From Rhodospirillales bacterium BBD 1991-14 (GTDB taxonomy: Bacteria > Pseudomonadota > Alphaproteobacteria > Kiloniellales > Kiloniellaceae): a DNA stretch of 64,000 nucleotides. A program made the translations under genes and the position numbers. The stretch covers positions 62,001 through 126,000 of the forward strand of contig LYSY01000006.1 of assembly GCA_001657395.1 (NCBI GenBank). The letters are read 5' to 3'. Positions 1 to 64,000 of this stretch are shown here, one piece after another (the first letter of the stretch is position 1; the number at the start of each line of letters is the position of its first letter). Under the pieces are notes generated by a model, which was not told the origin of the DNA, searched no databases, and was given only the letters and a program-made list of their open reading frames with translations.

Positions 1-2
1 TG

Positions 3-479
3 ATGCTCAGCTACGCAGCGCGCCGCGGCGTGGGTGACCTTGAACTCGACGAGGCAGAGCTGCATGTCTTGTCAAGTCTGGCCGAGCTCGGCGCCAAGAA
101 CAGGAAGACCGAGGAGCGTCTGCGTGTATACAGGCGCTGCAGCGTCTCGATGAATGCCATCGTCATGTCGCTCGCGCGAAACCTCTCGATGCTCAAGTGC
201 CTGGAAAACGTCATGGACCGTCTGCACTTCGTCAGTGAGACGGAGGCCACGATGGAAGGTCAGGTCGAGTCAATCCTGCAGGAGTCGGCAACGATTGCGC
301 TGGGGCTGATTTCACGCGACGAAAGGACTGTCGTGCAGGCCTTGGAGCGAAGGCATCAACGTGAGCAGTCGCTCCTGCCGGAGGTCATGAAAGAATGTGT
401 GAACCGTCTCTATCTGCGATGCCGGCCGGTTCCCCAAACAAGGGCGCGCACCCTGCGGCTTGAAGCCCTGCCGGCCTAG
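3..479 (+). CDS. FCD-type GntR regulator, C-terminal part (5' end outside window)
   Basis: The 158 visible residues are mostly helical and resemble the C-terminal FCD ligand-binding domain of FadR-type GntR regulators. The order is a helix near residues 50-75 (ARNLSMLKCLENVMDRL) followed by the FCD-like end (LISRDERTVVQALERRHQRE, residues about 102-121). No DNA-binding wing is visible. The frame is open to the first base, so the gene probably begins upstream of the window rather than at the ATG at base 3. It is convergent with the complete GntR gene to its right. The match is weak and a decayed regulator is also possible. Confidence 0.45.
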   Translation: MLSYAARRGVGDLELDEAELHVLSSLAELGAKNRKTEERLRVYRRCSVSMNAIVMSLARNLSMLKCLENVMDRLHFVSETEATMEGQVESILQESATIALGLISRDERTVVQALERRHQREQSLLPEVMKECVNRLYLRCRPVPQTRARTLRLEALPA

Positions 480-507
480 TGGCTCCGCGGTTGGCTCCGA
501 GACGGGG

Positions 508-536
508 GCGGCGCGCGTGCTCAAGGAGCGCGCCGC
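508..536. terminator. GC-rich hairpin between convergent regulator genes
   Basis: A 9-bp perfect inverted repeat (GCGGCGCGC at 508-516 and GCGCGCCGC at 528-536, 11-base loop) lies at the junction of two convergent genes and overlaps the last codons of the leftward one. No T-run follows on either strand, so intrinsic termination is uncertain. Confidence 0.25.
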
Positions 537-1207
537 TGATTCTGTCTGAGAACCGCACAGATCAACTGTCCGGTTTCATGCACGTGGCTCTCAAGGAGCC
601 GCCCCGCCCTGTCGGCGCTTCTAGCCTCGATCGCGGCCAGGATCGCCTGATGCTCTGCAACCGACGCGTCCCAGCGTCCGGCGGAGTGAATGGCGGCGAA
701 GCGCGCGCGGGTGGCGCTGCTGATCAGCTTGGCATGGAAGTCGATCAGCCTTCGGTTGGCGCTTCCCTCGACAATGGCCCGGTGTATCTGATCGTTGAGC
801 TCGAAGTAGCGCGCTCGGTCACGTTCGCGGTGGAAGGCATACATCCTTTCGTGAAGCGCTCTGAGCTCAGAGCGCTGGGCCTCGGTCATCCGCCGGGCCG
901 AGATCTCGCAACAAAGGCGCTCAAGGGCTGCCAAGGCCTCGAACACCTCGGCTGTCTGCTCAACCGTGATCTCCGTGACATAGGTTCTCCTGTGGAGTTC
1001 CATAAGGATCAGCCCCTCCTCCTGCAGGGTCTTCAAAGCCTCGCGAAGGGGCGTGCGCGAAACCTGCAGGGAGCCTGCGAGGTCGCTCTCGTTGATCTTC
1101 TGGCCTGGTTTCAGGCGCCCATGGATGATCATGGACCGCAGTTGCGTGGTCACGGCCGCACCGAGGGGTTCGCGGGAGACCGATTGCGGGTCCGAAGACT
1201 TCGTCAC
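521..1207 (-). CDS. GntR-family transcriptional regulator (FCD/FadR subfamily), copy 1
   Basis: This 228-residue protein has an N-terminal winged helix (about residues 10-80, with VSRTPLREALKTLQEEGLI as recognition region) and a C-terminal FCD domain (about 90-215, with ELNDQIHRAIVEGSANRRL and the final HVHETG). FCD domains bind small organic acids through a metal site; the ligand here is unknown. The GTG start at 1207 is preceded by AGGAG about ten bases away. The gene is divergent from the TRAP transporter operon, with a GTATAC-centred site in the 455-bp gap, so it is the likely TRAP regulator. It is clearly paralogous along its length to the regulator at 23286-24077. Confidence 0.85.
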   Translation of the reverse strand: MTKSSDPQSVSREPLGAAVTTQLRSMIIHGRLKPGQKINESDLAGSLQVSRTPLREALKTLQEEGLILMELHRRTYVTEITVEQTAEVFEALAALERLCCEISARRMTEAQRSELRALHERMYAFHRERDRARYFELNDQIHRAIVEGSANRRLIDFHAKLISSATRARFAAIHSAGRWDASVAEHQAILAAIEARSADRAGRLLESHVHETGQLICAVLRQNQRRAP

Positions 1208-1662
1208 GTGTCAGATCTCCTCTCTAGCGGTCGCGACAAGATCGCGCCTGATTCCGATTGAGCATGCTGTCTGGGGTCTCGTTCCCGCAGGCACAGCGCT
1301 GCGCTTGAAACGCCGGCCCGGTCCAATCGCGTCAGCTGCCAGGGTGCTCTGTCAGGCATCGCATCCTCGGGCCTGAGCGGCTGCAGTCGCCTCCACCCCA
1401 AAAACAGGCGACATTCAGTATACGGTATCCTAAAATATGTCTTTATGAGATTATCGTGTCTTCACAAAAGTTATTCAAGGTTGTATGTGAGGGTTGCCGC
1501 GAAACGGCCTGTGGCTGGCAGGAGGCCGCTCGAGTGTACAGGCGTCACGAGCGTCCTGCCCTCACGGAGGTCGGCGGCGGCGATGAGAGGTCGGGTCAGC
1601 AGAGGGCCGGCCCTCGTTTCGGGAGGTAGGGGCCATAGGCCCAAGCTGAAAGGGAGAGTGAC
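1208..1662. other. Divergent control region between GntR and TRAP operon
   Basis: This 455-bp stretch carries no convincing gene. It has an AT-rich island at about 1410-1490 holding the GTATAC motif (1416-1430), and a Shine-Dalgarno sequence GGGAG just before the dctP-like start. Promoters for both flanking genes should lie here, but I cannot place -35/-10 boxes with confidence. Confidence 0.5.
1416..1430. promoter_or_regulatory. Predicted GntR operator (GTATAC motif, site 1)
   Basis: CAGTATACGGTATCC contains the palindrome GTATAC at 1418-1423. The 11-mer GTATACGGTAT recurs exactly upstream of the ABC transporter operon (8238-8248), and CAGTATAC recurs at 22563 and 24242. FCD GntR regulators typically bind short AT-centred palindromes of this type. 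Assignment to the GntR protein is inference. Confidence 0.5.
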
Positions 1663-2658
1663 ATGAGATCAGGACTGCGCCGACTCCTTGGCATTGCTCT
1701 TTTGGGGCTGCCATTGATTTTCAGCGGCACGCCGGTGTTGGGCGAGACGATCCGGGTCGCCGGCAACTTCGCCGTCGACCACTCGAGCAGCAGAGCCATG
1801 GAGATATTCAAGCAGGAACTGACAGCGCAGAGCGGCGGTGCGCTCAGCGCTGACATCTTCCCGGCCATGCAGCTCGGCGGCGCTCAGGAAAACGTTGACC
1901 AAGTCCGCTCGGGAGCGGTTTTCGCCACCTGGATCGGGATTGCCTATCTTTCCCGCACGGTGCCGGAACTCGAGGCGGTCAGCTTGCCTTTCGCCTTTCC
2001 TGATCGCGAAGCGGCGTTCCGGGTGATCGATGGCAAGGTGGGTGAGTTGCTCGATGTTCGGCTGGCAGCCAAAGGGTTCCAGTCTCTGGGCTACATGGAG
2101 CTCGGGTCGCGCAACGTGACCAACAACATCCGGCCGCTGCGGACCATGGCCGATTTTGCGGACCTGAAGATCCGCTTGCAGCCGAACGAGACTCATCTTG
2201 CGACCTTCAAGGCCATCGGGGCGAACCCCATCGCCATGGGGATCAAGGAAGTCTATCCTGCGCTGCAGCAGAACGTACTGGACGGGCAGGAAAACCCCTA
2301 CAGCATCATTGCGACGCGGCGGTTTGACGAGGTTCAGAAGTATGTCTCCGACAGTGGCCACTTCTTCGACTTCATTGTATTGGTCGCCAACAAGGATCGG
2401 TTTGACGCGCTGTCAAAGGATCACCAAGAGGCTTTGCGTCAGGCCGCCTCGGCCGCGATTGCCTGGCAGCGCGCAAAGGCGGCAGAGGAAGACATTGCGT
2501 CGCGCGCCGAGTTGGTGAGGCGCGGCATGCAGTTTGACGCGCTGTCGGCGGAGACCCGCGCCCAGCTGCAGGCTGCGACGGCCGGAGTCGTCGACGAACT
2601 CAAGGCCAAGATCGGCAGTGAGATCATCGACGCAGTGCTCGCCGAGGCCGAAGGGTGA
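1663..2658 (+). CDS. TRAP transporter substrate-binding protein (DctP family)
   Basis: This is the periplasmic receptor of a tripartite ATP-independent transporter, 331 residues as usual for the family. A cleavable signal peptide covers about residues 1-27 (hydrophobic LLGIALLGLPLIF, then TPVLG). Family features are the LGGAQENVDQVRSGAV stretch, the LKIRLQPNETHLATFKAIGA region and ALQQNVLDGQENP, which normally surround the Arg that binds the substrate carboxylate. GGGAG precedes the ATG. The next gene starts with GTG overlapping the stop codon, so the three TRAP genes are translationally coupled. The substrate cannot be read from the sequence; an organic or amino acid, or a phosphonate given the context, is possible. 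Confidence 0.92.
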   Translation: MRSGLRRLLGIALLGLPLIFSGTPVLGETIRVAGNFAVDHSSSRAMEIFKQELTAQSGGALSADIFPAMQLGGAQENVDQVRSGAVFATWIGIAYLSRTVPELEAVSLPFAFPDREAAFRVIDGKVGELLDVRLAAKGFQSLGYMELGSRNVTNNIRPLRTMADFADLKIRLQPNETHLATFKAIGANPIAMGIKEVYPALQQNVLDGQENPYSIIATRRFDEVQKYVSDSGHFFDFIVLVANKDRFDALSKDHQEALRQAASAAIAWQRAKAAEEDIASRAELVRRGMQFDALSAETRAQLQAATAGVVDELKAKIGSEIIDAVLAEAEG

Positions 2659-3221
2659 GAGAGAGGGACGGGGCGCCGGTACCCACCGGCGCCCTGTTCC
2701 AGGTCGCGCGGAGCGCCTTGGCCAGCGTAGACCGGCTTTCCTACGCAGGCGTCGTGTTGGTCATGGGCCTGATGGCGACCATCGTCGCCGTTCAGGTCTT
2801 TGTCCGCTACGCCCTGGGGTCGTCGATCGACTCAGCGGACGAACTGGCGCGGCTGTTCTTCGTCTGGGCTATGTTTTTAGCAATCCCGCACGGCGTGCGC
2901 CACGGCGTTCACGTCGGCATTGAGGCTCTGGTGGCGCTCCTGCCGGCCGGCAAGCGCCTGCTGCTTTATCGCTTGAACAGCGCGCTTGCGGCGGCGCTCA
3001 TGGCACTGGTCTTCGTTGCAGTCTTGCCGGTGATGGTCGGCAAGTGGAGCGAGCGCATGCCGACCCTTGAGATCACTGCCGCCGTCTACTACATCGCCGT
3101 TCTCATCGCCGCCGGGCACGGCTGCCTGCACCTCCTGCTGCAGGCCTGGGGCGGACCGAGCACGTGGGAGACCTCTGATCCGACGCCGGAGGGCGCGGCG
3201 AGCGGAGGGCGACCGGCGTGA
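2655..3221 (+). CDS. TRAP transporter small permease (DctQ family)
   Basis: This 188-residue protein has four hydrophobic segments (about residues 25-47, 62-80, 103-123 and 140-162), the standard DctQ topology. The LARLFFVWAMFLAIPHGVR stretch is typical of the family. It forms the membrane complex with the large subunit encoded next and links it to the binding protein. The GTG start sits in a GTGA overlap with the upstream stop, and the next gene begins with the same overlap. Confidence 0.9.
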   Translation: MRERDGAPVPTGALFQVARSALASVDRLSYAGVVLVMGLMATIVAVQVFVRYALGSSIDSADELARLFFVWAMFLAIPHGVRHGVHVGIEALVALLPAGKRLLLYRLNSALAAALMALVFVAVLPVMVGKWSERMPTLEITAAVYYIAVLIAAGHGCLHLLLQAWGGPSTWETSDPTPEGAASGGRPA

Positions 3222-4498
3222 GCCTCGCGGTGGTGGCGGTCTTCCTCGCACTGGCGCTCCTTGGGATGCCGCTGGCCTTCGCCCTCGGGGTCGCATCGCT
3301 TGGCGGGCTGCACCTGGCAGGCGTCGGTATCACCATTCTTCCCCAGCGCATGCTCCATGCCGTCGACAGTTTTCCGCTGATGGCCATCCCCCTGTTCATG
3401 CTGGCCGGCGAGTTGATGGTGAAAGCGGGCATCGTCCGGCGCCTGGTCGACTTTGCGGACAGTCTGGTGGGCCACGTCCACGGTGGGCTCGCCCATATGA
3501 CGGTCATCTCCGGTATGCTCTTCGGGGCTGTCAGCGGTGCCGCCGTGGCCAGCGCCAGCGCCCTCGGCTCGACGTTGGTGCCGGCGCTGCGCAAGTCGTA
3601 CCCCGTGGACTACAGTTCCGCTGTTGTTGCGGCCGCGGCCAATCTCGGGCCGATTATCCCGCCCAGCAACGCGATGATTGTCTATGCCCTGATGGCTGGG
3701 GCCAGTGTCTCGGTCGGAGACCTCTTCATGGCAGGCGTCTTGCCGGGGCTGATCCTTGCCGCCGGTTTCATGGTGCTGGCGAGTTGGCAGGCCAGACGCC
3801 GCGGCTATCCGCTGTCCGGACGGAAGTTCAGTTTCAGGCGGCTTTTCGTCGAAACCCGCCGCGCCCTTGTGATCCTGCTCATGCCCGTGGTGGTGGTGGG
3901 CGGCATCGTCGGCGGCGTCTTTACGGCCACGGAGGGCGCGGCCATTGCAGTTGTCTACGCCCTCTTCATCGGCTTTGCCGTCACCCGAAGCCTCAAGCTG
4001 ACCGATCTGCCCGATGCCCTCTTTCGCGCCGCGGTGACGTCGGCCATGGTGGCGGCCCTGATTGCCTTCGCGGCCACGGTGACCTTCGTCTTCACCATCG
4101 ATCTTCTGCCCCAGCGCCTGGCAAGCTTTCTGCAGGACCTGACGCAGGATCCGGCAGTCTTCATTGTCATCGTCATGGTCCTGCTGATCGTCGTTGGCAT
4201 GTTCATCGAATCCAATGCCGCTTACATTATGCTGGTGCCGCTTCTCGCGCCCGTTGCGCTCAGCTATGGCATCGATCCTCTCGTCTTCGCCTTTCTCTTT
4301 GTGCTGAACCTCGTGGCCGGGATGATGACCCCGCCGGTGGGGGTGCTGCTCTTTGTGATGTGTGGGGTCTCGAAGATCTCAATGGGCGCGCTGGTGCGTC
4401 ACGCCTGGCCCTTCATCGTGCTGCAATACGCGGTCTTGCTGCTCTGCCTGGCTGCCCCGGCCTTGATCACCTGGCTGCCGAACGCGCTGAAGCCCTAG
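3218..4498 (+). CDS. TRAP transporter large permease (DctM family)
   Basis: This 426-residue inner-membrane protein has about twelve hydrophobic segments. Family landmarks are ALLGMPLAFALGVASL at the N-terminus, GAVSGAAVASASALGSTLVPAL, NLGPIIPPSNAMIVYALMAG and the C-terminal LNLVAGMMTPPVGVLLFV. It drives ion-coupled uptake of the ligand delivered by the DctP-like protein. It is the last gene of the operon. A GGGCCC repeat pair (4510-4515 and 4526-4531) lies shortly after the stop but has no T-run. Confidence 0.93.
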   Translation: MSLAVVAVFLALALLGMPLAFALGVASLGGLHLAGVGITILPQRMLHAVDSFPLMAIPLFMLAGELMVKAGIVRRLVDFADSLVGHVHGGLAHMTVISGMLFGAVSGAAVASASALGSTLVPALRKSYPVDYSSAVVAAAANLGPIIPPSNAMIVYALMAGASVSVGDLFMAGVLPGLILAAGFMVLASWQARRRGYPLSGRKFSFRRLFVETRRALVILLMPVVVVGGIVGGVFTATEGAAIAVVYALFIGFAVTRSLKLTDLPDALFRAAVTSAMVAALIAFAATVTFVFTIDLLPQRLASFLQDLTQDPAVFIVIVMVLLIVVGMFIESNAAYIMLVPLLAPVALSYGIDPLVFAFLFVLNLVAGMMTPPVGVLLFVMCGVSKISMGALVRHAWPFIVLQYAVLLLCLAAPALITWLPNALKP

Positions 4499-4545
4499 AC
4501 GCGGAGGCCGGGCCCGCAGGCCGCAGGGCCCAACGCCCTCGCGCC

Positions 4546-4635
4546 CCAGACCCTCCTGTCCCAGACCCTTCTGTCCCAGAGCCTCCTGTCCCAGACCCTT
4601 CTGTCCCAGAGCCTCCTGTCCCAGACCCTCACGCC
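4546..4635. repeat. Minisatellite, 15-bp unit, about six copies
   Basis: The unit CCAGACCCTCCTGTC repeats head to tail at 4546, 4561, 4576, 4591 and 4606, with a degenerate sixth copy at 4621. Copies alternate between CCAGACCCTTCTGTC and CCAGAGCCTCCTGTC, so the effective period is 30 bp. It lies in the 158-bp gap between convergent dctM and the phosphonopyruvate hydrolase gene and is not inside a recognised gene. Confidence 0.9.
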
Positions 4636-4656
4636 CGCGCGGCCAGAGCTGCGCGG

Positions 4657-5520
4657 CTAACGCAGGTATCTGCTTTCGATCTCCTTGACCCGGTCCATAT
4701 CCTGGAGACGGAAGAGCTCTGTGACCGGGGCGATGTCCTGGTGGACGGATTGAATGCCGCCGTCTTCGAGAATGCGCCGATAGACATCCTGCAAGGCGGC
4801 GACCATGGCCCGGATGCTGTGGTTGCCCCAGATCACCATCCCGACCTTACCCGTCGCCTTCATGCGCGCTACGGTCATCTCCGGGTAGGCGGTCGGTACC
4901 AGGATCAGCGGGGCATCGCCGTTCCAGGCTGCGATGAACGCCTCGATCTCTGCCGGCGTACTCTGCTTTGAGTGAATGAGCAAGGCGTCCGCGCCGGCCT
5001 CAGCGTAGGCTGCCGCGCGCTTGAGGGCCTCATCGTGTCCCAGCCCGGCGATCAGGGCCTCGACACGGGCGATAACGAGGAAGTCGTCGGAGCTGCGGGC
5101 GGCGCAAGCCGCCTCCAGCTTGCCCTGGAACTCTTCGATCCTCAGAAGGTCCTGCCGGCCACCGGACAAGAGGCTCGTCACTTTGGGAAAGGACTTGTCT
5201 TCAATCACGACGCAGGCCGCACCGGCCCGCTCGTACTCTTTGATCGCGTGGACAACGTTGACGGCATTGCCGAACCCCGTATCGATATCGGCGACGATTG
5301 GCAGTGACGTTTGCCCGGCAATGGCGCGCAGCATCTCCAGATGCTGCGTCATCGTCGTCAGACTCACGTCGGCCAGGCCCAAGAGCGCCGACAGCTCGAA
5401 GCCGGATGCCCAGAGTGCATCGAAGCCCGCTTCTTCAGCGAGCTTTGCGGACAGCGGCGAGTGGGTTGCCATGGCTTGAACGGGCCGGCGCTCGGCGACC
5501 AGGGTGGCAAGGCTCTTCAC
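4657..5520 (-). CDS. Phosphonopyruvate hydrolase (isocitrate lyase/PEP mutase superfamily)
   Basis: The predicted product cleaves the C-P bond of phosphonopyruvate to pyruvate and phosphate. The 287 residues follow the superfamily pattern: WASGFELSA, LADVS with D51, DIDTGFGN with D78/D80, EDKSFPKVTS with E107-D108-K109, RVEALIAGLG and VIWGNH. The mutase signature has Asn where this protein has T115 (EDKxFPKxTS), and the following GGRQDLLRIEEFQGK also matches known phosphonopyruvate hydrolases rather than mutases. I chose the GTG at 5520 because GGGAG lies eight bases upstream and the length fits; the frame stays open to 6402, but that part overlaps the PhnF-like gene and is not family-like. 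It is divergent from that regulator. Confidence 0.85.
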   Translation of the reverse strand: MKSLATLVAERRPVQAMATHSPLSAKLAEEAGFDALWASGFELSALLGLADVSLTTMTQHLEMLRAIAGQTSLPIVADIDTGFGNAVNVVHAIKEYERAGAACVVIEDKSFPKVTSLLSGGRQDLLRIEEFQGKLEAACAARSSDDFLVIARVEALIAGLGHDEALKRAAAYAEAGADALLIHSKQSTPAEIEAFIAAWNGDAPLILVPTAYPEMTVARMKATGKVGMVIWGNHSIRAMVAALQDVYRRILEDGGIQSVHQDIAPVTELFRLQDMDRVKEIESRYLR

Positions 5521-5688
5521 TCCGGCCGCTCCCGCAAGGAGCCTTCTTGGAGAGGCACTGAGAACGTTGGGCTGCGATAACCGCCAGACAAGGGGGCGGC
5601 CTTTTCTTGCTGCTGGGTCATGGCCTTGGCGCGGCCTCCGGTTTTGGGCGAGGGACTTCGGGTTTGAAGTCCCCTGGGTGCGGTGGTA

Positions 5689-5704
5689 AAAGGTATATAC
5701 CTTT
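5689..5704. promoter_or_regulatory. Perfect 16-bp palindrome, predicted PhnF-type operator
   Basis: AAAGGTATATACCTTT is its own reverse complement. It lies in the 279-bp gap between the divergent phosphonopyruvate hydrolase and PhnF-like genes. The core GGTATATACC differs by one base from the TGGTATAGACCA site I recall for mycobacterial PhnF, and HutC-type GntR regulators favour GT...AC palindromes. Binding is inferred, not shown. Confidence 0.65.
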
Positions 5705-5799
5705 GTGCAGAGGAGGCGCAAGGCCATGCCGCTGACAGACTCTTGCGGGATGCTCCGATCCAGGATCGCGACTGGGAGCACCGGCCGGGACAGCAGGTC

Positions 5800-6543
5800 G
5801 TGACGGCCGGCGAGGCGGTCGCCCTGCCGGTTTGGCAGGTCATTGTCGAGACCTTGCGCAAGGAGATTCAGGACGGACGCTATGCCGGTGGGGAGCCGAT
5901 GCCGCCGGAGGCCGCGATCGCCGGGCGCTTTTCGGTCAGCCGGATTACGGCGCGCAAGTCCCTTGCGCAGCTCCAGCAAGAGGGGCTGATCCGGATCGAG
6001 CAGGGGCGGGGGACCTTCGTCTACAACGACATGATCCCCTATGATATCGGCGGTGGCACTCGCTTCTCGCAAAACCTCTTGAGGCACAGCATCGCGCCCG
6101 GGCGCCACCTCATCCGGGAGCGGACCCTTCCTGCCAGCCGCGAGGTGGCGCGGGCGTTGGGCCTGCGCAAGGGCGCGAGGGTTTTGCATCTGCTCGTTCT
6201 TGGGTGTGCGCAGGACCGCCCCATCTCCCTTGGCCACAACTACTATTCCGCCGCCCGCTTCGCGCAGCTGGGCCGGGTGTTCCGAGAGGAGAGGTCTCTC
6301 TCCAAGGCGCTCCAGGTGCTGGGGGTCGCTGACTACAGGCGCCGGCAGACCCGTATCGTCGCACGACTGCCGAACCGCGAGGAAGCCCACCTCTTGCAGC
6401 AACCGCCCGGCCGGCCGGTTGTCGAGACGGTCGGACTGGATGTCAGCGGGAAAGGCGAGGCCATAGCCTACGGCGTGACCTGCTTTGCCGGCGATCGCGT
6501 GCAGCTTGTGGTGGGCGAGGGCGACGACCCCTCGGCACCGTGA
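5800..6543 (+). CDS. PhnF-like GntR/HutC-family regulator (UTRA domain)
   Basis: The N-terminal winged helix (about residues 8-75: PVWQVIVETLRKEIQDGRY, FSVSRITARKSLAQLQQEGL, RIEQGRGTFVYND) is followed by a UTRA ligand-binding domain (about 90-245). The IPYDIGGGTRFSQNL linker, SLGHNYYSAARF, GVADYRRRQTRI and FAGDRVQLVV stretches are those of phosphonate-metabolism regulators called PhnF. The GTG at 5800 gives 247 residues, the family norm; the frame is open back to 5683, which would swallow the palindromic operator. It probably represses itself and the divergent hydrolase gene until a phosphonate is present. Confidence 0.82.
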   Translation: MTAGEAVALPVWQVIVETLRKEIQDGRYAGGEPMPPEAAIAGRFSVSRITARKSLAQLQQEGLIRIEQGRGTFVYNDMIPYDIGGGTRFSQNLLRHSIAPGRHLIRERTLPASREVARALGLRKGARVLHLLVLGCAQDRPISLGHNYYSAARFAQLGRVFREERSLSKALQVLGVADYRRRQTRIVARLPNREEAHLLQQPPGRPVVETVGLDVSGKGEAIAYGVTCFAGDRVQLVVGEGDDPSAP

Positions 6544-6624
6544 TCAGTGTCTTCGCGCCGCCCAGAGGCGGCTGGTGGCAGCGAAGGGGATGGTTACTTT
6601 GTCGCTCAACACGGGAGAAAGACC

Positions 6625-6990
6625 ATGACCGAGCCCTGGCCCCTTGATCGATCCAAGGGCGTGGCGGAGGGCCGCAGTTCCGGTTCAGCCTTCGGCGCCC
6701 TGGTGTGGACCGTTGCAACGTCGGACGATAAGTCCCTTGCTTTCCCCCAGCAAGTCGAGCGCTGCTTTGCGAAGACCGAGAGGGTGTTGAAGGAACTCGG
6801 TTCCGACAGGCGCTATCTGCTTTCCGTGAACGTGCTGCTTGCGGACCTCGGGGACAAGGAGGCTTTCGATGGCCTGTGGCGGACCTGGGTCGGAGACGAT
6901 CCCCGTCACTGGCCGCAGCGCGCCTGCGTAGGTGCAGTCCTTTCAACGGGAACGCTCGTCGAGATCGCCGCGGTTGCTGCCCGCCCCTGA
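6625..6990 (+). CDS. RidA/YjgF/UK114-family protein
   Basis: This 121-residue protein matches the RidA fold, with FGALVWTVATSDD near the start, QQVERCFAKTERVLKELGS in the helix, YLLSVNVLLADL and the WPQRACVGAVLSTGTLVEIAAVA ending. RidA proteins hydrolyse reactive enamines and imines released by PLP enzymes. The Arg that binds the carboxylate in active RidA (usually in a PxRxxV context) is represented by PQRACV. The ATG at 6625 follows GGGAGAAAGACC. It lies 81 bp after the PhnF-like gene, probably in the same transcript, and could protect against intermediates of the several PLP enzymes in the island. Confidence 0.8.
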   Translation: MTEPWPLDRSKGVAEGRSSGSAFGALVWTVATSDDKSLAFPQQVERCFAKTERVLKELGSDRRYLLSVNVLLADLGDKEAFDGLWRTWVGDDPRHWPQRACVGAVLSTGTLVEIAAVAARP

Positions 6991-7009
6991 CCTGTCCCGT
7001 GCCTTTCCC

Positions 7010-7927
7010 TCAGGGTGAGTGCGCGGCAAGGCGGGCGTCGGTTTCCCGGCAGAGTCTGACCAGCCAGCGGCAGAACTTCTGGCTCAGATCTGGCGCCACG
7101 CTGCGATCGACAGAATACGCCCGATAGGTCATGCCGCTGCGCACGCGTGAGTGTGGCAGGACAGCCAGTTGATCGCTGAGGATCAGATCGCTCAAGTAGA
7201 TTTCAGGCGCAATCAGGACGCCTTGACCCGTCGTCAACGCCGGGATGGCCAGGAAGTGGTGATCGAAACGCGGGCCCTTGCGGGTTTCCGCCAACGGGAT
7301 GTCGAGCGCCGCTGTCCAGCAAGGGAGGGCATCCGGGCGCGAGCTGACCGCAATGAGCGGGACCGTCCGCACGATCGCCTCCGGCGTGCGTCCGTGAATC
7401 AGTGCCGGAGCACCGATGCAGGCAAGGCTCTCGTGGTGCAGCAACCATTCATCAGCGGCTTCTGCGAGGTGGAGATCACGGGTCACCAAGACATCAAAGC
7501 GATCCGTGCTGTTGGGCGCCGCAAGCGAGGTGACCATGTCGATGGTCGCACCTCCATGCCGCTCCGAGAAATCGCTCAACTTGGGAACGACCAAGCTGTA
7601 GGCGAGCGTTGAGATTGAGGTTCTGACCGTTATGCTGCTGACCGCCGGGCTCTGGCGGCGCATACGCTCTGCGGTGAACAGAATGCTGTCGAGTTGGTCT
7701 GCTGTTGAATCAAAGAACAGTTTGCCAAAGCTGCTGAGAGCAATGCGGCGTCCCCGACGCTCGATCAGGCGTCCGCCGAGATAGCGCTCCAGGACGGCCA
7801 GATGGCGGCTGGCCGCACTCTGGGTAATCCCCAGACTGCGGGCTGCCTGGGTCACACTCAGGTCCCGTGCAATGGCGATGAAGACGCGGATGGCGTTCAG
7901 CGGGACGGTGTCCGACGACTTTCGCAT
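7010..7927 (-). CDS. LysR-family transcriptional regulator
   Basis: This 305-residue protein has the N-terminal LysR helix-turn-helix (about residues 8-66: NAIRVFIAIARDLSVTQAA, LGITQSAASRHLAVLERYLG, ERRGRRIALS) and a periplasmic-binding-like effector domain (about 90-295). The ATG at 7927 is preferred over an upstream TTG at 7954. It is divergent from the ABC importer operon and convergent with the RidA gene, so the ABC operon is its most likely target. The effector is unknown. Confidence 0.88.
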   Translation of the reverse strand: MRKSSDTVPLNAIRVFIAIARDLSVTQAARSLGITQSAASRHLAVLERYLGGRLIERRGRRIALSSFGKLFFDSTADQLDSILFTAERMRRQSPAVSSITVRTSISTLAYSLVVPKLSDFSERHGGATIDMVTSLAAPNSTDRFDVLVTRDLHLAEAADEWLLHHESLACIGAPALIHGRTPEAIVRTVPLIAVSSRPDALPCWTAALDIPLAETRKGPRFDHHFLAIPALTTGQGVLIAPEIYLSDLILSDQLAVLPHSRVRSGMTYRAYSVDRSVAPDLSQKFCRWLVRLCRETDARLAAHSP

Positions 7928-8431
7928 GAGCTGCTCACGATCTGGGGTCCGCAAGACGGGTTCACGACATTATAAGATTTCTGGGCGGCCTTATCGCATT
8001 TACTCATCTTTGTAACATGAGTGTCCAGGTCTTTCCTTAAGAGCAGGGCAGCCGCGGACCCATGGTCGGGCTGCGGCCGGTCACGCTTCAGGGGAAGGCA
8101 AAGTCTATGTTTCCTGCGGTTGAAGAACCCACCGCCCGGTTTCCGGGCCGGATGACGCGGTTTCTCGCGGAGCCGTCATCGGGGCGTCACCCCTGTCCAT
8201 TACGCTGCGTCCAAAAGGCCAATGCATATCGCATACGGTATACGGTATATCATCCTACATACAGCATGCGGGGGCGATGGACAGTGGGGATCACGGATGC
8301 AAACGACGATCCGGTGGGGGCACTCCGACGGCAGGGGCAAGCAACGGCACATGAGGCCTGCTGCTGAGGCTGGTCCTTCGCGACTGCCCCGCTCCGGGAC
8401 AGCGCGCAACCAACCATTCGAGGAGGGAGTT
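7928..8431. other. Control region between LysR gene and ABC operon
   Basis: No gene is supported in these 504 bp. On the minus strand a TATAAT -10 hexamer lies at 7969-7974, about 40 bases before the LysR start. A 6-bp inverted repeat ACTCAT/ATGAGT (8002-8007, 8017-8022, 9-bp spacer) could be a LysR site. The GTATAC motif is at 8238. The ABC binding-protein gene has AGGAGGGAG five to ten bases before its ATG. Confidence 0.5.
8231..8250. promoter_or_regulatory. Predicted GntR operator (GTATAC motif, site 2)
   Basis: GCATACGGTATACGGTATAT holds three ATAC/TAT half-site-like elements at about 8-bp spacing, centred on GTATAC at 8238-8243. The 11-mer GTATACGGTAT is shared with site 1 upstream of the TRAP operon. 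It sits 182 bp upstream of the ABC operon start. Confidence 0.5.
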
Positions 8432-10000
8432 ATGTTACGCAGTCTTCAGGCTCTGCGTGCTTCGGCAGGTGGACTGGTCAGCGCCGTCGCGCTCGCAACG
8501 GCGCTGGCTGCCGGTACGGCCGGCGCGCAGGAGAACAGCGTCCGGATCGCGGTTCAGGAGAACCCTCTGGTTCTCGATCCGGTGATGATTCAAAGGAACA
8601 CGGCTTACCGCGTCCTTCCGAACATCTTCGATACCCTGATCAAGGTTGACTATCAGGAAGGGCAGCAACTGGTACCGGGCCTCGCGACCGGGTGGCGCTA
8701 CCTGGACCCCACGACCCTGGAGCTGACGCTCCGCAGAGGCGTGACGTTTCATGACGGGACCGCCTTCACGTCGGAAGACGTTGCCTTCAGCCTTGGCGAA
8801 GAGCGCCTTGGTGAGGGCAAGCCGGGCCACGGTGCCTATAAGGGCTTCTTGAGCACCATCGCGAGCGTGGAGGCCGTCGACGACTTTACGGTTCGGGTCA
8901 CCACCTTTGCACCGGATCCCGTCCTCGAGCTGCGCCTCAGTGGCTGGGGCGCGCAGATCGTCAGCAAGGATGCCTTCGAGGCGTTGGGCGGCGATTGGTC
9001 GCGCTGGTCGGTCGGTCCGGTCGGCTCCGGGCCCTTCCGGGTCGAACGTTTCGTTCCCGGCGAGGCTTTGGTGCTCTCGGCCTTCGACGGCTATTGGGGC
9101 GATGCGCCCAGCGTCGACGAGGTGAGGTTCCTCGACGTCCCGGAAGTCTCGACACGCATTGCCGGTCTGGTTGCGGGCGACTACCACATCATCGCCGAAG
9201 TAAACCCGGATCAGATCGAGACGATTGAAAGCCACAAGGGGTTGCGTGTCGCCGGTGGCACGATCCGAAACCACCGCATCCTCACTTACGATTTCGATAA
9301 CGAACTTCTCCGGGACATCCGGATCCGCAAGGCGCTCAGCCTCGCGATCGACCGCCAACTCCTGGTGGATACCATCTGGCAGGGCAGGGTGGAGATCACG
9401 AACGGGCTCCAATGGCCGGAATTCGGTCCGCTCTACGACCCGACGCGTGAACCTCCGGTCTATGATCCCGAGGCCGCGCGCAAGCTGCTAGAGGAAGCCG
9501 GCTACGACGGAGAGGTGATCCCTTACCGGATCCGCAACAACTACTATCCTTCGGAGATAATGGAATCAGAGGCCGTTGCGGCGATGTGGAGGGCGGTCGG
9601 CTTCAACATCGACCTGCAGATCAAGGAGAGCTGGGATCAGGTCTTTGCCGAGCCGGGCACCGGCATTCGCAACGGCTCTGCACCGCCGCTCTTTGCTGAT
9701 CCCATCTCCGGTCTCTGGCGCAACTACGGGCGAGAAGGCGGCGACGAGCACCGGGAGAAATGGAGCAACGCGGAGTTCAACGCCCTCGGCAAGACTTTGC
9801 TTCAGGAAACCGACGTCGCCAAGCGCGCGGCGGCCCACGCGAAGATGCTTGAGATCTGGCACGAGCAGGACCCGCCGTCGACCATCCTCCATGCCTTGGG
9901 CCAGTTCTACGGGCTCAGGCAGGGTATCGAATGGACGCCATACAATGTGGCCTTTATGGATCTCGGTGCGGGCAATCTCTCCTTTGTCGGGACCAACTGA
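8432..10000 (+). CDS. ABC transporter substrate-binding protein, family 5 (peptide/opine type)
   Basis: This is a periplasmic receptor of 522 residues with a clear signal peptide (about 1-34, cut near AGAQE). Family 5 features include the N-terminal NPLVLDPVMIQRNTAYRVLPNIFDTL, GLATGWRYLDPTTLELTLRRGVTFHDG, GSGPFRVERFVPGE and the IRKALSLAIDRQLLVDTI hinge. The ATG at 8432 directly follows a strong AGGAGGGAG; the frame is open upstream to 8222 but that part is not secreted-protein-like. It leads a five-gene transporter operon coupled by overlaps. Peptides, opines or other amino compounds are all possible ligands. Confidence 0.92.
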   Translation: MLRSLQALRASAGGLVSAVALATALAAGTAGAQENSVRIAVQENPLVLDPVMIQRNTAYRVLPNIFDTLIKVDYQEGQQLVPGLATGWRYLDPTTLELTLRRGVTFHDGTAFTSEDVAFSLGEERLGEGKPGHGAYKGFLSTIASVEAVDDFTVRVTTFAPDPVLELRLSGWGAQIVSKDAFEALGGDWSRWSVGPVGSGPFRVERFVPGEALVLSAFDGYWGDAPSVDEVRFLDVPEVSTRIAGLVAGDYHIIAEVNPDQIETIESHKGLRVAGGTIRNHRILTYDFDNELLRDIRIRKALSLAIDRQLLVDTIWQGRVEITNGLQWPEFGPLYDPTREPPVYDPEAARKLLEEAGYDGEVIPYRIRNNYYPSEIMESEAVAAMWRAVGFNIDLQIKESWDQVFAEPGTGIRNGSAPPLFADPISGLWRNYGREGGDEHREKWSNAEFNALGKTLLQETDVAKRAAAHAKMLEIWHEQDPPSTILHALGQFYGLRQGIEWTPYNVAFMDLGAGNLSFVGTN

Positions 10001-10857
10001 TGTTCGAAGCGCCGATCGAAGGCATCGCGCCGGGGCCCTCAGCCCCGGCGCGACAAGCGCTGCGCCCGGAAGGGAGAGACATTCTTTCTGTCGAGGATCT
10101 GCGGATTGACTTCGCCGATCCGCAAGGTCCCGCACGGCAGGTGGTGGCGGGAGCGACGCTGCGGGTTCCGCTTGGCGGCTACGTCGCCGTCATTGGCGCC
10201 AGCGGATCGGGTAAGTCCCTGACGTGCCTGGCCACCATGGGTCTGGTCGACGGAGCGGCCCGGGTTTCCGGGCGCATCTGCTTTGCCGGCCGCGTCTTCG
10301 AGGCGGCCGACACTGCTGGGCTCGCCCGGCTGCGAGGATCGGGCATCGCCATGATCTTCCAGGACCCCTTTGCGTCTTTGAATCCGGTCCGCAGCATTGG
10401 CGCGCAGATCGTGGAGACGCTGCGGGTCCACGACGCCAGCCTCTGCCGGCAGACGGCGCGCAAAAAGGCCTTGGCTCTCCTGGACCGGGTCGGGTTGGAC
10501 CGGGCGGCCTTGCGCTTCTCGCAGTATCCTCACGAACTCTCCGGCGGCATGAACCAGCGCGTCATGATTGCCCTTGCCTTGTCCAGCAGCCCTCGACTGC
10601 TGATTGCCGACGAACCGACGACGGCTCTCGATGCCCGGATTCAGAGGCTTGTCATGGATCTCATCGACGACCTTCGCGTGTCGGAGGGGCTGTCCATCCT
10701 CCTTGTCAGCCATGATCTCGGGCTTGTCCGCGACTACGCCGATGCAATCTACACGATGGAGCAGGGCCGGACCGTCGAAGTCGGGCCTCCGGAGAAGCTG
10801 GCCCAGCAAGTCCAGCTCCAAGGCGGGCCTTGTCAGAGCAGCGAGGCGGTCGCGTGA
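10000..10857 (+). CDS. ABC transporter ATP-binding protein (OppD/DppD-like)
   Basis: This is a 285-residue ATPase with Walker A GASGSGKS, Q-loop FQDPFASLNP, signature LSGGMNQRV, Walker B LLIADEPT and switch His in VSHDLG. It is somewhat shorter than typical DppD because the C-terminal oligopeptide-transporter extension is reduced. Its ATG overlaps the previous stop (TGATG). It pairs with the following ATPase to energise import. Confidence 0.9.
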   Translation: MFEAPIEGIAPGPSAPARQALRPEGRDILSVEDLRIDFADPQGPARQVVAGATLRVPLGGYVAVIGASGSGKSLTCLATMGLVDGAARVSGRICFAGRVFEAADTAGLARLRGSGIAMIFQDPFASLNPVRSIGAQIVETLRVHDASLCRQTARKKALALLDRVGLDRAALRFSQYPHELSGGMNQRVMIALALSSSPRLLIADEPTTALDARIQRLVMDLIDDLRVSEGLSILLVSHDLGLVRDYADAIYTMEQGRTVEVGPPEKLAQQVQLQGGPCQSSEAVA

Positions 10858-11693
10858 GCGCGCTCGAGCCGCCTTTTCTCCGGGCCGAGGGGCTCTGCAA
10901 GACCTATCGACTGCGTTCGGCGCGGCGCTTGAGCTTCAGGCGCGGCACCTTTCATGCCTTGAGGGACGCGTCTTTCCAGATCGCCCGCGGGGAGGTCCTG
11001 GCCGTTGTTGGCGAGAGCGGCTCCGGGAAGTCGACCCTGGCCCGGCTCCTCGTCAAGCTTCTTGAGCCGACGTCGGGGGACGTCGTCCTCGAGGGAAAGA
11101 GACATCGAGACCGGCGCGGAGAAGGACTTCGCGCTCTGCGTCGGACAGTCCAACTCGTCCAGCAGGACAGCCGCGGCTCCCTTGACCCACGCATGACTGT
11201 GGGAGACCAACTGGTCGAGATCCTCAAGGTCCATGGGATCGGCTCCCATGCGGATCGGCCGGCATTGGCTGCCGGTCTCCTGGAACAGGTCGGGCTTGAC
11301 GGCGGCTTGACCACACGGTTCCCGCACATGCTCTCCGGCGGTCAGCGCCAAAGGGTCGTCATTGCCCGGGCGCTGTCGCTCGCTCCGTCGCTCCTGGTCT
11401 GTGACGAGGCGGTCTCGTCCCTCGACGTGGTTTCCCAGGCGCAGATCATCCAATTGCTGGCCTCCCTGAACGCCCAGCGCGGGGTCACGCTGGTATTCAT
11501 CACTCATGACCTCAGGCTGGCCCAGGAGATCTCTGGCCGCCTGGCTGTGATGCAGCATGGGGAGATCGTGGAGTTCGGCGCTACACGGGACGTCCTGGCG
11601 GCTCCGCAACACAGCTATACGGGCAGCCTTGTCGCCGCCGCAGCAGGTCGACGGTGCAGGCAGGAGTCCGGCCCTGCCGGGCGGTGGGCGTGA
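10854..11693 (+). CDS. ABC transporter ATP-binding protein (OppF/DppF-like)
   Basis: This is the second ATPase, 279 residues from the GTG at 10854, which overlaps the upstream stop as GTGA. It has Walker A GESGSGKST, Q-loop VQQDSRGSLDP, signature LSGGQRQRV, Walker B LLVCDEAVSSLD and the His switch ITHDL. The reading frame also has a TTG at 10830, but the overlap rule used across this operon favours 10854. Confidence 0.9.
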   Translation: MSALEPPFLRAEGLCKTYRLRSARRLSFRRGTFHALRDASFQIARGEVLAVVGESGSGKSTLARLLVKLLEPTSGDVVLEGKRHRDRRGEGLRALRRTVQLVQQDSRGSLDPRMTVGDQLVEILKVHGIGSHADRPALAAGLLEQVGLDGGLTTRFPHMLSGGQRQRVVIARALSLAPSLLVCDEAVSSLDVVSQAQIIQLLASLNAQRGVTLVFITHDLRLAQEISGRLAVMQHGEIVEFGATRDVLAAPQHSYTGSLVAAAAGRRCRQESGPAGRWA

Positions 11694-12622
11694 TGGCCGC
11701 AGTTGTCCGCAAGGTCCTGCGTGCTCTGCTCAGCGTGTGGTTCGTCGTGACTGTTATCTTCGTCGTGATGCGTCTATCGGGGGATCCGGCTCTGGAGATC
11801 TTCGGTCCCGAGGAGCTGCCCGAGGAGGTGATGGCGTCCTTTCGGGCGACCTGGGGTATCGACAAGCCGATCTGGGAACAGTACCTGACCTACGTCGGCA
11901 ACGTTTTGCAGGGCGATTTCGGGCGCTCTTTTGTCGAGTACCGCTCCGCCTCCGAGATTGTGATGGAGCGTCTGCCCAAGACCCTGGCGCTGATGGCGGC
12001 GAGCCTCGCCATCACCTTGCTGATCGGGATCCCCGCAGGCATTGCTGCCGCCCTGTTCCACAACGGCCGGCTCGACCGGGTCCTGACGGTTGGGGGAATG
12101 GTCTTCTATGCGACGCCGAACTTTGTCCTCGGCATCGCCCTCATCCTGGTGTTCTCTGTTTGGCTCGGCGTCCTGCCGGTCGCGAGCAGCGAAGCCTGGG
12201 AGAGTATCCTTCTGCCAGCCTTTACCTTCGGCGCCTCGGGAGCGGCCGTCTTCCTGCGCTTTGTCCGCGCGGCCATGCTTGATGCGCTGCGCCAGCCCTA
12301 TGTGCTGGCGGCGCGGGCGCGCGGCCTGCCTTGGCGCCGCGTCGTGCTCGGACATGTCTTGCCCAACGCGGCACTGCCGATCCTGACCATTGCCGGGCTC
12401 ACCGTCGGGGCCATGGTGGCGGGCTCGATTGTCGTTGAAACGATGTTCGCCTGGCCTGGAATTGGCCGCCTGACAACAACGGCGGTCGGCTTCCGGGACC
12501 TCGCTGTCATTCAAGTGATTGTCTTCCTTGTGATGGCGGCCATGGTCATCACCAACCTGGTGGTCGATGTGCTCTACGTCGTCGTCGATCCGCGCATCCG
12601 CATTGCCAAGGCGCCCCTATGA
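11693..12622 (+). CDS. ABC transporter permease (OppB/DppB-like)
   Basis: This 309-residue inner-membrane protein has six hydrophobic segments and the family's large periplasmic loop (SGDPALEIFGPEELPEE to LTYVGNVLQGDFGRS). The EAA-type ATPase-contact loop is at YVLAARARGLPWRRVVLGHVLPNA (quoted in two parts: YVLAARARGLPW and RRVVLGHVLPNA). The ATG at 11693 overlaps the previous stop as TGATG; a longer frame to 11654 would overlap the ATPase needlessly. Confidence 0.9.
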   Translation: MAAVVRKVLRALLSVWFVVTVIFVVMRLSGDPALEIFGPEELPEEVMASFRATWGIDKPIWEQYLTYVGNVLQGDFGRSFVEYRSASEIVMERLPKTLALMAASLAITLLIGIPAGIAAALFHNGRLDRVLTVGGMVFYATPNFVLGIALILVFSVWLGVLPVASSEAWESILLPAFTFGASGAAVFLRFVRAAMLDALRQPYVLAARARGLPWRRVVLGHVLPNAALPILTIAGLTVGAMVAGSIVVETMFAWPGIGRLTTTAVGFRDLAVIQVIVFLVMAAMVITNLVVDVLYVVVDPRIRIAKAPL

Positions 12623-13530
12623 CGCTGCTTTCGCGAACCTCTGCCCGAGCGCGCGGAGAACTCCTGCCAAACCGCTTTGAGCCCGGCCGAAAGGCAGCGG
12701 CGTCTCGGTCTCGCGTCAACTGGGTTGTCGTCGTCGCCGCGGTCTGGCTTGGTCTCTGCGTTTTTGCGGCCGTCTTTGCTGATTTCATTCAGCTCTACGA
12801 CCACCGGGCCATAGACCTGCGCGCGCGCCTCGTGCCGCCAGTCGGATTTGGCGGAACCTGGCTGCATCCGCTCGGCACGGACGAGCTTGGGCGTGATATT
12901 TACAGTCGCCTCATTGCGTCGATACGCATGAGCCTGTTGCTGGCGCTCATTGGCACGCTTGGCGGGGCGATCCTTGGGACCACTCTCGGGTTCCTCGCGG
13001 CGCATTTCCGTGGCCTTGTGGACGATGCGGTCATGGTCTTCATCGACATTCAGGCATCGCTGCCCTTCTTCGTGGTGGCCTTGGTCGCGGTCGCCATTGT
13101 CGGCCCCAGCCTTTGGCTCTTCATCATCTTGTTGAGCGTCTTCGGCTGGGAACGCTACGCAAGACTGGTGCGCGCTTTGGCCATCTCGGCCACAGAGCAC
13201 GGCTACGCCGAGGCGCTGCGCGGGCTTGGGGTGGGGCCCTTGCGGGTCTATGCCCGGCACATCTTTCCCAACATCGCCGGCGCGATCATCGTCAATGCGT
13301 CCTTGAACTTCTCCGAGACCCTGCTTCTCGAGAGCACCCTCAGTTTCCTCGGTCTCGGCGTGCAGCCGCCTGCGACCAGCCTTGGGAACATGGTCGGCTT
13401 CGCCCGTGATTACCTTGTCTCGGCCTGGTGGATGGCTGTCTTCCCCGCTGCGGTCATTCTCTTCTGCACCCTCTCGATCGGCATTCTCGGCGATTGGCTG
13501 CGCGATCGCCTCGACCCCAACACGCGTTAA
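12619..13530 (+). CDS. ABC transporter permease (OppC/DppC-like)
   Basis: This 303-residue partner permease has the conserved HPLGTDELGRDIYSRLI motif before transmembrane segment 2, the EAA loop (YAEALRGLGVGPLRVYARHI) and the ETLLLESTLSFLGLGV stretch with NMVGFARDYL. It overlaps the preceding gene by ATGA. It forms the heterodimeric channel with the OppB-like protein. Confidence 0.9.
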   Translation: MTLLSRTSARARGELLPNRFEPGRKAAASRSRVNWVVVVAAVWLGLCVFAAVFADFIQLYDHRAIDLRARLVPPVGFGGTWLHPLGTDELGRDIYSRLIASIRMSLLLALIGTLGGAILGTTLGFLAAHFRGLVDDAVMVFIDIQASLPFFVVALVAVAIVGPSLWLFIILLSVFGWERYARLVRALAISATEHGYAEALRGLGVGPLRVYARHIFPNIAGAIIVNASLNFSETLLLESTLSFLGLGVQPPATSLGNMVGFARDYLVSAWWMAVFPAAVILFCTLSIGILGDWLRDRLDPNTR

Positions 13531-13567
13531 GCCCCAAAGGCAAGCCCACTCTGTTAGAGGATCTTTC

Positions 13568-14329
13568 ATGACCACCACAATGCACAGCAACGATGCGGGC
13601 TTGATCCCGCCCGGCAAGCGGATCTACGGCGTCGGTGTCGGCATCGTCACCATGGATCGCAGGTTCCCAAGGCCGCTGGGCGACATGGCGAACGCGGCGA
13701 CCTACGGGTTTCCGGTCCTCTTTGACACAGTCCTGGGCGTGAACGGCATGCCGGCGCTTTCGCCCGGTCAGACCCATGATCTCTACGCGCCGATCTATGA
13801 GAGCTGCATGCGCCTTGTCGACAAGGGGGTTGTCGCCATAACAACGACCTGTGGCTATGCAGCCCTCCTTCAAGGCCGGCTTGCCGCAGAGCTGCCGGTA
13901 GCCTTCGCCGCTTCGTCCTTGGTCCAGATTCCCTCGATCCTGGCGGCCCTCGGCCCCCAGGCAAAGCTTGCAGTCCTCGCGGCGCGGGGCGCGAGCCTGA
14001 CGGCCGAGCATTTCCGCGGCACCGGGGTGCGCGAAGACCAGTTGGACCGCCTTTCCGTCATCGACTTGCAGGAGGCACCCTCGTTTCACGATGCCATTCT
14101 GGAGCGGCCCGGTGAGGTTCCGCTCGACGTCGTAGCGGCGCGCGCCGAGATTGTTGCGTTGTGTAAAGCGGCGGCGGAGAAGGACACCCGGATCTGTGGC
14201 TTTGTTGCCGAGTGCGCGAACGTCGGGCCCTATTCGCAAGCGGTCCGCGAGGCGACGGCCTTGCCGGTGTGGGATGGCATCGGCTTGGTGAACTGGTTGC
14301 ATCACTGCACGACGACGCGGCTGCACTAG
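13568..14329 (+). CDS. Aspartate/glutamate racemase-superfamily protein (two-cysteine type)
   Basis: This 253-residue protein has the two conserved catalytic cysteines of the superfamily, C95 in ITTTCGYAAL and C216 in FVAECANVGPYS. Two Cys residues allow two-base racemisation of an amino acid, unlike the one-Cys relative at 24405. The start is the ATG at 13568, preceded by AGAGGATC; the frame is open back to 13382 inside the permease gene. It lies 37 bp after the ABC operon and 42 bp before a D-amino-acid-type transaminase, so conversion of an imported amino acid between L and D forms is plausible. The substrate is unknown. Confidence 0.72.
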   Translation: MTTTMHSNDAGLIPPGKRIYGVGVGIVTMDRRFPRPLGDMANAATYGFPVLFDTVLGVNGMPALSPGQTHDLYAPIYESCMRLVDKGVVAITTTCGYAALLQGRLAAELPVAFAASSLVQIPSILAALGPQAKLAVLAARGASLTAEHFRGTGVREDQLDRLSVIDLQEAPSFHDAILERPGEVPLDVVAARAEIVALCKAAAEKDTRICGFVAECANVGPYSQAVREATALPVWDGIGLVNWLHHCTTTRLH

Positions 14330-14371
14330 GCCATCGCGGGTGGCGCCGAGACTACGGAAAGGATCTAAGGC

Positions 14372-15253
14372 ATGGTGGTGTCGGAGCGCGTGAGGGCCCC
14401 GGATCCCGAACGCACGGTTTTCGTCAACGGGGACTTCGTTCCGGAAAGCCGGGCCCAGGTTTCCGTCATGGACCGCGGCTTTCTCTTCGGGGATGGCGTT
14501 TACGAGGTTACTGCGGTCATCGATGGTAGGCTGGTCGACGCCGTGCCGCACCTTGACCGGCTTGCGCGATCTTTGGCCGAGGTCCAGATTGCCTGTCCCT
14601 GGAGCGCGGCTGAGTTGACGGCGATACAGCGCGAAGTGGCGCGCCGCAACGGCATCGACGAGGGAACCATCTATCTTCAGATCACACGGGGCGCCGCAGA
14701 CCGGGGCTTTGCCTTTCCCGAGCGGAGTTCCCCAACGCTTGTCGTCTTCGCGCAGCGCCGCCAGCTGGTCGGAACCCGCAGCATCGCTGAAGGTATCGCC
14801 GTGGTCACCTGTCCGGACCTGCGCTGGCGGCGGCGCCATGTAAAGAGTGTTTCCCTGCTCGCCCAGGTCCTGGCCAAGCAGCACGCCCATGCGCAAGGGG
14901 CGGGCGAGGCCTGGATGACGGAGGACGGCTTCGTTACGGAAGGCAGCTCTTCCACGGCCTTTATCGTGCTAGACGACGGGCGGCTGGTTACCCGCTCGCT
15001 CAAGAGCAATGTGCTCCCGGGCATAACGCGTCAAACCGTGCTGCGCGGGGCAGAGCGGCTCAGGCTGCAGCTGGAGGAGCGAAGCTTTACCCTCGAGGAG
15101 GCCAAGACGGCTCAGGAGGCCTTTGCGACCGGTGCGTCCTTTCTGGTCACACCAATCGTATCGATCGACGGGCAGAAAGTCGGCAGTGGGCAGCCTGGCG
15201 CGGTCGCAAAGGAGCTCCTGGCCTGCTATCTCGACCTTCACCGGGCGGGTTGA
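14372..15253 (+). CDS. D-amino-acid transaminase-like class IV aminotransferase
   Basis: This 293-residue fold-type IV PLP enzyme has FVNGDFVPESRAQVSVMDRG and FGDGVYEV at the start, the PLP lysine K158 in RRRHVKSVSLLAQVLAKQ and the cofactor motif MTEDGFVTEGSSSTAFIV. The RWRRRHVKS and SSS pattern matches D-alanine transaminases more than branched-chain ones. It would move the amino group between a D-amino acid and a 2-oxo acid. It follows the racemase-family gene in the same direction, and together they form a small D-amino-acid module behind the importer. Confidence 0.85.
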   Translation: MVVSERVRAPDPERTVFVNGDFVPESRAQVSVMDRGFLFGDGVYEVTAVIDGRLVDAVPHLDRLARSLAEVQIACPWSAAELTAIQREVARRNGIDEGTIYLQITRGAADRGFAFPERSSPTLVVFAQRRQLVGTRSIAEGIAVVTCPDLRWRRRHVKSVSLLAQVLAKQHAHAQGAGEAWMTEDGFVTEGSSSTAFIVLDDGRLVTRSLKSNVLPGITRQTVLRGAERLRLQLEERSFTLEEAKTAQEAFATGASFLVTPIVSIDGQKVGSGQPGAVAKELLACYLDLHRAG

Positions 15254-15255
15254 GG

Positions 15256-16167
15256 CTAGGCGGAAGGGGAGCGTCGCCGCAGACCGCCATAGACGATTCC
15301 GCCAGCAATGAGCGCCATACCGAAGGCCATGGCGAGCGTCAATTCTTCCTGGAAGAGGAGGAGTCCGACCCCGACTGCGAAGACCATCTGGGATGCGTCG
15401 ACCGGCGCCAATGCTGAGGCCGGTGCAGCGCTGTAGGCACGGGCCAGGAGGACTTGCGATCCGCAGGAAGCAAGGCCGCTGAAGGCCAAAAAGCCAAGGT
15501 CCGCGAGGCTCGGTGTTACCCAGTTCTGCACTGCGAAGATCAGGAGCAGTGCGGAGGAGAAGAGAGACAGGTTGAAATAGATGAGGATTGGTGTCTGGAC
15601 GGCCGCTGCCGGCTTCAAGAGCAGCTGCAGGGCGGCCGAGGAGAGCGCGGCACCGAGCACCAGCAGGAGCGTTTGCGCGGTGACAAGGTTCTCGGGTTGT
15701 ACGATGACGACCACGCCGAGGATGCAGATAGCAGCTGTGAGCCAGTCGGCGGGGCTACCGCGTTCGCCGAGGAAAACGCGCGAGAGAACCAGCAGGAACA
15801 CGATCTTCGAATAGAAGAGCGTGGTGACGCCGGCAATCGATCCGCTGCGAAGTGCGAGGATGAGTAGGATCGCAGTCACTGCGGCGAAGACTGCTCGAGC
15901 GGCGTTGAGGAGGAAAGCGTCTCTCTGCGGTCTCATCATCTGACGGCGCTCGTGCCGAACCAGGAGAACCGCTCCCGCGAAGACCGCCCCGAAGAGGTAG
16001 AGCAGGAAGGTCGCTTGAACTGCGGGGACAGCCGGATCCAGGAACTTGAGAGACGTGCGGTTTGCGGTGAGGAGGGCCACGGCGAAGAGAGCCTGAAGAA
16101 CCGCAACCTCAACCGAGTTCTGACTTGATCCCGGCTTGGCGAGAAGGCCTTGCCGCTGCCTGGTCAT
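15256..16167 (-). CDS. DMT-superfamily transporter (EamA family), likely exporter
   Basis: This 303-residue protein has ten hydrophobic segments in two repeated halves of five, the EamA pattern (N half LLTANRTSLKFLDPAVPAVQ and C half LLLFQEELTLAMAFGMALIA). It is the last gene of the pepM operon; its ATG overlaps the reductase stop by ATGA. DMT proteins of this type usually export metabolites, so it may release the operon's product. It is convergent with the transaminase gene, with two bases between the stops. Confidence 0.88.
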   Translation of the reverse strand: MTRQRQGLLAKPGSSQNSVEVAVLQALFAVALLTANRTSLKFLDPAVPAVQATFLLYLFGAVFAGAVLLVRHERRQMMRPQRDAFLLNAARAVFAAVTAILLILALRSGSIAGVTTLFYSKIVFLLVLSRVFLGERGSPADWLTAAICILGVVVIVQPENLVTAQTLLLVLGAALSSAALQLLLKPAAAVQTPILIYFNLSLFSSALLLIFAVQNWVTPSLADLGFLAFSGLASCGSQVLLARAYSAAPASALAPVDASQMVFAVGVGLLLFQEELTLAMAFGMALIAGGIVYGGLRRRSPSA

Positions 16168-17093
16168 CGGCCCGGCTGGGCGCCCATAACGTGCGGAGCC
16201 AGAGTTGTCTCGATGAAGCTGTTGGCCGGCGTCTCGAACCCGCAGGCGCGGCCGATACGCACGACGGTCCCGTTCATCCAGGGTGTTTCCAGCCGCCGTC
16301 CATCTTTCAGGGACCTCAGAGCGGCCGAGGTGCGCTCAGGCGCGAGGCGGTCGACCTTCGTGAGGAACGCCTCGGGCAGGGCCGGTGCCAGACTGCGGCC
16401 CTGTCTGGAGCCGGCCAAGACAGCCTCCTGCGCGGCCTCGAGGAACATCGAGCGCGCGCTCTTGTCAGTCTGGACGACCGCGATCGGTTGCCCGAGCGCA
16501 GCTGTCGTGCCCCCAAAAGCGACCCTGAATGCAAACTCCTGCCAGACCTCGTCCTCAATGTCCCGGTGCTGCGAGGCGTCCACGCCGGCGTCGACGAAAG
16601 CCTGGTAGAGTGCCGCGCAGGCTCCGGCCCGGGCGTCGTCGTAGAGGCCAATCCTAATCTCCGCCTTTTCTCCGGACTGGAGGATCTGGCCCGGCGCCAA
16701 AACCTCGGCCGCGGCGGAGACGACCGTCTCGATCACGCGTTCTGGTCCCAGAACCGCTGCGAGCCTTTGACCGCTATCGACCCCGTTCATCAGACAGAAG
16801 ACCGGAGTGTTGCGGTTGTAGAGTTTCGAAACGAGCTCTGCTGCAGGCTCCAGATCCCAGAGTTTGACACTGACCAGGACCGCATCGACGGGCGTGCCCG
16901 GCGGGGGACGCTCCGTCGCGGTTACCGGGTTGATAACCGCATCGCCGAAGCGACTGAAGATCCTCAGCCCCTTCGCGCGCAGCGCCGCCAGATGATCGCC
17001 GCGCGCCATAAAGATCACATCATGGCCGGCCGCCGCGAGGCGACCACCGAAATAGCCACCGATCCCTCCGCTGCCCACGACCAAGATCTTCAT
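16164..17093 (-). CDS. Ketopantoate reductase-like 2-oxoacid reductase (ApbA/PanE family)
   Basis: This 309-residue NADP-dependent reductase has the Rossmann motif VGSGGIGGYFGG at the N-terminus, the SVKLWDLEPAA segment and the C-terminal helical domain with ETPWMNGTVVRIGRACGFETP. The ATG at 17093 follows GGAGGACAGGC; the frame is open to 17465 but only in the neighbour's antisense. The family reduces 2-oxo acids with a bulky C3 group. In this operon phosphonopyruvate (giving phosphonolactate) or a later oxo intermediate is a possible substrate, which is inference. It is coupled to the exporter gene. Confidence 0.82.
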   Translation of the reverse strand: MKILVVGSGGIGGYFGGRLAAAGHDVIFMARGDHLAALRAKGLRIFSRFGDAVINPVTATERPPPGTPVDAVLVSVKLWDLEPAAELVSKLYNRNTPVFCLMNGVDSGQRLAAVLGPERVIETVVSAAAEVLAPGQILQSGEKAEIRIGLYDDARAGACAALYQAFVDAGVDASQHRDIEDEVWQEFAFRVAFGGTTAALGQPIAVVQTDKSARSMFLEAAQEAVLAGSRQGRSLAPALPEAFLTKVDRLAPERTSAALRSLKDGRRLETPWMNGTVVRIGRACGFETPANSFIETTLAPHVMGAQPGR

Positions 17094-17134
17094 GCCTGTC
17101 CTCCTGTGCTCGCTGGTTGGCACTCCAAAACCAC

Positions 17135-18694
17135 TCACACCTCGGCCCTTTGCAGTCGCGCTGTCCAAGACGCGGTTCCGAACTGACGGCAAAAGACCGG
17201 CCCTCTGTGCTCCGGGGTCGCTGCGCCCAGGCTTACCGCGCCTTTGAGCGTCCCGCTGTTGTAGGTGCCCTCGAAGCGGTAATAGCGAACCAGGGGCGTG
17301 GCCTGGTGGACGGCCTCCAAGACGACGGTGTTGGCGGATACATAGCCGGAGACGCTGCCCTGGGAGTGTTCGGTCAGATGCACGCCGGTAACGTCCTCCC
17401 CGGATTGGGTGAGCCGAAAGACCTGCGCGGCCGAGCGGATCAGGAAGGAGACCGAAAGATCCCACTGGCCGCTGACATCAACGCTCGCAGGCGCGCGGAC
17501 GGCTGGCTTGGCGACGCGACCGGGGTTGCGAAGGAGATGGGAAAGGGTCTCCGCAACGACCTCTGTTTCGGCATCGCTGATGTTCACCGGGTCGAGGAGA
17601 ACCGAGTTCTCGGTCGACCAGAAGTCGTGGATCAGAATCCGGGGGTCTTGATCAAGGAGAAACCGGCGCAGCTCTTCGGCGGTGAATGCAATGAGGCTTT
17701 GGTCCCAGCGCACGCGCAGCCGGACCGCGGTGACGGAGCCGGGACTGGAAAAGAGCTCCGTTGCAACACCTGGAATGGCCGTGACGGCGCGCTCGATGAC
17801 ATCGAGGCGCGGTTTCCAGGCAGCGATCTCCGCCCTAGCCGCGGGTGCCGTGATCCAGCGCTCGATCGCTGCCACGGCACCCACCATCTCTTCCTTGCCG
17901 ACTTTCATGGCGCGGCCGAAGGACTGATGCGGGGCGCTCATGAGCCACACCGCCTCGCAGAGGTCTTGGCGTCCGATGAGAATGGCAGTTGACTGCGGCG
18001 CGCGGAGATACTTGCCGCCGGAGTAGACGACAAGATCGGCGCCCTGAACGAGCCAGCGGTCCGGGTTGGAGGGCGAGAGCCCGGCGGCGTCGACCAGTAC
18101 AGGGACGCCCCTGCGCCGTGCAATTTCGGCGACGAGGGGCAAGGGCGTGCGGGCTCTTGCATCAACGCGGCCGAGCAAGCAGATGAGGACCACCGAGCCG
18201 TCGAGGGAGTCTTCCAGGCCATCCAGGTCCTCCGCGCAGACGATCTCGGCCCCAGCCAGGCGCAGGCCCTGCTCGTAGGCGAAGCGGTGATCGGCCGGAA
18301 CGAGGACGCGATTGGCCAGGGCCCCCGTGTCGGGGAGCCGCAGAACGGCCTCCGGGTCATTGCCGGCGATACAGGCGGCCGCTGTCAACGCCAGCGTCGC
18401 CGCAGTTCCGGCTGTCACGACCCCCCACTCGGCGCCGGTGAGTTCCGCGAGTCTCTGTCCGATGCCGCGCGCCAGTTCGTCCAGGGGCACAAAGGCGCCG
18501 GCCGCGGACGTCATGGCGGCGAGCACGTCATCGCTGGGATTGCTGCCGCCGTAGTCGGTTCGCACGCCGGCGCAATTGATCACCGGCCGGGTGCCCAAGG
18601 CACGAAAGACTTCGCCCGGCGCCGGCCCACGCCCGGTCGCGGGCTCACGAAGCGGGGCGAACGGCCGGGCGGGAGAGGCTTTCGTCGTGCTCAT
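17135..18694 (-). CDS. SelA-like PLP-dependent enzyme with extra C-terminal beta domain
   Basis: Residues about 25-395 match the SelA / D-glucosaminate-6-phosphate ammonia-lyase group of fold-type I PLP enzymes: VINCAGVRTDYGGSNPSDDV, GVVTAGTAATLALTAAACIAG, VLVDAAGLSPS and the PLP lysine K228 in VVYSGGKYLRAPQ. SelA itself acts on seryl-tRNA(Sec), but several relatives act on small amino acids by elimination or decarboxylation-type chemistry. Residues about 410-519 (from VSGQWDLSV) form an added domain rich in predicted strands that I do not recognise. The start overlaps the stop of the CDP-alcohol transferase gene by ATGA, so it belongs to the pepM operon. Its reaction is unknown; an amino-phosphonate substrate is a guess. 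Confidence 0.75.
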   Translation of the reverse strand: MSTTKASPARPFAPLREPATGRGPAPGEVFRALGTRPVINCAGVRTDYGGSNPSDDVLAAMTSAAGAFVPLDELARGIGQRLAELTGAEWGVVTAGTAATLALTAAACIAGNDPEAVLRLPDTGALANRVLVPADHRFAYEQGLRLAGAEIVCAEDLDGLEDSLDGSVVLICLLGRVDARARTPLPLVAEIARRRGVPVLVDAAGLSPSNPDRWLVQGADLVVYSGGKYLRAPQSTAILIGRQDLCEAVWLMSAPHQSFGRAMKVGKEEMVGAVAAIERWITAPAARAEIAAWKPRLDVIERAVTAIPGVATELFSSPGSVTAVRLRVRWDQSLIAFTAEELRRFLLDQDPRILIHDFWSTENSVLLDPVNISDAETEVVAETLSHLLRNPGRVAKPAVRAPASVDVSGQWDLSVSFLIRSAAQVFRLTQSGEDVTGVHLTEHSQGSVSGYVSANTVVLEAVHQATPLVRYYRFEGTYNSGTLKGAVSLGAATPEHRGPVFCRQFGTASWTARLQRAEV

Positions 18695-19332
18695 GCCAGC
18701 CTCGGCAGAGCCAGTGTGAGGGACGCAGCGGTGATGAAGAGGCCGTTGACCAGGTACATGAGGCCGCGCTTGGCAGGTACGCGGATGGGTGCGACGTGGA
18801 GGAGGACAAGCGTCGCAAAGCTGAGGTTCACGGCAAGAGGAAACAGCGACTCGGGCACCAGCGGGCGCAGCAGGAACAGAACGGCCAGAAAGGGGACATC
18901 GTAGGACAAAGGGACGCCCGTGAAGCGGCCACCGGTGGACATCCCGAAGGTGTTGAAGTAGGAAAGGCGCAGGGCGCCGGCCGCCAAAATCGCTGCCGCG
19001 AGGGCGTAGGCCAGAGGCTCGGCCTGGTTCACCTGAATGACCACAACGGCGGGGAAAACAGCGCCGGATACGAGGTCGGCGAAGCTGTCGAGGCTCTTGC
19101 CCATGGCCGCAGCGTCCGGGTGGCGTCTGCGCAACCGCTTGGCGACCAGACCGTCGATGTCATCGGCGAGAACGGCCCAAAGGACCACTGCCGTCCCCAG
19201 TTCTGGCAACCCGGAAAGCGCGAGCTGCAGCCCCAGGGCCGAGCAAAGCAGGCCCAGCATCGTAATAGCGTTGGCGGGGTCGTAGAGATAGCGAAGCATC
19301 GAGAGCCTCCCACGGGCTTTCTGTCCTGTCAT
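18691..19332 (-). CDS. CDP-alcohol phosphatidyltransferase family protein
   Basis: This 213-residue membrane enzyme has about six hydrophobic segments. The catalytic motif is present in variant form: D57xxD60G61xxA64K65, then G78xxxD82xxxD86, with Lys instead of Arg after Ala and a longer gap to Gly. The family transfers a phosphoalcohol head group from a CDP- or CMP-activated donor. Beside a PntC-like cytidylyltransferase and PEP mutase, it probably transfers a CMP-activated phosphonate to a lipid or other alcohol acceptor. It overlaps both neighbours by ATGA. Confidence 0.85.
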   Translation of the reverse strand: MTGQKARGRLSMLRYLYDPANAITMLGLLCSALGLQLALSGLPELGTAVVLWAVLADDIDGLVAKRLRRRHPDAAAMGKSLDSFADLVSGAVFPAVVVIQVNQAEPLAYALAAAILAAGALRLSYFNTFGMSTGGRFTGVPLSYDVPFLAVLFLLRPLVPESLFPLAVNLSFATLVLLHVAPIRVPAKRGLMYLVNGLFITAASLTLALPRLA

Positions 19333-20129
19333 CCGCCGCTCGCGGAAGCTGCGGGCGAAGCCGGTCTTGGGGTCTCCGCGAAGATGGCTTCGGCGGCTCT
19401 GAGGTCCTCTGTGCTGTCGATCTCATACCAGCGGAACTGACCGCAATGGACGGCATGGAGGCTGACGCCGCCATTTCCGATCAACTGCGCCAGGAGCTCT
19501 TCGACATAGCTTCGCGTCGCGCCGTCGGCGATCAAGCGGTCGAGGGCCGGGACAAGCTGTTGGCCCAGGGTCTCGCCCGACAGGCGCATCAGGTTCATGG
19601 TCTTGAAGAACGGCGCGGAGACCTGTTCGCTTGGCTCATGGTTCATATGGACCCCATCGATCAGGCCGCCAGAGTCCACGGTCACGGCGGAACCGCTCAT
19701 GTCCATGGAGAAAGGGGCGACCGCGGCGACGTCTCCGGCCGGGTTCGCGGCCAGCGCCCGCAAGACTTCAGCGTCGAAGAAGACATCGCCCTCAAGCAGG
19801 AAGGTATCGCCGGCAAGCAGAGCGTGGCGTGCAAGCCAGAGCGAGTATGCGCTTCCGGTTCGCTCAAAGACGCTGGACTCGCAGTAAGTGATCTCGATCC
19901 CGGCGAAGAAGGTGCCGCAGGAGCGCTGGATGGCCTCCTTGCAGTAGCCGACGACGATGGTCGCCTCCGTCACTCCGACCGCGGCAAGATTCCGCAGTGC
20001 GTTGTGCAGGATCGGGACGCCGTGAACCGCCACCAGTGGCTTGGGGCGGGCGGCTGTCAGCGGGTGCAGCCGGGAGCCGAGGCCGGCTGCGAGGATGACG
20101 GCACGCTGGGTCGTTGGGGTGGGTCGCAT
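19329..20129 (-). CDS. PntC/LicC-like nucleotidyltransferase (probable phosphonate cytidylyltransferase)
   Basis: This 266-residue nucleotidyltransferase has VILAAGLGSRLHPLT (residues 11-25), K30 in RPKPLV, the metal-binding D115 in LLEGDVFFD and the C-terminal RWYEIDSTEDLRAAE. The motif set resembles LicC-type phosphocholine and PntC-type aminoethylphosphonate cytidylyltransferases more than sugar enzymes. It would activate a phosphonate with CTP, for use by the adjacent CDP-alcohol transferase. AAGGAAG precedes the ATG. It is coupled by ATGA to the next gene. Exact substrate is inferred from context. Confidence 0.8.
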   Translation of the reverse strand: MRPTPTTQRAVILAAGLGSRLHPLTAARPKPLVAVHGVPILHNALRNLAAVGVTEATIVVGYCKEAIQRSCGTFFAGIEITYCESSVFERTGSAYSLWLARHALLAGDTFLLEGDVFFDAEVLRALAANPAGDVAAVAPFSMDMSGSAVTVDSGGLIDGVHMNHEPSEQVSAPFFKTMNLMRLSGETLGQQLVPALDRLIADGATRSYVEELLAQLIGNGGVSLHAVHCGQFRWYEIDSTEDLRAAEAIFAETPRPASPAASASGG

Positions 20130-20186
20130 GGAGACTTCCTTCTATTGGGTTGTCTGAGGGCTGGGCCCCTGGCCCTTCTTGTGCCG

Positions 20187-21434
20187 TTACTGCGCTGCGC
20201 GGAGCAGAGCAGGGGAGCGCCCGATCGCATTCAGCGCCGTGACCACGCGGGTGAGCGCACGCTTCAGATCGTCCGTGGGAAGGCCGTACGACAGTCGCAG
20301 TCCCGACAGATCGCCAAAGGCGGAGCCGGGCACAGTCGCGACACCGGTGCTGGTCAGCAGCTGTGCTGCCACCGCCTCGGCGTCTTGGAAGCGGCTGCCT
20401 TTGACTGTCAGCAGCGGTGAGACGTCGAGATAGAAGTAGAAGCCGCCTTGGGCCCGGGCGGCTCGGACTTGCTCGAGGCGGCTTAGAATCTCCAGCCCCT
20501 GTCGACGGTTCTCAAGAAGCAGATCCTGCAACTCGCGCTCGTAGGCCCTGTCCCCTTGGCGCAGGTAGTTGAGGACGGCGTGCTGCGCAATGACGTTGGG
20601 GTTCGAGGTCGTGTGGCTTTGCAAGGCTTTCACCGCGCCGACGAGGCGGGCCGGTGCGGCCATGTAGCCCAGGCGCCAGCCGGTCATCGCCAACTGCTTG
20701 GAAAAGGCGTTCACCACGACGGTCAAGGGGCGCACCTCCGGTACCACAGCGAGAAGGTGTTCGGCTCCGCCAGGTTCATGAATGAAGCCTGCATAGCAGC
20801 TGTCGAGAATGATCCAGAGGCGATGCTTCAGGGCGATCTCGGCAAGACCGCGCAGACAGCTGCGATCGTAGACCGCACCGGTTGGATTGTTGGGCGTGTT
20901 GATGATTATGGCGCGGGTGCGGGCGCTGAGACAGGCCTCGATGAGGTCGGGGCGCGGTACGTAGCCGCTGGCGGCGCTATCGACAAAGACCGGCTTCGCG
21001 CCGGCGAGGGCGACCTGGGCTGGGAAGGTCGTCCAATAGGGGCGGGGAATGATCACCTCGCTGCCGGGATCGAAGAGCAGCATGGCGGTGTTGAAGAGCG
21101 CCTGTTTCGCGCCGGCCGTGACGGCAATTTCCTCTGCTTCCCAGCGTTGGCCGGAGTCTTCGCTCAGTCGTTGCGCGATTGCCGCGCGCAGCGGCAGCAG
21201 ACCGATGGTGTCGGTATACCGGCTGACGCCTTTGGTTATGGCCGCGAGCGCACCCTCGCGTACCGCATCCGGGAAGTCGGCCCAGATCTCCCCGGCTGAG
21301 AGGTCGATAATCTCCTGGCCACTCGCGGCGGCCGCCTTTGCAGCGGCCCGCGCACGGGCGGTCCCCGATGTGCTGAAGAGTTCGCTTCTTTGCGCCAGGG
21401 CAGGGGCGGCGCCCGCGGCTCTTGTGCTGGACAT
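20187..21434 (-). CDS. Class I/II pyridoxal-phosphate aminotransferase, candidate phosphonopyruvate transaminase
   Basis: The protein has 415 residues with AspC-family landmarks: VTAGAKQALFN, NTPNNPTGAVYD, the LDSCYAGF strand, PLP lysine K247 in NAFSKQLAMTGWRLGY and the R-containing GLRLSYGLP end. Two ATGs lie six bases apart; the Shine-Dalgarno CAGGAG touches the first (21440), so the second (21434) has the proper spacing. It starts 60 bp after the pepM stop. Aminoethylphosphonate transaminases are usually class V, so this class I/II enzyme next to PEP mutase may instead aminate phosphonopyruvate to phosphonoalanine. This is inference. Confidence 0.82.
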   Translation of the reverse strand: MSSTRAAGAAPALAQRSELFSTSGTARARAAAKAAAASGQEIIDLSAGEIWADFPDAVREGALAAITKGVSRYTDTIGLLPLRAAIAQRLSEDSGQRWEAEEIAVTAGAKQALFNTAMLLFDPGSEVIIPRPYWTTFPAQVALAGAKPVFVDSAASGYVPRPDLIEACLSARTRAIIINTPNNPTGAVYDRSCLRGLAEIALKHRLWIILDSCYAGFIHEPGGAEHLLAVVPEVRPLTVVVNAFSKQLAMTGWRLGYMAAPARLVGAVKALQSHTTSNPNVIAQHAVLNYLRQGDRAYERELQDLLLENRRQGLEILSRLEQVRAARAQGGFYFYLDVSPLLTVKGSRFQDAEAVAAQLLTSTGVATVPGSAFGDLSGLRLSYGLPTDDLKRALTRVVTALNAIGRSPALLRAAQ

Positions 21435-21494
21435 CTCCATCTCCTGATTCCGGCGGGAAGATCAGACCCCGCGACCCGTGCCGGCTGGTCTCGA

Positions 21495-22424
21495 TCACCC
21501 GCGCGGCGCGTCGGCGGGCAGATACAGTGTTTCGGCTCTGGAGAGCTCGTCGTAGCCGAGCAGGCCGAAGACCTCGTTGAGGGACGCGACCTCTGGCTCG
21601 ATGCCGGCGATGCTTTCCTCGCGCAGGATGCGCTCACAGACACTGCGCATAGCCGCGACAGCCGCGCGCATGTTGTGGTTGGCCCAGATCACCGTGGAAA
21701 TCCCGGCGTCGCGGTAAACTGCGACCGCAGTACGGTAGTACTTTGTCGGCACGATCACGAGCGGGCAGCGGCCGCCCCAGGCCTCGGCGAACGACAGGAT
21801 CTCGTCCGCTGTGGCCTTGCGGGAGTGGATGAGGATGGCATCGCTGCCCGCTTCGAGGTAGGCCGCGGCACGGTCCAGAGCCTCCTGCTCGCTGCGGCCG
21901 GCAATCAGCGCCTCGACCCTGGCCACCAGAACGAACTTCGGATCTGCGACGCCGTCCTTCACAGCCTTGAGCCGGCCGCAGAACTCGTCGACCTCGGCCA
22001 ACGGGTGGCGTTCGCCGACGAAGGAGTTCATCTTGGGAAAGCCCTTGTCTTCCAGACAGACCCCGGAGGCGCCGCGCTGGGCCAGCTTGCGGGCGACGAG
22101 GCGCGCGTTGTTGAAGTTTCCGAAGCCGGAATCGCAGTCAACGAGAACCGGGACAGAAACGGCTGAGACCATGCGCTCAACCGTGTCGACGACCTCGCTC
22201 CACGAAGCCTCGTTACTGTCGCGATAGCCGAGGGTCGATGAGATTGACAGACCGGAGGCCCACAGTCCCTGAAAGCCCGCCTGCTCCGCTATGGCTGCGG
22301 AAAGCGCGTCATGGGCTTCCATCAGGAAGCTCAGGTTCGGTCCGCAGATAAGCTCGCGGAGGCGACTGTCTGCGGTGCGGCTCGGGGCGTTCAGAAGATC
22401 CGGTTGGCTACGGTCGAGAGGCAT
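21495..22424 (-). CDS. pepM: Phosphoenolpyruvate phosphomutase
   Basis: This enzyme forms the C-P bond by rearranging PEP to phosphonopyruvate, the entry step of almost all phosphonate biosynthesis. The 309 residues contain WASGLSIS, YRDSNEASW with D69, DCDSGFGN with D96/D98, and the diagnostic EDKGFPKMNSF (E125-D126-K127 and N133-S134), followed by RVEALIAG and VIWANHN. The EDKxFPKxNS motif separates true mutases from the hydrolase at 4657-5520. AAGGAG touches the first ATG (22430), so the ATG at 22424 is more likely. It is the first gene of the leftward operon, downstream of an AT-rich control region. Confidence 0.92.
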   Translation of the reverse strand: MPLDRSQPDLLNAPSRTADSRLRELICGPNLSFLMEAHDALSAAIAEQAGFQGLWASGLSISSTLGYRDSNEASWSEVVDTVERMVSAVSVPVLVDCDSGFGNFNNARLVARKLAQRGASGVCLEDKGFPKMNSFVGERHPLAEVDEFCGRLKAVKDGVADPKFVLVARVEALIAGRSEQEALDRAAAYLEAGSDAILIHSRKATADEILSFAEAWGGRCPLVIVPTKYYRTAVAVYRDAGISTVIWANHNMRAAVAAMRSVCERILREESIAGIEPEVASLNEVFGLLGYDELSRAETLYLPADAPRG

Positions 22425-22510
22425 CGTCATCTCCTTGTCATGTCACGGTAAATTGACGGTCAATTTCTGAGCCGACAAGACAAAGAATGACAATTTTATT
22501 GAATATATTT

Positions 22511-22576
22511 TATACGTATATTGAATATACAATATAGTATTCGGTTTCTGGTGTTATGTGTTCAGTATACAGAAAG
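22511..22576. promoter_or_regulatory. AT-rich palindromic operator region of the pepM operon (GTATAC motif, site 3)
   Basis: Several inverted repeats lie together: TATACGTATA (22511-22520), GAATA/TATTC with a 10-bp spacer (22523-22542) and TTCAGTATACAGAA (22561-22574), in which GTATAC is flanked by TTC and GAA. CAGTATAC is shared with sites 1 and 5. The position 90-150 bp upstream of pepM fits transcriptional control of the operon by a GntR regulator. Confidence 0.5.
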
Positions 22577-22870
22577 CATAGCATCTTTTTCTATATCCCT
22601 TGATTCGTTGGTTGAGTACGCTGAGTCTGGGCGGGTGCCGCCGATGGAAGCCGATATCCATACTTTTGCTGAGGGAGCAAATACGAAGCCCGCTGACGGG
22701 ATTGCCCGCCGCCAGAAAGCCGCATACATCGCTGGTCGCTTGGCCGAGACCGCGTCTTGGACCGCGGTTGCGACGCTCCTGACTGCCATCACGTCGCCTG
22801 GCCCGGAGCGGTAAACGCGTTTCCGGGGGGAGCAGGTTTCCTTGGGGGACGGGATCGTCCATGACTTTCT

Positions 22871-22919
22871 CCCCGCAGACATCGGCCCCCCGCAGACATC
22901 GGCCCCCCGCAGACATCGG
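22871..22919. repeat. 17-bp tandem repeat, about three copies
   Basis: CCCCCCGCAGACATCGG repeats with period 17; GCAGACATCGG occurs at 22875, 22892 and 22909, the first copy lacking two C bases. It lies in non-coding DNA between a GntR gene and pepM. Confidence 0.85.
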
Positions 22920-23285
22920 AAGGCCAGGCGGCGCGGCCTTTGGACGGATGATGCACGCTAAGAGCGATCCTTTCGGCACGCCCGGTGATCGGAATCCTAT
23001 TTCCGTAGACTTTTCAGGGGGAAGTCCCGGCTGCCGGCTTGAGGCCCGAACGCGGTCTCGAAGACGCTCACAAGGCCCGGCTGACCGCACCGACAATCGG
23101 GTGCGAGGGCACGCTGGCGGGCCACGACGAAAGGTTGAGCCGATGGCCGCCCGGTAGGGGCATCTGTCCGGCGTCGGGCGCTGCCTCGCGGCGGGCCGGT
23201 GTCAAACCTCGCTACCGCCCGGCGCCCCCACTTCCCAGTGCCCCAAGAGCACCGGTAGCGGAGCGCAGGGCCTTGGGCGCCGGCC

Positions 23286-24077
23286 TCAGCCCGCGAACCC
23301 GCGGCGGCGCTCGTAGGCACGGCGCCGGCGGGGCCGCGGCTCTTCCATCTCCAGGTCCCGAAGACGGGCGCAGACAAACTCTCCTGTCTTACGGACGTGT
23401 TGCTCGATGAGACTGCCGGCTTCTTCGGCTTCCCGCCCTTCGATCGCCGTTAGGATCGCTCTGTGCTCTGCCACGGACTCGTCCCAGCGCTCGACGGCCC
23501 GAATAGCCGCGACTCGAACACGCCTCGCACCGACAATCAGCTTTGCATGAATCTCAATTAAGGTCGCATTTCCGCTGAGAGAAGCATAGGAGTGGTGAAT
23601 CTGGTCGTTCAGCTCGGAGTACTCCAGGCGCTTTCCCTCGCTGTGAAAAGCGAACATCTGCCGATGCAGTTCCGCCAGCCATCTGATCTGGTCATCAGAG
23701 ATTCTTCGGGTCGCAAGTTCGCCGCAGACACGCTCGATCAGTGCCAGCGCTTCAAACTGGCCTTGTGTCTGATCTGCTGTGATGCGCGAGACGTATGTGC
23801 CCTTGTGCGGCTCGATGAGGATCAGGCCTTCGCCCTGCAGCGCCTTCAGCGCATCGCGCAAAGGCGTTCGGGAGCACCCAAGAAACTCCGCAAGGTCATT
23901 CTCGTTGATGCGCTCGCCCGGCCGCAGCTTGCCTTCGATGATGAGATTGCGGACCCGCTCAGTGACAGCCACATGCATCGGAGCCCGGGAGACGCGACCT
24001 GGGGCCGTTTGGTGGCTGCCACCGAAGGGGCCGGATGGGGACGGCTCCAGGCCGTCTGAAGCCTGCCAGTCTTTCAT
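23286..24077 (-). CDS. GntR-family transcriptional regulator (FCD/FadR subfamily), copy 2
   Basis: This 263-residue protein has a winged helix at about residues 30-100 (IIEGKLRPGERINENDLAEF, CSRTPLRDALKALQGEGLIL) and an FCD domain at about 110-235 (ELNDQIHHSYASLSGNATL, EQHVRKTG). It matches the regulator at 521-1207 along its length, in both DNA-binding and ligand domains, so the two probably recognise related sites and ligands. The C-terminus is an arginine-rich tail (PRPRRRRAYERRRG) absent from copy 1. The ATG at 24077 follows AAGGA; the frame extends to 24119. It is divergent from the decarboxylase-like gene, with GTATAC sites between. Confidence 0.87.
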   Translation of the reverse strand: MKDWQASDGLEPSPSGPFGGSHQTAPGRVSRAPMHVAVTERVRNLIIEGKLRPGERINENDLAEFLGCSRTPLRDALKALQGEGLILIEPHKGTYVSRITADQTQGQFEALALIERVCGELATRRISDDQIRWLAELHRQMFAFHSEGKRLEYSELNDQIHHSYASLSGNATLIEIHAKLIVGARRVRVAAIRAVERWDESVAEHRAILTAIEGREAEEAGSLIEQHVRKTGEFVCARLRDLEMEEPRPRRRRAYERRRGFAG

Positions 24078-24133
24078 GAACGGATTCCTTGTCTGAGGAT
24101 GCCTCTCTGCCACAACCAATAAGCGATTCCTTT

Positions 24134-24145
24134 ATCGTATACCTG
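24134..24145. promoter_or_regulatory. Predicted GntR operator (GTATAC motif, site 4)
   Basis: ATCGTATACCTG lies 57-68 bp upstream of the GntR copy 2 start, which suits autoregulation. It has the GTATAC centre of sites 1-3 but different flanks, so confidence is lower. Confidence 0.4.
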
Positions 24146-24240
24146 AAAGAATATTGGTAGACCTCTTGGCGCGGTCCAGAGGAAAAAAAGTGGCACGGCT
24201 GAACCCGAAAACTCTGGTATTTCCTTGTCAAAGAGTGGAT

Positions 24241-24252
24241 ACAGTATACGTA
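24241..24252. promoter_or_regulatory. Predicted GntR operator (GTATAC motif, site 5)
   Basis: ACAGTATACGTA, with the overlapping palindrome ACGT, lies 150-165 bp upstream of the decarboxylase-like gene and in the GntR copy 2 upstream region. It shares CAGTATACG with site 1 (CAGTATACGG). Confidence 0.45.
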
Positions 24253-24404
24253 CACATGGCATAATACGATAATGCGTCAGAGACGAGATGAATTTTCGAT
24301 TGCATTTCAAATGAAACCATAGCGGGTGAGGGGTTTATGGTCGAGGCTTTCGGTCGTGCAGACCAGAGTGGCCACTTCGTGTTCCCTTCGGGCATTCTGA
24401 AGGC

Positions 24405-25199
24405 ATGAGTGCCATGATGGGGGAGGTTGTTTCATCGGACCGGGTCGAGCCCAAAACGCCCGCTCGGATTCTCCTCGGGATGTTGACCCCGTCATCCAAC
24501 ACAGTTGTAGAGCCTGTGACGGCGGCAATGATTGCGGATCTGCCGGAGGTTTCGGTGCACTTCAGCCGCTTCGCGGTAACCGAGATCTCCTTGAGCGCAC
24601 ACGCACTGGCTCAGTTCGAGCCTGAGCGAATCCTCTCCGCTGCACGGTTGCTGGCCCAGGCCCAGGTTGACGTCATCACCTGGAACGGGACCTCCGCCGC
24701 CTGGAAGGGATTCGCCAGCGATGAGGAATTGTGCCGGCAGATCAGTGCGGAAACAGGCATTTCCTCGGCCTCCTCTGTGCTGGCTATGAATGAAATCTTC
24801 GCACGTACCGGCGTCCAGCGCTTCGCGCTGGTCACGCCTTATCTCGACGCCGTGCAGGAGCGTATCGTCGCGAGCTATGCTGAAGCCGGCTACCATTGCA
24901 TCGCCGAGCGGCACGAGAACGATCCCGGCAACTTCTCGTTCTCCGAGATCGATGAACGGATCATTGCCGATCGGATCCGTGCTGTAGCAGCAAGCCGACC
25001 CGATGCGATTGCGGTGGTCTGCACCAACCTTTTCGGTGCCCGCGTCGTCGCGGCCATGGAAGCGGAAATCGGCATCCCGGTCTATGACACGGTGGCTACC
25101 GGTCTGTGGAAGTCTCTTGTCCTTGCCGGTATCAACCCCGCCCGCGTCAGAGGATGGGGATCCCTGTTCAGCGGCAGCGCTGAGACCGCACAGGGCTGA
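24405..25199 (+). CDS. Arylmalonate decarboxylase / maleate isomerase-like protein
   Basis: This 264-residue protein has GMLTPSSNTVVEP near residue 25, G95-T96-S97 in ITWNGTSAAW, YLDAV and C206 in VVCTNLFGAR. In the Asp/Glu racemase superfamily, maleate isomerases and racemases have two Cys. Arylmalonate decarboxylase has Gly at the first position and keeps the second Cys, as here. A decarboxylase or single-base function is therefore more likely than racemisation. Starts at 24405, 24414 and 24417 are possible; GAAGG is one, ten and thirteen bases upstream respectively, so 24414 may be the real one. It is divergent from GntR copy 2 and lies behind site 5. Confidence 0.72.
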   Translation: MSAMMGEVVSSDRVEPKTPARILLGMLTPSSNTVVEPVTAAMIADLPEVSVHFSRFAVTEISLSAHALAQFEPERILSAARLLAQAQVDVITWNGTSAAWKGFASDEELCRQISAETGISSASSVLAMNEIFARTGVQRFALVTPYLDAVQERIVASYAEAGYHCIAERHENDPGNFSFSEIDERIIADRIRAVAASRPDAIAVVCTNLFGARVVAAMEAEIGIPVYDTVATGLWKSLVLAGINPARVRGWGSLFSGSAETAQG

Positions 25200-25216
25200 T
25201 CACCATCGGGGGCTCC

Positions 25217-25287
25217 GTGGGGGACCTGGACTCGAACCAGGGCTGCTCGGGACAGGGCCGAGAGTTCTACCGCTAAACTATCCCCCA
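25217..25287 (-). tRNA. tRNA-like gene with abnormal anticodon loop (Gln-like ends)
   Basis: On the minus strand the sequence folds as a tRNA: acceptor TGGGGGA/TCCCCCA, TA at positions 8-9, D arm GTTT-AGCGGTA-GAAC, anticodon stem CTCGG/CCGAG, a 4-base variable region and T arm CCTGG-TTCGAGT-CCAGG. The T1-A72 pair is typical of tRNA-Gln. The anticodon loop reads CCCTGTC, so position 33 is C, not the near-universal U, and the central triplet would be CTG (Gln). The discriminator is C and CCA is not encoded. It may be a decayed tRNA, a specialised one or an integration remnant. Confidence 0.55.
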
Positions 25288-25595
25288 TGGAGTATCGGTG
25301 GCGGAGGCCAGGGCTGGGAGAGCTTCGACGATAATCTCCACTGTCCAGCCTGAGCGCTCGGAACGGCCTATTCAATCCTATAGAGGGTTATATATTCCGA
25401 TCTTCGACGCATAAGCCGAGGCGCAGCAAGACGGGTGCAGGGCTTGGCTCACGCAGCCCGCCTCTCCAAGCGCGCCAACGCGGTCCGGGGACCGGCGGCA
25501 GAGCGGTCGCTGCGCATCCGATTGGCTCGCCGGGGCGCGAAGGCCGGCAGGCCCGGCACCTGGCTAGAGGTGGTCTTCTGCGGAAGCCCTAAGAG

Positions 25596-26618
25596 CTACC
25601 GCTTCCATACGATGATGTGGTCATCATCGATGCGGAGGTCTGTACCGAATGCTCTGGACTGGTCGACCAGCCTTTCAAGGGTCTCGGGCTCCTCTGCGGG
25701 CCGGCGCAGGATTGTCTGATTGCGATCGGACCGTCGGACTAAGGTGATGGCAACCTCTTTCGGGGCTCCGTCTGACAGCGTCACGGTGGCGAAGTAGCCG
25801 GTCCAGTCATCGTGCTTGCCGTGATGGCCGAACTCGAAACTGAAATTGCCGGCACCATAGAGTATGGCGCTTCCCTTGTAGACTTCGACACCAAGAGGGA
25901 CATGCGGCCCGTGGCCCAATACGATGTCCGCCCCAGAGTCAATCGCTGCACGTGCGATCTCAGTCTGGTAGGCGAGGATCTCGGAACCGAGGCCCCAGTG
26001 GTGGGAGGCGACCAGGAAGTCCGTCCTTTCGGAAAGGGCGGCGAGATCCTGCCGGTAGAGGGCGAGTTCCTCAGGATCCGCCCAGGTTACGACCTCAGGC
26101 GGTATGCCAGGTCGGTCCGCTGCATGCGCCTCGATCCTGGGGCGATAGGCCGTATGGCCTCTGAGGACGGCGACCCCGGGTGAGCGGCTTGTCGCCTCGT
26201 GGTTCTTTGGCCAAAAGATCGAAGTTCGCTGCAGGAAGCCGTAAGTGACACCATCTTTCTCGACGATCGCAGGCCGGCCCGCTGCAGTCCGATCACAACC
26301 CGCTCCCGTATGCGCGATACCCAGTTCGTCGAGCCTTGCCAGGGAAGCTAGGATTGCAGCTTCTCCATAGGTCACGTTGTTCGCGGTGCCGACGGCGTCA
26401 AAGCCTGCACAACGAAGAGCCTCCGCTGCCTGTCTCGGTGCATAAAACCCTTCGCGTTCTGCCGGATTGTGATCTGGTAGATCGCAGAAACAGCATTCGA
26501 GGTTGCCGAAGGTCACATCGGCCGCCTGCGTGACCGTGCCGATCTGCGCGAAGACCTCTTGCGGCGCACGGACGCCTCTCAGGTTTATGTCTCCTGTCAG
26601 AATGATCTTCCGGTCCAC
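25596..26618 (-). CDS. CapA-family protein (PGA_cap metallophosphoesterase-like)
   Basis: Motifs of the poly-gamma-glutamate CapA / calcineurin-like fold appear in order: ILTGDINLRG, TFGNLECCF, TANNVTYGE, VASHHWG and VLGHGPHVPLGVEV, covering the metal-binding Asp, Asn and His positions. It is 340 residues from the GTG at 26618, which has GGGAG nine bases upstream. The frame is open to 26897, but that extra part is proline-rich and unlike the family. No signal peptide or membrane anchor is visible in the shorter form, unlike Bacillus CapA, so a cytoplasmic role is likely. Its link with the phosphonate genes is unclear. Confidence 0.78.
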   Translation of the reverse strand: MDRKIILTGDINLRGVRAPQEVFAQIGTVTQAADVTFGNLECCFCDLPDHNPAEREGFYAPRQAAEALRCAGFDAVGTANNVTYGEAAILASLARLDELGIAHTGAGCDRTAAGRPAIVEKDGVTYGFLQRTSIFWPKNHEATSRSPGVAVLRGHTAYRPRIEAHAADRPGIPPEVVTWADPEELALYRQDLAALSERTDFLVASHHWGLGSEILAYQTEIARAAIDSGADIVLGHGPHVPLGVEVYKGSAILYGAGNFSFEFGHHGKHDDWTGYFATVTLSDGAPKEVAITLVRRSDRNQTILRRPAEEPETLERLVDQSRAFGTDLRIDDDHIIVWKR

Positions 26619-27047
26619 CTCGAAACACTCCCCGTCACAGTCTGGTCTGCTCTTCGCATCCGCGCGGTTGCCGCCAGTGGGCTCGGGTCCTCGTCCAGAC
26701 AAAAGGAATCCCGTCACAGGCTCGAATTCGCAAGAGTATTGTCTCGAATATAGCTCCCCGATGCTCTCTGATGCCCCGGCGCTGACGACCTTGCCGTGGG
26801 TTTGTCCGGCCTGGGGGAAGGCGCCCAAGGGACCCCAAGGGATCCAAGGGAAAGGTGATGGCAGGGGGACAGACGGAGGCTCACACCAGTCCGCCATGCT
26901 CCGGCGATCTCATCGATCCGGTCCCTGCTTCGCCTCAACGGGCACAGAAGTTAAGGGCCCGGGCGCCGTTTGGAGCCTGGGGACCAGCGGGCCGGATGTA
27001 TCCCCTCCACTTGGGGCCGATGCCGCGGCCGGATTGAGGATTGACGA
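26619..27047. other. Non-coding gap between CapA-like and unknown gene
   Basis: No gene is supported if the CapA-like gene starts at 26618. CCAAGGGA occurs three times in tandem-like order near 26825-26855, and the unknown gene downstream has GAGG 8 bases before its ATG. A 5S-rRNA-like word near 26950 was considered and rejected. Confidence 0.4.
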
Positions 27048-28598
27048 ATGACAACCCGCGTTGATTCGCTGCGGAGGCCGCCGCTCCTTGACTGTGAGGC
27101 CCTTCTGCGATCTCTCGGTCTCTTCGACCAGGTCGCCAACAAGCCTAAGCTTGACGAGCGATCTCTGAACCGCTTTGCGGCGCGCGAGCTTTCTTTTGAC
27201 TGGGTTCACATGGGCCAGTCGGAGCTTACGCTCCGCGATCTCCTCCAAACGCTGCGGCTCCATGAAGCGCTCCTGCCGCCGCGGACCGGCCACATCGGGA
27301 ACTGGTCCAACATCGTCCACGGGCGTGCCGGAGCGCGCGACTACAACAGTTTGACAACCTGCAGCGGGGGGATCGGCTATCCTCTGCTGTTCGACTTCAA
27401 TCAAACCGAAGGCGGGGCTCCGGGCCAGGGAGACTGGAGCTATATGCCCGGCTCCATCGTCGAGCGGTCAGAACGACAGAAGCTTCCGCTCTTCACCTGG
27501 GATGGTTCCGCCTTTGCGAGACGCGACCGCAGCGATCCATTGTTCACACCCTTCGTTATGACCGAACACGAGGGCGAGGTCATGCCGCTGACGCGTCTTC
27601 ACAGGCTGCGCTGCGAGAGCCTTCTGCAGGTCGATTTCCGATTCCAGTCCGACCTCCTCCTGCAGCATCGAGAGCAGGTCGAGCGGATCCTGCATGTGCT
27701 GCTGAACGCAGCCCGTCGAGATGAGAACCCGGATGCGCTTCTACGGCGCCTCTTCGACCGGATTGCCTGTAGAGACGGCCGGGTTGCGCGGACGCACCTG
27801 GTTCGACGGGGAAGCGGGTTTCAGATGGGCGAGGTTCGCTACGACTCCGCCAAACAGCTGATTGAACACAGCCGTTTTCCCATCGTCGCGGCCGGGCGGC
27901 CGCAGGCGTTCGGTGAGAGCATCCAGGATTACCCGGATCAGATGCCGTTGATGTCCGCGCCCCTCTTCGTCCTCCTGCTTGCCGTCTTGAACAGCCACTT
28001 CCCGAATGTTGAGGAGCCGCCACCGCAGCTCACCCGGCCCTGCAACCCCCACCTGCATTGGGGCGGTCTTCCTATGGCGGGTTACCCGCCGCGCGACCGG
28101 GGGTACTTCTTCGAGAGCACCCGGCACCTGCGAAAGCTCTTTCGTCCTGTCATCGAGGAGGTCCCCGAGATCAGCCCCGTCTTCCTCGTGCTCCTTCCGG
28201 CGGGCGTTTTCAACCTCTGTCCCCACGAGACCTTTCCGCGAGACATCCAGTTGATGGCCGACCTGCTAAGCGCGGTCCGTCGGGAGTCCGATGCCCTGCT
28301 TGGCAAGCCCGCTGACATGAGCCGCCGTATCGAAGCAACCGTTGAGGCTTGGCAGGCGCGGGTCGCTGACGATCTCTCGCCATATCTGATCGGCCGCTTC
28401 GCGCCCCGTCCGGGCGTCATCCTCTCGTTGCCGGAACCGGTCACCGGCGGTCTTCTGCTGCTTCCGGAGTTCTTGGATCTCACCATCCAGCAGGCGTCCA
28501 TGACGATGGGGGCTTTGAGCCGCGCAGTCTGGCAGACGCCGGCGGCACAGCACGTTTGCGGAGCCGCGGAAGACAGCAGATCCAGGGCGGGGCTGTAA
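27048..28598 (+). CDS. Unrecognised 516-residue protein
   Basis: The gene has a good start (GAGGATTGACGA before ATG) and a single uninterrupted frame with normal amino-acid use. I do not recognise the family. No signal peptide or transmembrane segment is evident; predicted character is mixed alpha/beta with conserved-looking aromatic and His/Cys features such as RTGHIGNWSNIVHG, YNSLTTCSGGIGYP, NPHLHWGGLPMAGYPP and FNLCPHETFPRD. It stands alone, downstream of the divergent CapA-like gene, at the right border of the island. The TCSGGIGYP stretch loosely recalls adenylate-forming enzymes, but no other motif of that superfamily is seen. Confidence 0.7.
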   Translation: MTTRVDSLRRPPLLDCEALLRSLGLFDQVANKPKLDERSLNRFAARELSFDWVHMGQSELTLRDLLQTLRLHEALLPPRTGHIGNWSNIVHGRAGARDYNSLTTCSGGIGYPLLFDFNQTEGGAPGQGDWSYMPGSIVERSERQKLPLFTWDGSAFARRDRSDPLFTPFVMTEHEGEVMPLTRLHRLRCESLLQVDFRFQSDLLLQHREQVERILHVLLNAARRDENPDALLRRLFDRIACRDGRVARTHLVRRGSGFQMGEVRYDSAKQLIEHSRFPIVAAGRPQAFGESIQDYPDQMPLMSAPLFVLLLAVLNSHFPNVEEPPPQLTRPCNPHLHWGGLPMAGYPPRDRGYFFESTRHLRKLFRPVIEEVPEISPVFLVLLPAGVFNLCPHETFPRDIQLMADLLSAVRRESDALLGKPADMSRRIEATVEAWQARVADDLSPYLIGRFAPRPGVILSLPEPVTGGLLLLPEFLDLTIQQASMTMGALSRAVWQTPAAQHVCGAAEDSRSRAGL

Positions 28599-29156
28599 GA
28601 CGCGGTTGGCGCACGCTGCGTTGCCCGGTTGACTGTCTCCAGGGCCTCGGGGGGCGTCCGGGTGCCGACGGATCACGCACACTCCGGCGAAGACAAAGGC
28701 TCAGGCCTTTCCGCCGCTCCTTCGTGGGCCTGGCCGCTGTACCCCCGAGGGCCGCACCGCTCCGGTGCTGGCTGCGATCTCGCGCGGCACGCCAGGAGCC
28801 TTGTCCGGGTGCCTCTCCGGGCGCCCCGGGACGCTCTCGGCCTGCGTATCGCCGGGCCTCTGGGCCGCCGTTTCGGGCTGAGCCCCTGGTCGATGCAGCG
28901 CTGGCTGTGGAGGGTCGCCTCCTCGGCGTCTCTCCGTTTCCTGAAGGTGCCGGCGGCGTTGCAGCTCTTGCGGCGAACTTGCGCGCGCCAACTGCCGGAA
29001 GCTGGTTTCGTGATCGATGGCATCCCTGTACGTTCCGCTTCCGCGTGTGCGCTACGTGTGAACAGGGAGATCAAAAGAGGTCCAAACGTATGCGACTTAG
29101 GCTATTTTGAGGTGCACACGTTCACGACCTCGTCTGTTGAAGGGCTCAATAAACAA
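28599..29156. other. Gene-free island border upstream of dusA
   Basis: No gene is supported in these 558 bp. The first 450 bp are GC-rich with long open frames on both strands that lack family resemblance and look like chance frames. The last 100 bp before dusA become AT-rich (about 29075-29185), which suits a promoter. A decayed gene cannot be excluded. Confidence 0.4.
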
Positions 29157-30152
29157 TTGAAAAAGAAAGAACATTTGCTATCCGTGGCGCCGATGATGGA
29201 CTGGACGGACCGCCACGAGCGGGCCTTTCTGCGCACCATCAGCCGGCGCACCCTGCTCTACACGGAGATGGTGACGACCGGGGCCATCCTGCATGGCGAT
29301 CGCGACCGACTCCTGGCCTACGACGCCTGCGAGCATCCGGTTGCGCTGCAGCTTGGCGGTTCCGAGCCGGCTGACCTCGCCACCTGCGCCCGGGAAGGCG
29401 CGGCGCGCGGCTATGACGAGATCAATCTCAACCTCGGCTGCCCCAGCGACCGCGTGCAGCGTGGGCGCTTCGGCGCCTGCCTGATGACCGAGCCGGCACT
29501 GGTGGCCGACTGTGTCGCCGCCATGATCGACGCCGTCGAGGTGCCGGTCACCGTCAAGACCCGCATCGGTGTCGACGACCAGGATTCCTACGCCGCGCTC
29601 ACGGCCTTCGTGGCCCGCGTGGCGGCGGCCGGCTGCCGAAGCTTCACCATTCATGCCCGCAAGGCCTGGCTGAGCGGGCTCAGCCCCAAGCAGAACCGCG
29701 AGGTGCCGCCGCTGCGCTATGAGGTGGTCTACGCGCTGAAGCGGGACTTTCCGGAACTGGAGATCATCCTCAACGGCGGCGTGATGAGCCTGGACGAGGC
29801 TGAGGCGCATCTGGCCGAGGTCGACGGCGTGATGATCGGACGCGCCGCTTACCAGTCTCCCTACATATTGGCGGAGGCCGACCGGCGCCTTTTCGGCGAA
29901 GCCGCCGCGCCCCTGAGCCGCGAGGAGATCGTCGAGGCCTACCTTCCCTATGTGGAAGCCCGCCTTCGCGAAGGGGTGCCGCTGAAGTCGATCACGCGCC
30001 ACATGCTGGGCCTGTTCAACGGCCTGCCGGGTGCGCGCGCCTGGCGGCGCCACCTCTCAGAGGCGGCGCATCAGCCGGACGCAGGCCCCGAGGTTCTGCT
30101 GGCGGCACTGGACCGGCGCCGCGGCTCTGCCGAGGGGCGGCGTGCGGCCTAG
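29157..30152 (+). CDS. dusA: tRNA-dihydrouridine synthase DusA
   Basis: This enzyme reduces uridine 20/20a in the tRNA D loop with FMN. Landmarks are SVAPMMDWTDRHERAFLR, the catalytic Cys in INLNLGCPSDRVQRGRFGAC, VKTRIGVDD, FTIHARKAWLSGLSPKQNRE, NGGVMSLDEAE and GRAAYQSPYILAEAD, all DusA-type. There is no ATG before the conserved SVAPMMDW strand: the first ATG (29193) would delete it, so a TTG start at 29157 (331 residues) or 29175 (325) must be used. The frame is open upstream to 28629, but that part is unrelated. This marks the return to core genes. Confidence 0.88.
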   Translation: MKKKEHLLSVAPMMDWTDRHERAFLRTISRRTLLYTEMVTTGAILHGDRDRLLAYDACEHPVALQLGGSEPADLATCAREGAARGYDEINLNLGCPSDRVQRGRFGACLMTEPALVADCVAAMIDAVEVPVTVKTRIGVDDQDSYAALTAFVARVAAAGCRSFTIHARKAWLSGLSPKQNREVPPLRYEVVYALKRDFPELEIILNGGVMSLDEAEAHLAEVDGVMIGRAAYQSPYILAEADRRLFGEAAAPLSREEIVEAYLPYVEARLREGVPLKSITRHMLGLFNGLPGARAWRRHLSEAAHQPDAGPEVLLAALDRRRGSAEGRRAA

Positions 30153-30179
30153 CGTTTCCTTTGGAGCGGCGCTCCCGCC

Positions 30180-30548
30180 TCAGTCCGCCAGGCTTTTCTT
30201 GCGGTCCTGCCAGAGTTCCAGCAGGGCCAGGGCGGCCACGGCACCGCCAAGCACGATATGCACGGTGCGAAGCGCGCCGCCGTAGTCGAGCACAAAGGGC
30301 GCTGCAACGATCCAGAGGCCGCAGACAAGCTCAAAGGCCTCCTCCCAGCGCTGCAGAGACATGAGTTCCAGCAGGGCCACCATGGTGATGAGCACGCCGA
30401 CAAGGCCGGTGCTGATTGCGACGGCCACGCTGGCTTCCACACCGACAAGAATGGGCGAGAGGACAATCAAAAGGCCCAAGCCGGCCGAGCAGAAGTCCTC
30501 CCAGCCGCGATGTTCGGTGATCCAGGATTTCTTGACAGAGGCGTTCAT
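30180..30548 (-). CDS. SPW-repeat membrane protein
   Basis: This 122-residue protein has four hydrophobic segments arranged as two similar halves, each beginning with a W-containing stretch (RGWEDFCSAGLGLLIVLSPI and QRWEEAFELVCGLWIVAAPF). This duplicated LxVLSP / IVAAP pattern is that of the SPW repeat family; the function is unknown. GGAGGAGTTGTC precedes the ATG at 30548. Confidence 0.75.
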   Translation of the reverse strand: MNASVKKSWITEHRGWEDFCSAGLGLLIVLSPILVGVEASVAVAISTGLVGVLITMVALLELMSLQRWEEAFELVCGLWIVAAPFVLDYGGALRTVHIVLGGAVAALALLELWQDRKKSLAD

Positions 30549-30788
30549 GACAACTCCTCCTTCCAAGCTGTAAGGCTACAGCCCGGGCGCCCATGAGGAG
30601 TCTGCGCTGTCAGTGCCATAAGACCCCCCGATCGGGCGCCCGGGCACTTGTTTGCGAGGAGTCTAGCGGGCCTGAGGGACGCCAACAAGCCCGACGGCAG
30701 CGCCCCGCTCCACAAGCGCGCCGCTCCGCAAGCTTGCCCCAGTCGGCCAGGGATCTGTACCTATGCCCATCTGGGCATGGGCTTTGCG

Positions 30789-32021
30789 TCAGAAGAACCA
30801 GGAGAGCCTGATCTCGAGGAAGCTGTCCTTCTCGAAGCCGCTCAGGAGGCCGTTCTCGTCGATGTTGTCGAAAAGCTGTCCTTCGATCTCGAGATTCAGA
30901 TTGTCGCTGAGGCGCCGCTCGAACTCGACGCTGAAGATCCGCTCTTCCTGATCGGCATCCAGGATCACTCCGGCCAGCAGCTCGGTATCCTCGACGTCAT
31001 TCAGCGCCAGACGGGCGCCCAGGAAGACATCGTCTTCGAAGGGCGTTGCGGGCGTTTCGTCGTCACGGCCGTCGTGCAGGTATTCGGCCAGCAGGCCGAG
31101 ATCGGCGGCGCTCTCGAAGATGCCGAAGAGGGTGTATTCGAAGCCTCCGACGGCAGCGAAGAAGCGGTCGCCGTCATGGCCGTCGCGGGTCAGCGCTTCA
31201 AGCTTCAGCAGCCAGGGGCCGGTGGTGTATTGGGCGTCCAGGCTGGTCTGGTGGATCAGGTCGTAGCGCTGCCGCAAGGAGACGTTTCCGTCGCCATCGG
31301 CACGTGGGATCAGCCGCGGCTCCCGGCTCGTGCCGTAGAAGTGAGCGAGGCCGATGTCCCAGCCACCGAAGGTCTGGGAGTAGCGCAGGGCGAAGTCGAC
31401 GTTCCACTCCTCCAGGCCGGACTCGTAGGAGGCATCGTCGTCGTCGATCGGCAGGGGACCGCGCAGGCGTGCCTCGTCGTCGGGAAAGGTGCGCTCTCGA
31501 AAGCCCGGCAGAACGAAGAAGCTGAGCGTGCCCCAGTCGCGCAGCAGGTTCAGGTTGACCATAGGCTGGCCCAGCTTGTCTTCCTGATCAGGGCTTTCGA
31601 CAAGGTCGGTCTGGTTGACGATGTCGACCAGATGACGGGATTCGACGACGCCCCAGAAGACCTTGCTGACGCCGACCACCGTGTCCCAGTCGTCTTCGGC
31701 GTGGTACCAGCTCAGCTCGCGGATGTCGGCGTGGGTGCGGTTATCGTCGTCGGCGTCGATGCGCAGGAAGGGGATGAAGGTGATGCGGTCGTCGCGGCGG
31801 TTCCAGCGGTAGCGCAGCTCCGGCTGCAGGACCAGGGACGGTGAGATGTGGCTGTCGTCCTGCTCCGGAAACTTGGCACCCTCCGGAAAGGCGCGGACTT
31901 CGCCCGCGACAAAGCCGGAGAAATCGAAGTCCTGACTTAAGGCGGGCTGCGGGACTGCAAGACCAAGCATGAGAGAGGCGGCGAGAAGGCCCACCGCCCC
32001 CGGCCGTTCCAGATGCGGCAT
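30789..32021 (-). CDS. Outer-membrane beta-barrel protein of an MMPL exporter locus
   Basis: This 410-residue protein has a signal peptide (about 1-29: LLAASLMLGLAVPQPALSQ) followed by alternating amphipathic strands and a C-terminal LEIRLSWFF, ending in Phe as outer-membrane barrels do. The chain is rich in Asp and Arg (for example IDADDDNRTHADIREL). It starts two bases after the stop of the LolA-like gene. It is probably the outer-membrane partner of the MMPL exporter and LolA-like protein. It resembles DUF1302-type barrels only loosely. Confidence 0.75.
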   Translation of the reverse strand: MPHLERPGAVGLLAASLMLGLAVPQPALSQDFDFSGFVAGEVRAFPEGAKFPEQDDSHISPSLVLQPELRYRWNRRDDRITFIPFLRIDADDDNRTHADIRELSWYHAEDDWDTVVGVSKVFWGVVESRHLVDIVNQTDLVESPDQEDKLGQPMVNLNLLRDWGTLSFFVLPGFRERTFPDDEARLRGPLPIDDDDASYESGLEEWNVDFALRYSQTFGGWDIGLAHFYGTSREPRLIPRADGDGNVSLRQRYDLIHQTSLDAQYTTGPWLLKLEALTRDGHDGDRFFAAVGGFEYTLFGIFESAADLGLLAEYLHDGRDDETPATPFEDDVFLGARLALNDVEDTELLAGVILDADQEERIFSVEFERRLSDNLNLEIEGQLFDNIDENGLLSGFEKDSFLEIRLSWFF

Positions 32022-32023
32022 GC

Positions 32024-32881
32024 TCAGCGCAACCGCTTCAGGCGGTTGGGGTTGAAGTCGCGCTCGTTCACGCCGACCCGGAACTCCCATTCATCGAAAG
32101 TCAGCCGCGTCGTCTTGCCGGTCTGGTGGTTCACCATGTTCTGGTCATCCGCCCGCCAGTACTGGTCGAGGTACTGATTGTACTGGCTGAGGGTCAGGGT
32201 CTTCAGCAGGGAGTCCTTGCGGTCGTAGTAGTCGATCCTGATCGGCCGGTACTCCTGCTGATCGATCCAGGTCACCTGGCGCGTGTAGCCGGAGTTTTCG
32301 TAGCGCGGAAAGCGTTCGATGACGAAGCAGTCCAGGCCTTGCGCCGCCTCGCCGCAGGGCTCGTCGCGCAGCCAGCGGTAGCTGTACTTGTCGACCTCTT
32401 GGGACAGCAGGTCTTCATAGGCGAACTCGCTGCCGACGAAGGGGCCTGACTTGTTGGCCGAGGAAATGCGCTTCACGCGCTTGAGGGCCGGCAGGTAGAG
32501 CCACTGGTCGTCCGGGTCCAGGATCTTGGTGAAACTGAGAAAGGCCGTGCCTTCGATGTCGCGCGGGTGGTCGAAGACGACCAGCGATTTGTCGCCCTCG
32601 GAACGCTCGGGGACTTCCAGCGTCTGAATGCGCAGCTCGCGCGTGCTGCTCTGGCCCTGCTTGTTGGTCAGGACCATTTTCAGGGTCGAGGCGGAGTCGC
32701 CGAAACCGAGGTCCCGGCGGTCCACCTCCTCTGCGATGGCCAGGCCCTTCTCCTCGGGCGTCTCGCCCTGGGCCGGCGTGCCGGCCGCCACCAGCGTGAG
32801 CGCTGCGGAGGCCAGCAGCGAGGCGGTCAGAAGCGCTTTGCTAGTCACCGGCCTGGGGGAGCGCTGAGGGTTGATCGGCAT
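32024..32881 (-). CDS. LolA-like outer-membrane lipoprotein-sorting family protein
   Basis: This 285-residue periplasmic protein has a signal peptide (about 1-38) and a LolA/LppX-like beta fold. Characteristic stretches are LIFDHPRDIEGTAFLSFTKI-like (here VVFDHPRDIEGTAFLSFTK), DDQWLYLPALKRVKRISSAN and GPFVGSEFAYEDL, typical of the family found beside MMPL exporters. It probably carries a lipid-like substrate across the periplasm. The ATG at 32881 follows AAGGAG and lies inside the 3' end of the exporter gene (41-bp overlap), so expression is coupled. Confidence 0.85.
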   Translation of the reverse strand: MPINPQRSPRPVTSKALLTASLLASAALTLVAAGTPAQGETPEEKGLAIAEEVDRRDLGFGDSASTLKMVLTNKQGQSSTRELRIQTLEVPERSEGDKSLVVFDHPRDIEGTAFLSFTKILDPDDQWLYLPALKRVKRISSANKSGPFVGSEFAYEDLLSQEVDKYSYRWLRDEPCGEAAQGLDCFVIERFPRYENSGYTRQVTWIDQQEYRPIRIDYYDRKDSLLKTLTLSQYNQYLDQYWRADDQNMVNHQTGKTTRLTFDEWEFRVGVNERDFNPNRLKRLR

Positions 32882-35264
32882 GCTTTTTCTCCTTGTCGAT
32901 CGCAAGCAGGAGGGGGGGCAGAAGCAGGAAGTCCGCGACCAGGGCGGCGAAGATCGCCAGCGCCGTCAGGAGTCCGAGGCTCTGGTTGAGCTGGAAGGCG
33001 GAGAGCGCCAGCACGACAAAGCCGGCGACCAGAACGGCGGAGGTCACTGTGAGGGCGCGGCCGACGGTGGCGAAGGCATAGCGCACGGCATCCTCAGGGC
33101 TGGCTCCTCTCTCCCGGCGGGCGCGCAAGTACTTGCTGAGGAAGTGTACCGAGTCATCGACGATGATGCCGAGGCTCGTGGCGGCGACGACGGAAGAAGC
33201 CAGTCCGATCTCCCCCACCAGCAGGCCCCAGAAGCCGAAGGCCATGACTGCCGGGATAACGTTGGGCACGATGCTCAGCAGGCCGACCTTGAGGCTGCGC
33301 AGAAAGACGATCAGCGAGAAGGAGATCAGGACCAGGGCGAGGCCGGTGCCGAAGAGCATGGACTGGATGTTGCGTTCGGAGATGTAGGCGAACATGACGA
33401 AGGGGCTCGTCGCCTCGGTGACGGAGGCGGGAATGTTTTCGGCGATCCAGGCCTCCGAGTCCTGTTTCAGAGTCCGCGCTTCACGGGTGGTGATGTTCTC
33501 AAGGGTGGCGATGAAACGCAGCGAGGACTTGTCGACATTGATCTGATTGTTGAGGTCGAGGCCATAGGGCAGTGACATCTCGAAGAGCAGCAGATACTGC
33601 GCTGCCAGGTCCCGCTCGTCCGGCAGGCGGTACCACTCCGGGTCGTCGGCGTGCATGTTCTTGTTCAGGCGGCGGAAGATGTCGGTGATGGTCTGGACGT
33701 GCACGATACCCGGCTGCTGGCGCAGCCAGTCGGAAAAGGCGTCGACCTTTGCCAGATAGTCAGGCTCGCTGATCCCGCCCTCCGCGGCGGCCGGCAGGGA
33801 GAACTCGATCTGGTAGATGCCCGAGAGGTTCTCCATGGCGAAGTCGGTGTCGGCACGGAACTGGATGCTGGGGTCGAAATAGTTGACGAACTGGTCGTTC
33901 AGTTCGATCCGCGGGATCCAGACTGCCAGGGCAATGATCAGGGCAGACATGCCGTAGAGCAGGAATTGGCGCCGCCGCAGAACGAACTCCGCGAGCTTCT
34001 GCATCAGGTCGCTGCGCGTCTCCGTCTGCTGCTTGACGCGCAGGGGGACCACGGCCAGGAAGGCCGGCAGGAAGGTGACCGAGTAGATCCAGGCGGCCAG
34101 AACGCCGATGGCCGTGATGTTGCCGAGATCGCGGAAGGGCGGCGCGTCGCTGAAGTTCAGCGAGAGAAAGCCGATCGCCGTGGTCAACGAGGTCAGAAAG
34201 ATCGGGTGGAAATTCACCCGCAGGGACTCGACAATGGCCTCCCGCTTGCTTGCGCCATGGCGCATGGCGTGGAGCATGGTCACCAGCAGGTGGATGCTGT
34301 CCGCCACCGCCAGGGTCAGGATGATGGTCGGCGCTGTGGAGGAGGGGGGCGTCAGATTGATCCCCAGCCAGCCGGTAAGGCCCATGGCGGTGCCCGCGGA
34401 AAGGCCGATCACCAGGACCGTCACCACCGTGCCGGCCACCGAGCGCAGGAAGATCAGCAGCCCGGCGATGATGATGCCGTACATGATGGGGATCAGGGTC
34501 GAGAGGTCGACGAAGCTGGCTTCGCTGAAGGCATTGTTCAGCGCCACCAGACCGGTGGTCGCCACGGTGATCTCCGGGTTTGCCGCTTCGAAGGCGGCGA
34601 TGATCTGGCGCGCTGCCGCCATGGCGGTCGGTACCTCCGCCTCGCTTTCGCCGGGCAGGGTGAGCGTCACGTTGACCCCTGTGGTCCGCCCGTCCGGCGA
34701 GATCAGGCGGTTTACCAGGAGCGGCTCGCCCAAAGCGACGGCACGGATCGCGGCGACGTGCTCGGGCGTCAGCTCGCCCCGCTGCGGGACAAGATCTTCG
34801 ACCGTGAGGTCGTCGCCTTCCGCATAGCTGTGCTGGAAGTTGGTGATCGAATCCACGCGGCGGGAGTAGGGCAGCTGCCACGACCGCTCGGTCAGGTCTT
34901 GAACCGCGCGCAGGGTCTTCTCGGTGAAGACCTCGCCCTCCTTGGGCTGCAGGACGAAGAGGATGTTGTCGTCCTTGGTATAGACCTGCTGCATCGCCTC
35001 AAAGGCATTGAGCTGGGGGTTCTCCTCGCTGAAGAAGACCCGATAGTCGGTGGAAAAGCCCAGAAACTGGCCGCCGCTGGCAAAGCCGGCAGCGGCAGCG
35101 AGGCAGACAAGGATGACCAGCCAGCGAAAGCGGATCATGAGCCAGGCATAGGGCACGATCCAGCCGCCGCGCCCGTTCCCAGACTCCCCCGGGCGCCCGC
35201 CTGCTGCCGGGTCCGCGCCCGGCAGGGATCCGCTCTCTGCCTTGGTTTCTCTGGTCTCTGCCAT
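32841..35264 (-). CDS. MMPL/RND-superfamily exporter
   Basis: This 807-residue inner-membrane protein has twelve predicted transmembrane segments in two halves, each with one N-terminal segment, a large periplasmic domain and five further segments. Typical stretches are AGFASGGQFLGFSTDYRVFF at the first loop, TAPTIILTLAVADSIHLLVT in the first sterol-sensing-like half and GIIVDDSVHFLSKYLRARRE in the second, with the Asp residues that carry proton coupling. Such COG1033 proteins export hydrophobic compounds or lipids. It is the first gene of a three-gene operon divergent from a TetR repressor. Confidence 0.9.
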   Translation of the reverse strand: MAETRETKAESGSLPGADPAAGGRPGESGNGRGGWIVPYAWLMIRFRWLVILVCLAAAAGFASGGQFLGFSTDYRVFFSEENPQLNAFEAMQQVYTKDDNILFVLQPKEGEVFTEKTLRAVQDLTERSWQLPYSRRVDSITNFQHSYAEGDDLTVEDLVPQRGELTPEHVAAIRAVALGEPLLVNRLISPDGRTTGVNVTLTLPGESEAEVPTAMAAARQIIAAFEAANPEITVATTGLVALNNAFSEASFVDLSTLIPIMYGIIIAGLLIFLRSVAGTVVTVLVIGLSAGTAMGLTGWLGINLTPPSSTAPTIILTLAVADSIHLLVTMLHAMRHGASKREAIVESLRVNFHPIFLTSLTTAIGFLSLNFSDAPPFRDLGNITAIGVLAAWIYSVTFLPAFLAVVPLRVKQQTETRSDLMQKLAEFVLRRRQFLLYGMSALIIALAVWIPRIELNDQFVNYFDPSIQFRADTDFAMENLSGIYQIEFSLPAAAEGGISEPDYLAKVDAFSDWLRQQPGIVHVQTITDIFRRLNKNMHADDPEWYRLPDERDLAAQYLLLFEMSLPYGLDLNNQINVDKSSLRFIATLENITTREARTLKQDSEAWIAENIPASVTEATSPFVMFAYISERNIQSMLFGTGLALVLISFSLIVFLRSLKVGLLSIVPNVIPAVMAFGFWGLLVGEIGLASSVVAATSLGIIVDDSVHFLSKYLRARRERGASPEDAVRYAFATVGRALTVTSAVLVAGFVVLALSAFQLNQSLGLLTALAIFAALVADFLLLPPLLLAIDKEKKHADQPSALPQAGD

Positions 35265-35326
35265 GATTGCCGTCCTGTCGTCGCCTGCCTGGGTGCGATT
35301 GTGCTAGCCTTAGGGAGATGCTATAG

Positions 35327-35364
35327 AGGTAAACTACACTGTGCAGTTTACCTAGGCAGTTTAC
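35327..35364. promoter_or_regulatory. TetR-type operator upstream of the MMPL operon
   Basis: AGGTAAACT (35327-35335) and AGTTTACCT (35345-35353) are perfect 9-bp inverted repeats with a 9-bp spacer. A further half GCAGTTTAC follows (35356-35364), repeating GCAGTTTAC at 35343-35351. It lies in the gap between the divergent exporter and TetR genes, as expected for a TetR operator. Confidence 0.75.
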
Positions 35365-35398
35365 AAAGGAATCTGAACCCAAAGTCAAGTCGCCGGTT

Positions 35399-36070
35399 AT
35401 GTCGCAATCGATTACTGATGACAGCCTCCTGACGGAATCACCGGAGGAGGCGTCAAAAACTAGGTCCCAGCAGGCGCCGTCGCCAAAGCAGCAGGCGATC
35501 GTTGCGGCAGCGGCCGAGCTGTTTCTGCATCAGGGCTACGGTGCCGTCTCGATGGATGCCATTGCCGCCAAGGCCGAGGTGTCGAAGCGGACGGTTTACA
35601 GCCACTTTCCGGGCAAGGACGCGCTCTTTGCGGCGGTCATGATGGATCACTGCGACAGCGTTGCCGGCATCGGCGATCTCGAACTCGATGCCGCAGGCGA
35701 CCCTCAAGAGGTGCTTACCGACCTGGGGTGCCGCTTCCTGCCGCTGGTCACCTCGGCAGAAGCCATTGCGCTTTTCCGTATCGTGGTGGCGGAGGCCGGA
35801 CGCTTTCCGGAGCTGGGCCAGACGTTCTTCCACTGCGGGCCGCTGCGCTGGATCGCGACGCTCGCGCCCTACCTGGCCGAGCAGCACCGCAAGGGGCGAC
35901 TGGAGCTGCCGGATGCCGAAGCCGCTGCCGTCCGGTTTATGAACATGCTGAAAGATCCGCTGCATATGCAGGCTATTCTCGGTGTGCAGCAGGAGGTGAC
36001 CGAGGCGGAGATCGAAGCCCATGTAAGGCGCTCGGTGGAGGACTTTTTCAAGCTCCACCGGCCGGCTTGA
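35399..36070 (+). CDS. TetR-family transcriptional regulator
   Basis: This 223-residue protein has the TetR N-terminal DNA-binding domain at about residues 29-75 (AIVAAAAELFLHQGYGAVSMDAIA, quoted in parts as AIVAAAAELFLHQGYG and VSMDAIAAKAEVSKRTVYSHF) and a helical C-terminal ligand domain resembling AefR/TetR_C. It is divergent from the MMPL operon with an inverted-repeat operator between, so it probably represses the exporter and itself. Its natural ligand is unknown. Confidence 0.88.
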   Translation: MSQSITDDSLLTESPEEASKTRSQQAPSPKQQAIVAAAAELFLHQGYGAVSMDAIAAKAEVSKRTVYSHFPGKDALFAAVMMDHCDSVAGIGDLELDAAGDPQEVLTDLGCRFLPLVTSAEAIALFRIVVAEAGRFPELGQTFFHCGPLRWIATLAPYLAEQHRKGRLELPDAEAAAVRFMNMLKDPLHMQAILGVQQEVTEAEIEAHVRRSVEDFFKLHRPA

Positions 36071-36077
36071 ACGCGGG

Positions 36078-37103
36078 CTACTTCACGATCTGGGACTCCG
36101 GACGGAAGGCATGGAAAACGAAAGCGAAAGTGACGTCATAGGCGACGTCGACCATGCCCTCCGCCGCTGCGCGCTGCACGGTCACGTTGCCGACGTCCCG
36201 GCCCTGATCGATGGCGCGGGTGTCGAGGGCTGAGGCCTGCCCAGGCTCCCAGCTCAGGACCAGATCGCCGTCTTCGATCGTGCCTTTCTCCCGCAGCAGG
36301 GCCAGGCTCCAGGCCTTGTCGCCGACAGCCACCACCCGCTGCATCGGTTCGATCCCCTCCGGCATCTCGCCGTCATAAAGAAAGGGTTCGAAGGCGCTGT
36401 CGTAGCCAACGTAGGGGTTGGCGCCGTAGGGGCGCAGGCCCGGGTTGTTGGGGATCAGCACCTGCCCCTCGGGAAAGCGTGCCGCGAAGCGCTCCCAGGA
36501 CTCCAGACGTGCCGGCACGATCGTCAGGCGTGTGCCTGTGCGCTCGCCGACAATGGCCTCGCCCAGAAACTGCTGCCACCAGCTTTCCGTGGTGCGGTCG
36601 TACATGACCAGGTCCGAGTTGCGCAGTTTGCCGGTGGTGCCGAACTCCGTCACCTCGCCCGCCACGGTGCGCTCGAAGACGACAGCAGAGTTGCACAGCG
36701 GGCAGTAGGTCACCGAGACCGGTACGCCGCCGACGGTGTCGTTGACGATCTCGTGCCAGGTGAGAATGCGCAGGGGATAGGCCCGCGCATCGCCGTTGAT
36801 GGAAAGTCCGATAACCGGTTCGGTGGCGCTGAGATCCGTGACCTCGGCGACCGTCTTGAAAACCGGGTTGTCGATGGAGGGAATGCCGTCTTTCGGCGGT
36901 CCGCCGCTGCGGATTTCGTCAAAGCCGACCGACGTCATGGAGAAATCCGTCTGCGGCCATTCGTACGACCAGCGGTCCGGGTTGGCGAAAGTGCCGCCGC
37001 TGCCCATCGCAACGGCGCTGGCGAAGAATACCGCGGCGAGACCAAGTGCGGTCAGGCGGCGCCGGGTCGGTGAGGCGGCTGGCGTAGACATCGCCCCGAT
37101 CAT
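36078..37103 (-). CDS. DUF3179 domain-containing exported protein
   Basis: This 341-residue protein has an N-terminal signal peptide (RRRLTALGLAAVFFASAVAM) and the DUF3179 core: YPLRILTWHEIVNDTVGG, SVTYCPLCNSAVVFER with the CPLC pair, FGTTGKLRNSDLVMYDR, SWWQQFLGEAIVG and PNNPGLRPYGANPY. The function is unknown; the CxxC pair may bind metal or form a disulfide. The ATG at 37103 was chosen over a TTG at 37133 and an ATG at 37091. It is convergent with the TetR gene and follows waaA. Confidence 0.82.
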   Translation of the reverse strand: MIGAMSTPAASPTRRRLTALGLAAVFFASAVAMGSGGTFANPDRWSYEWPQTDFSMTSVGFDEIRSGGPPKDGIPSIDNPVFKTVAEVTDLSATEPVIGLSINGDARAYPLRILTWHEIVNDTVGGVPVSVTYCPLCNSAVVFERTVAGEVTEFGTTGKLRNSDLVMYDRTTESWWQQFLGEAIVGERTGTRLTIVPARLESWERFAARFPEGQVLIPNNPGLRPYGANPYVGYDSAFEPFLYDGEMPEGIEPMQRVVAVGDKAWSLALLREKGTIEDGDLVLSWEPGQASALDTRAIDQGRDVGNVTVQRAAAEGMVDVAYDVTFAFVFHAFRPESQIVK

Positions 37104-37187
37104 GGCGGCCTTGGCGCCATGGGGGCCAATCAATTTTCTTTGATGAAGAGGGGGTGAGGGGGGGGGAGGCTTTGAGGCGGGGCTGGT

Positions 37188-38552
37188 TTAGCGCCGCGTG
37201 ACGGCCCGGTCCAGAGCCGGTGCCAAAGCCGCGACCACGCGGTCGAGGACGCCTGCCTGGGCCCCGGCGTAACGCTCCGCCGCGGCGGACAGGGCCTGCC
37301 GGTCAGCGGAGTCCTCCAGCAATCTGCCCACGGCGGCTTCCAGTTCTGCAGCGTTGGCGACCCAGCGGAGGGCACCGGCGGCCACCATGTCTTCGGCCAG
37401 CTGGCTGAAGTTGGTGGTGTGGGGGCCGGTCAGAACGGCGCAGCCCAGCTTGGCCGGCTCCAGAAGGTTGTGGCCGCCGGTCGGCACCAGGGAGCCGCCG
37501 AGAAACACCACCCCGGCCAGGCGAAGCCAGAGACCCATTTCGCCCATGGTGTCGGCGAGATAGATGTCGGTGGACGCGGCGATGGCCTCATCGCGGCTGC
37601 GCTGGGCCACGGACAGGCCCCTCGATTCCAGGGCGCTGCGCACGGCGGCGGCCCGGTTCGGGTGGCGTGGCACCAGCAGCGTCAGCAGGCCTGCATGTCG
37701 GGCGCTCAGAGCCTTGTGGACGGTGCCGCCAATCTCCTCCTCCCCTTCGTGGGTGGAGGCGGCCAGCCAGACCGGCCGCCCGCCGATTGCCGCGCGCAGG
37801 TCGTCCAGCGACGCGGGGTCGGCGGAGAGGGCGGGAGCGGCGGCCTTCAGGTCGCCGGGGCAGAACGCCTCCGCTGCGCCCAGGTCCTGCAGGTGCGCGA
37901 GATCGCGCGGGGAACGCGCCATGACCAGACTGAAACACCGCAGCAGTTCGGCGATCAGCGGGCGTGCGCGCCGCCAGGACCGGTGGGAGGCCGGTGAGAC
38001 CCTGCCGTTCAGCAGCACCAGCTCTGTCCCGGCTGCGGCAGACCTGCGGATCAGGTTGGGCCAGAACTCGGACTCAACCATCAGGCCGAGTGCCGGGCGC
38101 CAATGGTCGAGAAAGCGGTCGACGGCTGCCGGGAGGTCGACCGGCACGAACTGGTGGATCGCCCCCGCCGGCAGCCGCTCGCGCATCAGCTTTGCCGAGG
38201 TGACCGTTCCGCTGGTCATCAGGAGGTTCAGTTCCGGGCGCTCGGCGCGCAGCCGCGCGATCAGCGGCAGCAGCGAGACGGCTTCGCCGACGCTGGCGGC
38301 ATGCAGCCAGACCAGCGGACCTTCCGGCCGGGCCAGGCCCGGCGCGCCGAAACGCTCGCCGATCCGCGAGGGATCCTCCCGTCCCCGCGCCACACGCCGC
38401 CGCAGGAGTCCGCGCACCAGAGGGGCGGCCAGGGATCCCAGGACAGTATAGCCGCCATAGACGATGCGGGCGCCGAGCGTTCCCAGCCCGCCGCCGGCCT
38501 CCTTGCTCCCCTCCGGCCCGCAGCCGTTGTTCACGTCACGTCTTTCCGTCAC
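37188..38552 (-). CDS. waaA: 3-deoxy-D-manno-octulosonic acid (Kdo) transferase WaaA
   Basis: This 454-residue inner-membrane-anchored glycosyltransferase adds Kdo to lipid A precursors. Landmarks are an N-terminal hydrophobic anchor, RFG-like IGERFGAPG, WLHAASVGEAVSLLPLI with the catalytic Glu, LMTSGTVTSAKL, GLMVESEFWPNLI, LLNGRVSP, WLAASTHEGEEE and FLGGSLVPTGGHNLLEPA. It starts at a GTG 11 bp after the epimerase stop, as part of the long leftward surface-glycan unit. Confidence 0.93.
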   Translation of the reverse strand: MTERRDVNNGCGPEGSKEAGGGLGTLGARIVYGGYTVLGSLAAPLVRGLLRRRVARGREDPSRIGERFGAPGLARPEGPLVWLHAASVGEAVSLLPLIARLRAERPELNLLMTSGTVTSAKLMRERLPAGAIHQFVPVDLPAAVDRFLDHWRPALGLMVESEFWPNLIRRSAAAGTELVLLNGRVSPASHRSWRRARPLIAELLRCFSLVMARSPRDLAHLQDLGAAEAFCPGDLKAAAPALSADPASLDDLRAAIGGRPVWLAASTHEGEEEIGGTVHKALSARHAGLLTLLVPRHPNRAAAVRSALESRGLSVAQRSRDEAIAASTDIYLADTMGEMGLWLRLAGVVFLGGSLVPTGGHNLLEPAKLGCAVLTGPHTTNFSQLAEDMVAAGALRWVANAAELEAAVGRLLEDSADRQALSAAAERYAGAQAGVLDRVVAALAPALDRAVTRR

Positions 38553-38563
38553 GAAATCTTTGC

Positions 38564-39502
38564 TCAGGGCGTCCCCGGTTCTTCGGCCAGGCTTGCCGCA
38601 AGGGCTTCCTCTACACCGAAGGGCGGCGTCCAGCCAAGGGCCTCGCAGGCCGGCCGGTTGTCAATGGTCAGGGACTCGGTGAGGGCCGTGACAGCGGTAC
38701 GGCGGTTCAGCAGAGTTCCGGCGAGACGGAGAAGCGCGGGCGGGCAGGGCCAAAGGCGCACGCGCTGCCCCATGGCGCGGCCCATGGCGCGCAGCAGGTC
38801 GGGGGTGGAGAGATCGGCACCGTCGCATACGGCCAGCGGTGCGGAGGGCGGCGGATCGGCGGTCAGCGCCGCCTCAATGGCGCTGGTCAGGTTGTCGAGG
38901 TAGATCAGGCTGCGCCGGTTGTCGATCCCGGCCAGCGGCAAGGGGAGATCTCTTGCCAGCAGCCTTGCGAGGCGGGTGAAGTTGCCGGGTGCAGCGGGTC
39001 CGTAGACCAGGGGCGGGCGCAACACGATCAAGCCCATAGGGCCGCCGGCGGATATCCTCTGCAGGGCGGCTTCCGCTTCCAGCTTGCTTTGCTGATAAGG
39101 TGTTGCCGCACCGGGCCCTGCGGCGGCCTGGGCGGCGCCGATCGAACTCAGATAGATCAACCGCTTTACACCGGCCGTCAGCGCCTGGCGGGCCAATGCC
39201 GCACTTCCCTCCACATTGACGCGGCGAAAGGCGGCCAGCGGGTTTGCGGCCTCTTCGCGCAGGACATGCACGCGCGCGGCGCAGTGGATCACCGCCTCGC
39301 AGTTTTCGAGGGCGCCCGTCCAGTCGCTTCCGCCATCCAGGCTGTCGACGAGGGCGCGCTCAACGCCCTCCGGCAGCTTCGCCTCCGGCCGCCGCACCGC
39401 CCCCCGGACAGCCCCCCGGACCGCCCAGCCTGTGGCCAGCAGCCTGCGGCAGACGGCAGCGCCGATGAAGCCGTTGGCGCCTGTGACGAGGACGCGTGCC
39501 AC
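38564..39502 (-). CDS. NAD-dependent nucleotide-sugar epimerase/dehydratase
   Basis: This 312-residue extended SDR protein has the Rossmann motif VTGANGFIGAAV, an active-site Ser region YLSSIGAA, the YxxxK pair in TPYQQSKLEAEAAL and LRPPLVYGPAAPGNF. The tail resembles WbpV/FnlA-like 4-epimerase or dehydratase members of O-antigen clusters. The GTG start lies in the same direction as waaA. The exact sugar is unknown. Confidence 0.8.
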   Translation of the reverse strand: MARVLVTGANGFIGAAVCRRLLATGWAVRGAVRGAVRRPEAKLPEGVERALVDSLDGGSDWTGALENCEAVIHCAARVHVLREEAANPLAAFRRVNVEGSAALARQALTAGVKRLIYLSSIGAAQAAAGPGAATPYQQSKLEAEAALQRISAGGPMGLIVLRPPLVYGPAAPGNFTRLARLLARDLPLPLAGIDNRRSLIYLDNLTSAIEAALTADPPPSAPLAVCDGADLSTPDLLRAMGRAMGQRVRLWPCPPALLRLAGTLLNRRTAVTALTESLTIDNRPACEALGWTPPFGVEEALAASLAEEPGTP

Positions 39503-39637
39503 GGCCTAGAAGACCATCCGCTTCAGCACCGCCCGCGTGCCTTAATGCACCCGTTCCGCCGCTCGATTGAGGCCCCGTTCACTCGACTTGCGCTCTTAAG
39601 TTCGGTCGCGTTGACTGTTGTCTGGGTCTGGCGGCGG

Positions 39638-40336
39638 CTAGAAACGCAGCTGGCGGCAGACGCTGAAACCTTCTGCTGCTTCGACGCCCACGCAGCCGCC
39701 GCGAAACCGCGCCAGATGCTCGACATTCTCGATCGAGCGAGAGTGAGGAAAGGGGCGCATTTCCTGATGGTAGCACTCCAGGGCCTTGCGCTTCCTTTCC
39801 AGATAGCCGCTGACATCGACGAAGTGGCAGGGGGTAAAGGGCCGGCCGATCTCCGGCGTCGACCATTCGCTGGCTGAAATGGTCTCGAAGGCGTAGATGG
39901 CCTCGACCCGTGCTCCTGGAACGGGCCGGCAGGCTGTGAGCACGGCCTGGTGGGTCAGGCGGTGGTCGAGATTGAGGTCGCCGCCATGGTGCGTGTAGAT
40001 GATGGCCGGATCGACCTCATTCACCGCCGCCTCGACGTGCTTGATGATATCGAGCAGATCGAGCTGATCCATGCGGTTGTCGGGCAGGCCGGCAAAGCGC
40101 GGCGGCTCGGTTCCCAGGCATTCCGCGGCGGCCCGCGCAGCCTGTTTCAGCGCGTCGATCGCCTCGCTGTGGGCATTGCTGTCGCGCTGTTCGCCGCGGG
40201 AGGTCGAACCCTCGGCCAGGATCAGCACGTGGACCTTGTCCCCTTCGTCCGCATGCCGTGCCGCGGTGCCGCCGACCCCGAGAACCTCGTCGTCGGGATG
40301 AGCAGCCACGATCAGAATGTCCTTGCCTGAAGCCAC
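39638..40336 (-). CDS. PIG-L/LmbE-family deacetylase
   Basis: This 232-residue protein begins with the family motif VAAHPDDEVLGVGGT (zinc ligands His, Asp, Asp) and has IIYTHHGGDLNLDHRLTHQAV with the third zinc-binding His. The family removes N-acetyl groups from sugars. GGGAG precedes the GTG start. In this glycan cluster it may de-N-acetylate a sugar or a nucleotide sugar; the substrate is unknown. Confidence 0.88.
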   Translation of the reverse strand: MASGKDILIVAAHPDDEVLGVGGTAARHADEGDKVHVLILAEGSTSRGEQRDSNAHSEAIDALKQAARAAAECLGTEPPRFAGLPDNRMDQLDLLDIIKHVEAAVNEVDPAIIYTHHGGDLNLDHRLTHQAVLTACRPVPGARVEAIYAFETISASEWSTPEIGRPFTPCHFVDVSGYLERKRKALECYHQEMRPFPHSRSIENVEHLARFRGGCVGVEAAEGFSVCRQLRF

Positions 40337-40384
40337 AGGTTCTCCCTTTCCGAATAAATCTCTTGGGCTTTCGCTTTGGTGCTC

Positions 40385-41098
40385 CTAGCTGGCCGACAGA
40401 CTCTGCGGTCTGCGCAGCGTCTGGGCCGACTCGGCGCCGCAGTTGAACAACAGGTCGATGGTCGACATGTAGGGTTCGAAGCCGTCGAAGCACTGCCGGT
40501 ATGCGGGGTGATCATAGTCGTGGAACAGAAGCTCGATCCCGGCGGTCTGAAAGGCGGCCGGATCGAGGTAGTCCCGCCCGAAGGGTCCTGAAAGATAAGT
40601 CGTCGCCCCGGCCTTCCGGCAGAGTTCCACGATCAGCCGGTCCTTCGTTTCCTCGCAGTCCAGCTCAGAGCTCAAGAGGACTTTCTGGTCCATGGAAAGG
40701 GCTTCCATGAAGATCTTCAAGCCGGCAGCGCTGAGCGCTGCGAGATGGGTCCAGGCCGCTTCAAACATCGCCTGGAACTGCGGCGCATAATCATCGAAGT
40801 AGGGAGCGCGGCGGTAGTTGAGCTCAATCGCCCGCCAGTGCTTGGCTCGCCAGTTGGTTTCGTTGTTCACCTCGATCTCGTTGAGCCGGAGATCGCCGTG
40901 CTTGCCCTTGCTGCGGATCGGCACGGTCAGCCAGCTCCAGCCCTGGGCCGTGCGGATGCGGTTGCGGTTGGCGAACTTCGTCTTGCTGTTGCGGTCGATC
41001 GCAACATGGTCGAGTACGATGAAGACATCGCTGGCGGCGATGCGGTCGAAGAACCCGAGCCAGGGGAGATAGGCAGGCTGCATGATCGTGACAATCAC
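40385..41098 (-). CDS. WbqC-family protein
   Basis: This 237-residue protein starts with the WbqC hallmark IMQPAYLPWLGFFDRIAASD, followed by FIVLDHVAIDRNSKTKF, NRNRIRTAQGWSWLTVPIR and NNETNWRAKHWRAIELNYRRA. The family occurs in O-antigen and glycan clusters; its role is not settled. The GTG at 41098 overlaps the methyltransferase stop as GTGA. Confidence 0.85.
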   Translation of the reverse strand: MIVTIMQPAYLPWLGFFDRIAASDVFIVLDHVAIDRNSKTKFANRNRIRTAQGWSWLTVPIRSKGKHGDLRLNEIEVNNETNWRAKHWRAIELNYRRAPYFDDYAPQFQAMFEAAWTHLAALSAAGLKIFMEALSMDQKVLLSSELDCEETKDRLIVELCRKAGATTYLSGPFGRDYLDPAAFQTAGIELLFHDYDHPAYRQCFDGFEPYMSTIDLLFNCGAESAQTLRRPQSLSAS

Positions 41099-41718
41099 AG
41101 GCGCATGGCCTCCCGGCGCAGGTAGATCGTAAAGTCCCCGGAGTGATAGTCGTGGCGCAGAACCGCCCAGGGAGAAACCGTGCGGCAGAACTCCAGACAC
41201 TGTGCCGGGTCTTCTCTGTACTCATCGCTGCTGGCCGTGCCCGCCCAACTGCTCAGGCAATTGAAGGCCAGACCCTTGCGGCAGAGTTCGAACATGCGGC
41301 GGACGGAGGCCTGGAGGTGTTCAAAAGGCCGGTCGCGGCGCAGGTAAAAGATGCCGCTGGCAAGCACATAGTCGACCTGTGCCAGGGACGGCTCGACGGT
41401 GCCGAGCAGGCTGCCCTCCCTGAACTCCGCGTCTGGAAAGCGTTGCCGTGCCGTGGAGATCATGTCGGGTGTAATGTCCAGCCCCGTATAGCTGGCCGCG
41501 ACACCCTGGCTTTGGAGATGGGCGTAGAGATCACCAAGGCCGCAGCCCACGTCGAGAACGCTGTCGCCGTCGCTGAGCCCGATCTCGCAGAGGATACGAA
41601 AGCGGTTCGCCTGGCCTTCCTCGCTGCCCCAGTTGAGCGCGCGAAAGCTCTGCCCGTGCTGGCGCAGGCTGTTCGAGAACACGTCGACCGTGTTGCGGTC
41701 ATCGTCTTGCGTGGTCAT
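41095..41718 (-). CDS. Class I SAM-dependent methyltransferase (glycan cluster, 1)
   Basis: This 207-residue protein has the SAM-binding motif I VLDVGCGLGDLYAHL, followed by YTGLDITPDMISTARQRFP and VDYVLASGIFYLR. The ATG at 41718 overlaps the upstream methyltransferase stop by ATGA; a longer frame to 41817 is not needed. The target may be the sugar or the nucleotide sugar made by this cluster. Confidence 0.83.
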   Translation of the reverse strand: MTTQDDDRNTVDVFSNSLRQHGQSFRALNWGSEEGQANRFRILCEIGLSDGDSVLDVGCGLGDLYAHLQSQGVAASYTGLDITPDMISTARQRFPDAEFREGSLLGTVEPSLAQVDYVLASGIFYLRRDRPFEHLQASVRRMFELCRKGLAFNCLSSWAGTASSDEYREDPAQCLEFCRTVSPWAVLRHDYHSGDFTIYLRREAMRL

Positions 41719-42401
41719 GACGTCTTTTCGGCAACGACGCGCCATTCCGCATGGATGCTCCCCTCCGGCGCCAGCATGTCGGTGAGTTCCAGGCGCTGAA
41801 CCTGGTGCAAGGCCCAACCCTCGGCGAGGAGCTCACAGACCTGCTGACGGCCGACAAAGAGGATCTGGCCGACACCGGTCAGGGAACCTCCGGTGATATC
41901 GTTGGTCAGACCGTCGCCGGCGGGCTTGCCGGCCCGGGCGCTGCTGTGGCCGTCGGCATAGGGATTGAAGAAGAAGCGTCCCCCCGGTTTGAGGACCCTG
42001 CGCACTTCCGCCACAGCTTGCTTCAAGGCAGTGAAACCGCAACAGGTGAGGGCGCCTCGGTCGATGACGCAGTCGAAGCTGCCGTCCGCGAAGTCGAGGG
42101 CGGTGAAGTCGCCGACCCTGAGGTCGCCGTCCAGCCCGTCCTCGGCGAAGCGCTTCTTGGCGTAGTCGATCGCGCTCTCGCTGCCGTCGATGCCGGCAAC
42201 CGAAAAACCTTCCCGGGCGGCGAACCACAGGTTGCTGGCGGTGCCGCAGCCGACTTCGAGAATGCGCACATCCTGGCGGGGCCGGTCGCGGGGTGCGTTG
42301 CGGAAGACGAAGCTGACGACGACATCCCAGGGGTAGCGCTGGGCATGGCCGGCGGCATACTTTTCTTCCCAGATGCGGTCGAAGGAAACAGGGTCGGTCA
42401 T
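41715..42401 (-). CDS. Class I SAM-dependent methyltransferase (glycan cluster, 2)
   Basis: This 228-residue protein begins with FDRIWEEKYAAGHAQRYPWD, has motif I ILEVGCGTASNLWFAA, GIDGSESAIDYAKKRF, and FDCVIDRGALTCC, then VLKPGGRFFFNPY. It is unlike the first methyltransferase except for the SAM core, so the pair is not a recent duplication. It is coupled by ATGA to NeuB-family synthase 2 upstream and to the other methyltransferase downstream. Confidence 0.83.
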   Translation of the reverse strand: MTDPVSFDRIWEEKYAAGHAQRYPWDVVVSFVFRNAPRDRPRQDVRILEVGCGTASNLWFAAREGFSVAGIDGSESAIDYAKKRFAEDGLDGDLRVGDFTALDFADGSFDCVIDRGALTCCGFTALKQAVAEVRRVLKPGGRFFFNPYADGHSSARAGKPAGDGLTNDITGGSLTGVGQILFVGRQQVCELLAEGWALHQVQRLELTDMLAPEGSIHAEWRVVAEKTS

Positions 42402-43444
42402 AGCAGGTCTTCCGGGGTCAGAACATGGCCCTTCGTCAGAGCCGTCTTTACGCTGCGGCCGACGAGCCAGCCCACGCCCTTAGGGGGCAGACCGGTACCC
42501 GGCCGGTTGAAAGCGATGTCGCTGCGCTCGAGCTTGTGATTGGCGTCCAGGTCGCGCGCCGCCACGCAGGAAAGCCGCCAGCCCTGGCGCGCGTCTTCCT
42601 CGCTCCCGGTCGGGCCGAGCTGCGCCGAGCCGAGCGCCAGTTCGGCGATCCGCACGCCCTCCGCCATGGCCTTGAATTCCAGGGGGTCCGCCGAAAAGCG
42701 GTGATCGGGCCCCGGCAGCGTCTTGTCCAGGGTGAAGTGCTTTTCGATCCAGCAGGCCCCCAGGCCGACAGCCAGCGCCGCGGCGAAGGCTCCTTCGCTG
42801 TGATCGCTCAAGCCGACCGGGCAGTTGAAGCAGTCCTGCAGGGTGCCGATCCGCCGCAGATTCAGGTCCTTGGGGTCGCACGGATAGTTGGAGACGCAGT
42901 GCAGCAGGATGAGCTTGTCGTTGCCGGTCTGACGGAATGTCCGGACAGCATCGTCGACTTCGCCGACCGTCGCCATCCCGGTGGAGAGCACGGTCGGCAG
43001 GCCCGTCTCGCCCATGGCGCGGACCAGGTCGAGGTTCGTAAGGTAGTCCGAACCGTTCTTCAGCACGCCGACACCGAGGTTTGCGAGAAGGCGGACACCT
43101 TCGGGATTGGTCGGGGTCGAATGGAACCCGATGCCGCGTTCCCTGCAGTATTCTGCCAGCGCTGCCAGATCGGACTCGCTCAACTCATTGGCCTTGAACA
43201 TCTCGTATTGGGAACGGACAACGGTTTTGCCGTTCTCGATGTATTCGTGGGTCAGACTGTGATCGGAGATAAAGTCCTCGGTCACATAATTCTGAAACTT
43301 GACGGCATCGGCACCGCTGTCCTTCGCTGCGTCAATCGTCTCGCGCGCTAGGCCCAGATCGCCGTTGTAATTGAGGCCGATCTCGGCAACCAGATAGCTG
43401 GCTGCCTCGTGGCCGATGTGCCGGTCTTCTATTGTAATGGCCAT
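42398..43444 (-). CDS. NeuB-family nonulosonate synthase 2 (canonical, with SAF domain)
   Basis: This enzyme condenses PEP with a 6-carbon amino sugar to a nonulosonic acid. The 348 residues hold YLVAEIGLNYNGDLGLA, ADAVKFQNY, FHSTPTNPEGVRLL, STGMATVGEVDDAV, LLHCVSNYPCDPKDLNLR, GLSDHSEG, IEKHFTLDK and a C-terminal SAF (antifreeze-like) domain from about residue 285. The ATG at 43444 follows AGGAAAAG. It lies after the PseG-PseH fusion and resembles PseI/SpsE, so it is the best candidate for the pseudaminic acid synthase. Confidence 0.85.
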   Translation of the reverse strand: MAITIEDRHIGHEAASYLVAEIGLNYNGDLGLARETIDAAKDSGADAVKFQNYVTEDFISDHSLTHEYIENGKTVVRSQYEMFKANELSESDLAALAEYCRERGIGFHSTPTNPEGVRLLANLGVGVLKNGSDYLTNLDLVRAMGETGLPTVLSTGMATVGEVDDAVRTFRQTGNDKLILLHCVSNYPCDPKDLNLRRIGTLQDCFNCPVGLSDHSEGAFAAALAVGLGACWIEKHFTLDKTLPGPDHRFSADPLEFKAMAEGVRIAELALGSAQLGPTGSEEDARQGWRLSCVAARDLDANHKLERSDIAFNRPGTGLPPKGVGWLVGRSVKTALTKGHVLTPEDLL

Positions 43445-43491
43445 GCTTTTCCTGCCTGCCCCTGGCTTGCCCGTCTGCGTTGCCTGCACGT

Positions 43492-44976
43492 CTATGCGGC
43501 GGTGCTGTGCAAAAGGTTCCCCTCCAACGCGCGGTACCCAGCCGCGCGGAAGAGGGCAATGGAAGGGTGATTGTTCGGAAGCGTCTCGGCGCGGAACTCC
43601 ACTTCCGGCATCCATGCGCGGATCTGTTTGAGCGCGGCAAGGCCCACGCCGAGGCCCCTGTGCCCGTCGTCGACCACAATCGACACCTCGAGGACTTCAT
43701 GCTGGTCTGTCGGCTCCAGCCGATCCAATCGAAGCATCCCTGCAACCTCGTCGCCATGTTCGATCATCGTGATGAAGCTGCATTCGGATGTCATGCGCGC
43801 CGCAAACCACACGCGGTGCTCCGCCTCGGTTGGGATCTCTGGGTTTCGTGCCAGCGCCCGTATTGAGGGCTGCTGCTGCCAGTGCAGCAGCGTTGCTTCG
43901 TCATCCGCTTCGGCAAGCCTCAAAAACACGCCGGAGCCGTTTTTGGTTGCCTGCCGCGGCAAGAAAGACAGCCGTGCGCGCAGGGCCCCTTGACCGTCGC
44001 AGACCGCGCTCGCCCGCAGGGACATGTCCTGAAGCGCTGCCCGGTCGCCGTCCAGATGTCGCAGCTGCGCGGAAATGGCCTCGACGAGATCCCCGCCCTG
44101 GCCGTCGACCACTGTGGCAGCGCCGACCGCTGACAGCTGCTTTGCAATTTCTCGCTGATTGTCCGCCAACACGAGCATGACAGTGGGCAGGCCCAGACAA
44201 CACCGCTCCCACGAGGTGGTTCCCGCTGCACCGATTGCCAGGTCGGCGCTTGCCATCAGCTCACCCATGCTGGCAGGGGAGACATGCAGGGTATGGCCGG
44301 CCAGGCTTTCAATCCGGCGGCGCAACTCGGGCAGGGACGAAAACCCCTGGCCGGCAACCACGTCCACGTCCGCGCGGATCCCGCTGCGCTCAATAGCATC
44401 GATACAGACCCCGGTCAGGTTGTCGGGGTCGGTGCCTCCAAGCGTCACCAACAGGCGCAGTGGTGCCTGCGGCGATGCCGCAGGCCTTGGTCGGCTTTGA
44501 CGCAGCTTTCCGAACTCCGGGCGGAGCAGTGCGAAGCGCGTACCCATGAGCTTGCGGCACGCCGGCGGCAGCAGGCCGCCGTAGTCCCCCGTTGTCCGGC
44601 CAAGGGTCTGGTCCAAAAGCAGGTCACAATCGTGGCTGCGATCGGCCAGATCGTCGAGAACCATGATCCCCCTGGCCCAGGGCCGGCAGGCCGCCTCGAA
44701 AGTCCGGTCGCGGCCATAGTGATCGACCACCAGCCAATCCACGCCGTCAGGCCGGTGTTGCCTCAACTCCTCGGCCTCATCGGCCGCTGCGGCCTCCAGC
44801 CTAATGAGATCGTAGCCCGCCTCGGCAAGCGCCGGAACGGTTTCCTGGCTCCCCGGGCGTGCGGCAAAGCTGCACTGTGCACCCATCGCGGCCAGAGAGT
44901 CGGCGAGCGTCAGGCAGCGCATGATGTGCCCGCTGCCCATCTCTCGGGAGGCGTCGGCTCGGAAGACAACATGCAT
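43492..44976 (-). CDS. PseG-PseH fusion: UDP-sugar hydrolase plus N-acetyltransferase
   Basis: The 494 residues join two pseudaminic acid enzymes. Residues about 1-335 are PseG: FRADASREMGSGHIMRCLTLA, LVVDHYGRDRTFE, VLDDLADRSHDCDLLLDQTLG, LLVTLGGTDPDN and IGAAGTTSWERCCLGLP, which cuts UDP from the diacetamido altrose. Residues about 350-494 are a PseH-type GNAT (FLRLAEADDEATLLHWQQQP, GLGVGLAALK, NNHPSIALFRAAGY), which supplies the preceding N-acetylation. The two steps act in succession, which explains the fusion. The ATG abuts the pseF stop. Confidence 0.88.
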   Translation of the reverse strand: MHVVFRADASREMGSGHIMRCLTLADSLAAMGAQCSFAARPGSQETVPALAEAGYDLIRLEAAAADEAEELRQHRPDGVDWLVVDHYGRDRTFEAACRPWARGIMVLDDLADRSHDCDLLLDQTLGRTTGDYGGLLPPACRKLMGTRFALLRPEFGKLRQSRPRPAASPQAPLRLLVTLGGTDPDNLTGVCIDAIERSGIRADVDVVAGQGFSSLPELRRRIESLAGHTLHVSPASMGELMASADLAIGAAGTTSWERCCLGLPTVMLVLADNQREIAKQLSAVGAATVVDGQGGDLVEAISAQLRHLDGDRAALQDMSLRASAVCDGQGALRARLSFLPRQATKNGSGVFLRLAEADDEATLLHWQQQPSIRALARNPEIPTEAEHRVWFAARMTSECSFITMIEHGDEVAGMLRLDRLEPTDQHEVLEVSIVVDDGHRGLGVGLAALKQIRAWMPEVEFRAETLPNNHPSIALFRAAGYRALEGNLLHSTAA

Positions 44977-45696
44977 TCAGGTCACCGGCTGCTCGGGGGC
45001 TGCAGCCCTTTCGCTCAACAGGAAGCTCGCTTCCCGAAGGTCTGCATCGGTGTCGATATCGATGGAGCGTTCCCGCGGCATGACATATCCGACCAGCGGC
45101 TGTGCCACATAGTCTTCTGCTGTCCGGAAACGTGGGACATCGAGAACGTGGACCGCACCATTCGGCCGGAAGGCTTTGGGCATTGTCTGGGAACGACGGT
45201 CAAGATACTCCGGAAAGACCGGTTCCAACCCGTCCTCTCCGTCCAGCCGGTAGGCGGAGAAAGGGGTATGTGTATACTCGGCGACACTCATCAGGAACGG
45301 ACGGTCTTTCTGAACGAAGAGATCGAAAGCGGCCTTTATGTCTTCCGCAGTTCGGAACGGGCAGGTCGGCAGCATGATGATCAGCGTATCGTAGAAGTCG
45401 TTTGCCTGCTCAAGCATGTCCAGCGCATGCAGCGCCACCTCGACTACGCCTGCCGGGTCACGGGCCAGTTCCGGCGGCCTCATGAAGGGCACCTCGACGT
45501 TCAGCGCGCGTGCTGCCTCGGCAACGGCCTCGTCCTCGGTGGACAGAATCAGACGGTCGATGACGCCGCTGCCTCTCGCCGCTTCCGCGGCCCAGGCGAT
45601 CAGGGGCTTGCCGCCGAGCAGCCTGATGTTCTTTTTGGCCAACCGCGTAGAACCACCTTTTGCCGGGATGAGGCCGAGCGTTTTTCCCGCTTTCAT
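44977..45696 (-). CDS. pseF: Pseudaminic acid cytidylyltransferase (PseF/NeuA family)
   Basis: This 239-residue CMP-sugar synthetase has IPAKGGSTRLAKKNIRLLGGKPLIAWA, LILSTEDEAVAEAA, IIMLPTCPFRTAEDI and NGAVHVLDVPRF, with a final DIDTDADLREA that holds the catalytic acids. It activates the finished nonulosonic acid with CTP. It lies directly before the PseG-PseH fusion, which favours pseudaminic rather than neuraminic acid. Confidence 0.85.
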   Translation of the reverse strand: MKAGKTLGLIPAKGGSTRLAKKNIRLLGGKPLIAWAAEAARGSGVIDRLILSTEDEAVAEAARALNVEVPFMRPPELARDPAGVVEVALHALDMLEQANDFYDTLIIMLPTCPFRTAEDIKAAFDLFVQKDRPFLMSVAEYTHTPFSAYRLDGEDGLEPVFPEYLDRRSQTMPKAFRPNGAVHVLDVPRFRTAEDYVAQPLVGYVMPRERSIDIDTDADLREASFLLSERAAAPEQPVT

Positions 45697-45732
45697 GGCT
45701 GACGAGTCTTCCCGGCTTGCATCCGACCTGGC

Positions 45733-46362
45733 CTAGGCTTCCTTGGAGAACAGCCACCAGTTGGTGTTGTCGCTGTTGTCGAGCGGCTTCCAGAAGAAGC
45801 CGTAATCGCATACCTTGAGCTGCGGATGGCGCTCCAGATAGTAGCTGCCGAAATCGCGCTTGAAGAGAAAGCCTTCCATGCCGCGATAAGGGATTCCTAC
45901 CGGATCGGGCGCGAAGTACTCGATGCAGACAACGTAGCGCCGGGAAACCCGGACGATTTCGTCGACGACCTTGCCGAGGTGCTCCGGTGCCACGTGAATC
46001 AGAACCCCTGAGGTAAAGACGAGATCGACGCTGCTGTCTTCGAAGGGCAGGTCGCCGCCGTGGCCGCAACGGATATCCGCGTGCCTTAGCTGCGGCTGGG
46101 AGCGCGCAATCTCGCAGACCTGCTCGTTGGGTTCGACACCCTTCACCTGTTCGACGAAGTGGCTGAGCGCAACGAGGTTCTGGCCGACGTTGCATCCGAC
46201 CTCAAGGGCGCTCTGCGGCGCGCGGGAGGTGGTCGTCTGCAGGACACGGGCCCAGTTGCGCATCGTCGCGCGCAGGCTTTCCGGGGAGATCTGATTGCCG
46301 CCGCGTTGTGCATATTCGAAGCCGAAGTCCGAAGACCAGAGGTCGACCTGCTTGTTTGCCAT
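45733..46362 (-). CDS. Pseudaminic acid biosynthesis-associated methylase
   Basis: This 209-residue class I methyltransferase has motif I ALEVGCNVGQNLVAL, GVEPNEQVCEIAR, VDLVFTSGVLIHVAPEHL, and a C-terminal FGSYYLERHPQLKVCDYGFFW that recalls the family regularly found beside pseF and pseC. AAGGAACGT precedes the ATG. It may methylate a cluster sugar. Confidence 0.82.
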   Translation of the reverse strand: MANKQVDLWSSDFGFEYAQRGGNQISPESLRATMRNWARVLQTTTSRAPQSALEVGCNVGQNLVALSHFVEQVKGVEPNEQVCEIARSQPQLRHADIRCGHGGDLPFEDSSVDLVFTSGVLIHVAPEHLGKVVDEIVRVSRRYVVCIEYFAPDPVGIPYRGMEGFLFKRDFGSYYLERHPQLKVCDYGFFWKPLDNSDNTNWWLFSKEA

Positions 46363-46462
46363 AGGTTACGTTCCTTACCTGGCGGCCCTTACCCTGCCGC
46401 CGTTACCTTGCTCCAATCTTGCCGCAGCGCTGCTGTCGCTGTGTTTTCACCCGGTTCTGCCT

Positions 46463-47527
46463 TCAGACGGAAATGTCCGACCAACTCAGGGCTGCGCCGG
46501 CGGCGACGGGTTGGGCGAGCGCCTTGCCGATGACGTGCTCTGCTTCGCTGGGCGGAAGACCGAAGCCGGGACGCCGATAGTCGACATCCTCGGGGCGCAG
46601 CACATGTCCGGCAGCGAGATCGTGGCGCACATGGATGCTGCGCCGCACGGCCATCCGTTTCTCGGCCTCCGCGGCGGTCATGAGACGCCGGCTGCTTCCC
46701 ATCGCGGTTTCGAGCTCGCGGATCGAGCGGATGAAGGCATCCATGTCGCTGGGTTCGATGGACATGATGTGTTCGACGCTGCGGGTCGTGCGGTCCTCGG
46801 TGATGGTCTTTTCGACCAGGTTGGCGCCCAAAGCGATAGCGGCGATATCCATTTCCCAGCCCGGCGAGTGATCGGAGTAGGCGATCGGATAGGGGAACAT
46901 CCGCTTGAGTGTTGGGATCACATTCAGGTTGATGCTTTCCAGCCGGGCCGGGTATCCGGAGGGGCAGTGATGGATGATGATGTTCTCGTTGCCTTCGCTG
47001 CGGATCAGGTCGACAGCGACCTCGATCTCGCCGATCGTGGCATTGCCGGTATCCAACTGCAGACAGAGGCCGCTCTTTGCCGCCCGTTTGAGAAGGGGAA
47101 AGTGGTTGACGTCCGCCGATGCGATCTTGATCGAGTGGCAGCCGAGTTCCTCCAGGAAGTCGACCTCGTCGTCGAAGGCAACGGTCGCGAAGAACGCCAG
47201 CCCCAGGGAGTCGGAGTAATCCTTCAGCGCCCGCCATTCGTCGGCGGTGAGACAGCGCCGGCAGAGAATGTCGTAGAGCGGTTCAGAGACCGTCTCCCTT
47301 TTGCCGCTGTCGCGGTCGATCAGCACGTCGTAGGTGAAGGGCTGTTTGCGGTCGGCAACCAGGCGGTCGGGGTCGAAGATCTGAAACTTGACCGCGTCCG
47401 CCTTGGCTTCCGCCGCATGGGCGACCAGGCGTTTGGCCGAGTCCAGACCGTCGTGCGTCGGGCCGGCCTCGAACGTGATAAAGCACGGTTGGTCGTCGCC
47501 CAGCTTGCGTGATCCGAATGTCACCAT
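46463..47527 (-). CDS. NeuB-family nonulosonate synthase 1 (divergent, with SAF domain)
   Basis: This 354-residue relative of NeuB has ITFEAGPTHDGLDSAKRLV, ADAVKFQIFDPDRL, FFATVAFDDEVDFLEEL, IKIASADVNHFPLL, IIHHCPSGYPARLESINLN, AYSDHSPGWEMDI and EKTITEDRTTRSVEHIMS, then a SAF domain from about residue 290. It is clearly divergent from synthase 2 and has a distinct insert (about residues 60-85, FTYDVLIDRDSGKRETVSE). It lies between pseC and the methylase. It may make a second nonulosonic acid or act on a different amino sugar. Confidence 0.78.
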   Translation of the reverse strand: MVTFGSRKLGDDQPCFITFEAGPTHDGLDSAKRLVAHAAEAKADAVKFQIFDPDRLVADRKQPFTYDVLIDRDSGKRETVSEPLYDILCRRCLTADEWRALKDYSDSLGLAFFATVAFDDEVDFLEELGCHSIKIASADVNHFPLLKRAAKSGLCLQLDTGNATIGEIEVAVDLIRSEGNENIIIHHCPSGYPARLESINLNVIPTLKRMFPYPIAYSDHSPGWEMDIAAIALGANLVEKTITEDRTTRSVEHIMSIEPSDMDAFIRSIRELETAMGSSRRLMTAAEAEKRMAVRRSIHVRHDLAAGHVLRPEDVDYRRPGFGLPPSEAEHVIGKALAQPVAAGAALSWSDISV

Positions 47528-47580
47528 TCCTCTGTTTTCCCTTTCCGCACGCGGTCCGTCTTTCCGCCGAGCCTGGCCTT

Positions 47581-48795
47581 CTATACTCCGAGGTGGCGCT
47601 TCAGCGCCGCGACCACGCGGTCGACGTCCTCGTCGGCCATGCCGGCAAAGAGCGGCAGGCTGAGTGTTCGCGCATAGTAACGCTCACTGCCGGGCAGGGC
47701 GGTCTCACCGTAGCGCCGCTGATAGTAAGGTTGCCGATGGACCGGAATGTAGTGCACCTGCGTGCCGATGCCGTCTTCCCTCAGGCGGTTCATGAATGCC
47801 GCGCGAGAGATGCCGGCGGCGTCGAAATCGATCAGGACGGCATAGAGGTGCCAGGCTGCCTTGCAGTGCTGCGACTGCGCCAAGGGCTGCAAAAGCGGAC
47901 TTAGGCCCTCCAACTGGCTGTCATAGCGCGCCGCCAGCGCGCGCCTGCGCGCCACAAAGCGGTCCAGCTTTTTGAGCTGGCTGTGACCGAGGGCGCATTG
48001 AATATCAGTAACCCGGTAATTCAGGCCGACCTCCGGCATCTCGTAATACCAGGGGTTCTGCCGGCCCTCGCCGTCGTAGGCCATGTCATTCCGGCTCATC
48101 TCCGCGAAGTCGCGGGTCATACCGTGAGAGCGCAGGTGGCGCAGACGCGCTGCAAGGGCGTCGTCGTTCGTCGTCACCGCTCCGCCTTCGCCCATCGCGA
48201 TCGTCTTTACCGGATGGAAGGAGAAGGTCGTCATCCGACAAAGGCGCCCGTCGCCAATCGGGCTGGTTTCGCCGTCGCGCAGACGATAGCGGCTTCCGAT
48301 AGCATGGGCAGCATCGTCGATCACTGCGATGTCGTGCCGGTCTGCGACATCCCGGATCGCTGCGAGGTCGCCGCACTGCCCGGCCATGTGGACCGGGAAA
48401 ACGGCCTTCACCGGGCCCTCCGCCCGTGCCTGAGCCTCCGCAAAGTGCTGAGCCTCCATCAGTCCGCTGTCCGGATCGCAGTCGGCGAAGACGACTTCGG
48501 CGCCGGTGAGGCGTACCGCGTTGGCGGTTGAAAGGAAGGTCACGCTGGGCACGACCGCAATGTCGCCCGGCCCCAAACCAAAAGCCAGGGCCGCCATGTG
48601 CAGCGCTGCCGTTCCGTTGGTGCAGGCGACGGCGTGGCGGGCAGCCGTAGCCCGGCAGAGCGCCGCTTCAAAGGCGGCCAAGGCTGGACCGGTGGTGAGG
48701 AATTCGCTACGCAGGACATCGACGACCGCTGCGATATCGTCGTCTTCGATCTGCTGGCGGCCGTACGGCAGAAAGACCATCTCTGAAAGCGTCAT
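47581..48795 (-). CDS. pseC: UDP-4-amino-4,6-dideoxy-N-acetyl-altrosamine transaminase PseC
   Basis: This 404-residue DegT/DnrJ-type aminotransferase converts the PseB product to the 4-amino sugar. Landmarks are PYGRQQIEDDDIAAVVDVL, EFLTTGPALAAFE, CTNGTAALHMAALA, PVHMAGQCGD, VIDDAAHAIGSRYR, the PLP lysine in TFSFHPVKTIAMGEGG and YRVTDIQCALGHSQLKKLD. The start overlaps the pseB stop by ATGA, so both enzymes are made together. Confidence 0.92.
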   Translation of the reverse strand: MTLSEMVFLPYGRQQIEDDDIAAVVDVLRSEFLTTGPALAAFEAALCRATAARHAVACTNGTAALHMAALAFGLGPGDIAVVPSVTFLSTANAVRLTGAEVVFADCDPDSGLMEAQHFAEAQARAEGPVKAVFPVHMAGQCGDLAAIRDVADRHDIAVIDDAAHAIGSRYRLRDGETSPIGDGRLCRMTTFSFHPVKTIAMGEGGAVTTNDDALAARLRHLRSHGMTRDFAEMSRNDMAYDGEGRQNPWYYEMPEVGLNYRVTDIQCALGHSQLKKLDRFVARRRALAARYDSQLEGLSPLLQPLAQSQHCKAAWHLYAVLIDFDAAGISRAAFMNRLREDGIGTQVHYIPVHRQPYYQRRYGETALPGSERYYARTLSLPLFAGMADEDVDRVVAALKRHLGV

Positions 48796-49832
48796 TTTTC
48801 GCTTTCGGCTATCATCGCTTCCAGTCGCACGGCGTCCAGCCAGTCATCGTTGATGTTGCTGGCGAAACGGAAGCCATTGGGCACCGGCTTGGCGCCCGAG
48901 TTGGGGAACGCTTTGTGCATGCGCTCCCAGAATTCCGGCAGGATCATATAGCGGTCGGGCAGTTCGTAGGTGCTGCGCGCGTCGTCCTCGGTAATCAACA
49001 CTTCATGGATTTTCTCGCCGGGCCGGATTCCCACGACCTTCTGCGGAACACCTGGGGCCATGTGGCTGGCCAGATCGGTGATCTTCATGCTCGGGATCTT
49101 CGGCACGAAGATCTCGCCGCCTTTCATGAGGGACAAGCAGGAAAGAACGAAGTCGACGCCCTGCTGCAGCGTGATCCAGAAGCGGGTCATCTCGACGTCG
49201 GTGATCGGCAGGCTGTTGGAGCCTTCGTCGATCAGCTTGCGAAAGAAGGGAATGACGCTGCCGCGGGAGCCGAGAACGTTGCCGTAGCGGACGACCGAGA
49301 ACTTGGTTCCGATCGAGCCGCTGAGATTGTTGGCGGCAACCAGGATCTTGTCGGAGGCGAGCTTGCTCGCGCCATAGAGGTTGACCGGGCTCGCGGCTTT
49401 GTCGGTAGACAGCGCGATGACGCGCTTCACCCCGCAGCTCAGTGCCGCGCGGACCACGTTCTCGGCCCCGATCACATTGGTCTGGATGCACTCGAAAGGA
49501 TTGTACTCGGCCGCCGGCACCTGCTTCAGCGCAGCGGCATGGACGACGATGTCAACTTCCCGAAGGGCGAGTTCCAGGCGGCTGGCATCACGAACGTCGC
49601 CGATGAAATAACGCAGCGAGGGGTGGTCCTGCACGGACAGGCTGATGCCCATTTCGTATTGCTTGAGTTCGTCGCGCGAAAAGACAATGAGCCGGCGGGG
49701 CTCATAGCGTTCGAGCACGGTGCGTACGAACTTCTGCCCGAATGAGCCCGTTCCCCCCGTTACCAGGATGGATTTGCCATTCAGGTCGAAGTCGTTCCCG
49801 TTGGAGAAGGTCTTTCCAGTAGCAGCCGACAT
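48792..49832 (-). CDS. pseB: UDP-N-acetylglucosamine 4,6-dehydratase (inverting) PseB
   Basis: This 346-residue extended SDR enzyme catalyses the first committed step to pseudaminic acid. It has the PseB/FlaA1-type Rossmann motif LVTGGTGSFGQKFV, VFSRDELKQYEM, FIGDVRD, HAAALKQVPAAEYNPFE and the YxxxK pair in LYGASKLASDK. The ATG at 49832 is favoured; the frame also opens at a TTG at 49862 with no clear ribosome site. It follows the ops-like hairpin and is the first enzyme gene after the RfaH-like gene. Confidence 0.9.
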   Translation of the reverse strand: MSAATGKTFSNGNDFDLNGKSILVTGGTGSFGQKFVRTVLERYEPRRLIVFSRDELKQYEMGISLSVQDHPSLRYFIGDVRDASRLELALREVDIVVHAAALKQVPAAEYNPFECIQTNVIGAENVVRAALSCGVKRVIALSTDKAASPVNLYGASKLASDKILVAANNLSGSIGTKFSVVRYGNVLGSRGSVIPFFRKLIDEGSNSLPITDVEMTRFWITLQQGVDFVLSCLSLMKGGEIFVPKIPSMKITDLASHMAPGVPQKVVGIRPGEKIHEVLITEDDARSTYELPDRYMILPEFWERMHKAFPNSGAKPVPNGFRFASNINDDWLDAVRLEAMIAESEK

Positions 49833-49892
49833 CCCCCAGTTATCTGATGAATTACTTAACAAATAGTATTAATGCGCCTTCAGTATTTGGAT

Positions 49893-49915
49893 CCGGGCAT
49901 GCTACCGCAGCCCGG
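49893..49915 (-). promoter_or_regulatory. ops-like element in a hairpin (RfaH-type recruitment site)
   Basis: Read on the minus strand, the 6-bp stem CCGGGC/GCCCGG encloses the 11-base loop TGCGGTAGCAT. With the following G C, TGCGGTAGCATG matches the enterobacterial ops element GGCGGTAGCGTG at ten of twelve positions. It lies 44 bases downstream of the RfaH-like gene and 60 bases upstream of pseB, the place an ops site should occupy. Recognition by the local RfaH-like protein is inference. Confidence 0.65.
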
Positions 49916-49959
49916 GTGACAGCGTCCCAGACCAAGCTCTCCAGATTGACGCCGCGGCT

Positions 49960-50460
49960 CTATTGGTTTGCGGCAACAGCCCCTAATGGTGCCTGGACCG
50001 TGACCTTCCGGCCCAAGAGATCGAGCAGGAGGATGACCCGGTCTGCGTCAGCCATCCGTTCGAACACTCCAAAACAGTCCGCCAGGGCCCCCGACACGAT
50101 CCGCAGCGCCTCACCTTTCTGAAAAGGGCGCCGTTGGAGCGGAACAACGCCGTTTTCATTCTCGCGGGCGGCGATACTTTCCACAACCCCAGCGGGAACT
50201 GCAGCCGGTCGCTCACCGCTGCAGATCAAGTGGCTGATCCCCAGCGTTCCGTTGATCGACCGCCAGGGCGCATTTTCGAGGTCGAGATGGACGAAGATGT
50301 AGCCCGGGAACAGCGGCGCTCTGACTATGTCATTGCGGCGGGCGTGGCGTCGCTCGCGCAGATACCGCGGCAGATAAGCTTCGAATCCCTGGCGTTCCAA
50401 GTTGATGCGGGCCCTCTCTTCCGCCCGCATCCGGGTCTGCGCAACATACCAGCGCTTCAC
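49960..50460 (-). CDS. NusG-family transcription antiterminator (RfaH-like)
   Basis: This 166-residue protein has an NGN domain (about 1-105: WYVAQTRMRAEERARINLER, YLPRYLRERRHARRN, APLFPGYIFVHLDL) and a KOW domain (about 110-160: KGEALRIVSGALADCFGVFE, LLDLLGRKVTVQ). The CapI/RfaH-like arrangement, its place at the head of a sugar cluster and the nearby ops-like hairpin suggest a specialised NusG paralogue that helps RNA polymerase through the long operon. It overlaps the preceding regulator by ATGA. Confidence 0.85.
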   Translation of the reverse strand: MKRWYVAQTRMRAEERARINLERQGFEAYLPRYLRERRHARRNDIVRAPLFPGYIFVHLDLENAPWRSINGTLGISHLICSGERPAAVPAGVVESIAARENENGVVPLQRRPFQKGEALRIVSGALADCFGVFERMADADRVILLLDLLGRKVTVQAPLGAVAANQ

Positions 50461-51125
50461 GGCGTCTTCACCCCAAGGTCGCGCGCCACGACCGTCGGCT
50501 TGCGCCGGGAAAGCCGCAGGACACTGGGAACGAGGACCCGCTCCGGGCCAAAGCGCGCGACCATCCGGTCGTAGTGTGCCTGGGGGTCCCTGATGTCGGT
50601 GATGACCACCGCATCGACCTCGGCCAACTCCGTAAGGCTGCGCACAACCGGCGTTCCTGCAAGGCCCCGGCGGTTCGTCGCTTCATCGAAGATGACCGTA
50701 ACCTCAAGGCCGTTGTCGAGCGCGGCCAGGATCGCGATCTCGCACAGGTCCCCGGCGCCGACAAAAGCAACCCTTTGATATCCCTTGGCCTTTCCGGCCA
50801 GGAAAAGATCTGAGCAATCTTCGCGTGCGTGCCGGAAAAAGCTGAGAGACCGGGTCATGAACCTGGCCGTCAGGCGGGCCTTCTCGCTGAACCCCTTGGC
50901 CGTCAGGTAGTAGACGTAGCGCCTGGCCGGAGCCTTGCGCACCTTAACCAGACCCTTGCTGATGCACCGCTTCAGATAGATGTTGGTCAGGCCAAGCGCG
51001 ATCCCGAGTTCCGCCGCCAGCCCTCGCTGAGTCACCCGGTCGTCAGCCTCGATCGCATTCAGCATCAGCCGGGTGGAATCGGCCTCGTGGTCGTGTTTCA
51101 GAGGCGAGCGGGCTTGTGGTGGCAA
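50457..51125 (-). CDS. Winged-helix regulator of glycan cluster (MarR/EPS-associated type)
   Basis: This 222-residue protein has an N-terminal winged helix (about 15-75: DRVTQRGLAAELGIALGLTN, KGLVKVRKAPARRYVYYLT) and a C-terminal Rossmann-like part (about 115-205: VAFVGAGDLCEIAILAALDN, VDAVVITDIRDPQAHYDRM). The combination occurs at the head of EPS/O-antigen clusters beside RfaH-like genes. The TTG start at 51125 has GGGAG six bases upstream. It probably senses a nucleotide-type ligand; this is inferred. Confidence 0.75.
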   Translation of the reverse strand: MPPQARSPLKHDHEADSTRLMLNAIEADDRVTQRGLAAELGIALGLTNIYLKRCISKGLVKVRKAPARRYVYYLTAKGFSEKARLTARFMTRSLSFFRHAREDCSDLFLAGKAKGYQRVAFVGAGDLCEIAILAALDNGLEVTVIFDEATNRRGLAGTPVVRSLTELAEVDAVVITDIRDPQAHYDRMVARFGPERVLVPSVLRLSRRKPTVVARDLGVKTP

Positions 51126-51346
51126 GATCGGCTCCCAGGCGTGACGGAGGGCCGGGCCCTACCGACGGCTATGCTCTGTCTAGCGCTCCGAGAAAGGCTC
51201 TGTCAAGTGTTCATGTCATGAACAATTTTGCGAATAACTGAGTAATTTCATTGATTTGGATGGTTGATTCTGCCTTAATCCGCGGCCATCGGGCTTGATT
51301 GGACTTGGGAAGGGTTGGTGCCTCAGCGGGCACCGAGATGTGAGTT

Positions 51347-51913
51347 ATGGATTCGCGCTACGTCATTTTCGATCTCGAGGCCACCTGCTGGCCGCGCGGC
51401 CGCGAACAGGCACCTTCCGAGATTATCGAGATTGGCGCGGTGCGCATGGACCTGGACAGGCCCGAAACCAAGGGCGGTTCGATCGGCGATGACGAGTTTC
51501 AGACCTTCGTGCGCCCCTTCATGGCCCCCCAGCTTTCGCCATTCTGTACGGAGTTGACCACCATCCGCCAGAGTGATGTCGATGCGGCGCCGGCCTTTCC
51601 GGAGGCCCTGGGCGCTTTCTTCACCTGGGCCGCGGCAGAGGGGGACTTTACACTGGCCGCCTGGGGCGATTATGACGGCAACCAGCTTGGTCGGGACTGC
51701 CGGAAGCACGGGATCGACAATCCTTTTGCGGCCGTTCCTTACGTAAACATCAAGAAGCCCTTCGCCCGGCATCTGAAGCTGTCCCGCGGCATGGGGCTTG
51801 GCGGGGCCATGCGAAAACTCGGCCTGAAGCCCGAGGGTACGCCGCACCGTGCAATCGACGATGCGCGCTCCGTGGTTCGGATTTTGCGGGCCGGTGTTTT
51901 GGAGGCGCTGTGA
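51347..51913 (+). CDS. DEDDh-family 3'-5' exonuclease (ERI-1/KapD-like)
   Basis: This 188-residue protein has the DEDDh residues in order: VIFDLEAT with the Asp-x-Glu pair, AAWGDYDGNQL with the third acid and HRAIDDARS with the His-x(4)-Asp pair. It is the single-domain type, as in KapD and ERI-1 nucleases that trim RNA or ssDNA. The gene is preceded by a 221-bp gap from the divergent regulator and starts at ATG 51347. Confidence 0.85.
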   Translation: MDSRYVIFDLEATCWPRGREQAPSEIIEIGAVRMDLDRPETKGGSIGDDEFQTFVRPFMAPQLSPFCTELTTIRQSDVDAAPAFPEALGAFFTWAAAEGDFTLAAWGDYDGNQLGRDCRKHGIDNPFAAVPYVNIKKPFARHLKLSRGMGLGGAMRKLGLKPEGTPHRAIDDARSVVRILRAGVLEAL

Positions 51914-52015
51914 GATGGCAGTCCGTGGCCGCAGGCGGGAACCATCGGGTCCTTGTTTTATGCGCTCTATGGCGGTACGCCGGGTCCGGCGCAAACCGTT
52001 GGAGACTGTCGAATC

Positions 52016-53296
52016 GTGACCCTGCCTGAACACCCATCCATAGCCGTGGTCGGCCTCGGCTACGTCGGTCTGCCTTTGGCCGTTGCGCTGGCCGATCAGT
52101 TCAAGGTCGTCGGTTTCGATGTCGATGTCCAGCGTGTAAAGGAACTGGGCGACGGTTGGGACCGGACCCGGGAGGTTTCGGAACACGACCTGGAGCGGGC
52201 GCCGATGGTGCTGACGGGAGAACCCGCCGGGATGACCGGCTGTGACGTCTTCATTGTTACCGTTCCGACGCCTGTCGACCACGACAACCGGCCCGATCTC
52301 CGCGCTGTGATTGCCGCCAGTCGCGCGGTGGGGGAAGTCATGTCTTCGGGCGCCGTCGTGGTCTATGAGTCGACGGTCTATCCCGGCGTTACCGAAGACC
52401 TCTGCGGCAGCATCCTGTCCGAGGTTTCGGGGCTCACACCCGGTGTCGATTTCTTTCTCGGGTACTCGCCGGAGCGCATCAATCCGGGCGACACCCGGCA
52501 CAGCCTTGCCAAGATCGTCAAGGTGGTGGCCGGCCAGACGCCCGAAGTGACCGGTTACCTGGCGGAGATCTATGGCCGGGTGATCGAAGCAGGTGTCTTT
52601 CGGGCTGCCAGCATCAAGACCGCCGAGGCCGCCAAGGTCATTGAGAACGCCCAGCGCGACATCAACATCGCCTTCGTCAACGAGGTGACAAAGATTTTCA
52701 ACCGCCTGGACCTCTCGATCCACGATGTCCTGGACGCGGCGCGCACCAAATGGAACTTCCTGGACTTCCGGCCTGGGATGGTCGGCGGTCATTGCATCGG
52801 CGTCGACCCCTACTACCTGGCACACTGCAGCGAGGCGCTGGGGCTTCATCCTCAGGTCATTCTCGCCGGTCGGCGGACCAATGATTCCATGGGAACCTAC
52901 TTCGCCGGCATGGTGGCCGAGGCGCTGCGCGGCCGCTCCGGCAGACGGGTCCTGATTCTAGGCCTTACCTTCAAGGAGAACGTACCCGATCTGCGTAACA
53001 GCAAGGTCGTGGACCTGATCTCGGCACTCGGCCAGCGCGGCTTTCAGGTGTCGGTTCACGATCCGCTGGCCGATCCGCAGGAGGCCCTTGAAGACTACGG
53101 CCTGGAGATGCTTGCCGACCTGAAGGCGCAGGCGCCCTTCGACTGTGTGGTCGGCGCCGTGGCGCATCAGCCCTATCGCGACTTCGCCAAGCGGGACTTC
53201 GAGGCTTTGCTGGTATCGGACGGACTGATATTTGATCTGAAGAACATCTGGGCAGAGACCGAACTGCCGGACGGGCGGCAGCGGCGGACCATCTAG
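52016..53296 (+). CDS. UDP-N-acetylhexosamine 6-dehydrogenase (WbpA/TviB type)
   Basis: This 426-residue NAD-dependent nucleotide-sugar dehydrogenase has AVVGLGYVGLPLAVALA, VPTPVDHDNRPDL, YESTVYPGVTED, the catalytic Cys in GGHCIGVDPYYLAH and LGLTFKENVPDLRNSK. The GGHCIGVDPYY form is typical of UDP-GlcNAc/GalNAc dehydrogenases rather than UDP-glucose dehydrogenase (which has GGSCFPKD). It starts at GTG 52016 after GGAG; an upstream frame to 51953 is not needed. It pairs with the following epimerase. Confidence 0.88.
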   Translation: MTLPEHPSIAVVGLGYVGLPLAVALADQFKVVGFDVDVQRVKELGDGWDRTREVSEHDLERAPMVLTGEPAGMTGCDVFIVTVPTPVDHDNRPDLRAVIAASRAVGEVMSSGAVVVYESTVYPGVTEDLCGSILSEVSGLTPGVDFFLGYSPERINPGDTRHSLAKIVKVVAGQTPEVTGYLAEIYGRVIEAGVFRAASIKTAEAAKVIENAQRDINIAFVNEVTKIFNRLDLSIHDVLDAARTKWNFLDFRPGMVGGHCIGVDPYYLAHCSEALGLHPQVILAGRRTNDSMGTYFAGMVAEALRGRSGRRVLILGLTFKENVPDLRNSKVVDLISALGQRGFQVSVHDPLADPQEALEDYGLEMLADLKAQAPFDCVVGAVAHQPYRDFAKRDFEALLVSDGLIFDLKNIWAETELPDGRQRRTI

Positions 53297-53367
53297 AACT
53301 TGGCCCTGGCACTTGCCTGGGCGCCCAGCCCGGGATCGTTGGCCGGGCCTGGCGGAAAGAGGAAGAG

Positions 53368-54360
53368 ATGTCAGTAATCGTCACCGGTGTGGCCGGCTTC
53401 ATTGGGTCTCATGTGGCGGCTCAGCTGATCAGGCAGGAGCGCTCGGTGATCGGTATCGATAACCTCAACGACTATTACGACCCGGCTCTGAAACGGGCGC
53501 GGCTCGACCGCCTCGCCAGTCACAACGGTTTCACCTTTCGCCAGCTCGATATCTCCGAGCGGGAGCCCATCCTCGCCCTGGCCGAGGAGTTTCCGGACAC
53601 GACGGAGATCGTGCACCTCGCCGCCCAGGCCGGTGTGCGCTATTCGCTGGAGAACCCCTTCGCCTACGTTCAGACAAACCTTATGGGTCATCTCTGCATG
53701 ATGGAGCTGGCGCGCAAGTTGGGCGGGCTGCGGCACTTCGTCTATGCCTCATCCTCGTCGGTTTACGGCGGCAACAAGGAGCTGCCGTTTTCCGTCGAGC
53801 AGCGGGTCGACAAGCCGGTCTCGCTCTACGCGGCGACCAAGCGCGCCGATGAACTGATGACCCATTGCTATGCGCATCTCTTCGATCTGCCGAGCACGGG
53901 GCTGCGCTTCTTTACCGTCTACGGCCCCTGGGGGCGCCCCGACATGTCGGCCTTCATCTTCACCAAGGCCATCCTGGAGGGCCGTCCGATCCGCATCTTC
54001 AATCACGGTGACATGCGCCGAGACTTTACGTACATCGACGACATCGTCGCCGGCGTCCTGGCCGTCATCGACCGGCCGCCGGAGCGGTCGGAACCGGCTG
54101 CGGAAGGCGAGGCGCCCAACCGCGTCTACAATCTTGGCAACCATCGTTCGGAGCCGTTGCTGCGTTTCGTCGAGCTGATCGAACAGGCCTGCGGCCGGGA
54201 AGCCATCCGCGAATTCGAGGCAATGCAGCCGGGCGACGTGAAGGAGACTTATGCCGATATCGCCCCGGCCCAGCGCGACCTGGGCTTCGAACCGCGGGTC
54301 TCCATCGACGAGGGTATCCCGCGCTTCGTCCAGTGGTACCGGGACTATCATGGGGTCTAG
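53368..54360 (+). CDS. UDP-uronate 4-epimerase (GAE/LspL-like)
   Basis: This 330-residue extended SDR protein has VTGVAGFIGSHVA, IDNLNDYYDPALKRARL (the GAE-type stretch), YASSSSVYGGN, YxxxK in LYAATKRADEL and FTVYGPWGRPDM, then MRRDFTYIDDIVAGV. Family members invert C4 of UDP-GlcA or, beside a WbpA-type dehydrogenase, UDP-GlcNAcA. Together the two genes would supply an acidic galacto-configured sugar. It starts 71 bp after the dehydrogenase, with AGAGGAAGAG upstream. Confidence 0.85.
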   Translation: MSVIVTGVAGFIGSHVAAQLIRQERSVIGIDNLNDYYDPALKRARLDRLASHNGFTFRQLDISEREPILALAEEFPDTTEIVHLAAQAGVRYSLENPFAYVQTNLMGHLCMMELARKLGGLRHFVYASSSSVYGGNKELPFSVEQRVDKPVSLYAATKRADELMTHCYAHLFDLPSTGLRFFTVYGPWGRPDMSAFIFTKAILEGRPIRIFNHGDMRRDFTYIDDIVAGVLAVIDRPPERSEPAAEGEAPNRVYNLGNHRSEPLLRFVELIEQACGREAIREFEAMQPGDVKETYADIAPAQRDLGFEPRVSIDEGIPRFVQWYRDYHGV

Positions 54361-54537
54361 GCCATAAGGCTCAGCCGGGCTTGCGGGCGGTCGCAATCAA
54401 GCTGAGATCGTCAGTTTGAGGTCCTTCTGTGACAAGGGTGGGGCTTGCCGGAATCCCAGGGATGCTCCTTGATTCGGCTCCCCAAAGTCGCTAAGTCCTT
54501 TCGCACCTGCAGCATATATTTGAGGATTGGTGCCACC

Positions 54538-55332
54538 ATGGACCGCCTGGACGCATTGGAAGCGCAATCCGTCTACATCCTGCGCGAGGCCTACAACCGG
54601 ATCGAGCCCCTGGCCATGCTCTGGTCGCTCGGCAAGGACTCCAACGTCATGCTCTGGCTGGCGCGAAAGGCCTTCCTCGGGCATGTCCCCTTTCCTGTCG
54701 TGCATGTCGATACGGGCAAGAAATTCAAAGAGATGTACGAGTTCCGCGACCGCTACGCAAAGGAGTGGGGTCTGGACTTCGTGCGCGAGGAATGCCCGCC
54801 TATCGACGCGGTCGACCAGAGCCTGCCGCCGGCGGCCCGTTCGGCCGCGCGCAAGACCGAGGGGCTGCGCCGCGCCATCGACCGCTACGGCTTCAAGGGC
54901 CTGATCGCCGGCATCCGCCGTGACGAGCAGGCGACCCGGGCCAAGGAGCGTGTCTTCAGCCCGCGCGGCGAGAGCGGTGAGTGGGACTTCCGCGACCAGC
55001 CGCCGGAGTTCTGGGACCAGTACAAGACCGACTTTCCGCCGGGTGCGCATCTGCGCATCCACCCTTTGCTGCATTGGACCGAACTCGACATCTGGCTGTA
55101 CACTCAGCGCGAGGGGATCCCGATCATCCCGCTGTATCTGTCCAAGAACGGCAAGCGCTACCGGTCGCTTGGTGATCAGGACATCACACATCCGGTGGAA
55201 TCCGATGCCTCTACGATTGAGGAGATCATTGCCGAGCTGCAGACCACCCGGACGGCCGAGCGGGCCGGACGTGCCATGGACCACGAGCGCGAGGACGCTT
55301 TCGAGCGCCTGCGTGCCAGCGGCTATATGTGA
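54538..55332 (+). CDS. cysD: Sulfate adenylyltransferase subunit 2 (CysD)
   Basis: The 264-residue PAPS-reductase-family protein has [17 protein letters not shown] (the PP-loop-like SGGKDS variant), [38 protein letters not shown] and [20 protein letters not shown]. It makes APS from ATP and sulfate with CysN. The ATG at 54538 follows GAGG; a frame opens earlier (54445) without reason. It is followed closely by the cysN-cysC fusion, whose reading overlaps or nearly abuts it. Confidence 0.92.
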
Positions 55333-55349
55333 TCGGGAGCGGAACGGCC

Positions 55350-57317
55350 ATGACCTCGGACACGACACCCATTGCAGCCCAGGACCAGTCCACGTTGCCT
55401 GAAGATGCCACCCAGAGCGGCGCGCACCCTGACGATGCGGAGCACGCAGGCGAACGTTCACTGCACCGGATCGTCATCGTCGGCCACGTCGATCACGGCA
55501 AGTCCTCGCTGATCGGCCGCCTGCTGCACGACACCGGCTCGTTGCCGCCGGGCAAGGTGGAGGAGCTGGAAAAAATCTCCGCGCGCCGCGGCATGGAGAT
55601 CGAGTGGTCTTTCGTGCTCGACGCCTTCCAGGCCGAGCGCGATCAGGCGGTGACCATCGACACCACGCAGATCTGGTTCAAGACCGGCCTGCGCGACTAC
55701 GTGATCATTGACGCCCCCGGCCACCGGGAGTTTCTCAAGAACATGGTCAGCGGTGCCGCCAGCGCCGATGCGGCCATCATGGTGGTCGACGCCGAAGAAG
55801 GGGTGCGCGAACAGTCGCGCCGCCACGCCTATCTGCTGCATCTCCTGGGGGTTCGCCAGGTCGCGGTGGTGATCAACAAGATGGACCTCGTGGACTTCAG
55901 CCAGACGCGCTTCGACGAGGTCTCCAAGGAGATCACCGAGTACCTGCGCTCCATCGGCGCAGCACCGATGATGGTGGTGCCGATTTCTGCGCGTGGCGGT
56001 GACAACATCGCCAGCCGTTCGGCGCGGACGCCCTGGTACGACGGCCCGACGGTGATTTCCGCCCTGGACGGCTTTCACGGCCATCCGGGTGTCGGTGCGC
56101 AACCGCTGCGCCTGCCGGTGCAGGACGTCTACAAATTCGATGCCCGCCGCATCATTGCCGGCCGTATAGAGTCCGGCACGGTTTCGGTCGGCGACACCGT
56201 GCTGTTTTCGCCGTCCAACAAGACAGCGCGGGTGCGCTCGATCGAGGCCTGGCCCGCCGAGCACGGCCCGGAGACGGCGGCTGCCGGCGAGTCGGTCGGG
56301 ATCACGCTGGACGAACAGCTCTTCGTCGAGCGGGGCGAAATCGTCAGCCATGCCGAAAAGCCGCCCAAGCTCAGCACGGTCTTTCATGCCCGTCTGTTCT
56401 GGCTCGGCCACAAGGCCCTGAAGGTTGGATCGCGCTACAAGCTGAAGCTCCTCACCCAGGAGGCCGAGGTCACGGTGCGCTCGATCGAGCGCATCGTCGA
56501 CACCCAGACCCTGGAGAATGCATCCGGCGATGCGGTGGAACGCAACGCGGTCGCCGAGGTGACGCTCTTCAGCCGCCAGGTCCTGGGGCTCGACGACTAT
56601 GGCGACCTGCCCAAGACCGGCCGCTTCGTGCTGATTGAAGACTACGACACCGTCGGCGGTGGCGTGATCTCCATGGAGGGCCTGCCCGACCAGCGCCAGG
56701 CCATCACGGTCAAGTCCACCAACGTCATCTCCGTCGAACACCAGCTCACCGCCGACTCCCGGGCGGCGCGCAACGGCCATCGCGGCGGCGTCCTGTGGTT
56801 CACCGGCCTTTCAGGCGCCGGCAAGTCGACGCTGGCCATGGAGGTCGAGCAGCGGCTCTTTGCGAAGGGCTACCAGGTCTATGTGCTGGACGGCGACAAC
56901 GTGCGCCGCGGACTCAACGCCAACCTCGGGTTCTCGCCCGAAGACCGCACGGAGAACATTCGCCGCGTCGGCGAGGCCGCGTCACTCTTTGCCGATTCCG
57001 GCATCATCTGCATCACCGCCTTCATCTCGCCCTACCGGGTCGACCGGGATCGTGCCCGCGCCTCGGCGCCGGGCCGCTTCCACGAGATCTACATCAAGGC
57101 GGATGTGGAGACCTGCGAGCGGCGCGACCCCAAGGGTCTCTACAAGAAGGCGCGGGCCGGCGAGATCCCTCAGTTTACCGGCGTCTCGGCGCCCTATGAG
57201 CCGCCGGTGGCTCCGGACCTCGTTGTGGATACGGCTGGCGAGAGCGTTGGCGAGTGCGTCGAACAGATCATCCGCTACATTGAAGAGTCGTTCACGCTGG
57301 AAAAGCCCGGCGGCTGA
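55350..57317 (+). CDS. cysNC: CysN-CysC fusion: sulfate adenylyltransferase GTPase subunit and APS kinase
   Basis: Residues about 30-455 are the EF-Tu-like GTPase CysN ([35 protein letters not shown]). Residues about 475-655 are APS kinase CysC, with P-loop [29 protein letters not shown] and [13 protein letters not shown]. The fusion turns sulfate to PAPS with CysD and is known from rhizobial NodQ. ATG 55350 follows GGGAG; a GTG at 55329 overlapping the cysD stop is an alternative. No sulfotransferase or PAPS reductase is in the window. Confidence 0.92.
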
Positions 57318-57434
57318 GGAAACCAGACTCGCTGACCGGGGGGCGCGGCAGCGGCCGTTCCTCCCTGATGCGGAAACTCCGCTTGCGACCGGTCAACGGC
57401 CATCCGCCACTCGGACGGAGGCCTTTGAGCCGAT

Positions 57435-58718
57435 TCAACGATCCCTGTGGGCTGCGGAGGGCTGTGGCTCCGGCGGGTCCGTAGCGGCCTTTTGCTGCAG
57501 GTTGTCGCGTGCCGTACGGGGCAACACCACGACCGATGCGACTGCCGCGCCGCCGATGACAGCAAGCCAATGGCTCTGCCAGAGCCCGTAGGCGGTCGAG
57601 GCGATGCAGAGGATCGTTATGAACATCCCCTGGCTGCAGACCCGTGCTGCGGGCGGCAGGCCATCGACGCGACGGGCGATAAAGAACAGGACAGCGATGG
57701 TCAGCACGGCGCCGACGGCACCCAGTTCGAGCAGGATCTGTAAGGGGCCGTTGTGGGGATGGGAAGGGATGACCTTTCGTCCGTGCCTGAAGGGCTCCGC
57801 GTCGGCGGTCGGGATCGAGGCGGAGGAGTCGAAGCCCCAGCCGACCAGCGGTCGCTCGACGATCTTGTCCGCGACAAAATCCCAGGTGTGGACCCGGTAG
57901 CGTGCCGTTTGGCTGAGGTAGGTGGCTTCATGAAGCCCCGCCTCCTTCATCAGCTTGGCCACTCCCGGACCGGCCAGAAGCGGCAGGGTGATGGCTGCCG
58001 CCAGGATCAGGCGCCCGGCCGTGCGCCCCAAACCGGCCAGGGCCGCCGCTACGAGGCCCGCGACGAGGCCGAGAACCGCCGCGGACGACTGCGATGAAAG
58101 GGCCAGCGCCAGGGCCGCGGGCGGGACCGCGAAGGCTATCGTTCTGAAGCGGAGGTGCCAGCAGAGCGCGGCCAGGGGCCAGACGAGGATGGCGAGTGTG
58201 GTGATGCCCCGGTTGAGGCGGGAGTAGGCGGCATAGTCGCTTGCCGACGGGCCCTTCAGCGCCGTGTAGATCGGAAACCCGAAGACGAACTCGATCAGCA
58301 CGAGGAGCACGGCGAGGACCAGCCCCACGGTGAGCCCGAGCCCCGCCCTGCGGCTTTGCGCCGCGTCCATCAGGCCGGCTGCGCCACAGAGAAAGACGAT
58401 GATCAGCAGCAGAACCCCGACCCGCAGGGCAAGCACGGCGGCTTCCTGCGGCAACGGGCTCCACAGCGAGGCCACCAGGCACCACCCGACAAAGAGGCAA
58501 ACCGCCAGGGTGATCGAGCGGTCCATGAGCTGCCAGGGCCGCGCAAGTGTCCAGACCATGGCAGCCGCGGCAAGGCCCGTCACCAGGCTCAGCGGAACCA
58601 CGGCTTTGGGGGCCAGCAGACCGAGCACAGGCAACAGCAGGCAGAATCCGGCAAGGATCAGGCTCAGGCGGTTCAAACGCGGGTGTTGGCGGGAGAGGTC
58701 TTGCGTCGGGGTCGTCAC
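57435..58718 (-). CDS. O-antigen ligase/polymerase family protein (Wzy_C domain)
   Basis: This 427-residue membrane protein has about eleven hydrophobic segments and the Wzy_C/WaaL signature region with a periplasmic loop ending in HPHNGPLQILLELGAVGA. The ATW-like SLWSPLPQEAAVLAL stretch and GWGFDSSASIP are common in the family. It either ligates O-chains to lipid A-core or polymerises repeats; the sequence does not decide. It lies beside the glycan genes but points left, convergent with cysNC. Confidence 0.85.
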   Translation of the reverse strand: MTTPTQDLSRQHPRLNRLSLILAGFCLLLPVLGLLAPKAVVPLSLVTGLAAAAMVWTLARPWQLMDRSITLAVCLFVGWCLVASLWSPLPQEAAVLALRVGVLLLIIVFLCGAAGLMDAAQSRRAGLGLTVGLVLAVLLVLIEFVFGFPIYTALKGPSASDYAAYSRLNRGITTLAILVWPLAALCWHLRFRTIAFAVPPAALALALSSQSSAAVLGLVAGLVAAALAGLGRTAGRLILAAAITLPLLAGPGVAKLMKEAGLHEATYLSQTARYRVHTWDFVADKIVERPLVGWGFDSSASIPTADAEPFRHGRKVIPSHPHNGPLQILLELGAVGAVLTIAVLFFIARRVDGLPPAARVCSQGMFITILCIASTAYGLWQSHWLAVIGGAAVASVVVLPRTARDNLQQKAATDPPEPQPSAAHRDR

Positions 58719-58795
58719 AAGGGCCTTTTAGAGCATAGGCGGCGCCATGAAAACTCCGGGCTTGCGGATCATACGCCCCGGGCCCCGCCGGCGCC

Positions 58796-59617
58796 TTAAG
58801 GTGCGGCCTGGGCCGCCCGTTCCTCCATTTCCCGGCGCAGTTCCTGGCGCCGGGTGACAAGAGAGGCGACCAGAACGCCGGCCGCAACCAGCCCCACCAG
58901 GATTGTGCAGACGGCGTTGATCTCCGGGGTCACGCCCAGGCGGACCTGGCTGTAGATCTTCATCGGCAGGGTTGTGGCGCCCGGCCCCGTGGTAAAGCTG
59001 GCGATCACCAGGTCGTCCAGCGACAGGGTGAACGACAACAGCCAGCCGGCAACCACCGCCGGCGCGATAACCGGCAGGGTGATCTGCAGGAAGGTACGCC
59101 CAGGCGGACAGCCCAGATCCATCGCCGCCTCTTCGATGGAGCGGTCGAAGCTCACCAGGCGCGACTGCACGACCACGGCGACATAGCACATGGAAAAGGT
59201 GATATGGGCGATGGTGACGGTGACGAAGCCGCGATCCAGGGAGATCGCAACGAACATCAGCAACAGCGACAGGCCGGTGATGACTTCCGGCATCACCAGC
59301 GGGGCGTAGATCATGCCGGAAAACAGGGTGCGGCCGCGGAACCCCCCGAAGCGCGCCATGATCAGCCCGGCGAGGGTGCCCAGAAAGGTGGCGAAGGTAG
59401 AAGCGACGACGGCGACCTTGAGGGTTACCCAGGCGGCGTTCATCAGCCCTTCGTTATTCCACATCTCACTATACCACTTCGTCGAGAAGCCGGCCCAGAC
59501 CGTGACCAGGCGCGACTCGTTGAAGCTGTAGATCACCAGGAGCGCGATCGGCAGGTAGAGAAACAGAAAGCCGACCGCCAGGGAGGCGATGTTGAACCAG
59601 CTCGCACCCTGCTTCAC
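58796..59617 (-). CDS. potI: Polyamine ABC transporter permease (PotI/PotC-like)
   Basis: This 273-residue permease has six hydrophobic segments, the EAA-type loop EEAAMDLGCPPGRTFLQITLP and TLSLDDLVIASFTTGPGATTLPMKIY, typical of PotC/PotI. It forms the channel with the PotH-like protein. It starts four bases after the potH stop. It is the last gene of the potF-G-H-I set. Confidence 0.9.
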   Translation of the reverse strand: MKQGASWFNIASLAVGFLFLYLPIALLVIYSFNESRLVTVWAGFSTKWYSEMWNNEGLMNAAWVTLKVAVVASTFATFLGTLAGLIMARFGGFRGRTLFSGMIYAPLVMPEVITGLSLLLMFVAISLDRGFVTVTIAHITFSMCYVAVVVQSRLVSFDRSIEEAAMDLGCPPGRTFLQITLPVIAPAVVAGWLLSFTLSLDDLVIASFTTGPGATTLPMKIYSQVRLGVTPEINAVCTILVGLVAAGVLVASLVTRRQELRREMEERAAQAAP

Positions 59618-59621
59618 CGCC

Positions 59622-60656
59622 TCAGCCCTCCGCCTTCGCCGTCTTTTCCTGCATGCGCTGGAACAGCATGATGGGCACCACCAGCACCAGCAGCAGGATC
59701 ACGGCCACGGCCGAGGAAAGCGGCCAGTCGCGGTTGTTGAAGAACTCCGACCACAGGGTCTTGCCGATCATCAGAGTCTGGGAGCCGCCCAGGAGATCCG
59801 GAATCACGAACTCGCCCATGGCCGGAATGAACACCAGGAAGCTGCCGGCGACGATGCCGGGCAGGGAGAGCGGTACGGTGATTACCCAGAAGGCCTTGAT
59901 CGGCCGGCAGCCCAGGTCGGCGGCGGCCTCCAGGAGGCTGAGGTCCATCTTCTCCAGGTTGGCGTAGAGCGGCAGCACCATGAAGGGCAGGTAGGAGTAG
60001 ACGATCCCGATGTAGACGGCGATATCGGTGTTGAGGATCGTCAGCGGTTCGGAGATCAGGCCCAGCTGGGTCAGAGCCAGGTTGAGCAGACCCTCTTTCT
60101 TCAAAATGCCGATCCAGGCGTAGACCCGGATCAGAAAGGACGTCCAGAACGGCAGGATCACCATCATCAGCAGCGCGAAGCGCCAACGTTTGGGCGCGCG
60201 GGCCATGCCATAGGCAATGGGAAAGCCGATCAGCAGCGTCAGTGCGGTCGAGATCAGGGCGATGCGCAGCGACGAGAGGTAGGACTTCCAGTAGAGGCTG
60301 TCCTCGAGCAGGAAGAGATAGTTTTCCAGGCTTGCCTGGATGGCGATGAAGCCGTCCTCAACGAAGACGAAAAGCGGCGTATAGGGGGGCTGGGCGACCA
60401 CCACCTCGGCCAGGCTGATCTTCAGGACGATCAGAAAGGGCGCCAGGAAGAATGCAAGCAGCCAGAGGTAGGGAATGGCGATGACCGCGTTGCGGCCGGA
60501 GAGGCCGAGGCGTTTCAGAACGGTCACCAGGATCCGGTAGGGCGGCAGCAGCAGAAGTCTCGCGTGCAGCCCGGAGAGCGCGCCGGCCGCGGCGCCGTCG
60601 CCTTGAAGGTAGGCGACCTCCTGCCTGGGATCGGGCTCTTTCGCGGACGGTGCCAT
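59622..60656 (-). CDS. potH: Polyamine ABC transporter permease (PotH/PotB-like)
   Basis: This 344-residue permease has six hydrophobic segments and a long N-terminal part. Landmarks are VVLPFWTSFLIRVYAWIGIL-like (here VILPFWTSFLIRVYAWIGIL), the EAA loop LEAAADLGCRPIKAFWVITVP and the FVIPDLLGGSQTLMIG stretch, all of the PotB/PotH group. It follows the ATPase gene by ten bases. Confidence 0.9.
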   Translation of the reverse strand: MAPSAKEPDPRQEVAYLQGDGAAAGALSGLHARLLLLPPYRILVTVLKRLGLSGRNAVIAIPYLWLLAFFLAPFLIVLKISLAEVVVAQPPYTPLFVFVEDGFIAIQASLENYLFLLEDSLYWKSYLSSLRIALISTALTLLIGFPIAYGMARAPKRWRFALLMMVILPFWTSFLIRVYAWIGILKKEGLLNLALTQLGLISEPLTILNTDIAVYIGIVYSYLPFMVLPLYANLEKMDLSLLEAAADLGCRPIKAFWVITVPLSLPGIVAGSFLVFIPAMGEFVIPDLLGGSQTLMIGKTLWSEFFNNRDWPLSSAVAVILLLVLVVPIMLFQRMQEKTAKAEG

Positions 60657-60666
60657 GACCGGCGGT

Positions 60667-61872
60667 TCAGCTCAGCAGAACCACGGCCGCATCGGGCGGC
60701 CAGGTCAGGTAAACCCGGTCTTCCCAGGTGATCGGCCGTTCGATCAGGCGTGTCCGGTTGGCCTGGGTGGCGGTGACCATCTTTCCGCTGTCCAGCTTCA
60801 CGTGATAGATCGAGAGATTGCCCAGATAGCCGATGTCCCAGACCTCGCCGGACAGGCAGTTGGTCGTCGTATCGGGCGGCGGGTCCGGCGCGATCTGAAC
60901 CTTCTCGGGCCGGAGCGCAATCCAGACCTGCCGCCCGGCCGGCTCATCGGCGCTGGGGCCGGTCTTGATGGTGCAGCCGGCTTCCTGGCTCTGGACCAGC
61001 AGGTGGTCGCCCTCGCGCGCCGAGACCCGGCCTTCGAGCGTGTTGACCTCGCCGATGAACTCCGCCACGTAGCGGGAATTCGGATACTCGTAGAGTTCGG
61101 CCGGGGTCGAGACCTGGACGATCTTGCCGTGATCCATGACGGCGATGCGGCTGGAAACGGTCATCGCCTCTTCCTGATCGTGGGTGACGATCACAAAAGT
61201 GATGCCGGTCTCCTCCTGGATGTTCATCAGTTCGAACTGGGTCTGGGTCCTGAGATTCTTGTCGAGGGCGCCCAGGGGCTCGTCGAGCAGCAGCATCTTC
61301 GGCTTCTTCACCAGAGAGCGGGCCAGGGCGACGCGCTGGCGCTGACCGCCCGAGAGCTGATGCGGCTTGCGGCGGGCGAAGGCGTTGAGCTGGACCATCT
61401 CGATGACCTCCGCGACCCGGCGTTCGATCTCCGGCTTCGGCACGCCGTCCTGGCGCAGGCCGAAGGCGATGTTTTTCTCCACATTCATGTGCGGGAACAG
61501 CGCGTAGGACTGGAACATCATGTTGACCGGCCGCTGGTAGGGCGGCACGCCCGACATATCCTCGCCCTCCAGCAGGATCTGGCCTTGGCTGGGCATCTCG
61601 AAGCCCGCCAGCATCCGCAGCAGGGTGGTCTTGCCGCAGCCGGAAGGGCCGAGCAGGGAGAAGAACTCCCGCTGATAGATGTTGAGGGAGATGTCGTCGA
61701 CGGCGACGAAGTCGCCGAAACGCTTGGTGACACGAGAAATCTCGACGTGGGGGCGCTGGTTGGGGTCGTTCCAGGGTTCCCAGCGCTGGCGCGTGTGCGT
61801 TGCGCCCGTGCTCTTCGCCGCGGTCTTCGCCGCGGTCTTCACTGCACTTCCGGGTGATCCGGCATCACTCAT
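60667..61872 (-). CDS. potG: Polyamine ABC transporter ATP-binding protein (PotG/PotA-like)
   Basis: This 401-residue ATPase has Walker A LLGPSGCGKTTLLRML, Q-loop FQSYALFPHMNVEKNIAFGL, signature LSGGQRQRVALARSL, Walker B MLLLDEPLGALD, a His switch VTHDQEEAM and a C-terminal TOBE domain (about 290-395). The first 35 residues are an Ala/Lys-rich lead. The ATG at 61872 follows GGGGGCTCTG; the frame is open upstream to 62019. A hairpin lies in the 85-bp gap after potF. Confidence 0.93.
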   Translation of the reverse strand: MSDAGSPGSAVKTAAKTAAKSTGATHTRQRWEPWNDPNQRPHVEISRVTKRFGDFVAVDDISLNIYQREFFSLLGPSGCGKTTLLRMLAGFEMPSQGQILLEGEDMSGVPPYQRPVNMMFQSYALFPHMNVEKNIAFGLRQDGVPKPEIERRVAEVIEMVQLNAFARRKPHQLSGGQRQRVALARSLVKKPKMLLLDEPLGALDKNLRTQTQFELMNIQEETGITFVIVTHDQEEAMTVSSRIAVMDHGKIVQVSTPAELYEYPNSRYVAEFIGEVNTLEGRVSAREGDHLLVQSQEAGCTIKTGPSADEPAGRQVWIALRPEKVQIAPDPPPDTTTNCLSGEVWDIGYLGNLSIYHVKLDSGKMVTATQANRTRLIERPITWEDRVYLTWPPDAAVVLLS

Positions 61873-61918
61873 ATCAGAGCCCCCGCCCGCCGATGATCGC
61901 AAAACCCCGCGTGAGAAA

Positions 61919-61946
61919 CGGTCCCGCCTCCCCTCAGGCGGGACCG
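61919..61946 (-). terminator. Stem-loop between potF and potG (partial terminator or mRNA stabiliser)
   Basis: Eleven perfect pairs (CGGTCCCGCCT and AGGCGGGACCG) enclose a 6-base loop in the gap between potF and potG. Read on the minus strand it is followed by TTTCTC. Such stem-loops between the binding-protein and the membrane genes often end or protect part of the transcript so that more binding protein is made. Confidence 0.6.
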
Positions 61947-61957
61947 CTTGGAGGCTG

Positions 61958-63058
61958 CTACTGCCCGCTCTTGACCTTGGTCCAGAGCCGGGTGACCACG
62001 CGCTGCACCTTTGGCGCATAGGGGGTCGTCGTATAGAGGGTGGCCAGCGCGTCGGGCGTCGGGTAGATCGCCGGATCGTCGATCACGTCCTCTTCAAGGA
62101 ACTGCTGCGAGGCCTCGTTGCCGTTGGCGTAGTAGACGTAGTTCGACGCCTTGGCCATGACCTCCGGGCTCATGATGTAGTTCAGGAAGGTGTGGGCCTC
62201 TTCCACGTTGCGGGCATCGGAAGGGATCGCCATCTGGTCGAACCACATCAGCGCGCCTTCGTTCGGTGCCACGTACTTGATGGTGACGCCGTTGTCGGCT
62301 TCATCGGCACGGTCGCGGGCCTGCAGCACGTCGCCCGACCAGCCGACCGCCATGCAGATGTCGCCGTTGGCCAGGGCGTTGATGTATTCGGAGTTGTGGA
62401 ACTTCTGGACGTAGGGCCGGACCGCCGACAGCGCGGCTTCGGCCTTGCGGATCACCTCGGGGTCCTGGCTGTCCGGATCCTCGCCGATGTAGTTCAGGGC
62501 GGCGGGGATCATCTCCGTCGGCGCGTCCAGCACGTGGATACCGCAGTCGGCGAATTTGGAGGCTACCTCCGGATCGAACAGCATGCGCCAGGAATCCACC
62601 GGCGCATCGGGCATCCGCTCCAGGATCTTCTCCTCGTTGTAGCCGATCCCGGTGGTGCCCCACATGTAGTTGATGGAGTAGGCGTTGCCTGGGTCGTACT
62701 TTGCGGTGCGGTCGGTGACCACGCCCCACATGTTGGCAAGATTCGGCAGCTTGTCGGCGTCGAGCTGCTGGAATACGCCGGCCTGGATCTGGCGCGCCAG
62801 GAAGGTTCCGCTTGGGACCACGACGTCGTAGCCGGTGCCGCCGGCCAGAAGCTTGGTTTCGAGCACCTCGTTGGAATCGAAGACATCGTAGACGACCCTG
62901 ATCCCGGTCTCCTTCTCGAAGTCCTCCAGGATCGACTCGTCGATGTAGTCGGACCAGTTAAAAACGTTGACGACTTTCTCCTGAGCCGCGAGCGGGCCCA
63001 GCGGCAGCGCCAGCGCAGCCGCAGCGACCGCGGAGGCGAGAAAAGACTTTCTGTTCAT
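61958..63058 (-). CDS. potF: Putrescine/spermidine-binding periplasmic protein (PotF/PotD-like)
   Basis: This 366-residue protein has a signal peptide (about 1-25: SFLASAVAAAALALPLGPLAAQ). Family features are VVNVFNWSDYIDESILEDFE, TGIRVVYDVFDSNEVLETKLL, YDVVVPSGTFLARQI, INYMWGTTGIGYNE and AVGWSGDVLQARD, with the Trp, Ser and Asp residues that cradle polyamines. ATG 63058 follows AGGGAAACC. It is the first gene of the potF-G-H-I operon. Confidence 0.93.
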   Translation of the reverse strand: MNRKSFLASAVAAAALALPLGPLAAQEKVVNVFNWSDYIDESILEDFEKETGIRVVYDVFDSNEVLETKLLAGGTGYDVVVPSGTFLARQIQAGVFQQLDADKLPNLANMWGVVTDRTAKYDPGNAYSINYMWGTTGIGYNEEKILERMPDAPVDSWRMLFDPEVASKFADCGIHVLDAPTEMIPAALNYIGEDPDSQDPEVIRKAEAALSAVRPYVQKFHNSEYINALANGDICMAVGWSGDVLQARDRADEADNGVTIKYVAPNEGALMWFDQMAIPSDARNVEEAHTFLNYIMSPEVMAKASNYVYYANGNEASQQFLEEDVIDDPAIYPTPDALATLYTTTPYAPKVQRVVTRLWTKVKSGQ

Positions 63059-63708
63059 GTCGGTTTCCCTGTTTCTTGACTTCATGTCAGCACCTTCGGT
63101 GCCTTCTTGGGTCTCTGTCGACCAACCTCTCCGTGATATCAAGCCGGGCGGTGGCGCTTGTCAATGCTTCTTCGCGGGGCCCTGCGGCGGCCTTACGGAG
63201 GCAGCTTCCCGGGGCCGCTTCCCGGGGCCGCTTCCCGGGGCCGCTTCCCTGCCGCCGGCCGCTGGCCTGGCCATGGGGATCCCGGTGCCGGGACGATGCG
63301 GGCGCGCAGCCGGGAAGACGCCACAACCCGGAGATGTCATCGCGCCGCCCGACCTTTGCCCTAACTTCGCCGCCTTTCGCGTTCAAAGAACGGTATTGAG
63401 GGTTGAAGTCCAAAGGCGATACGTTAACGCAGTCAGGTTCTGAAAAGAGGCAGCGGTGCTTTGCAGGGGCGTTTCTGTGATCCCGCGCGGGCTGTTTTCG
63501 GTCTTTATCGCGGCACTGCACAAATTTGTCACACTGCGAAGGATGCGTTTTAAATTAAGGGCTTGGCTGCCAGTTTCGGCGATTCTCGCTGCGGATGCCG
63601 CGGCCTTCCGCGCGGACGCCGTCGCCTTAGGGTTTCGTTAAGAATTTGCGGTTCACGATTAACAGGGTTCCGGTACGGCCGGACGGAACGACGATCAGGA
63701 AAACGATA
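63059..63708. other. Upstream region of the pot operon and a lipoprotein gene
   Basis: No gene is supported in these 650 bp. Contents are the 13-bp repeat at 63204-63249, an AT-rich stretch near 63500-63560 and 63640-63700, and a weak short frame 63456-63641 with no family. Promoters for the leftward pot genes and the rightward lipoprotein gene should lie here. Confidence 0.4.
63204..63249. repeat. 13-bp tandem repeat, about 3.5 copies
   Basis: GCTTCCCGGGGCC repeats exactly at 63204, 63217 and 63230; a partial copy GCTTCCC follows at 63243. It lies 145-190 bp upstream of potF in non-coding DNA. Confidence 0.88.
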
Positions 63709-64000
63709 ATGAGGCTCCGATACGGGGTCCTGGGGATGGCATTGCTGGGTCTTTCTGCGTGTGCCGAGCTCGGGATTCAGTTCCCGGCGCCGCAGGGCCC
63801 GGCACAGGGCTCTGCGCGCCCGGTTTCCCCGGACAAGGCGCTGAGCGATCAGGGCCGTTTTCCGACGCGTGCCGAGCAGGAAAAGGTGGTTGAACTGAAG
63901 CCCCCACCGCCCGTCCCCAAGCGCAAGCCGGAGGTCACCCAGGCGATGCTGGAGACCGTCCAGGAGCCGCAGGCCGACCCCGATGCTCTCGTCGGGTTGG
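63709..64000 (+). CDS. Lipoprotein of unknown function (3' end outside window)
   Basis: ATG 63709 follows AGGAAAACG. The first residues form a lipoprotein signal, MRLRYGVLGMALLGLSAC with the lipobox LSAC, so Cys18 should be lipidated. The visible rest (to about residue 97) is proline-rich and low in structure (ELKPPPPVPKRKPEV), ending at DALVGL as the window ends. I do not recognise the family from this part. Confidence 0.7.
   Translation, partial: MRLRYGVLGMALLGLSACAELGIQFPAPQGPAQGSARPVSPDKALSDQGRFPTRAEQEKVVELKPPPPVPKRKPEVTQAMLETVQEPQADPDALVGL

Follow-up and report, generated by a model that had tools for sequence, protein, structure and literature searches.

A putative seven-gene phosphonate operon with cytidylyl activation and mostly rhizobial relatives

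The window analysed here, 64,000 nucleotides of DNA from Rhodospirillales bacterium BBD 1991-14, carries seven genes on the minus strand (22430-15256) that very probably encode phosphonate biosynthesis of some kind. In the reading to which we lean slightly, the set would encode a transaminate-first, cytidylyl-activated route to a small phosphonate. The evidence directly in hand is gene content, homology, motifs and conserved gene order, and from these we infer every reaction.

Intergenic gaps within the set are at most 57 bp (54, 57, −4, −4, 41 and −4 bp in gene order), and such short or overlapping junctions make a single operon plausible. All seven genes lie on the minus strand where the first-pass annotation had placed them (Table 1), with two in-frame ATGs possible as the mutase start (22430 or 22424); its description of the junctions as mostly ATGA overlaps was too strong, the 4-bp overlap occurring at three of six. 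Pfam and NCBIfam matches back the families that it had assigned to the PEP mutase, aminotransferase, cytidylyltransferase, CDP-alcohol transferase, PanE-like protein and exporter. The search for the same gene order in other genomes that it had proposed revealed the first four genes (mutase, aminotransferase, cytidylyltransferase and CDP-alcohol gene; hereafter the core) in order and on one strand at 25 of 34 loci, all 34 fetched by the CDP-alcohol gene. This conserved order, together with the family scores, makes a chance origin very unlikely. As 31 of the 34 loci are rhizobial (as named in their records), what had been treated as a single locus belongs to a mostly rhizobial family, in which the tail genes differ between loci.

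Table 1. Positions of the seven genes and of neighbouring features in the window
Feature	Position	Strand	Basis
PEP mutase (PepM), 311 aa	21495..22430	-	TIGR02320; best PDB match 1m1b
Class I aminotransferase, aspartate aminotransferase-like	20187..21440	-	PF00155; best PDB matches aspartate aminotransferases, e.g. 1bkg
LicC/PntC-type cytidylyltransferase, 266 aa	19329..20129	-	PF00483, PF12804; 29-orthologue profile
CDP-alcohol phosphotransferase, nearest fold phosphatidylserine synthase	18691..19332	-	PF01066; profile; AlphaFold2 and Foldseek
SelA/DgaE/Cap15-like PLP enzyme with C-terminal beta domain	17135..18694	-	phmmer; Foldseek
PanE/ApbA-like 2-oxo-acid reductase	16164..17093	-	TIGR00745; start = ATG 17093
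EamA-family exporter (predicted)	15256..16167	-	PF00892, two stretches
GntR/FCD candidate regulator upstream of pepM, start codon uncertain	23286..24119	-	PF00392, PF07729
15-bp inverted repeat GTATAT-TCA-ATATAC, candidate operator upstream of pepM	22516..22530	.	sequence pattern
SBP_bac_5 substrate-binding protein of ABC importer	8429..10000	+	PF00496, 249.6 bits
Two importer ABC ATPases (predicted)	10000..11693 (ORFs 9931-10857, 10830-11693)	+	ORFs; cluster c2
Two importer permeases	11654..13530 (11654-12622, 12619-13530)	+	clusters c7, c11
Racemase-like protein	13571-14329	+	PF01177, 20.1 bits, under cut-off 31
D-amino-acid transaminase	14372-15253	+	NF005209, 367.8 bits, cut-off 320

PepM, which would convert PEP to phosphonopyruvate, scores 348.7 bits against TIGR02320 (curated cut-off 319.55), carries the motif EDKGFPKMNS, a fit to the diagnostic EDKxxxxxNS, and has the PEP mutase 1m1b as its best match in a PDB search (E 3.5e-96). 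Phosphonopyruvate hydrolases are close relatives of PepM. A catabolic operon for phosphonopyruvate or phosphonoalanine would draw on that closeness and on the resemblance of the GntR/FCD protein to a phosphonate-use regulator (121.8 bits against TIGR03338, phnR_burk, under the cut-off of 271.5), but is extremely unlikely: a cytidylyltransferase and an exporter do not fit breakdown, and PepM scores far under the cut-off of the hydrolase model TIGR02321 (230.2 against 374.4) while exceeding that of the mutase model. We therefore rejected the catabolic reading.

The aminotransferase matches PF00155 (191.8 bits) and falls under cut-off in all 25 best of 82 matched NCBIfam models. Its proposed substrate is phosphonopyruvate and its product phosphonoalanine, a branch that we regard as likely; transamination would pull the uphill mutase step in the decarboxylase's stead. 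Transamination, decarboxylation and reduction are given as usual driving steps (PMC12871164), and transamination of phosphonopyruvate by an enzyme of the AAT superfamily is a demonstrated coupling step in Streptomyces (PMC11867202). The phosphonopyruvate decarboxylase model TIGR03297 gave no match above cut-off genome-wide (best 39.3 against 312.5 bits) in a scan without a positive control, as 0 of 14 control genomes were above it either. The operon likewise holds no decarboxylase, so its gene set differs, as the first-pass annotation had claimed, from the combination of mutase, decarboxylase, transaminase and cytidylyltransferase. These results weigh against a reading as ordinary cell-surface decoration with aminoethylphosphonate (AEP), its decarboxylase encoded elsewhere. 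Both characterised PntC enzymes do prefer AEP over phosphocholine (PMC6697681), but with the decarboxylase scan as it is, a transaminase of class I aspartate type rather than AEP-transaminase type, and no LicD-type Pfam match in any of the seven genes, we consider such decoration very unlikely.

The cytidylyltransferase matches PF00483 (52 bits, cut-off 21.2) and PF12804 (49.3 bits, cut-off 27). Searched against the PDB, the 29-orthologue profile finds LicC (1jyk) first (1.9e-24), 7whr second and PntC (6pd1) third (2.9e-18). Two glutamates, E113 and E210, are invariant in all 29 aligned orthologues; in Treponema PntC, Glu104 and Glu196 contact the amine of AEP (PMC6697681). E113 is well aligned to PntC Glu104 and to a LicC Asp in both alignments. 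The E210 column meets PntC Glu196 with low posterior only, and meets a LicC Asp in a second domain of weak score (11.4 bits), where that Asp lies 87 residues past the first, a spacing identical to that from D105 to D192. Homology, including these conserved Glu residues, gives good support to the earlier proposal of phosphonate biosynthesis with nucleotidyl activation. Judged from sequence, it is quite likely that this PntC-type enzyme would join an aminophosphonate to CMP.

The fourth protein exceeds the cut-off of CDP-OH_P_transf (PF01066; 31.6 bits, cut-off 22) and stays under that of PssA (TIGR00473; 62.1 against 107 bits). The aspartates of its CDP-alcohol motif (D..DG..A, G...D...D), D57, D60, D82 and D86, are invariant in 28 rows, and its profile matches 7pow (2.6e-11). 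In its AlphaFold2 model (pLDDT 94.6; Foldseek top 7b1k, E 1.0e-5) the transferase folds like phosphatidylserine synthase (PSS). PSS active-site residues are partly conserved among its relatives: the position of MjPSS Arg101 is invariant and that of Phe105 nearly so, that of Ser63 is Ser in the window protein and Gly in most relatives, that of Arg104 is mostly Tyr in the family, and that of Arg49 (CDP-DAG phosphates) holds Lys in the window protein and various residues in the others. We find it fairly likely that this enzyme would form a phosphonate ester by taking the phosphonate group off CMP and attaching it to an alcohol.

The first-pass annotation had left open whether the product is a lipid or a small exported phosphonate. 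Transfer of CMP-phosphonoalanine or CMP-AEP to diacylglycerol would give a membrane lipid, the phosphono counterpart of phosphatidylserine or phosphatidylethanolamine, a product consistent with the closeness of both transferase profile and model to PSS and with the LicC/PntC-like cytidylyltransferase. We think such a phosphonolipid unlikely. The donor of PSS is CDP-diacylglycerol, and PSS does not depend on such a cytidylyltransferase; the operon, moreover, contains an EamA exporter. The importers, PF01663 phosphodiesterases and C-P lyase genes that adjoin the core in some relatives, together with the variable tail, suit a small molecule better. Of the two products, the small exported one is thus favoured, and we hold an exported small molecule rather than a lipid to be reasonably probable.

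The SelA-like PLP enzyme matches the DgaE and SelA models, both under cut-off (160.6 against 600 and 22 against 267.9, respectively). Its phmmer matches are 8t7j (1.1e-37) and 7lc0 (1.6e-34); from a model of moderate confidence (pLDDT 80.6), Foldseek places Cap15 (8t7j) at the top with DgaE (7lc0) nearly as close. A C-terminal beta extension (residues ~409-514) is present in 8 of 8 aligned rows. Cap15 is oxygen- and PLP-dependent and carries out oxidative decarboxylation; the nearest characterised relatives of the window protein catalyse other reactions. Together with the PanE-like reductase (TIGR00745; 195.3 bits, cut-off 141.35), the enzyme would alter the amino-acid part, with decarboxylation the likeliest reaction, before or after transfer to the alcohol. 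The EamA protein (PF00892; 69.8 bits, cut-off 28.2) would then export the product; EamA-like genes of the same cluster occur at relatives' loci too (L023, L047).

The core varies among its relatives. PepM, cytidylyltransferase and CDP-alcohol genes occur without an adjacent aminotransferase match at L035, L041 and L051, and the incomplete gene table of L064 lists no aminotransferase, so that the transamination step may be served elsewhere or differ at these loci. The four genes lie side by side in order in three of eight opened core-bearing plasmid regions (L058, L061 and L062; gene table incomplete). Other genes stand between the core genes in L056 and L057, the CDP-alcohol gene of L059 is apart and on the opposite strand, and the incomplete table of L065 lists none.

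Some relatives bear on another use of CMP, as a temporary handle in the manner of FR-900098 biosynthesis: the aminophosphonate would be modified in its CMP-bound form and set free afterwards, with the product of the CDP-alcohol enzyme minor or unrelated. A CobD-like protein is found in some of them (L031), genes of similar length annotated as histidinol-phosphate transaminase are found in L058 and L061, and at L049:14983-16689 a CobD-like part is fused behind a cytidylyltransferase-like stretch, an architecture that we take to be like that of FrbH in the FR-900098 pathway. That route has CMP-bound aminophosphonate intermediates (PMC13302981). A temporary handle is nevertheless improbable here, since at 25 of 34 loci the CDP-alcohol gene comes last in the ordered core, a count from loci fetched by that very gene and with L065 listing none. 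The window also differs from the FR-900098 pathway in having no homocitrate-synthase-like branch and a PLP enzyme of SelA/Cap15 type.

The preferred route, through phosphonoalanine and its activation, unites two known ideas, and we did not find them joined in the literature examined; Li and Horsman 2022 may tabulate the family. Phosphonate pathways in general bear on both antibiotics and phosphorus cycling. In the PntC/Ppm phosphonyl-tailoring clusters (Rice et al. 2019, PMC6697681), a LicC-like cytidylyltransferase whose amine-contacting residues are Glu likewise lies close to a PEP mutase. Compared with what is described there, the window operon is without decarboxylase and AEP transaminase, its cytidylyltransferase is unfused, and it adds the PSS-like CDP-alcohol enzyme, the SelA-like enzyme, the reductase and the EamA protein. 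The Streptomyces phosphonoalamide genes pnaABCD (PMC11867202) share a PEP mutase and an AAT-superfamily aminotransferase leading to phosphonoalanine; unlike that cluster as described, the seven genes here include no ATP-grasp ligases and point to cytidylyl activation, not peptide coupling. With pepM, ppd and pdh of Bradyrhizobium roseus (PMC10708946) the PEP mutase is shared, whereas the decarboxylase route reported there is not that of the window core.

An ABC importer is encoded beside the operon, outside the coordinates first claimed for it, and on sequence grounds it may belong to the system, re-importing the product or its relatives. The window substrate-binding protein (SBP) is the best of 22 own-genome SBPs for 11 of 13 core-linked SBP_bac_5-type proteins, a partly circular result in that 8 of the 13 rows were drawn from a similarity cluster that includes it; among the rows chosen by annotation, 3 of 5 match it best. 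Importers of another type also lie near the core (clusters c6, c13 and c17). An SBP_bac_5-type importer gene (cluster c5) adjoins the core in the window and at 7 of 34 loci, the c7 permease has a relative, L024:15954-16880, that is a PF00528 protein, and ABC importers are also present in L056, L058, L061, L062 and L065. The link of the racemase-like and D-amino-acid transaminase genes, which follow the importer, to the phosphonate is uncertain, and the importer could instead serve an unrelated D-amino-acid pathway.

In rhizopine and agrocinopine systems, a compound is made and exported, with importer and breakdown genes close by, on symbiosis regions or Ti plasmids. The window may resemble them, with its putative biosynthesis genes, predicted exporter and an importer that may belong to the system. 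The rhizobial relatives of the core may make a symbiosis-linked metabolite. Five Bradyrhizobium genomes have the core at a distance of 30-74 kb from nodA; on the Mesorhizobium plasmid L061, nifQ and rpoN are followed by the core with asnB; and one relative of the core is on a named Ti plasmid. Upstream of pepM, eight Mesorhizobium loci have a promoter pattern of sigma-54 type together with two NifA-type sites; a search for this pattern in the window found none. A nod-box pattern matched none of the 34 upstream regions searched, which came from 26 loci and 8 plasmid regions.

In the M. loti R7A symbiosis island (PMC3538637), msi327 pepM lies, by numbering, beside msi326 aatA, with msi323 asnB; these genes putatively belong to the same family. 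The tail genes differ from those of the window, and the window organism, unlike R7A, is not known to be symbiotic. lacZ fusions in R7A showed pepM and aatA to be strongly expressed in nodules in dependence on NifA2; no NifA/sigma-54 promoter is reported upstream, and the authors suggest an indirect effect (PMC3538637). The main text of that paper has no 'phosphono-' terms. The NifA-type pattern occurs in L057 and in L088, a M. huakuii strain. In two bacteroid transcriptome papers, one of them on another M. huakuii strain, the main text has no mention of PEP mutase under the terms searched. A rather doubtful extension is a family of 'phosphonate rhizopines': exported phosphonoalanine-derived phosphonate esters formed via cytidylyl activation, which rhizobia would make in nodules under NifA. 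Kin would recover these esters with a dedicated importer and degrade them with a phosphodiesterase and C-P lyase, gaining a private supply of phosphorus and nitrogen. The window would then hold a non-symbiotic member of this make-export-reimport system. The nodA, nifQ/rpoN, Ti-plasmid and NifA/sigma-54 contexts of the relatives make it a testable question whether nitrogen-fixing nodules contain a bacterial phosphonate, and for what purpose.

The operon is patchily distributed around its host, judging by the few order and class genomes that match the cytidylyltransferase. At 1e-15, 11 of 61 order genomes (own included) have a match, with 61% identity in G026 and at most 32% in the other nine; at 1e-30, only the own genome and G175 (32%) match among 385 class genomes (own included). 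Viral contigs scanned with the cytidylyltransferase held no relative. We set aside L018 and L019, from the same genus and family, as a different system (30% cytidylyltransferase identity, no PepM within 16 kb). The cytidylyltransferase gene of these two loci adjoins another, CDP-alcohol-like gene and a putative AEP-transaminase-like gene.

By family profile matches, the window operon opens with a PEP mutase (PepM), followed by an aminotransferase of class I, a nucleotidyltransferase and a CDP-alcohol phosphotransferase. Behind these lie a PLP enzyme that is SelA/DgaE-like and carries an additional C-terminal part, then a PanE-like reductase and an EamA exporter; the successive junction gaps are 54, 57, −4, −4, 41 and −4 bp. 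The first-pass annotation had placed a phosphonate operon here with mostly ATGA overlaps; its gene content and place were right, but such overlaps occur at three of the six junctions. We infer the function of every gene, and propose that PEP is converted via phosphonopyruvate and phosphonoalanine to a CMP-activated aminophosphonate, which the last of the first four (core) genes would esterify with an alcohol and the remaining (tail) genes would remodel and export. The mutase contains EDKGFPKMNS, has 1m1b as its best PDB match and scores 348.7 bits against the TIGR02320 cut-off of 319.55; of the genome's five PF13714 matches, this is the one scored with TIGR02320.

Features of the window and of related loci (L handles, fetched loci or plasmid regions)
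Feature	Position	Strand	Remarks
Seven-gene operon	window 22430-15256	−	
Second PF13714 protein	window 4657-6402	−	180 bits; one of the genome's five
ABC importer	window 8429-13530	opposite to operon	
PGA_cap protein	window 25596-26897	−	158 bits; upstream of GntR gene
DUF6025 protein	window 27048-28598	+	457 bits; adjoins Dus-family ORF
Dus-family ORF	window 28629-30152		
Cytidylyltransferase locus	L018 7591-10400		30% cytidylyltransferase, other CDP-alcohol-like gene, AEP-transaminase-like gene (named from sequence only)
Cytidylyltransferase locus	L019 8124-10856		as L018
Second PepM-like stretch	L026 6971-7870		adjoins aminotransferase; stop codons in frame read
Fused protein	L049 14983-16689		CobD-like part at residues 245-553, behind cytidylyltransferase-like stretch
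Core and following genes	L056 21052-24912 (pTi_CFBP1905)		then ParB-type, ornithine cyclodeaminase, alanine racemase, cysteine synthase genes
PepM beside citrate synthase-type gene	L063 12097-14171 (Agrobacterium vitis pAvCG78a)		

PEP mutase needs a pulling reaction, which transamination to phosphonoalanine would supply. No TIGR03297 decarboxylase above the cut-off was found in the window genome (best 39.3 of 312.5 bits), in a search that none of 14 control genomes passed and that hence had no positive control. Transamination of phosphonopyruvate to phosphonoalanine is demonstrated in Streptomyces (PMC11867202), and is also among the steps pulling the mutase reaction in PMC12871164. The operon aminotransferase is aspartate-type by its closest matches, which fits, but does not prove, phosphonopyruvate as substrate.

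A 29-row cytidylyltransferase profile matched LicC (1jyk) first in the PDB (1.9e-24), the nucleotidyltransferase 7whr second (4.9e-20) and PntC (6pd1) third (2.9e-18). As described in PMC6697681, PntC Glu104 and Glu196 are placed to contact the AEP amine, with D105 and D192 there in LicC. Window E113 falls in the column of PntC Glu104 and of the LicC Asp. The alignment of E210 with PntC Glu196 has a low posterior; in LicC, within a weak second domain, E210 pairs with an Asp 87 residues past the first, fitting the 105-to-192 spacing. Both are invariant (29/29 rows), and these aligned residues point to an aminophosphonate substrate, with AEP and phosphonoalanine not told apart. At L018 and L019, loci of relatives in the same genus and family with genes named from sequence, no PepM was found within 16 kb.

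The CDP-alcohol enzyme is PSS-like and not a PssA member, scoring 62.1 of 107 bits with the PssA model. Its 28-row profile, with invariant motif aspartates, best matches phosphatidylserine synthase 7pow (2.6e-11), and its structure model (pLDDT 94.6) best matches 7b1k by Foldseek (E 1.0e-5). Among MjPSS residues named in PMC8633023 (Arg49, tied to the CDP-diacylglycerol phosphates, Ser63, Arg101, Arg104 and Phe105), Arg101 and Phe105 are kept, whereas Tyr mostly replaces Arg104. The window protein retains Ser63, where most relatives have Gly, and has Lys for Arg49, a position that varies in the others.

The operon belongs to a family and is not a one-off. One other genome among 61 of the order (own included), G026, has a close cytidylyltransferase orthologue (61% identity), and the matches in a further nine reach no more than 32%; among 385 class genomes, its own and one other (32%) match at 1e-30. 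Scanning a species-genome collection with two CDP-alcohol orthologues, one from L031, gave 34 loci, a lower bound, as exact peptide patterns are required; the presence of the CDP-alcohol gene follows from the search itself. Judged by their record titles, 31 of the loci are rhizobial, and the remaining three come from a Kiloniellales MAG (L031), an alphaproteobacterial MAG and Steroidobacter. Two pairs are same-strain (L025 and L036; L032 and L048). The four core genes lie in order on one strand at 25 of the 34, a count with no gap limit (2.9 kb between the first two genes of L026) and including broken or partial genes (L053, L054). The core is rearranged in L042; the gene-order script found no CDP-alcohol hit at L055 and no aminotransferase in L035, L041 and L051. 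PepM and aminotransferase are absent in L040, L048, L050 and L045, the last also lacking the cytidylyltransferase.

Among 72,556 plasmid records, the cytidylyltransferase has matches in 49 (at 1e-30) and the mutase in 87 (at 1e-60); many Agrobacterium rows score equally and are probably near-identical. Three of the eight core-bearing plasmid regions opened (L058, L061, L062) have the core genes side by side in order in an incomplete gene table, which lists no aminotransferase for L064 and no CDP-alcohol gene for L065. Other genes lie between core genes in L056 and L057, and the CDP-alcohol gene of L059 is set apart. No description of the core came up among the entries opened from searches of open-access literature.

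EDS replaces the diagnostic EDK in Bradyrhizobium PepM of L026, L035, L037, L051, L052, L054 and L064, and EDT in L049, L061 and L065. Those scored (L026, L037, L051, L049, L061) still pass TIGR02320, and filters requiring EDK would miss such proteins, whose activity may differ from the EDK type. The second PepM-like stretch of L026 is probably decayed.

The tail varies. SelA-like genes occur at 11 of 34 loci by tblastn (seven full length; L027, L037, L048 and L053 partial), CobD/HisC-like genes at six (protein cluster c10) and MocR-like PLP proteins at 12 (cluster c3, which includes at least one protein resembling a full MocR regulator), the latter two not all directly behind the core. The L031 CobD-like representative scores 176 bits with TIGR01140, below the 290.55 cut-off; the representative from L029 is EhuR-like without the DNA-binding part. 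In relatives, a gene for a methyltransferase, SDR, FAD oxidase, AsnB or formyltransferase can also come next. The window tail is SelA-like, PanE-like and EamA; L033 and L047, which share SelA-like genes, group with the window in the PepM tree (support 93/82, short of the level that the tool stars). The window PLP enzyme (model pLDDT 80.6) is nearest in sequence and fold to Cap15 (8t7j) and DgaE (7lc0). We take Cap15 to be an oxygen-dependent amino-acid decarboxylase and CobD a decarboxylase, and our guess is that the differing tails all trim the amino-acid end. The L049 fusion recalls FrbH of FR-900098 biosynthesis, and the post-core genes of L056 are a set known from 2,3-diaminopropionate biosynthesis.

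NodA is present in 19 of 27 genomes searched (for 27 of the 34 loci), on the core contig in six and on a different one in 13. Core-NodA distances are 30, 54, 57, 58 and 74 kb in Bradyrhizobium genomes G465, G466, G454, G445 and G453, and 356 kb on one contig in Mesorhizobium G461; in Mesorhizobium sp. 131-3-5, nifQ and rpoN lie ~9 kb and ~8 kb from the core. In PMC3538637, M. loti R7A fusions to pepM (msi327), aatA (msi326) and asnB (msi323) gave 827, 2456 and 862 Miller units in nodules, against 8, 16 and 22 in a nifA2 mutant; in broth they gave <20; the genes are classed there as without NifA-regulated promoters, direct activation being called highly unlikely. From the gene order in L061, we infer that the msi cluster is the same as the core family.

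Five of 34 upstream regions (26 loci, eight plasmid regions) have a −24/−12 pattern 166-184 bp ahead of pepM, with two TGT-N10-ACA sites upstream of it; L042, L088 and L090 have the same arrangement at 181-212 bp, and the promoter pattern is absent from L089, L091, L061, L065, L049 and L030. Across 42 loci on both strands (1,677,824 bases) there are 20 patterns, of which only six, all these pepM ones, have two sites; those of L026 and L037 have one each, away from pepM. In the PepM tree, built without L042, L088 and L090, a single clade unites L032, L034, L043, L044 and L057, and we read the NifA/sigma-54-type pattern as having one origin. It was not found upstream of window pepM, nor did this analysis see any link of the window organism to symbiosis. 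pTi_CFBP1905 bears the core with inserted genes; L063, the sole other Agrobacterium record opened, lacks it, and its PepM and citrate synthase-type gene suggest another phosphonate branch.

The window genome has 22 SBP_bac_5 proteins. Core-linked substrate-binding rows elsewhere match that of the window importer best in 11 of 13 cases (not L056 and L062), a partly circular comparison: eight rows come from cluster c5, built by similarity including the window protein, and two of those are pieces at L037. All 13 are related by descent, with other importer types (c6, c13, c17) outside the comparison; among annotation-picked rows, three of five match best. The window PGA_cap protein could be a local phosphodiesterase; PF01663 phosphodiesterases adjoin the core in L022, L024, L030 and L049. 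L028 carries PhnJ, PhnI and PhnG, and members of these gene clusters are also present in L033 and L048. PhnJ of the window genome is away from the operon, on contig C19. A 29-kb stretch of S. meliloti AK83 pSINME02 holds the core, an importer, phnF, a phnM-type gene and a gene of the alkaline-phosphatase family.
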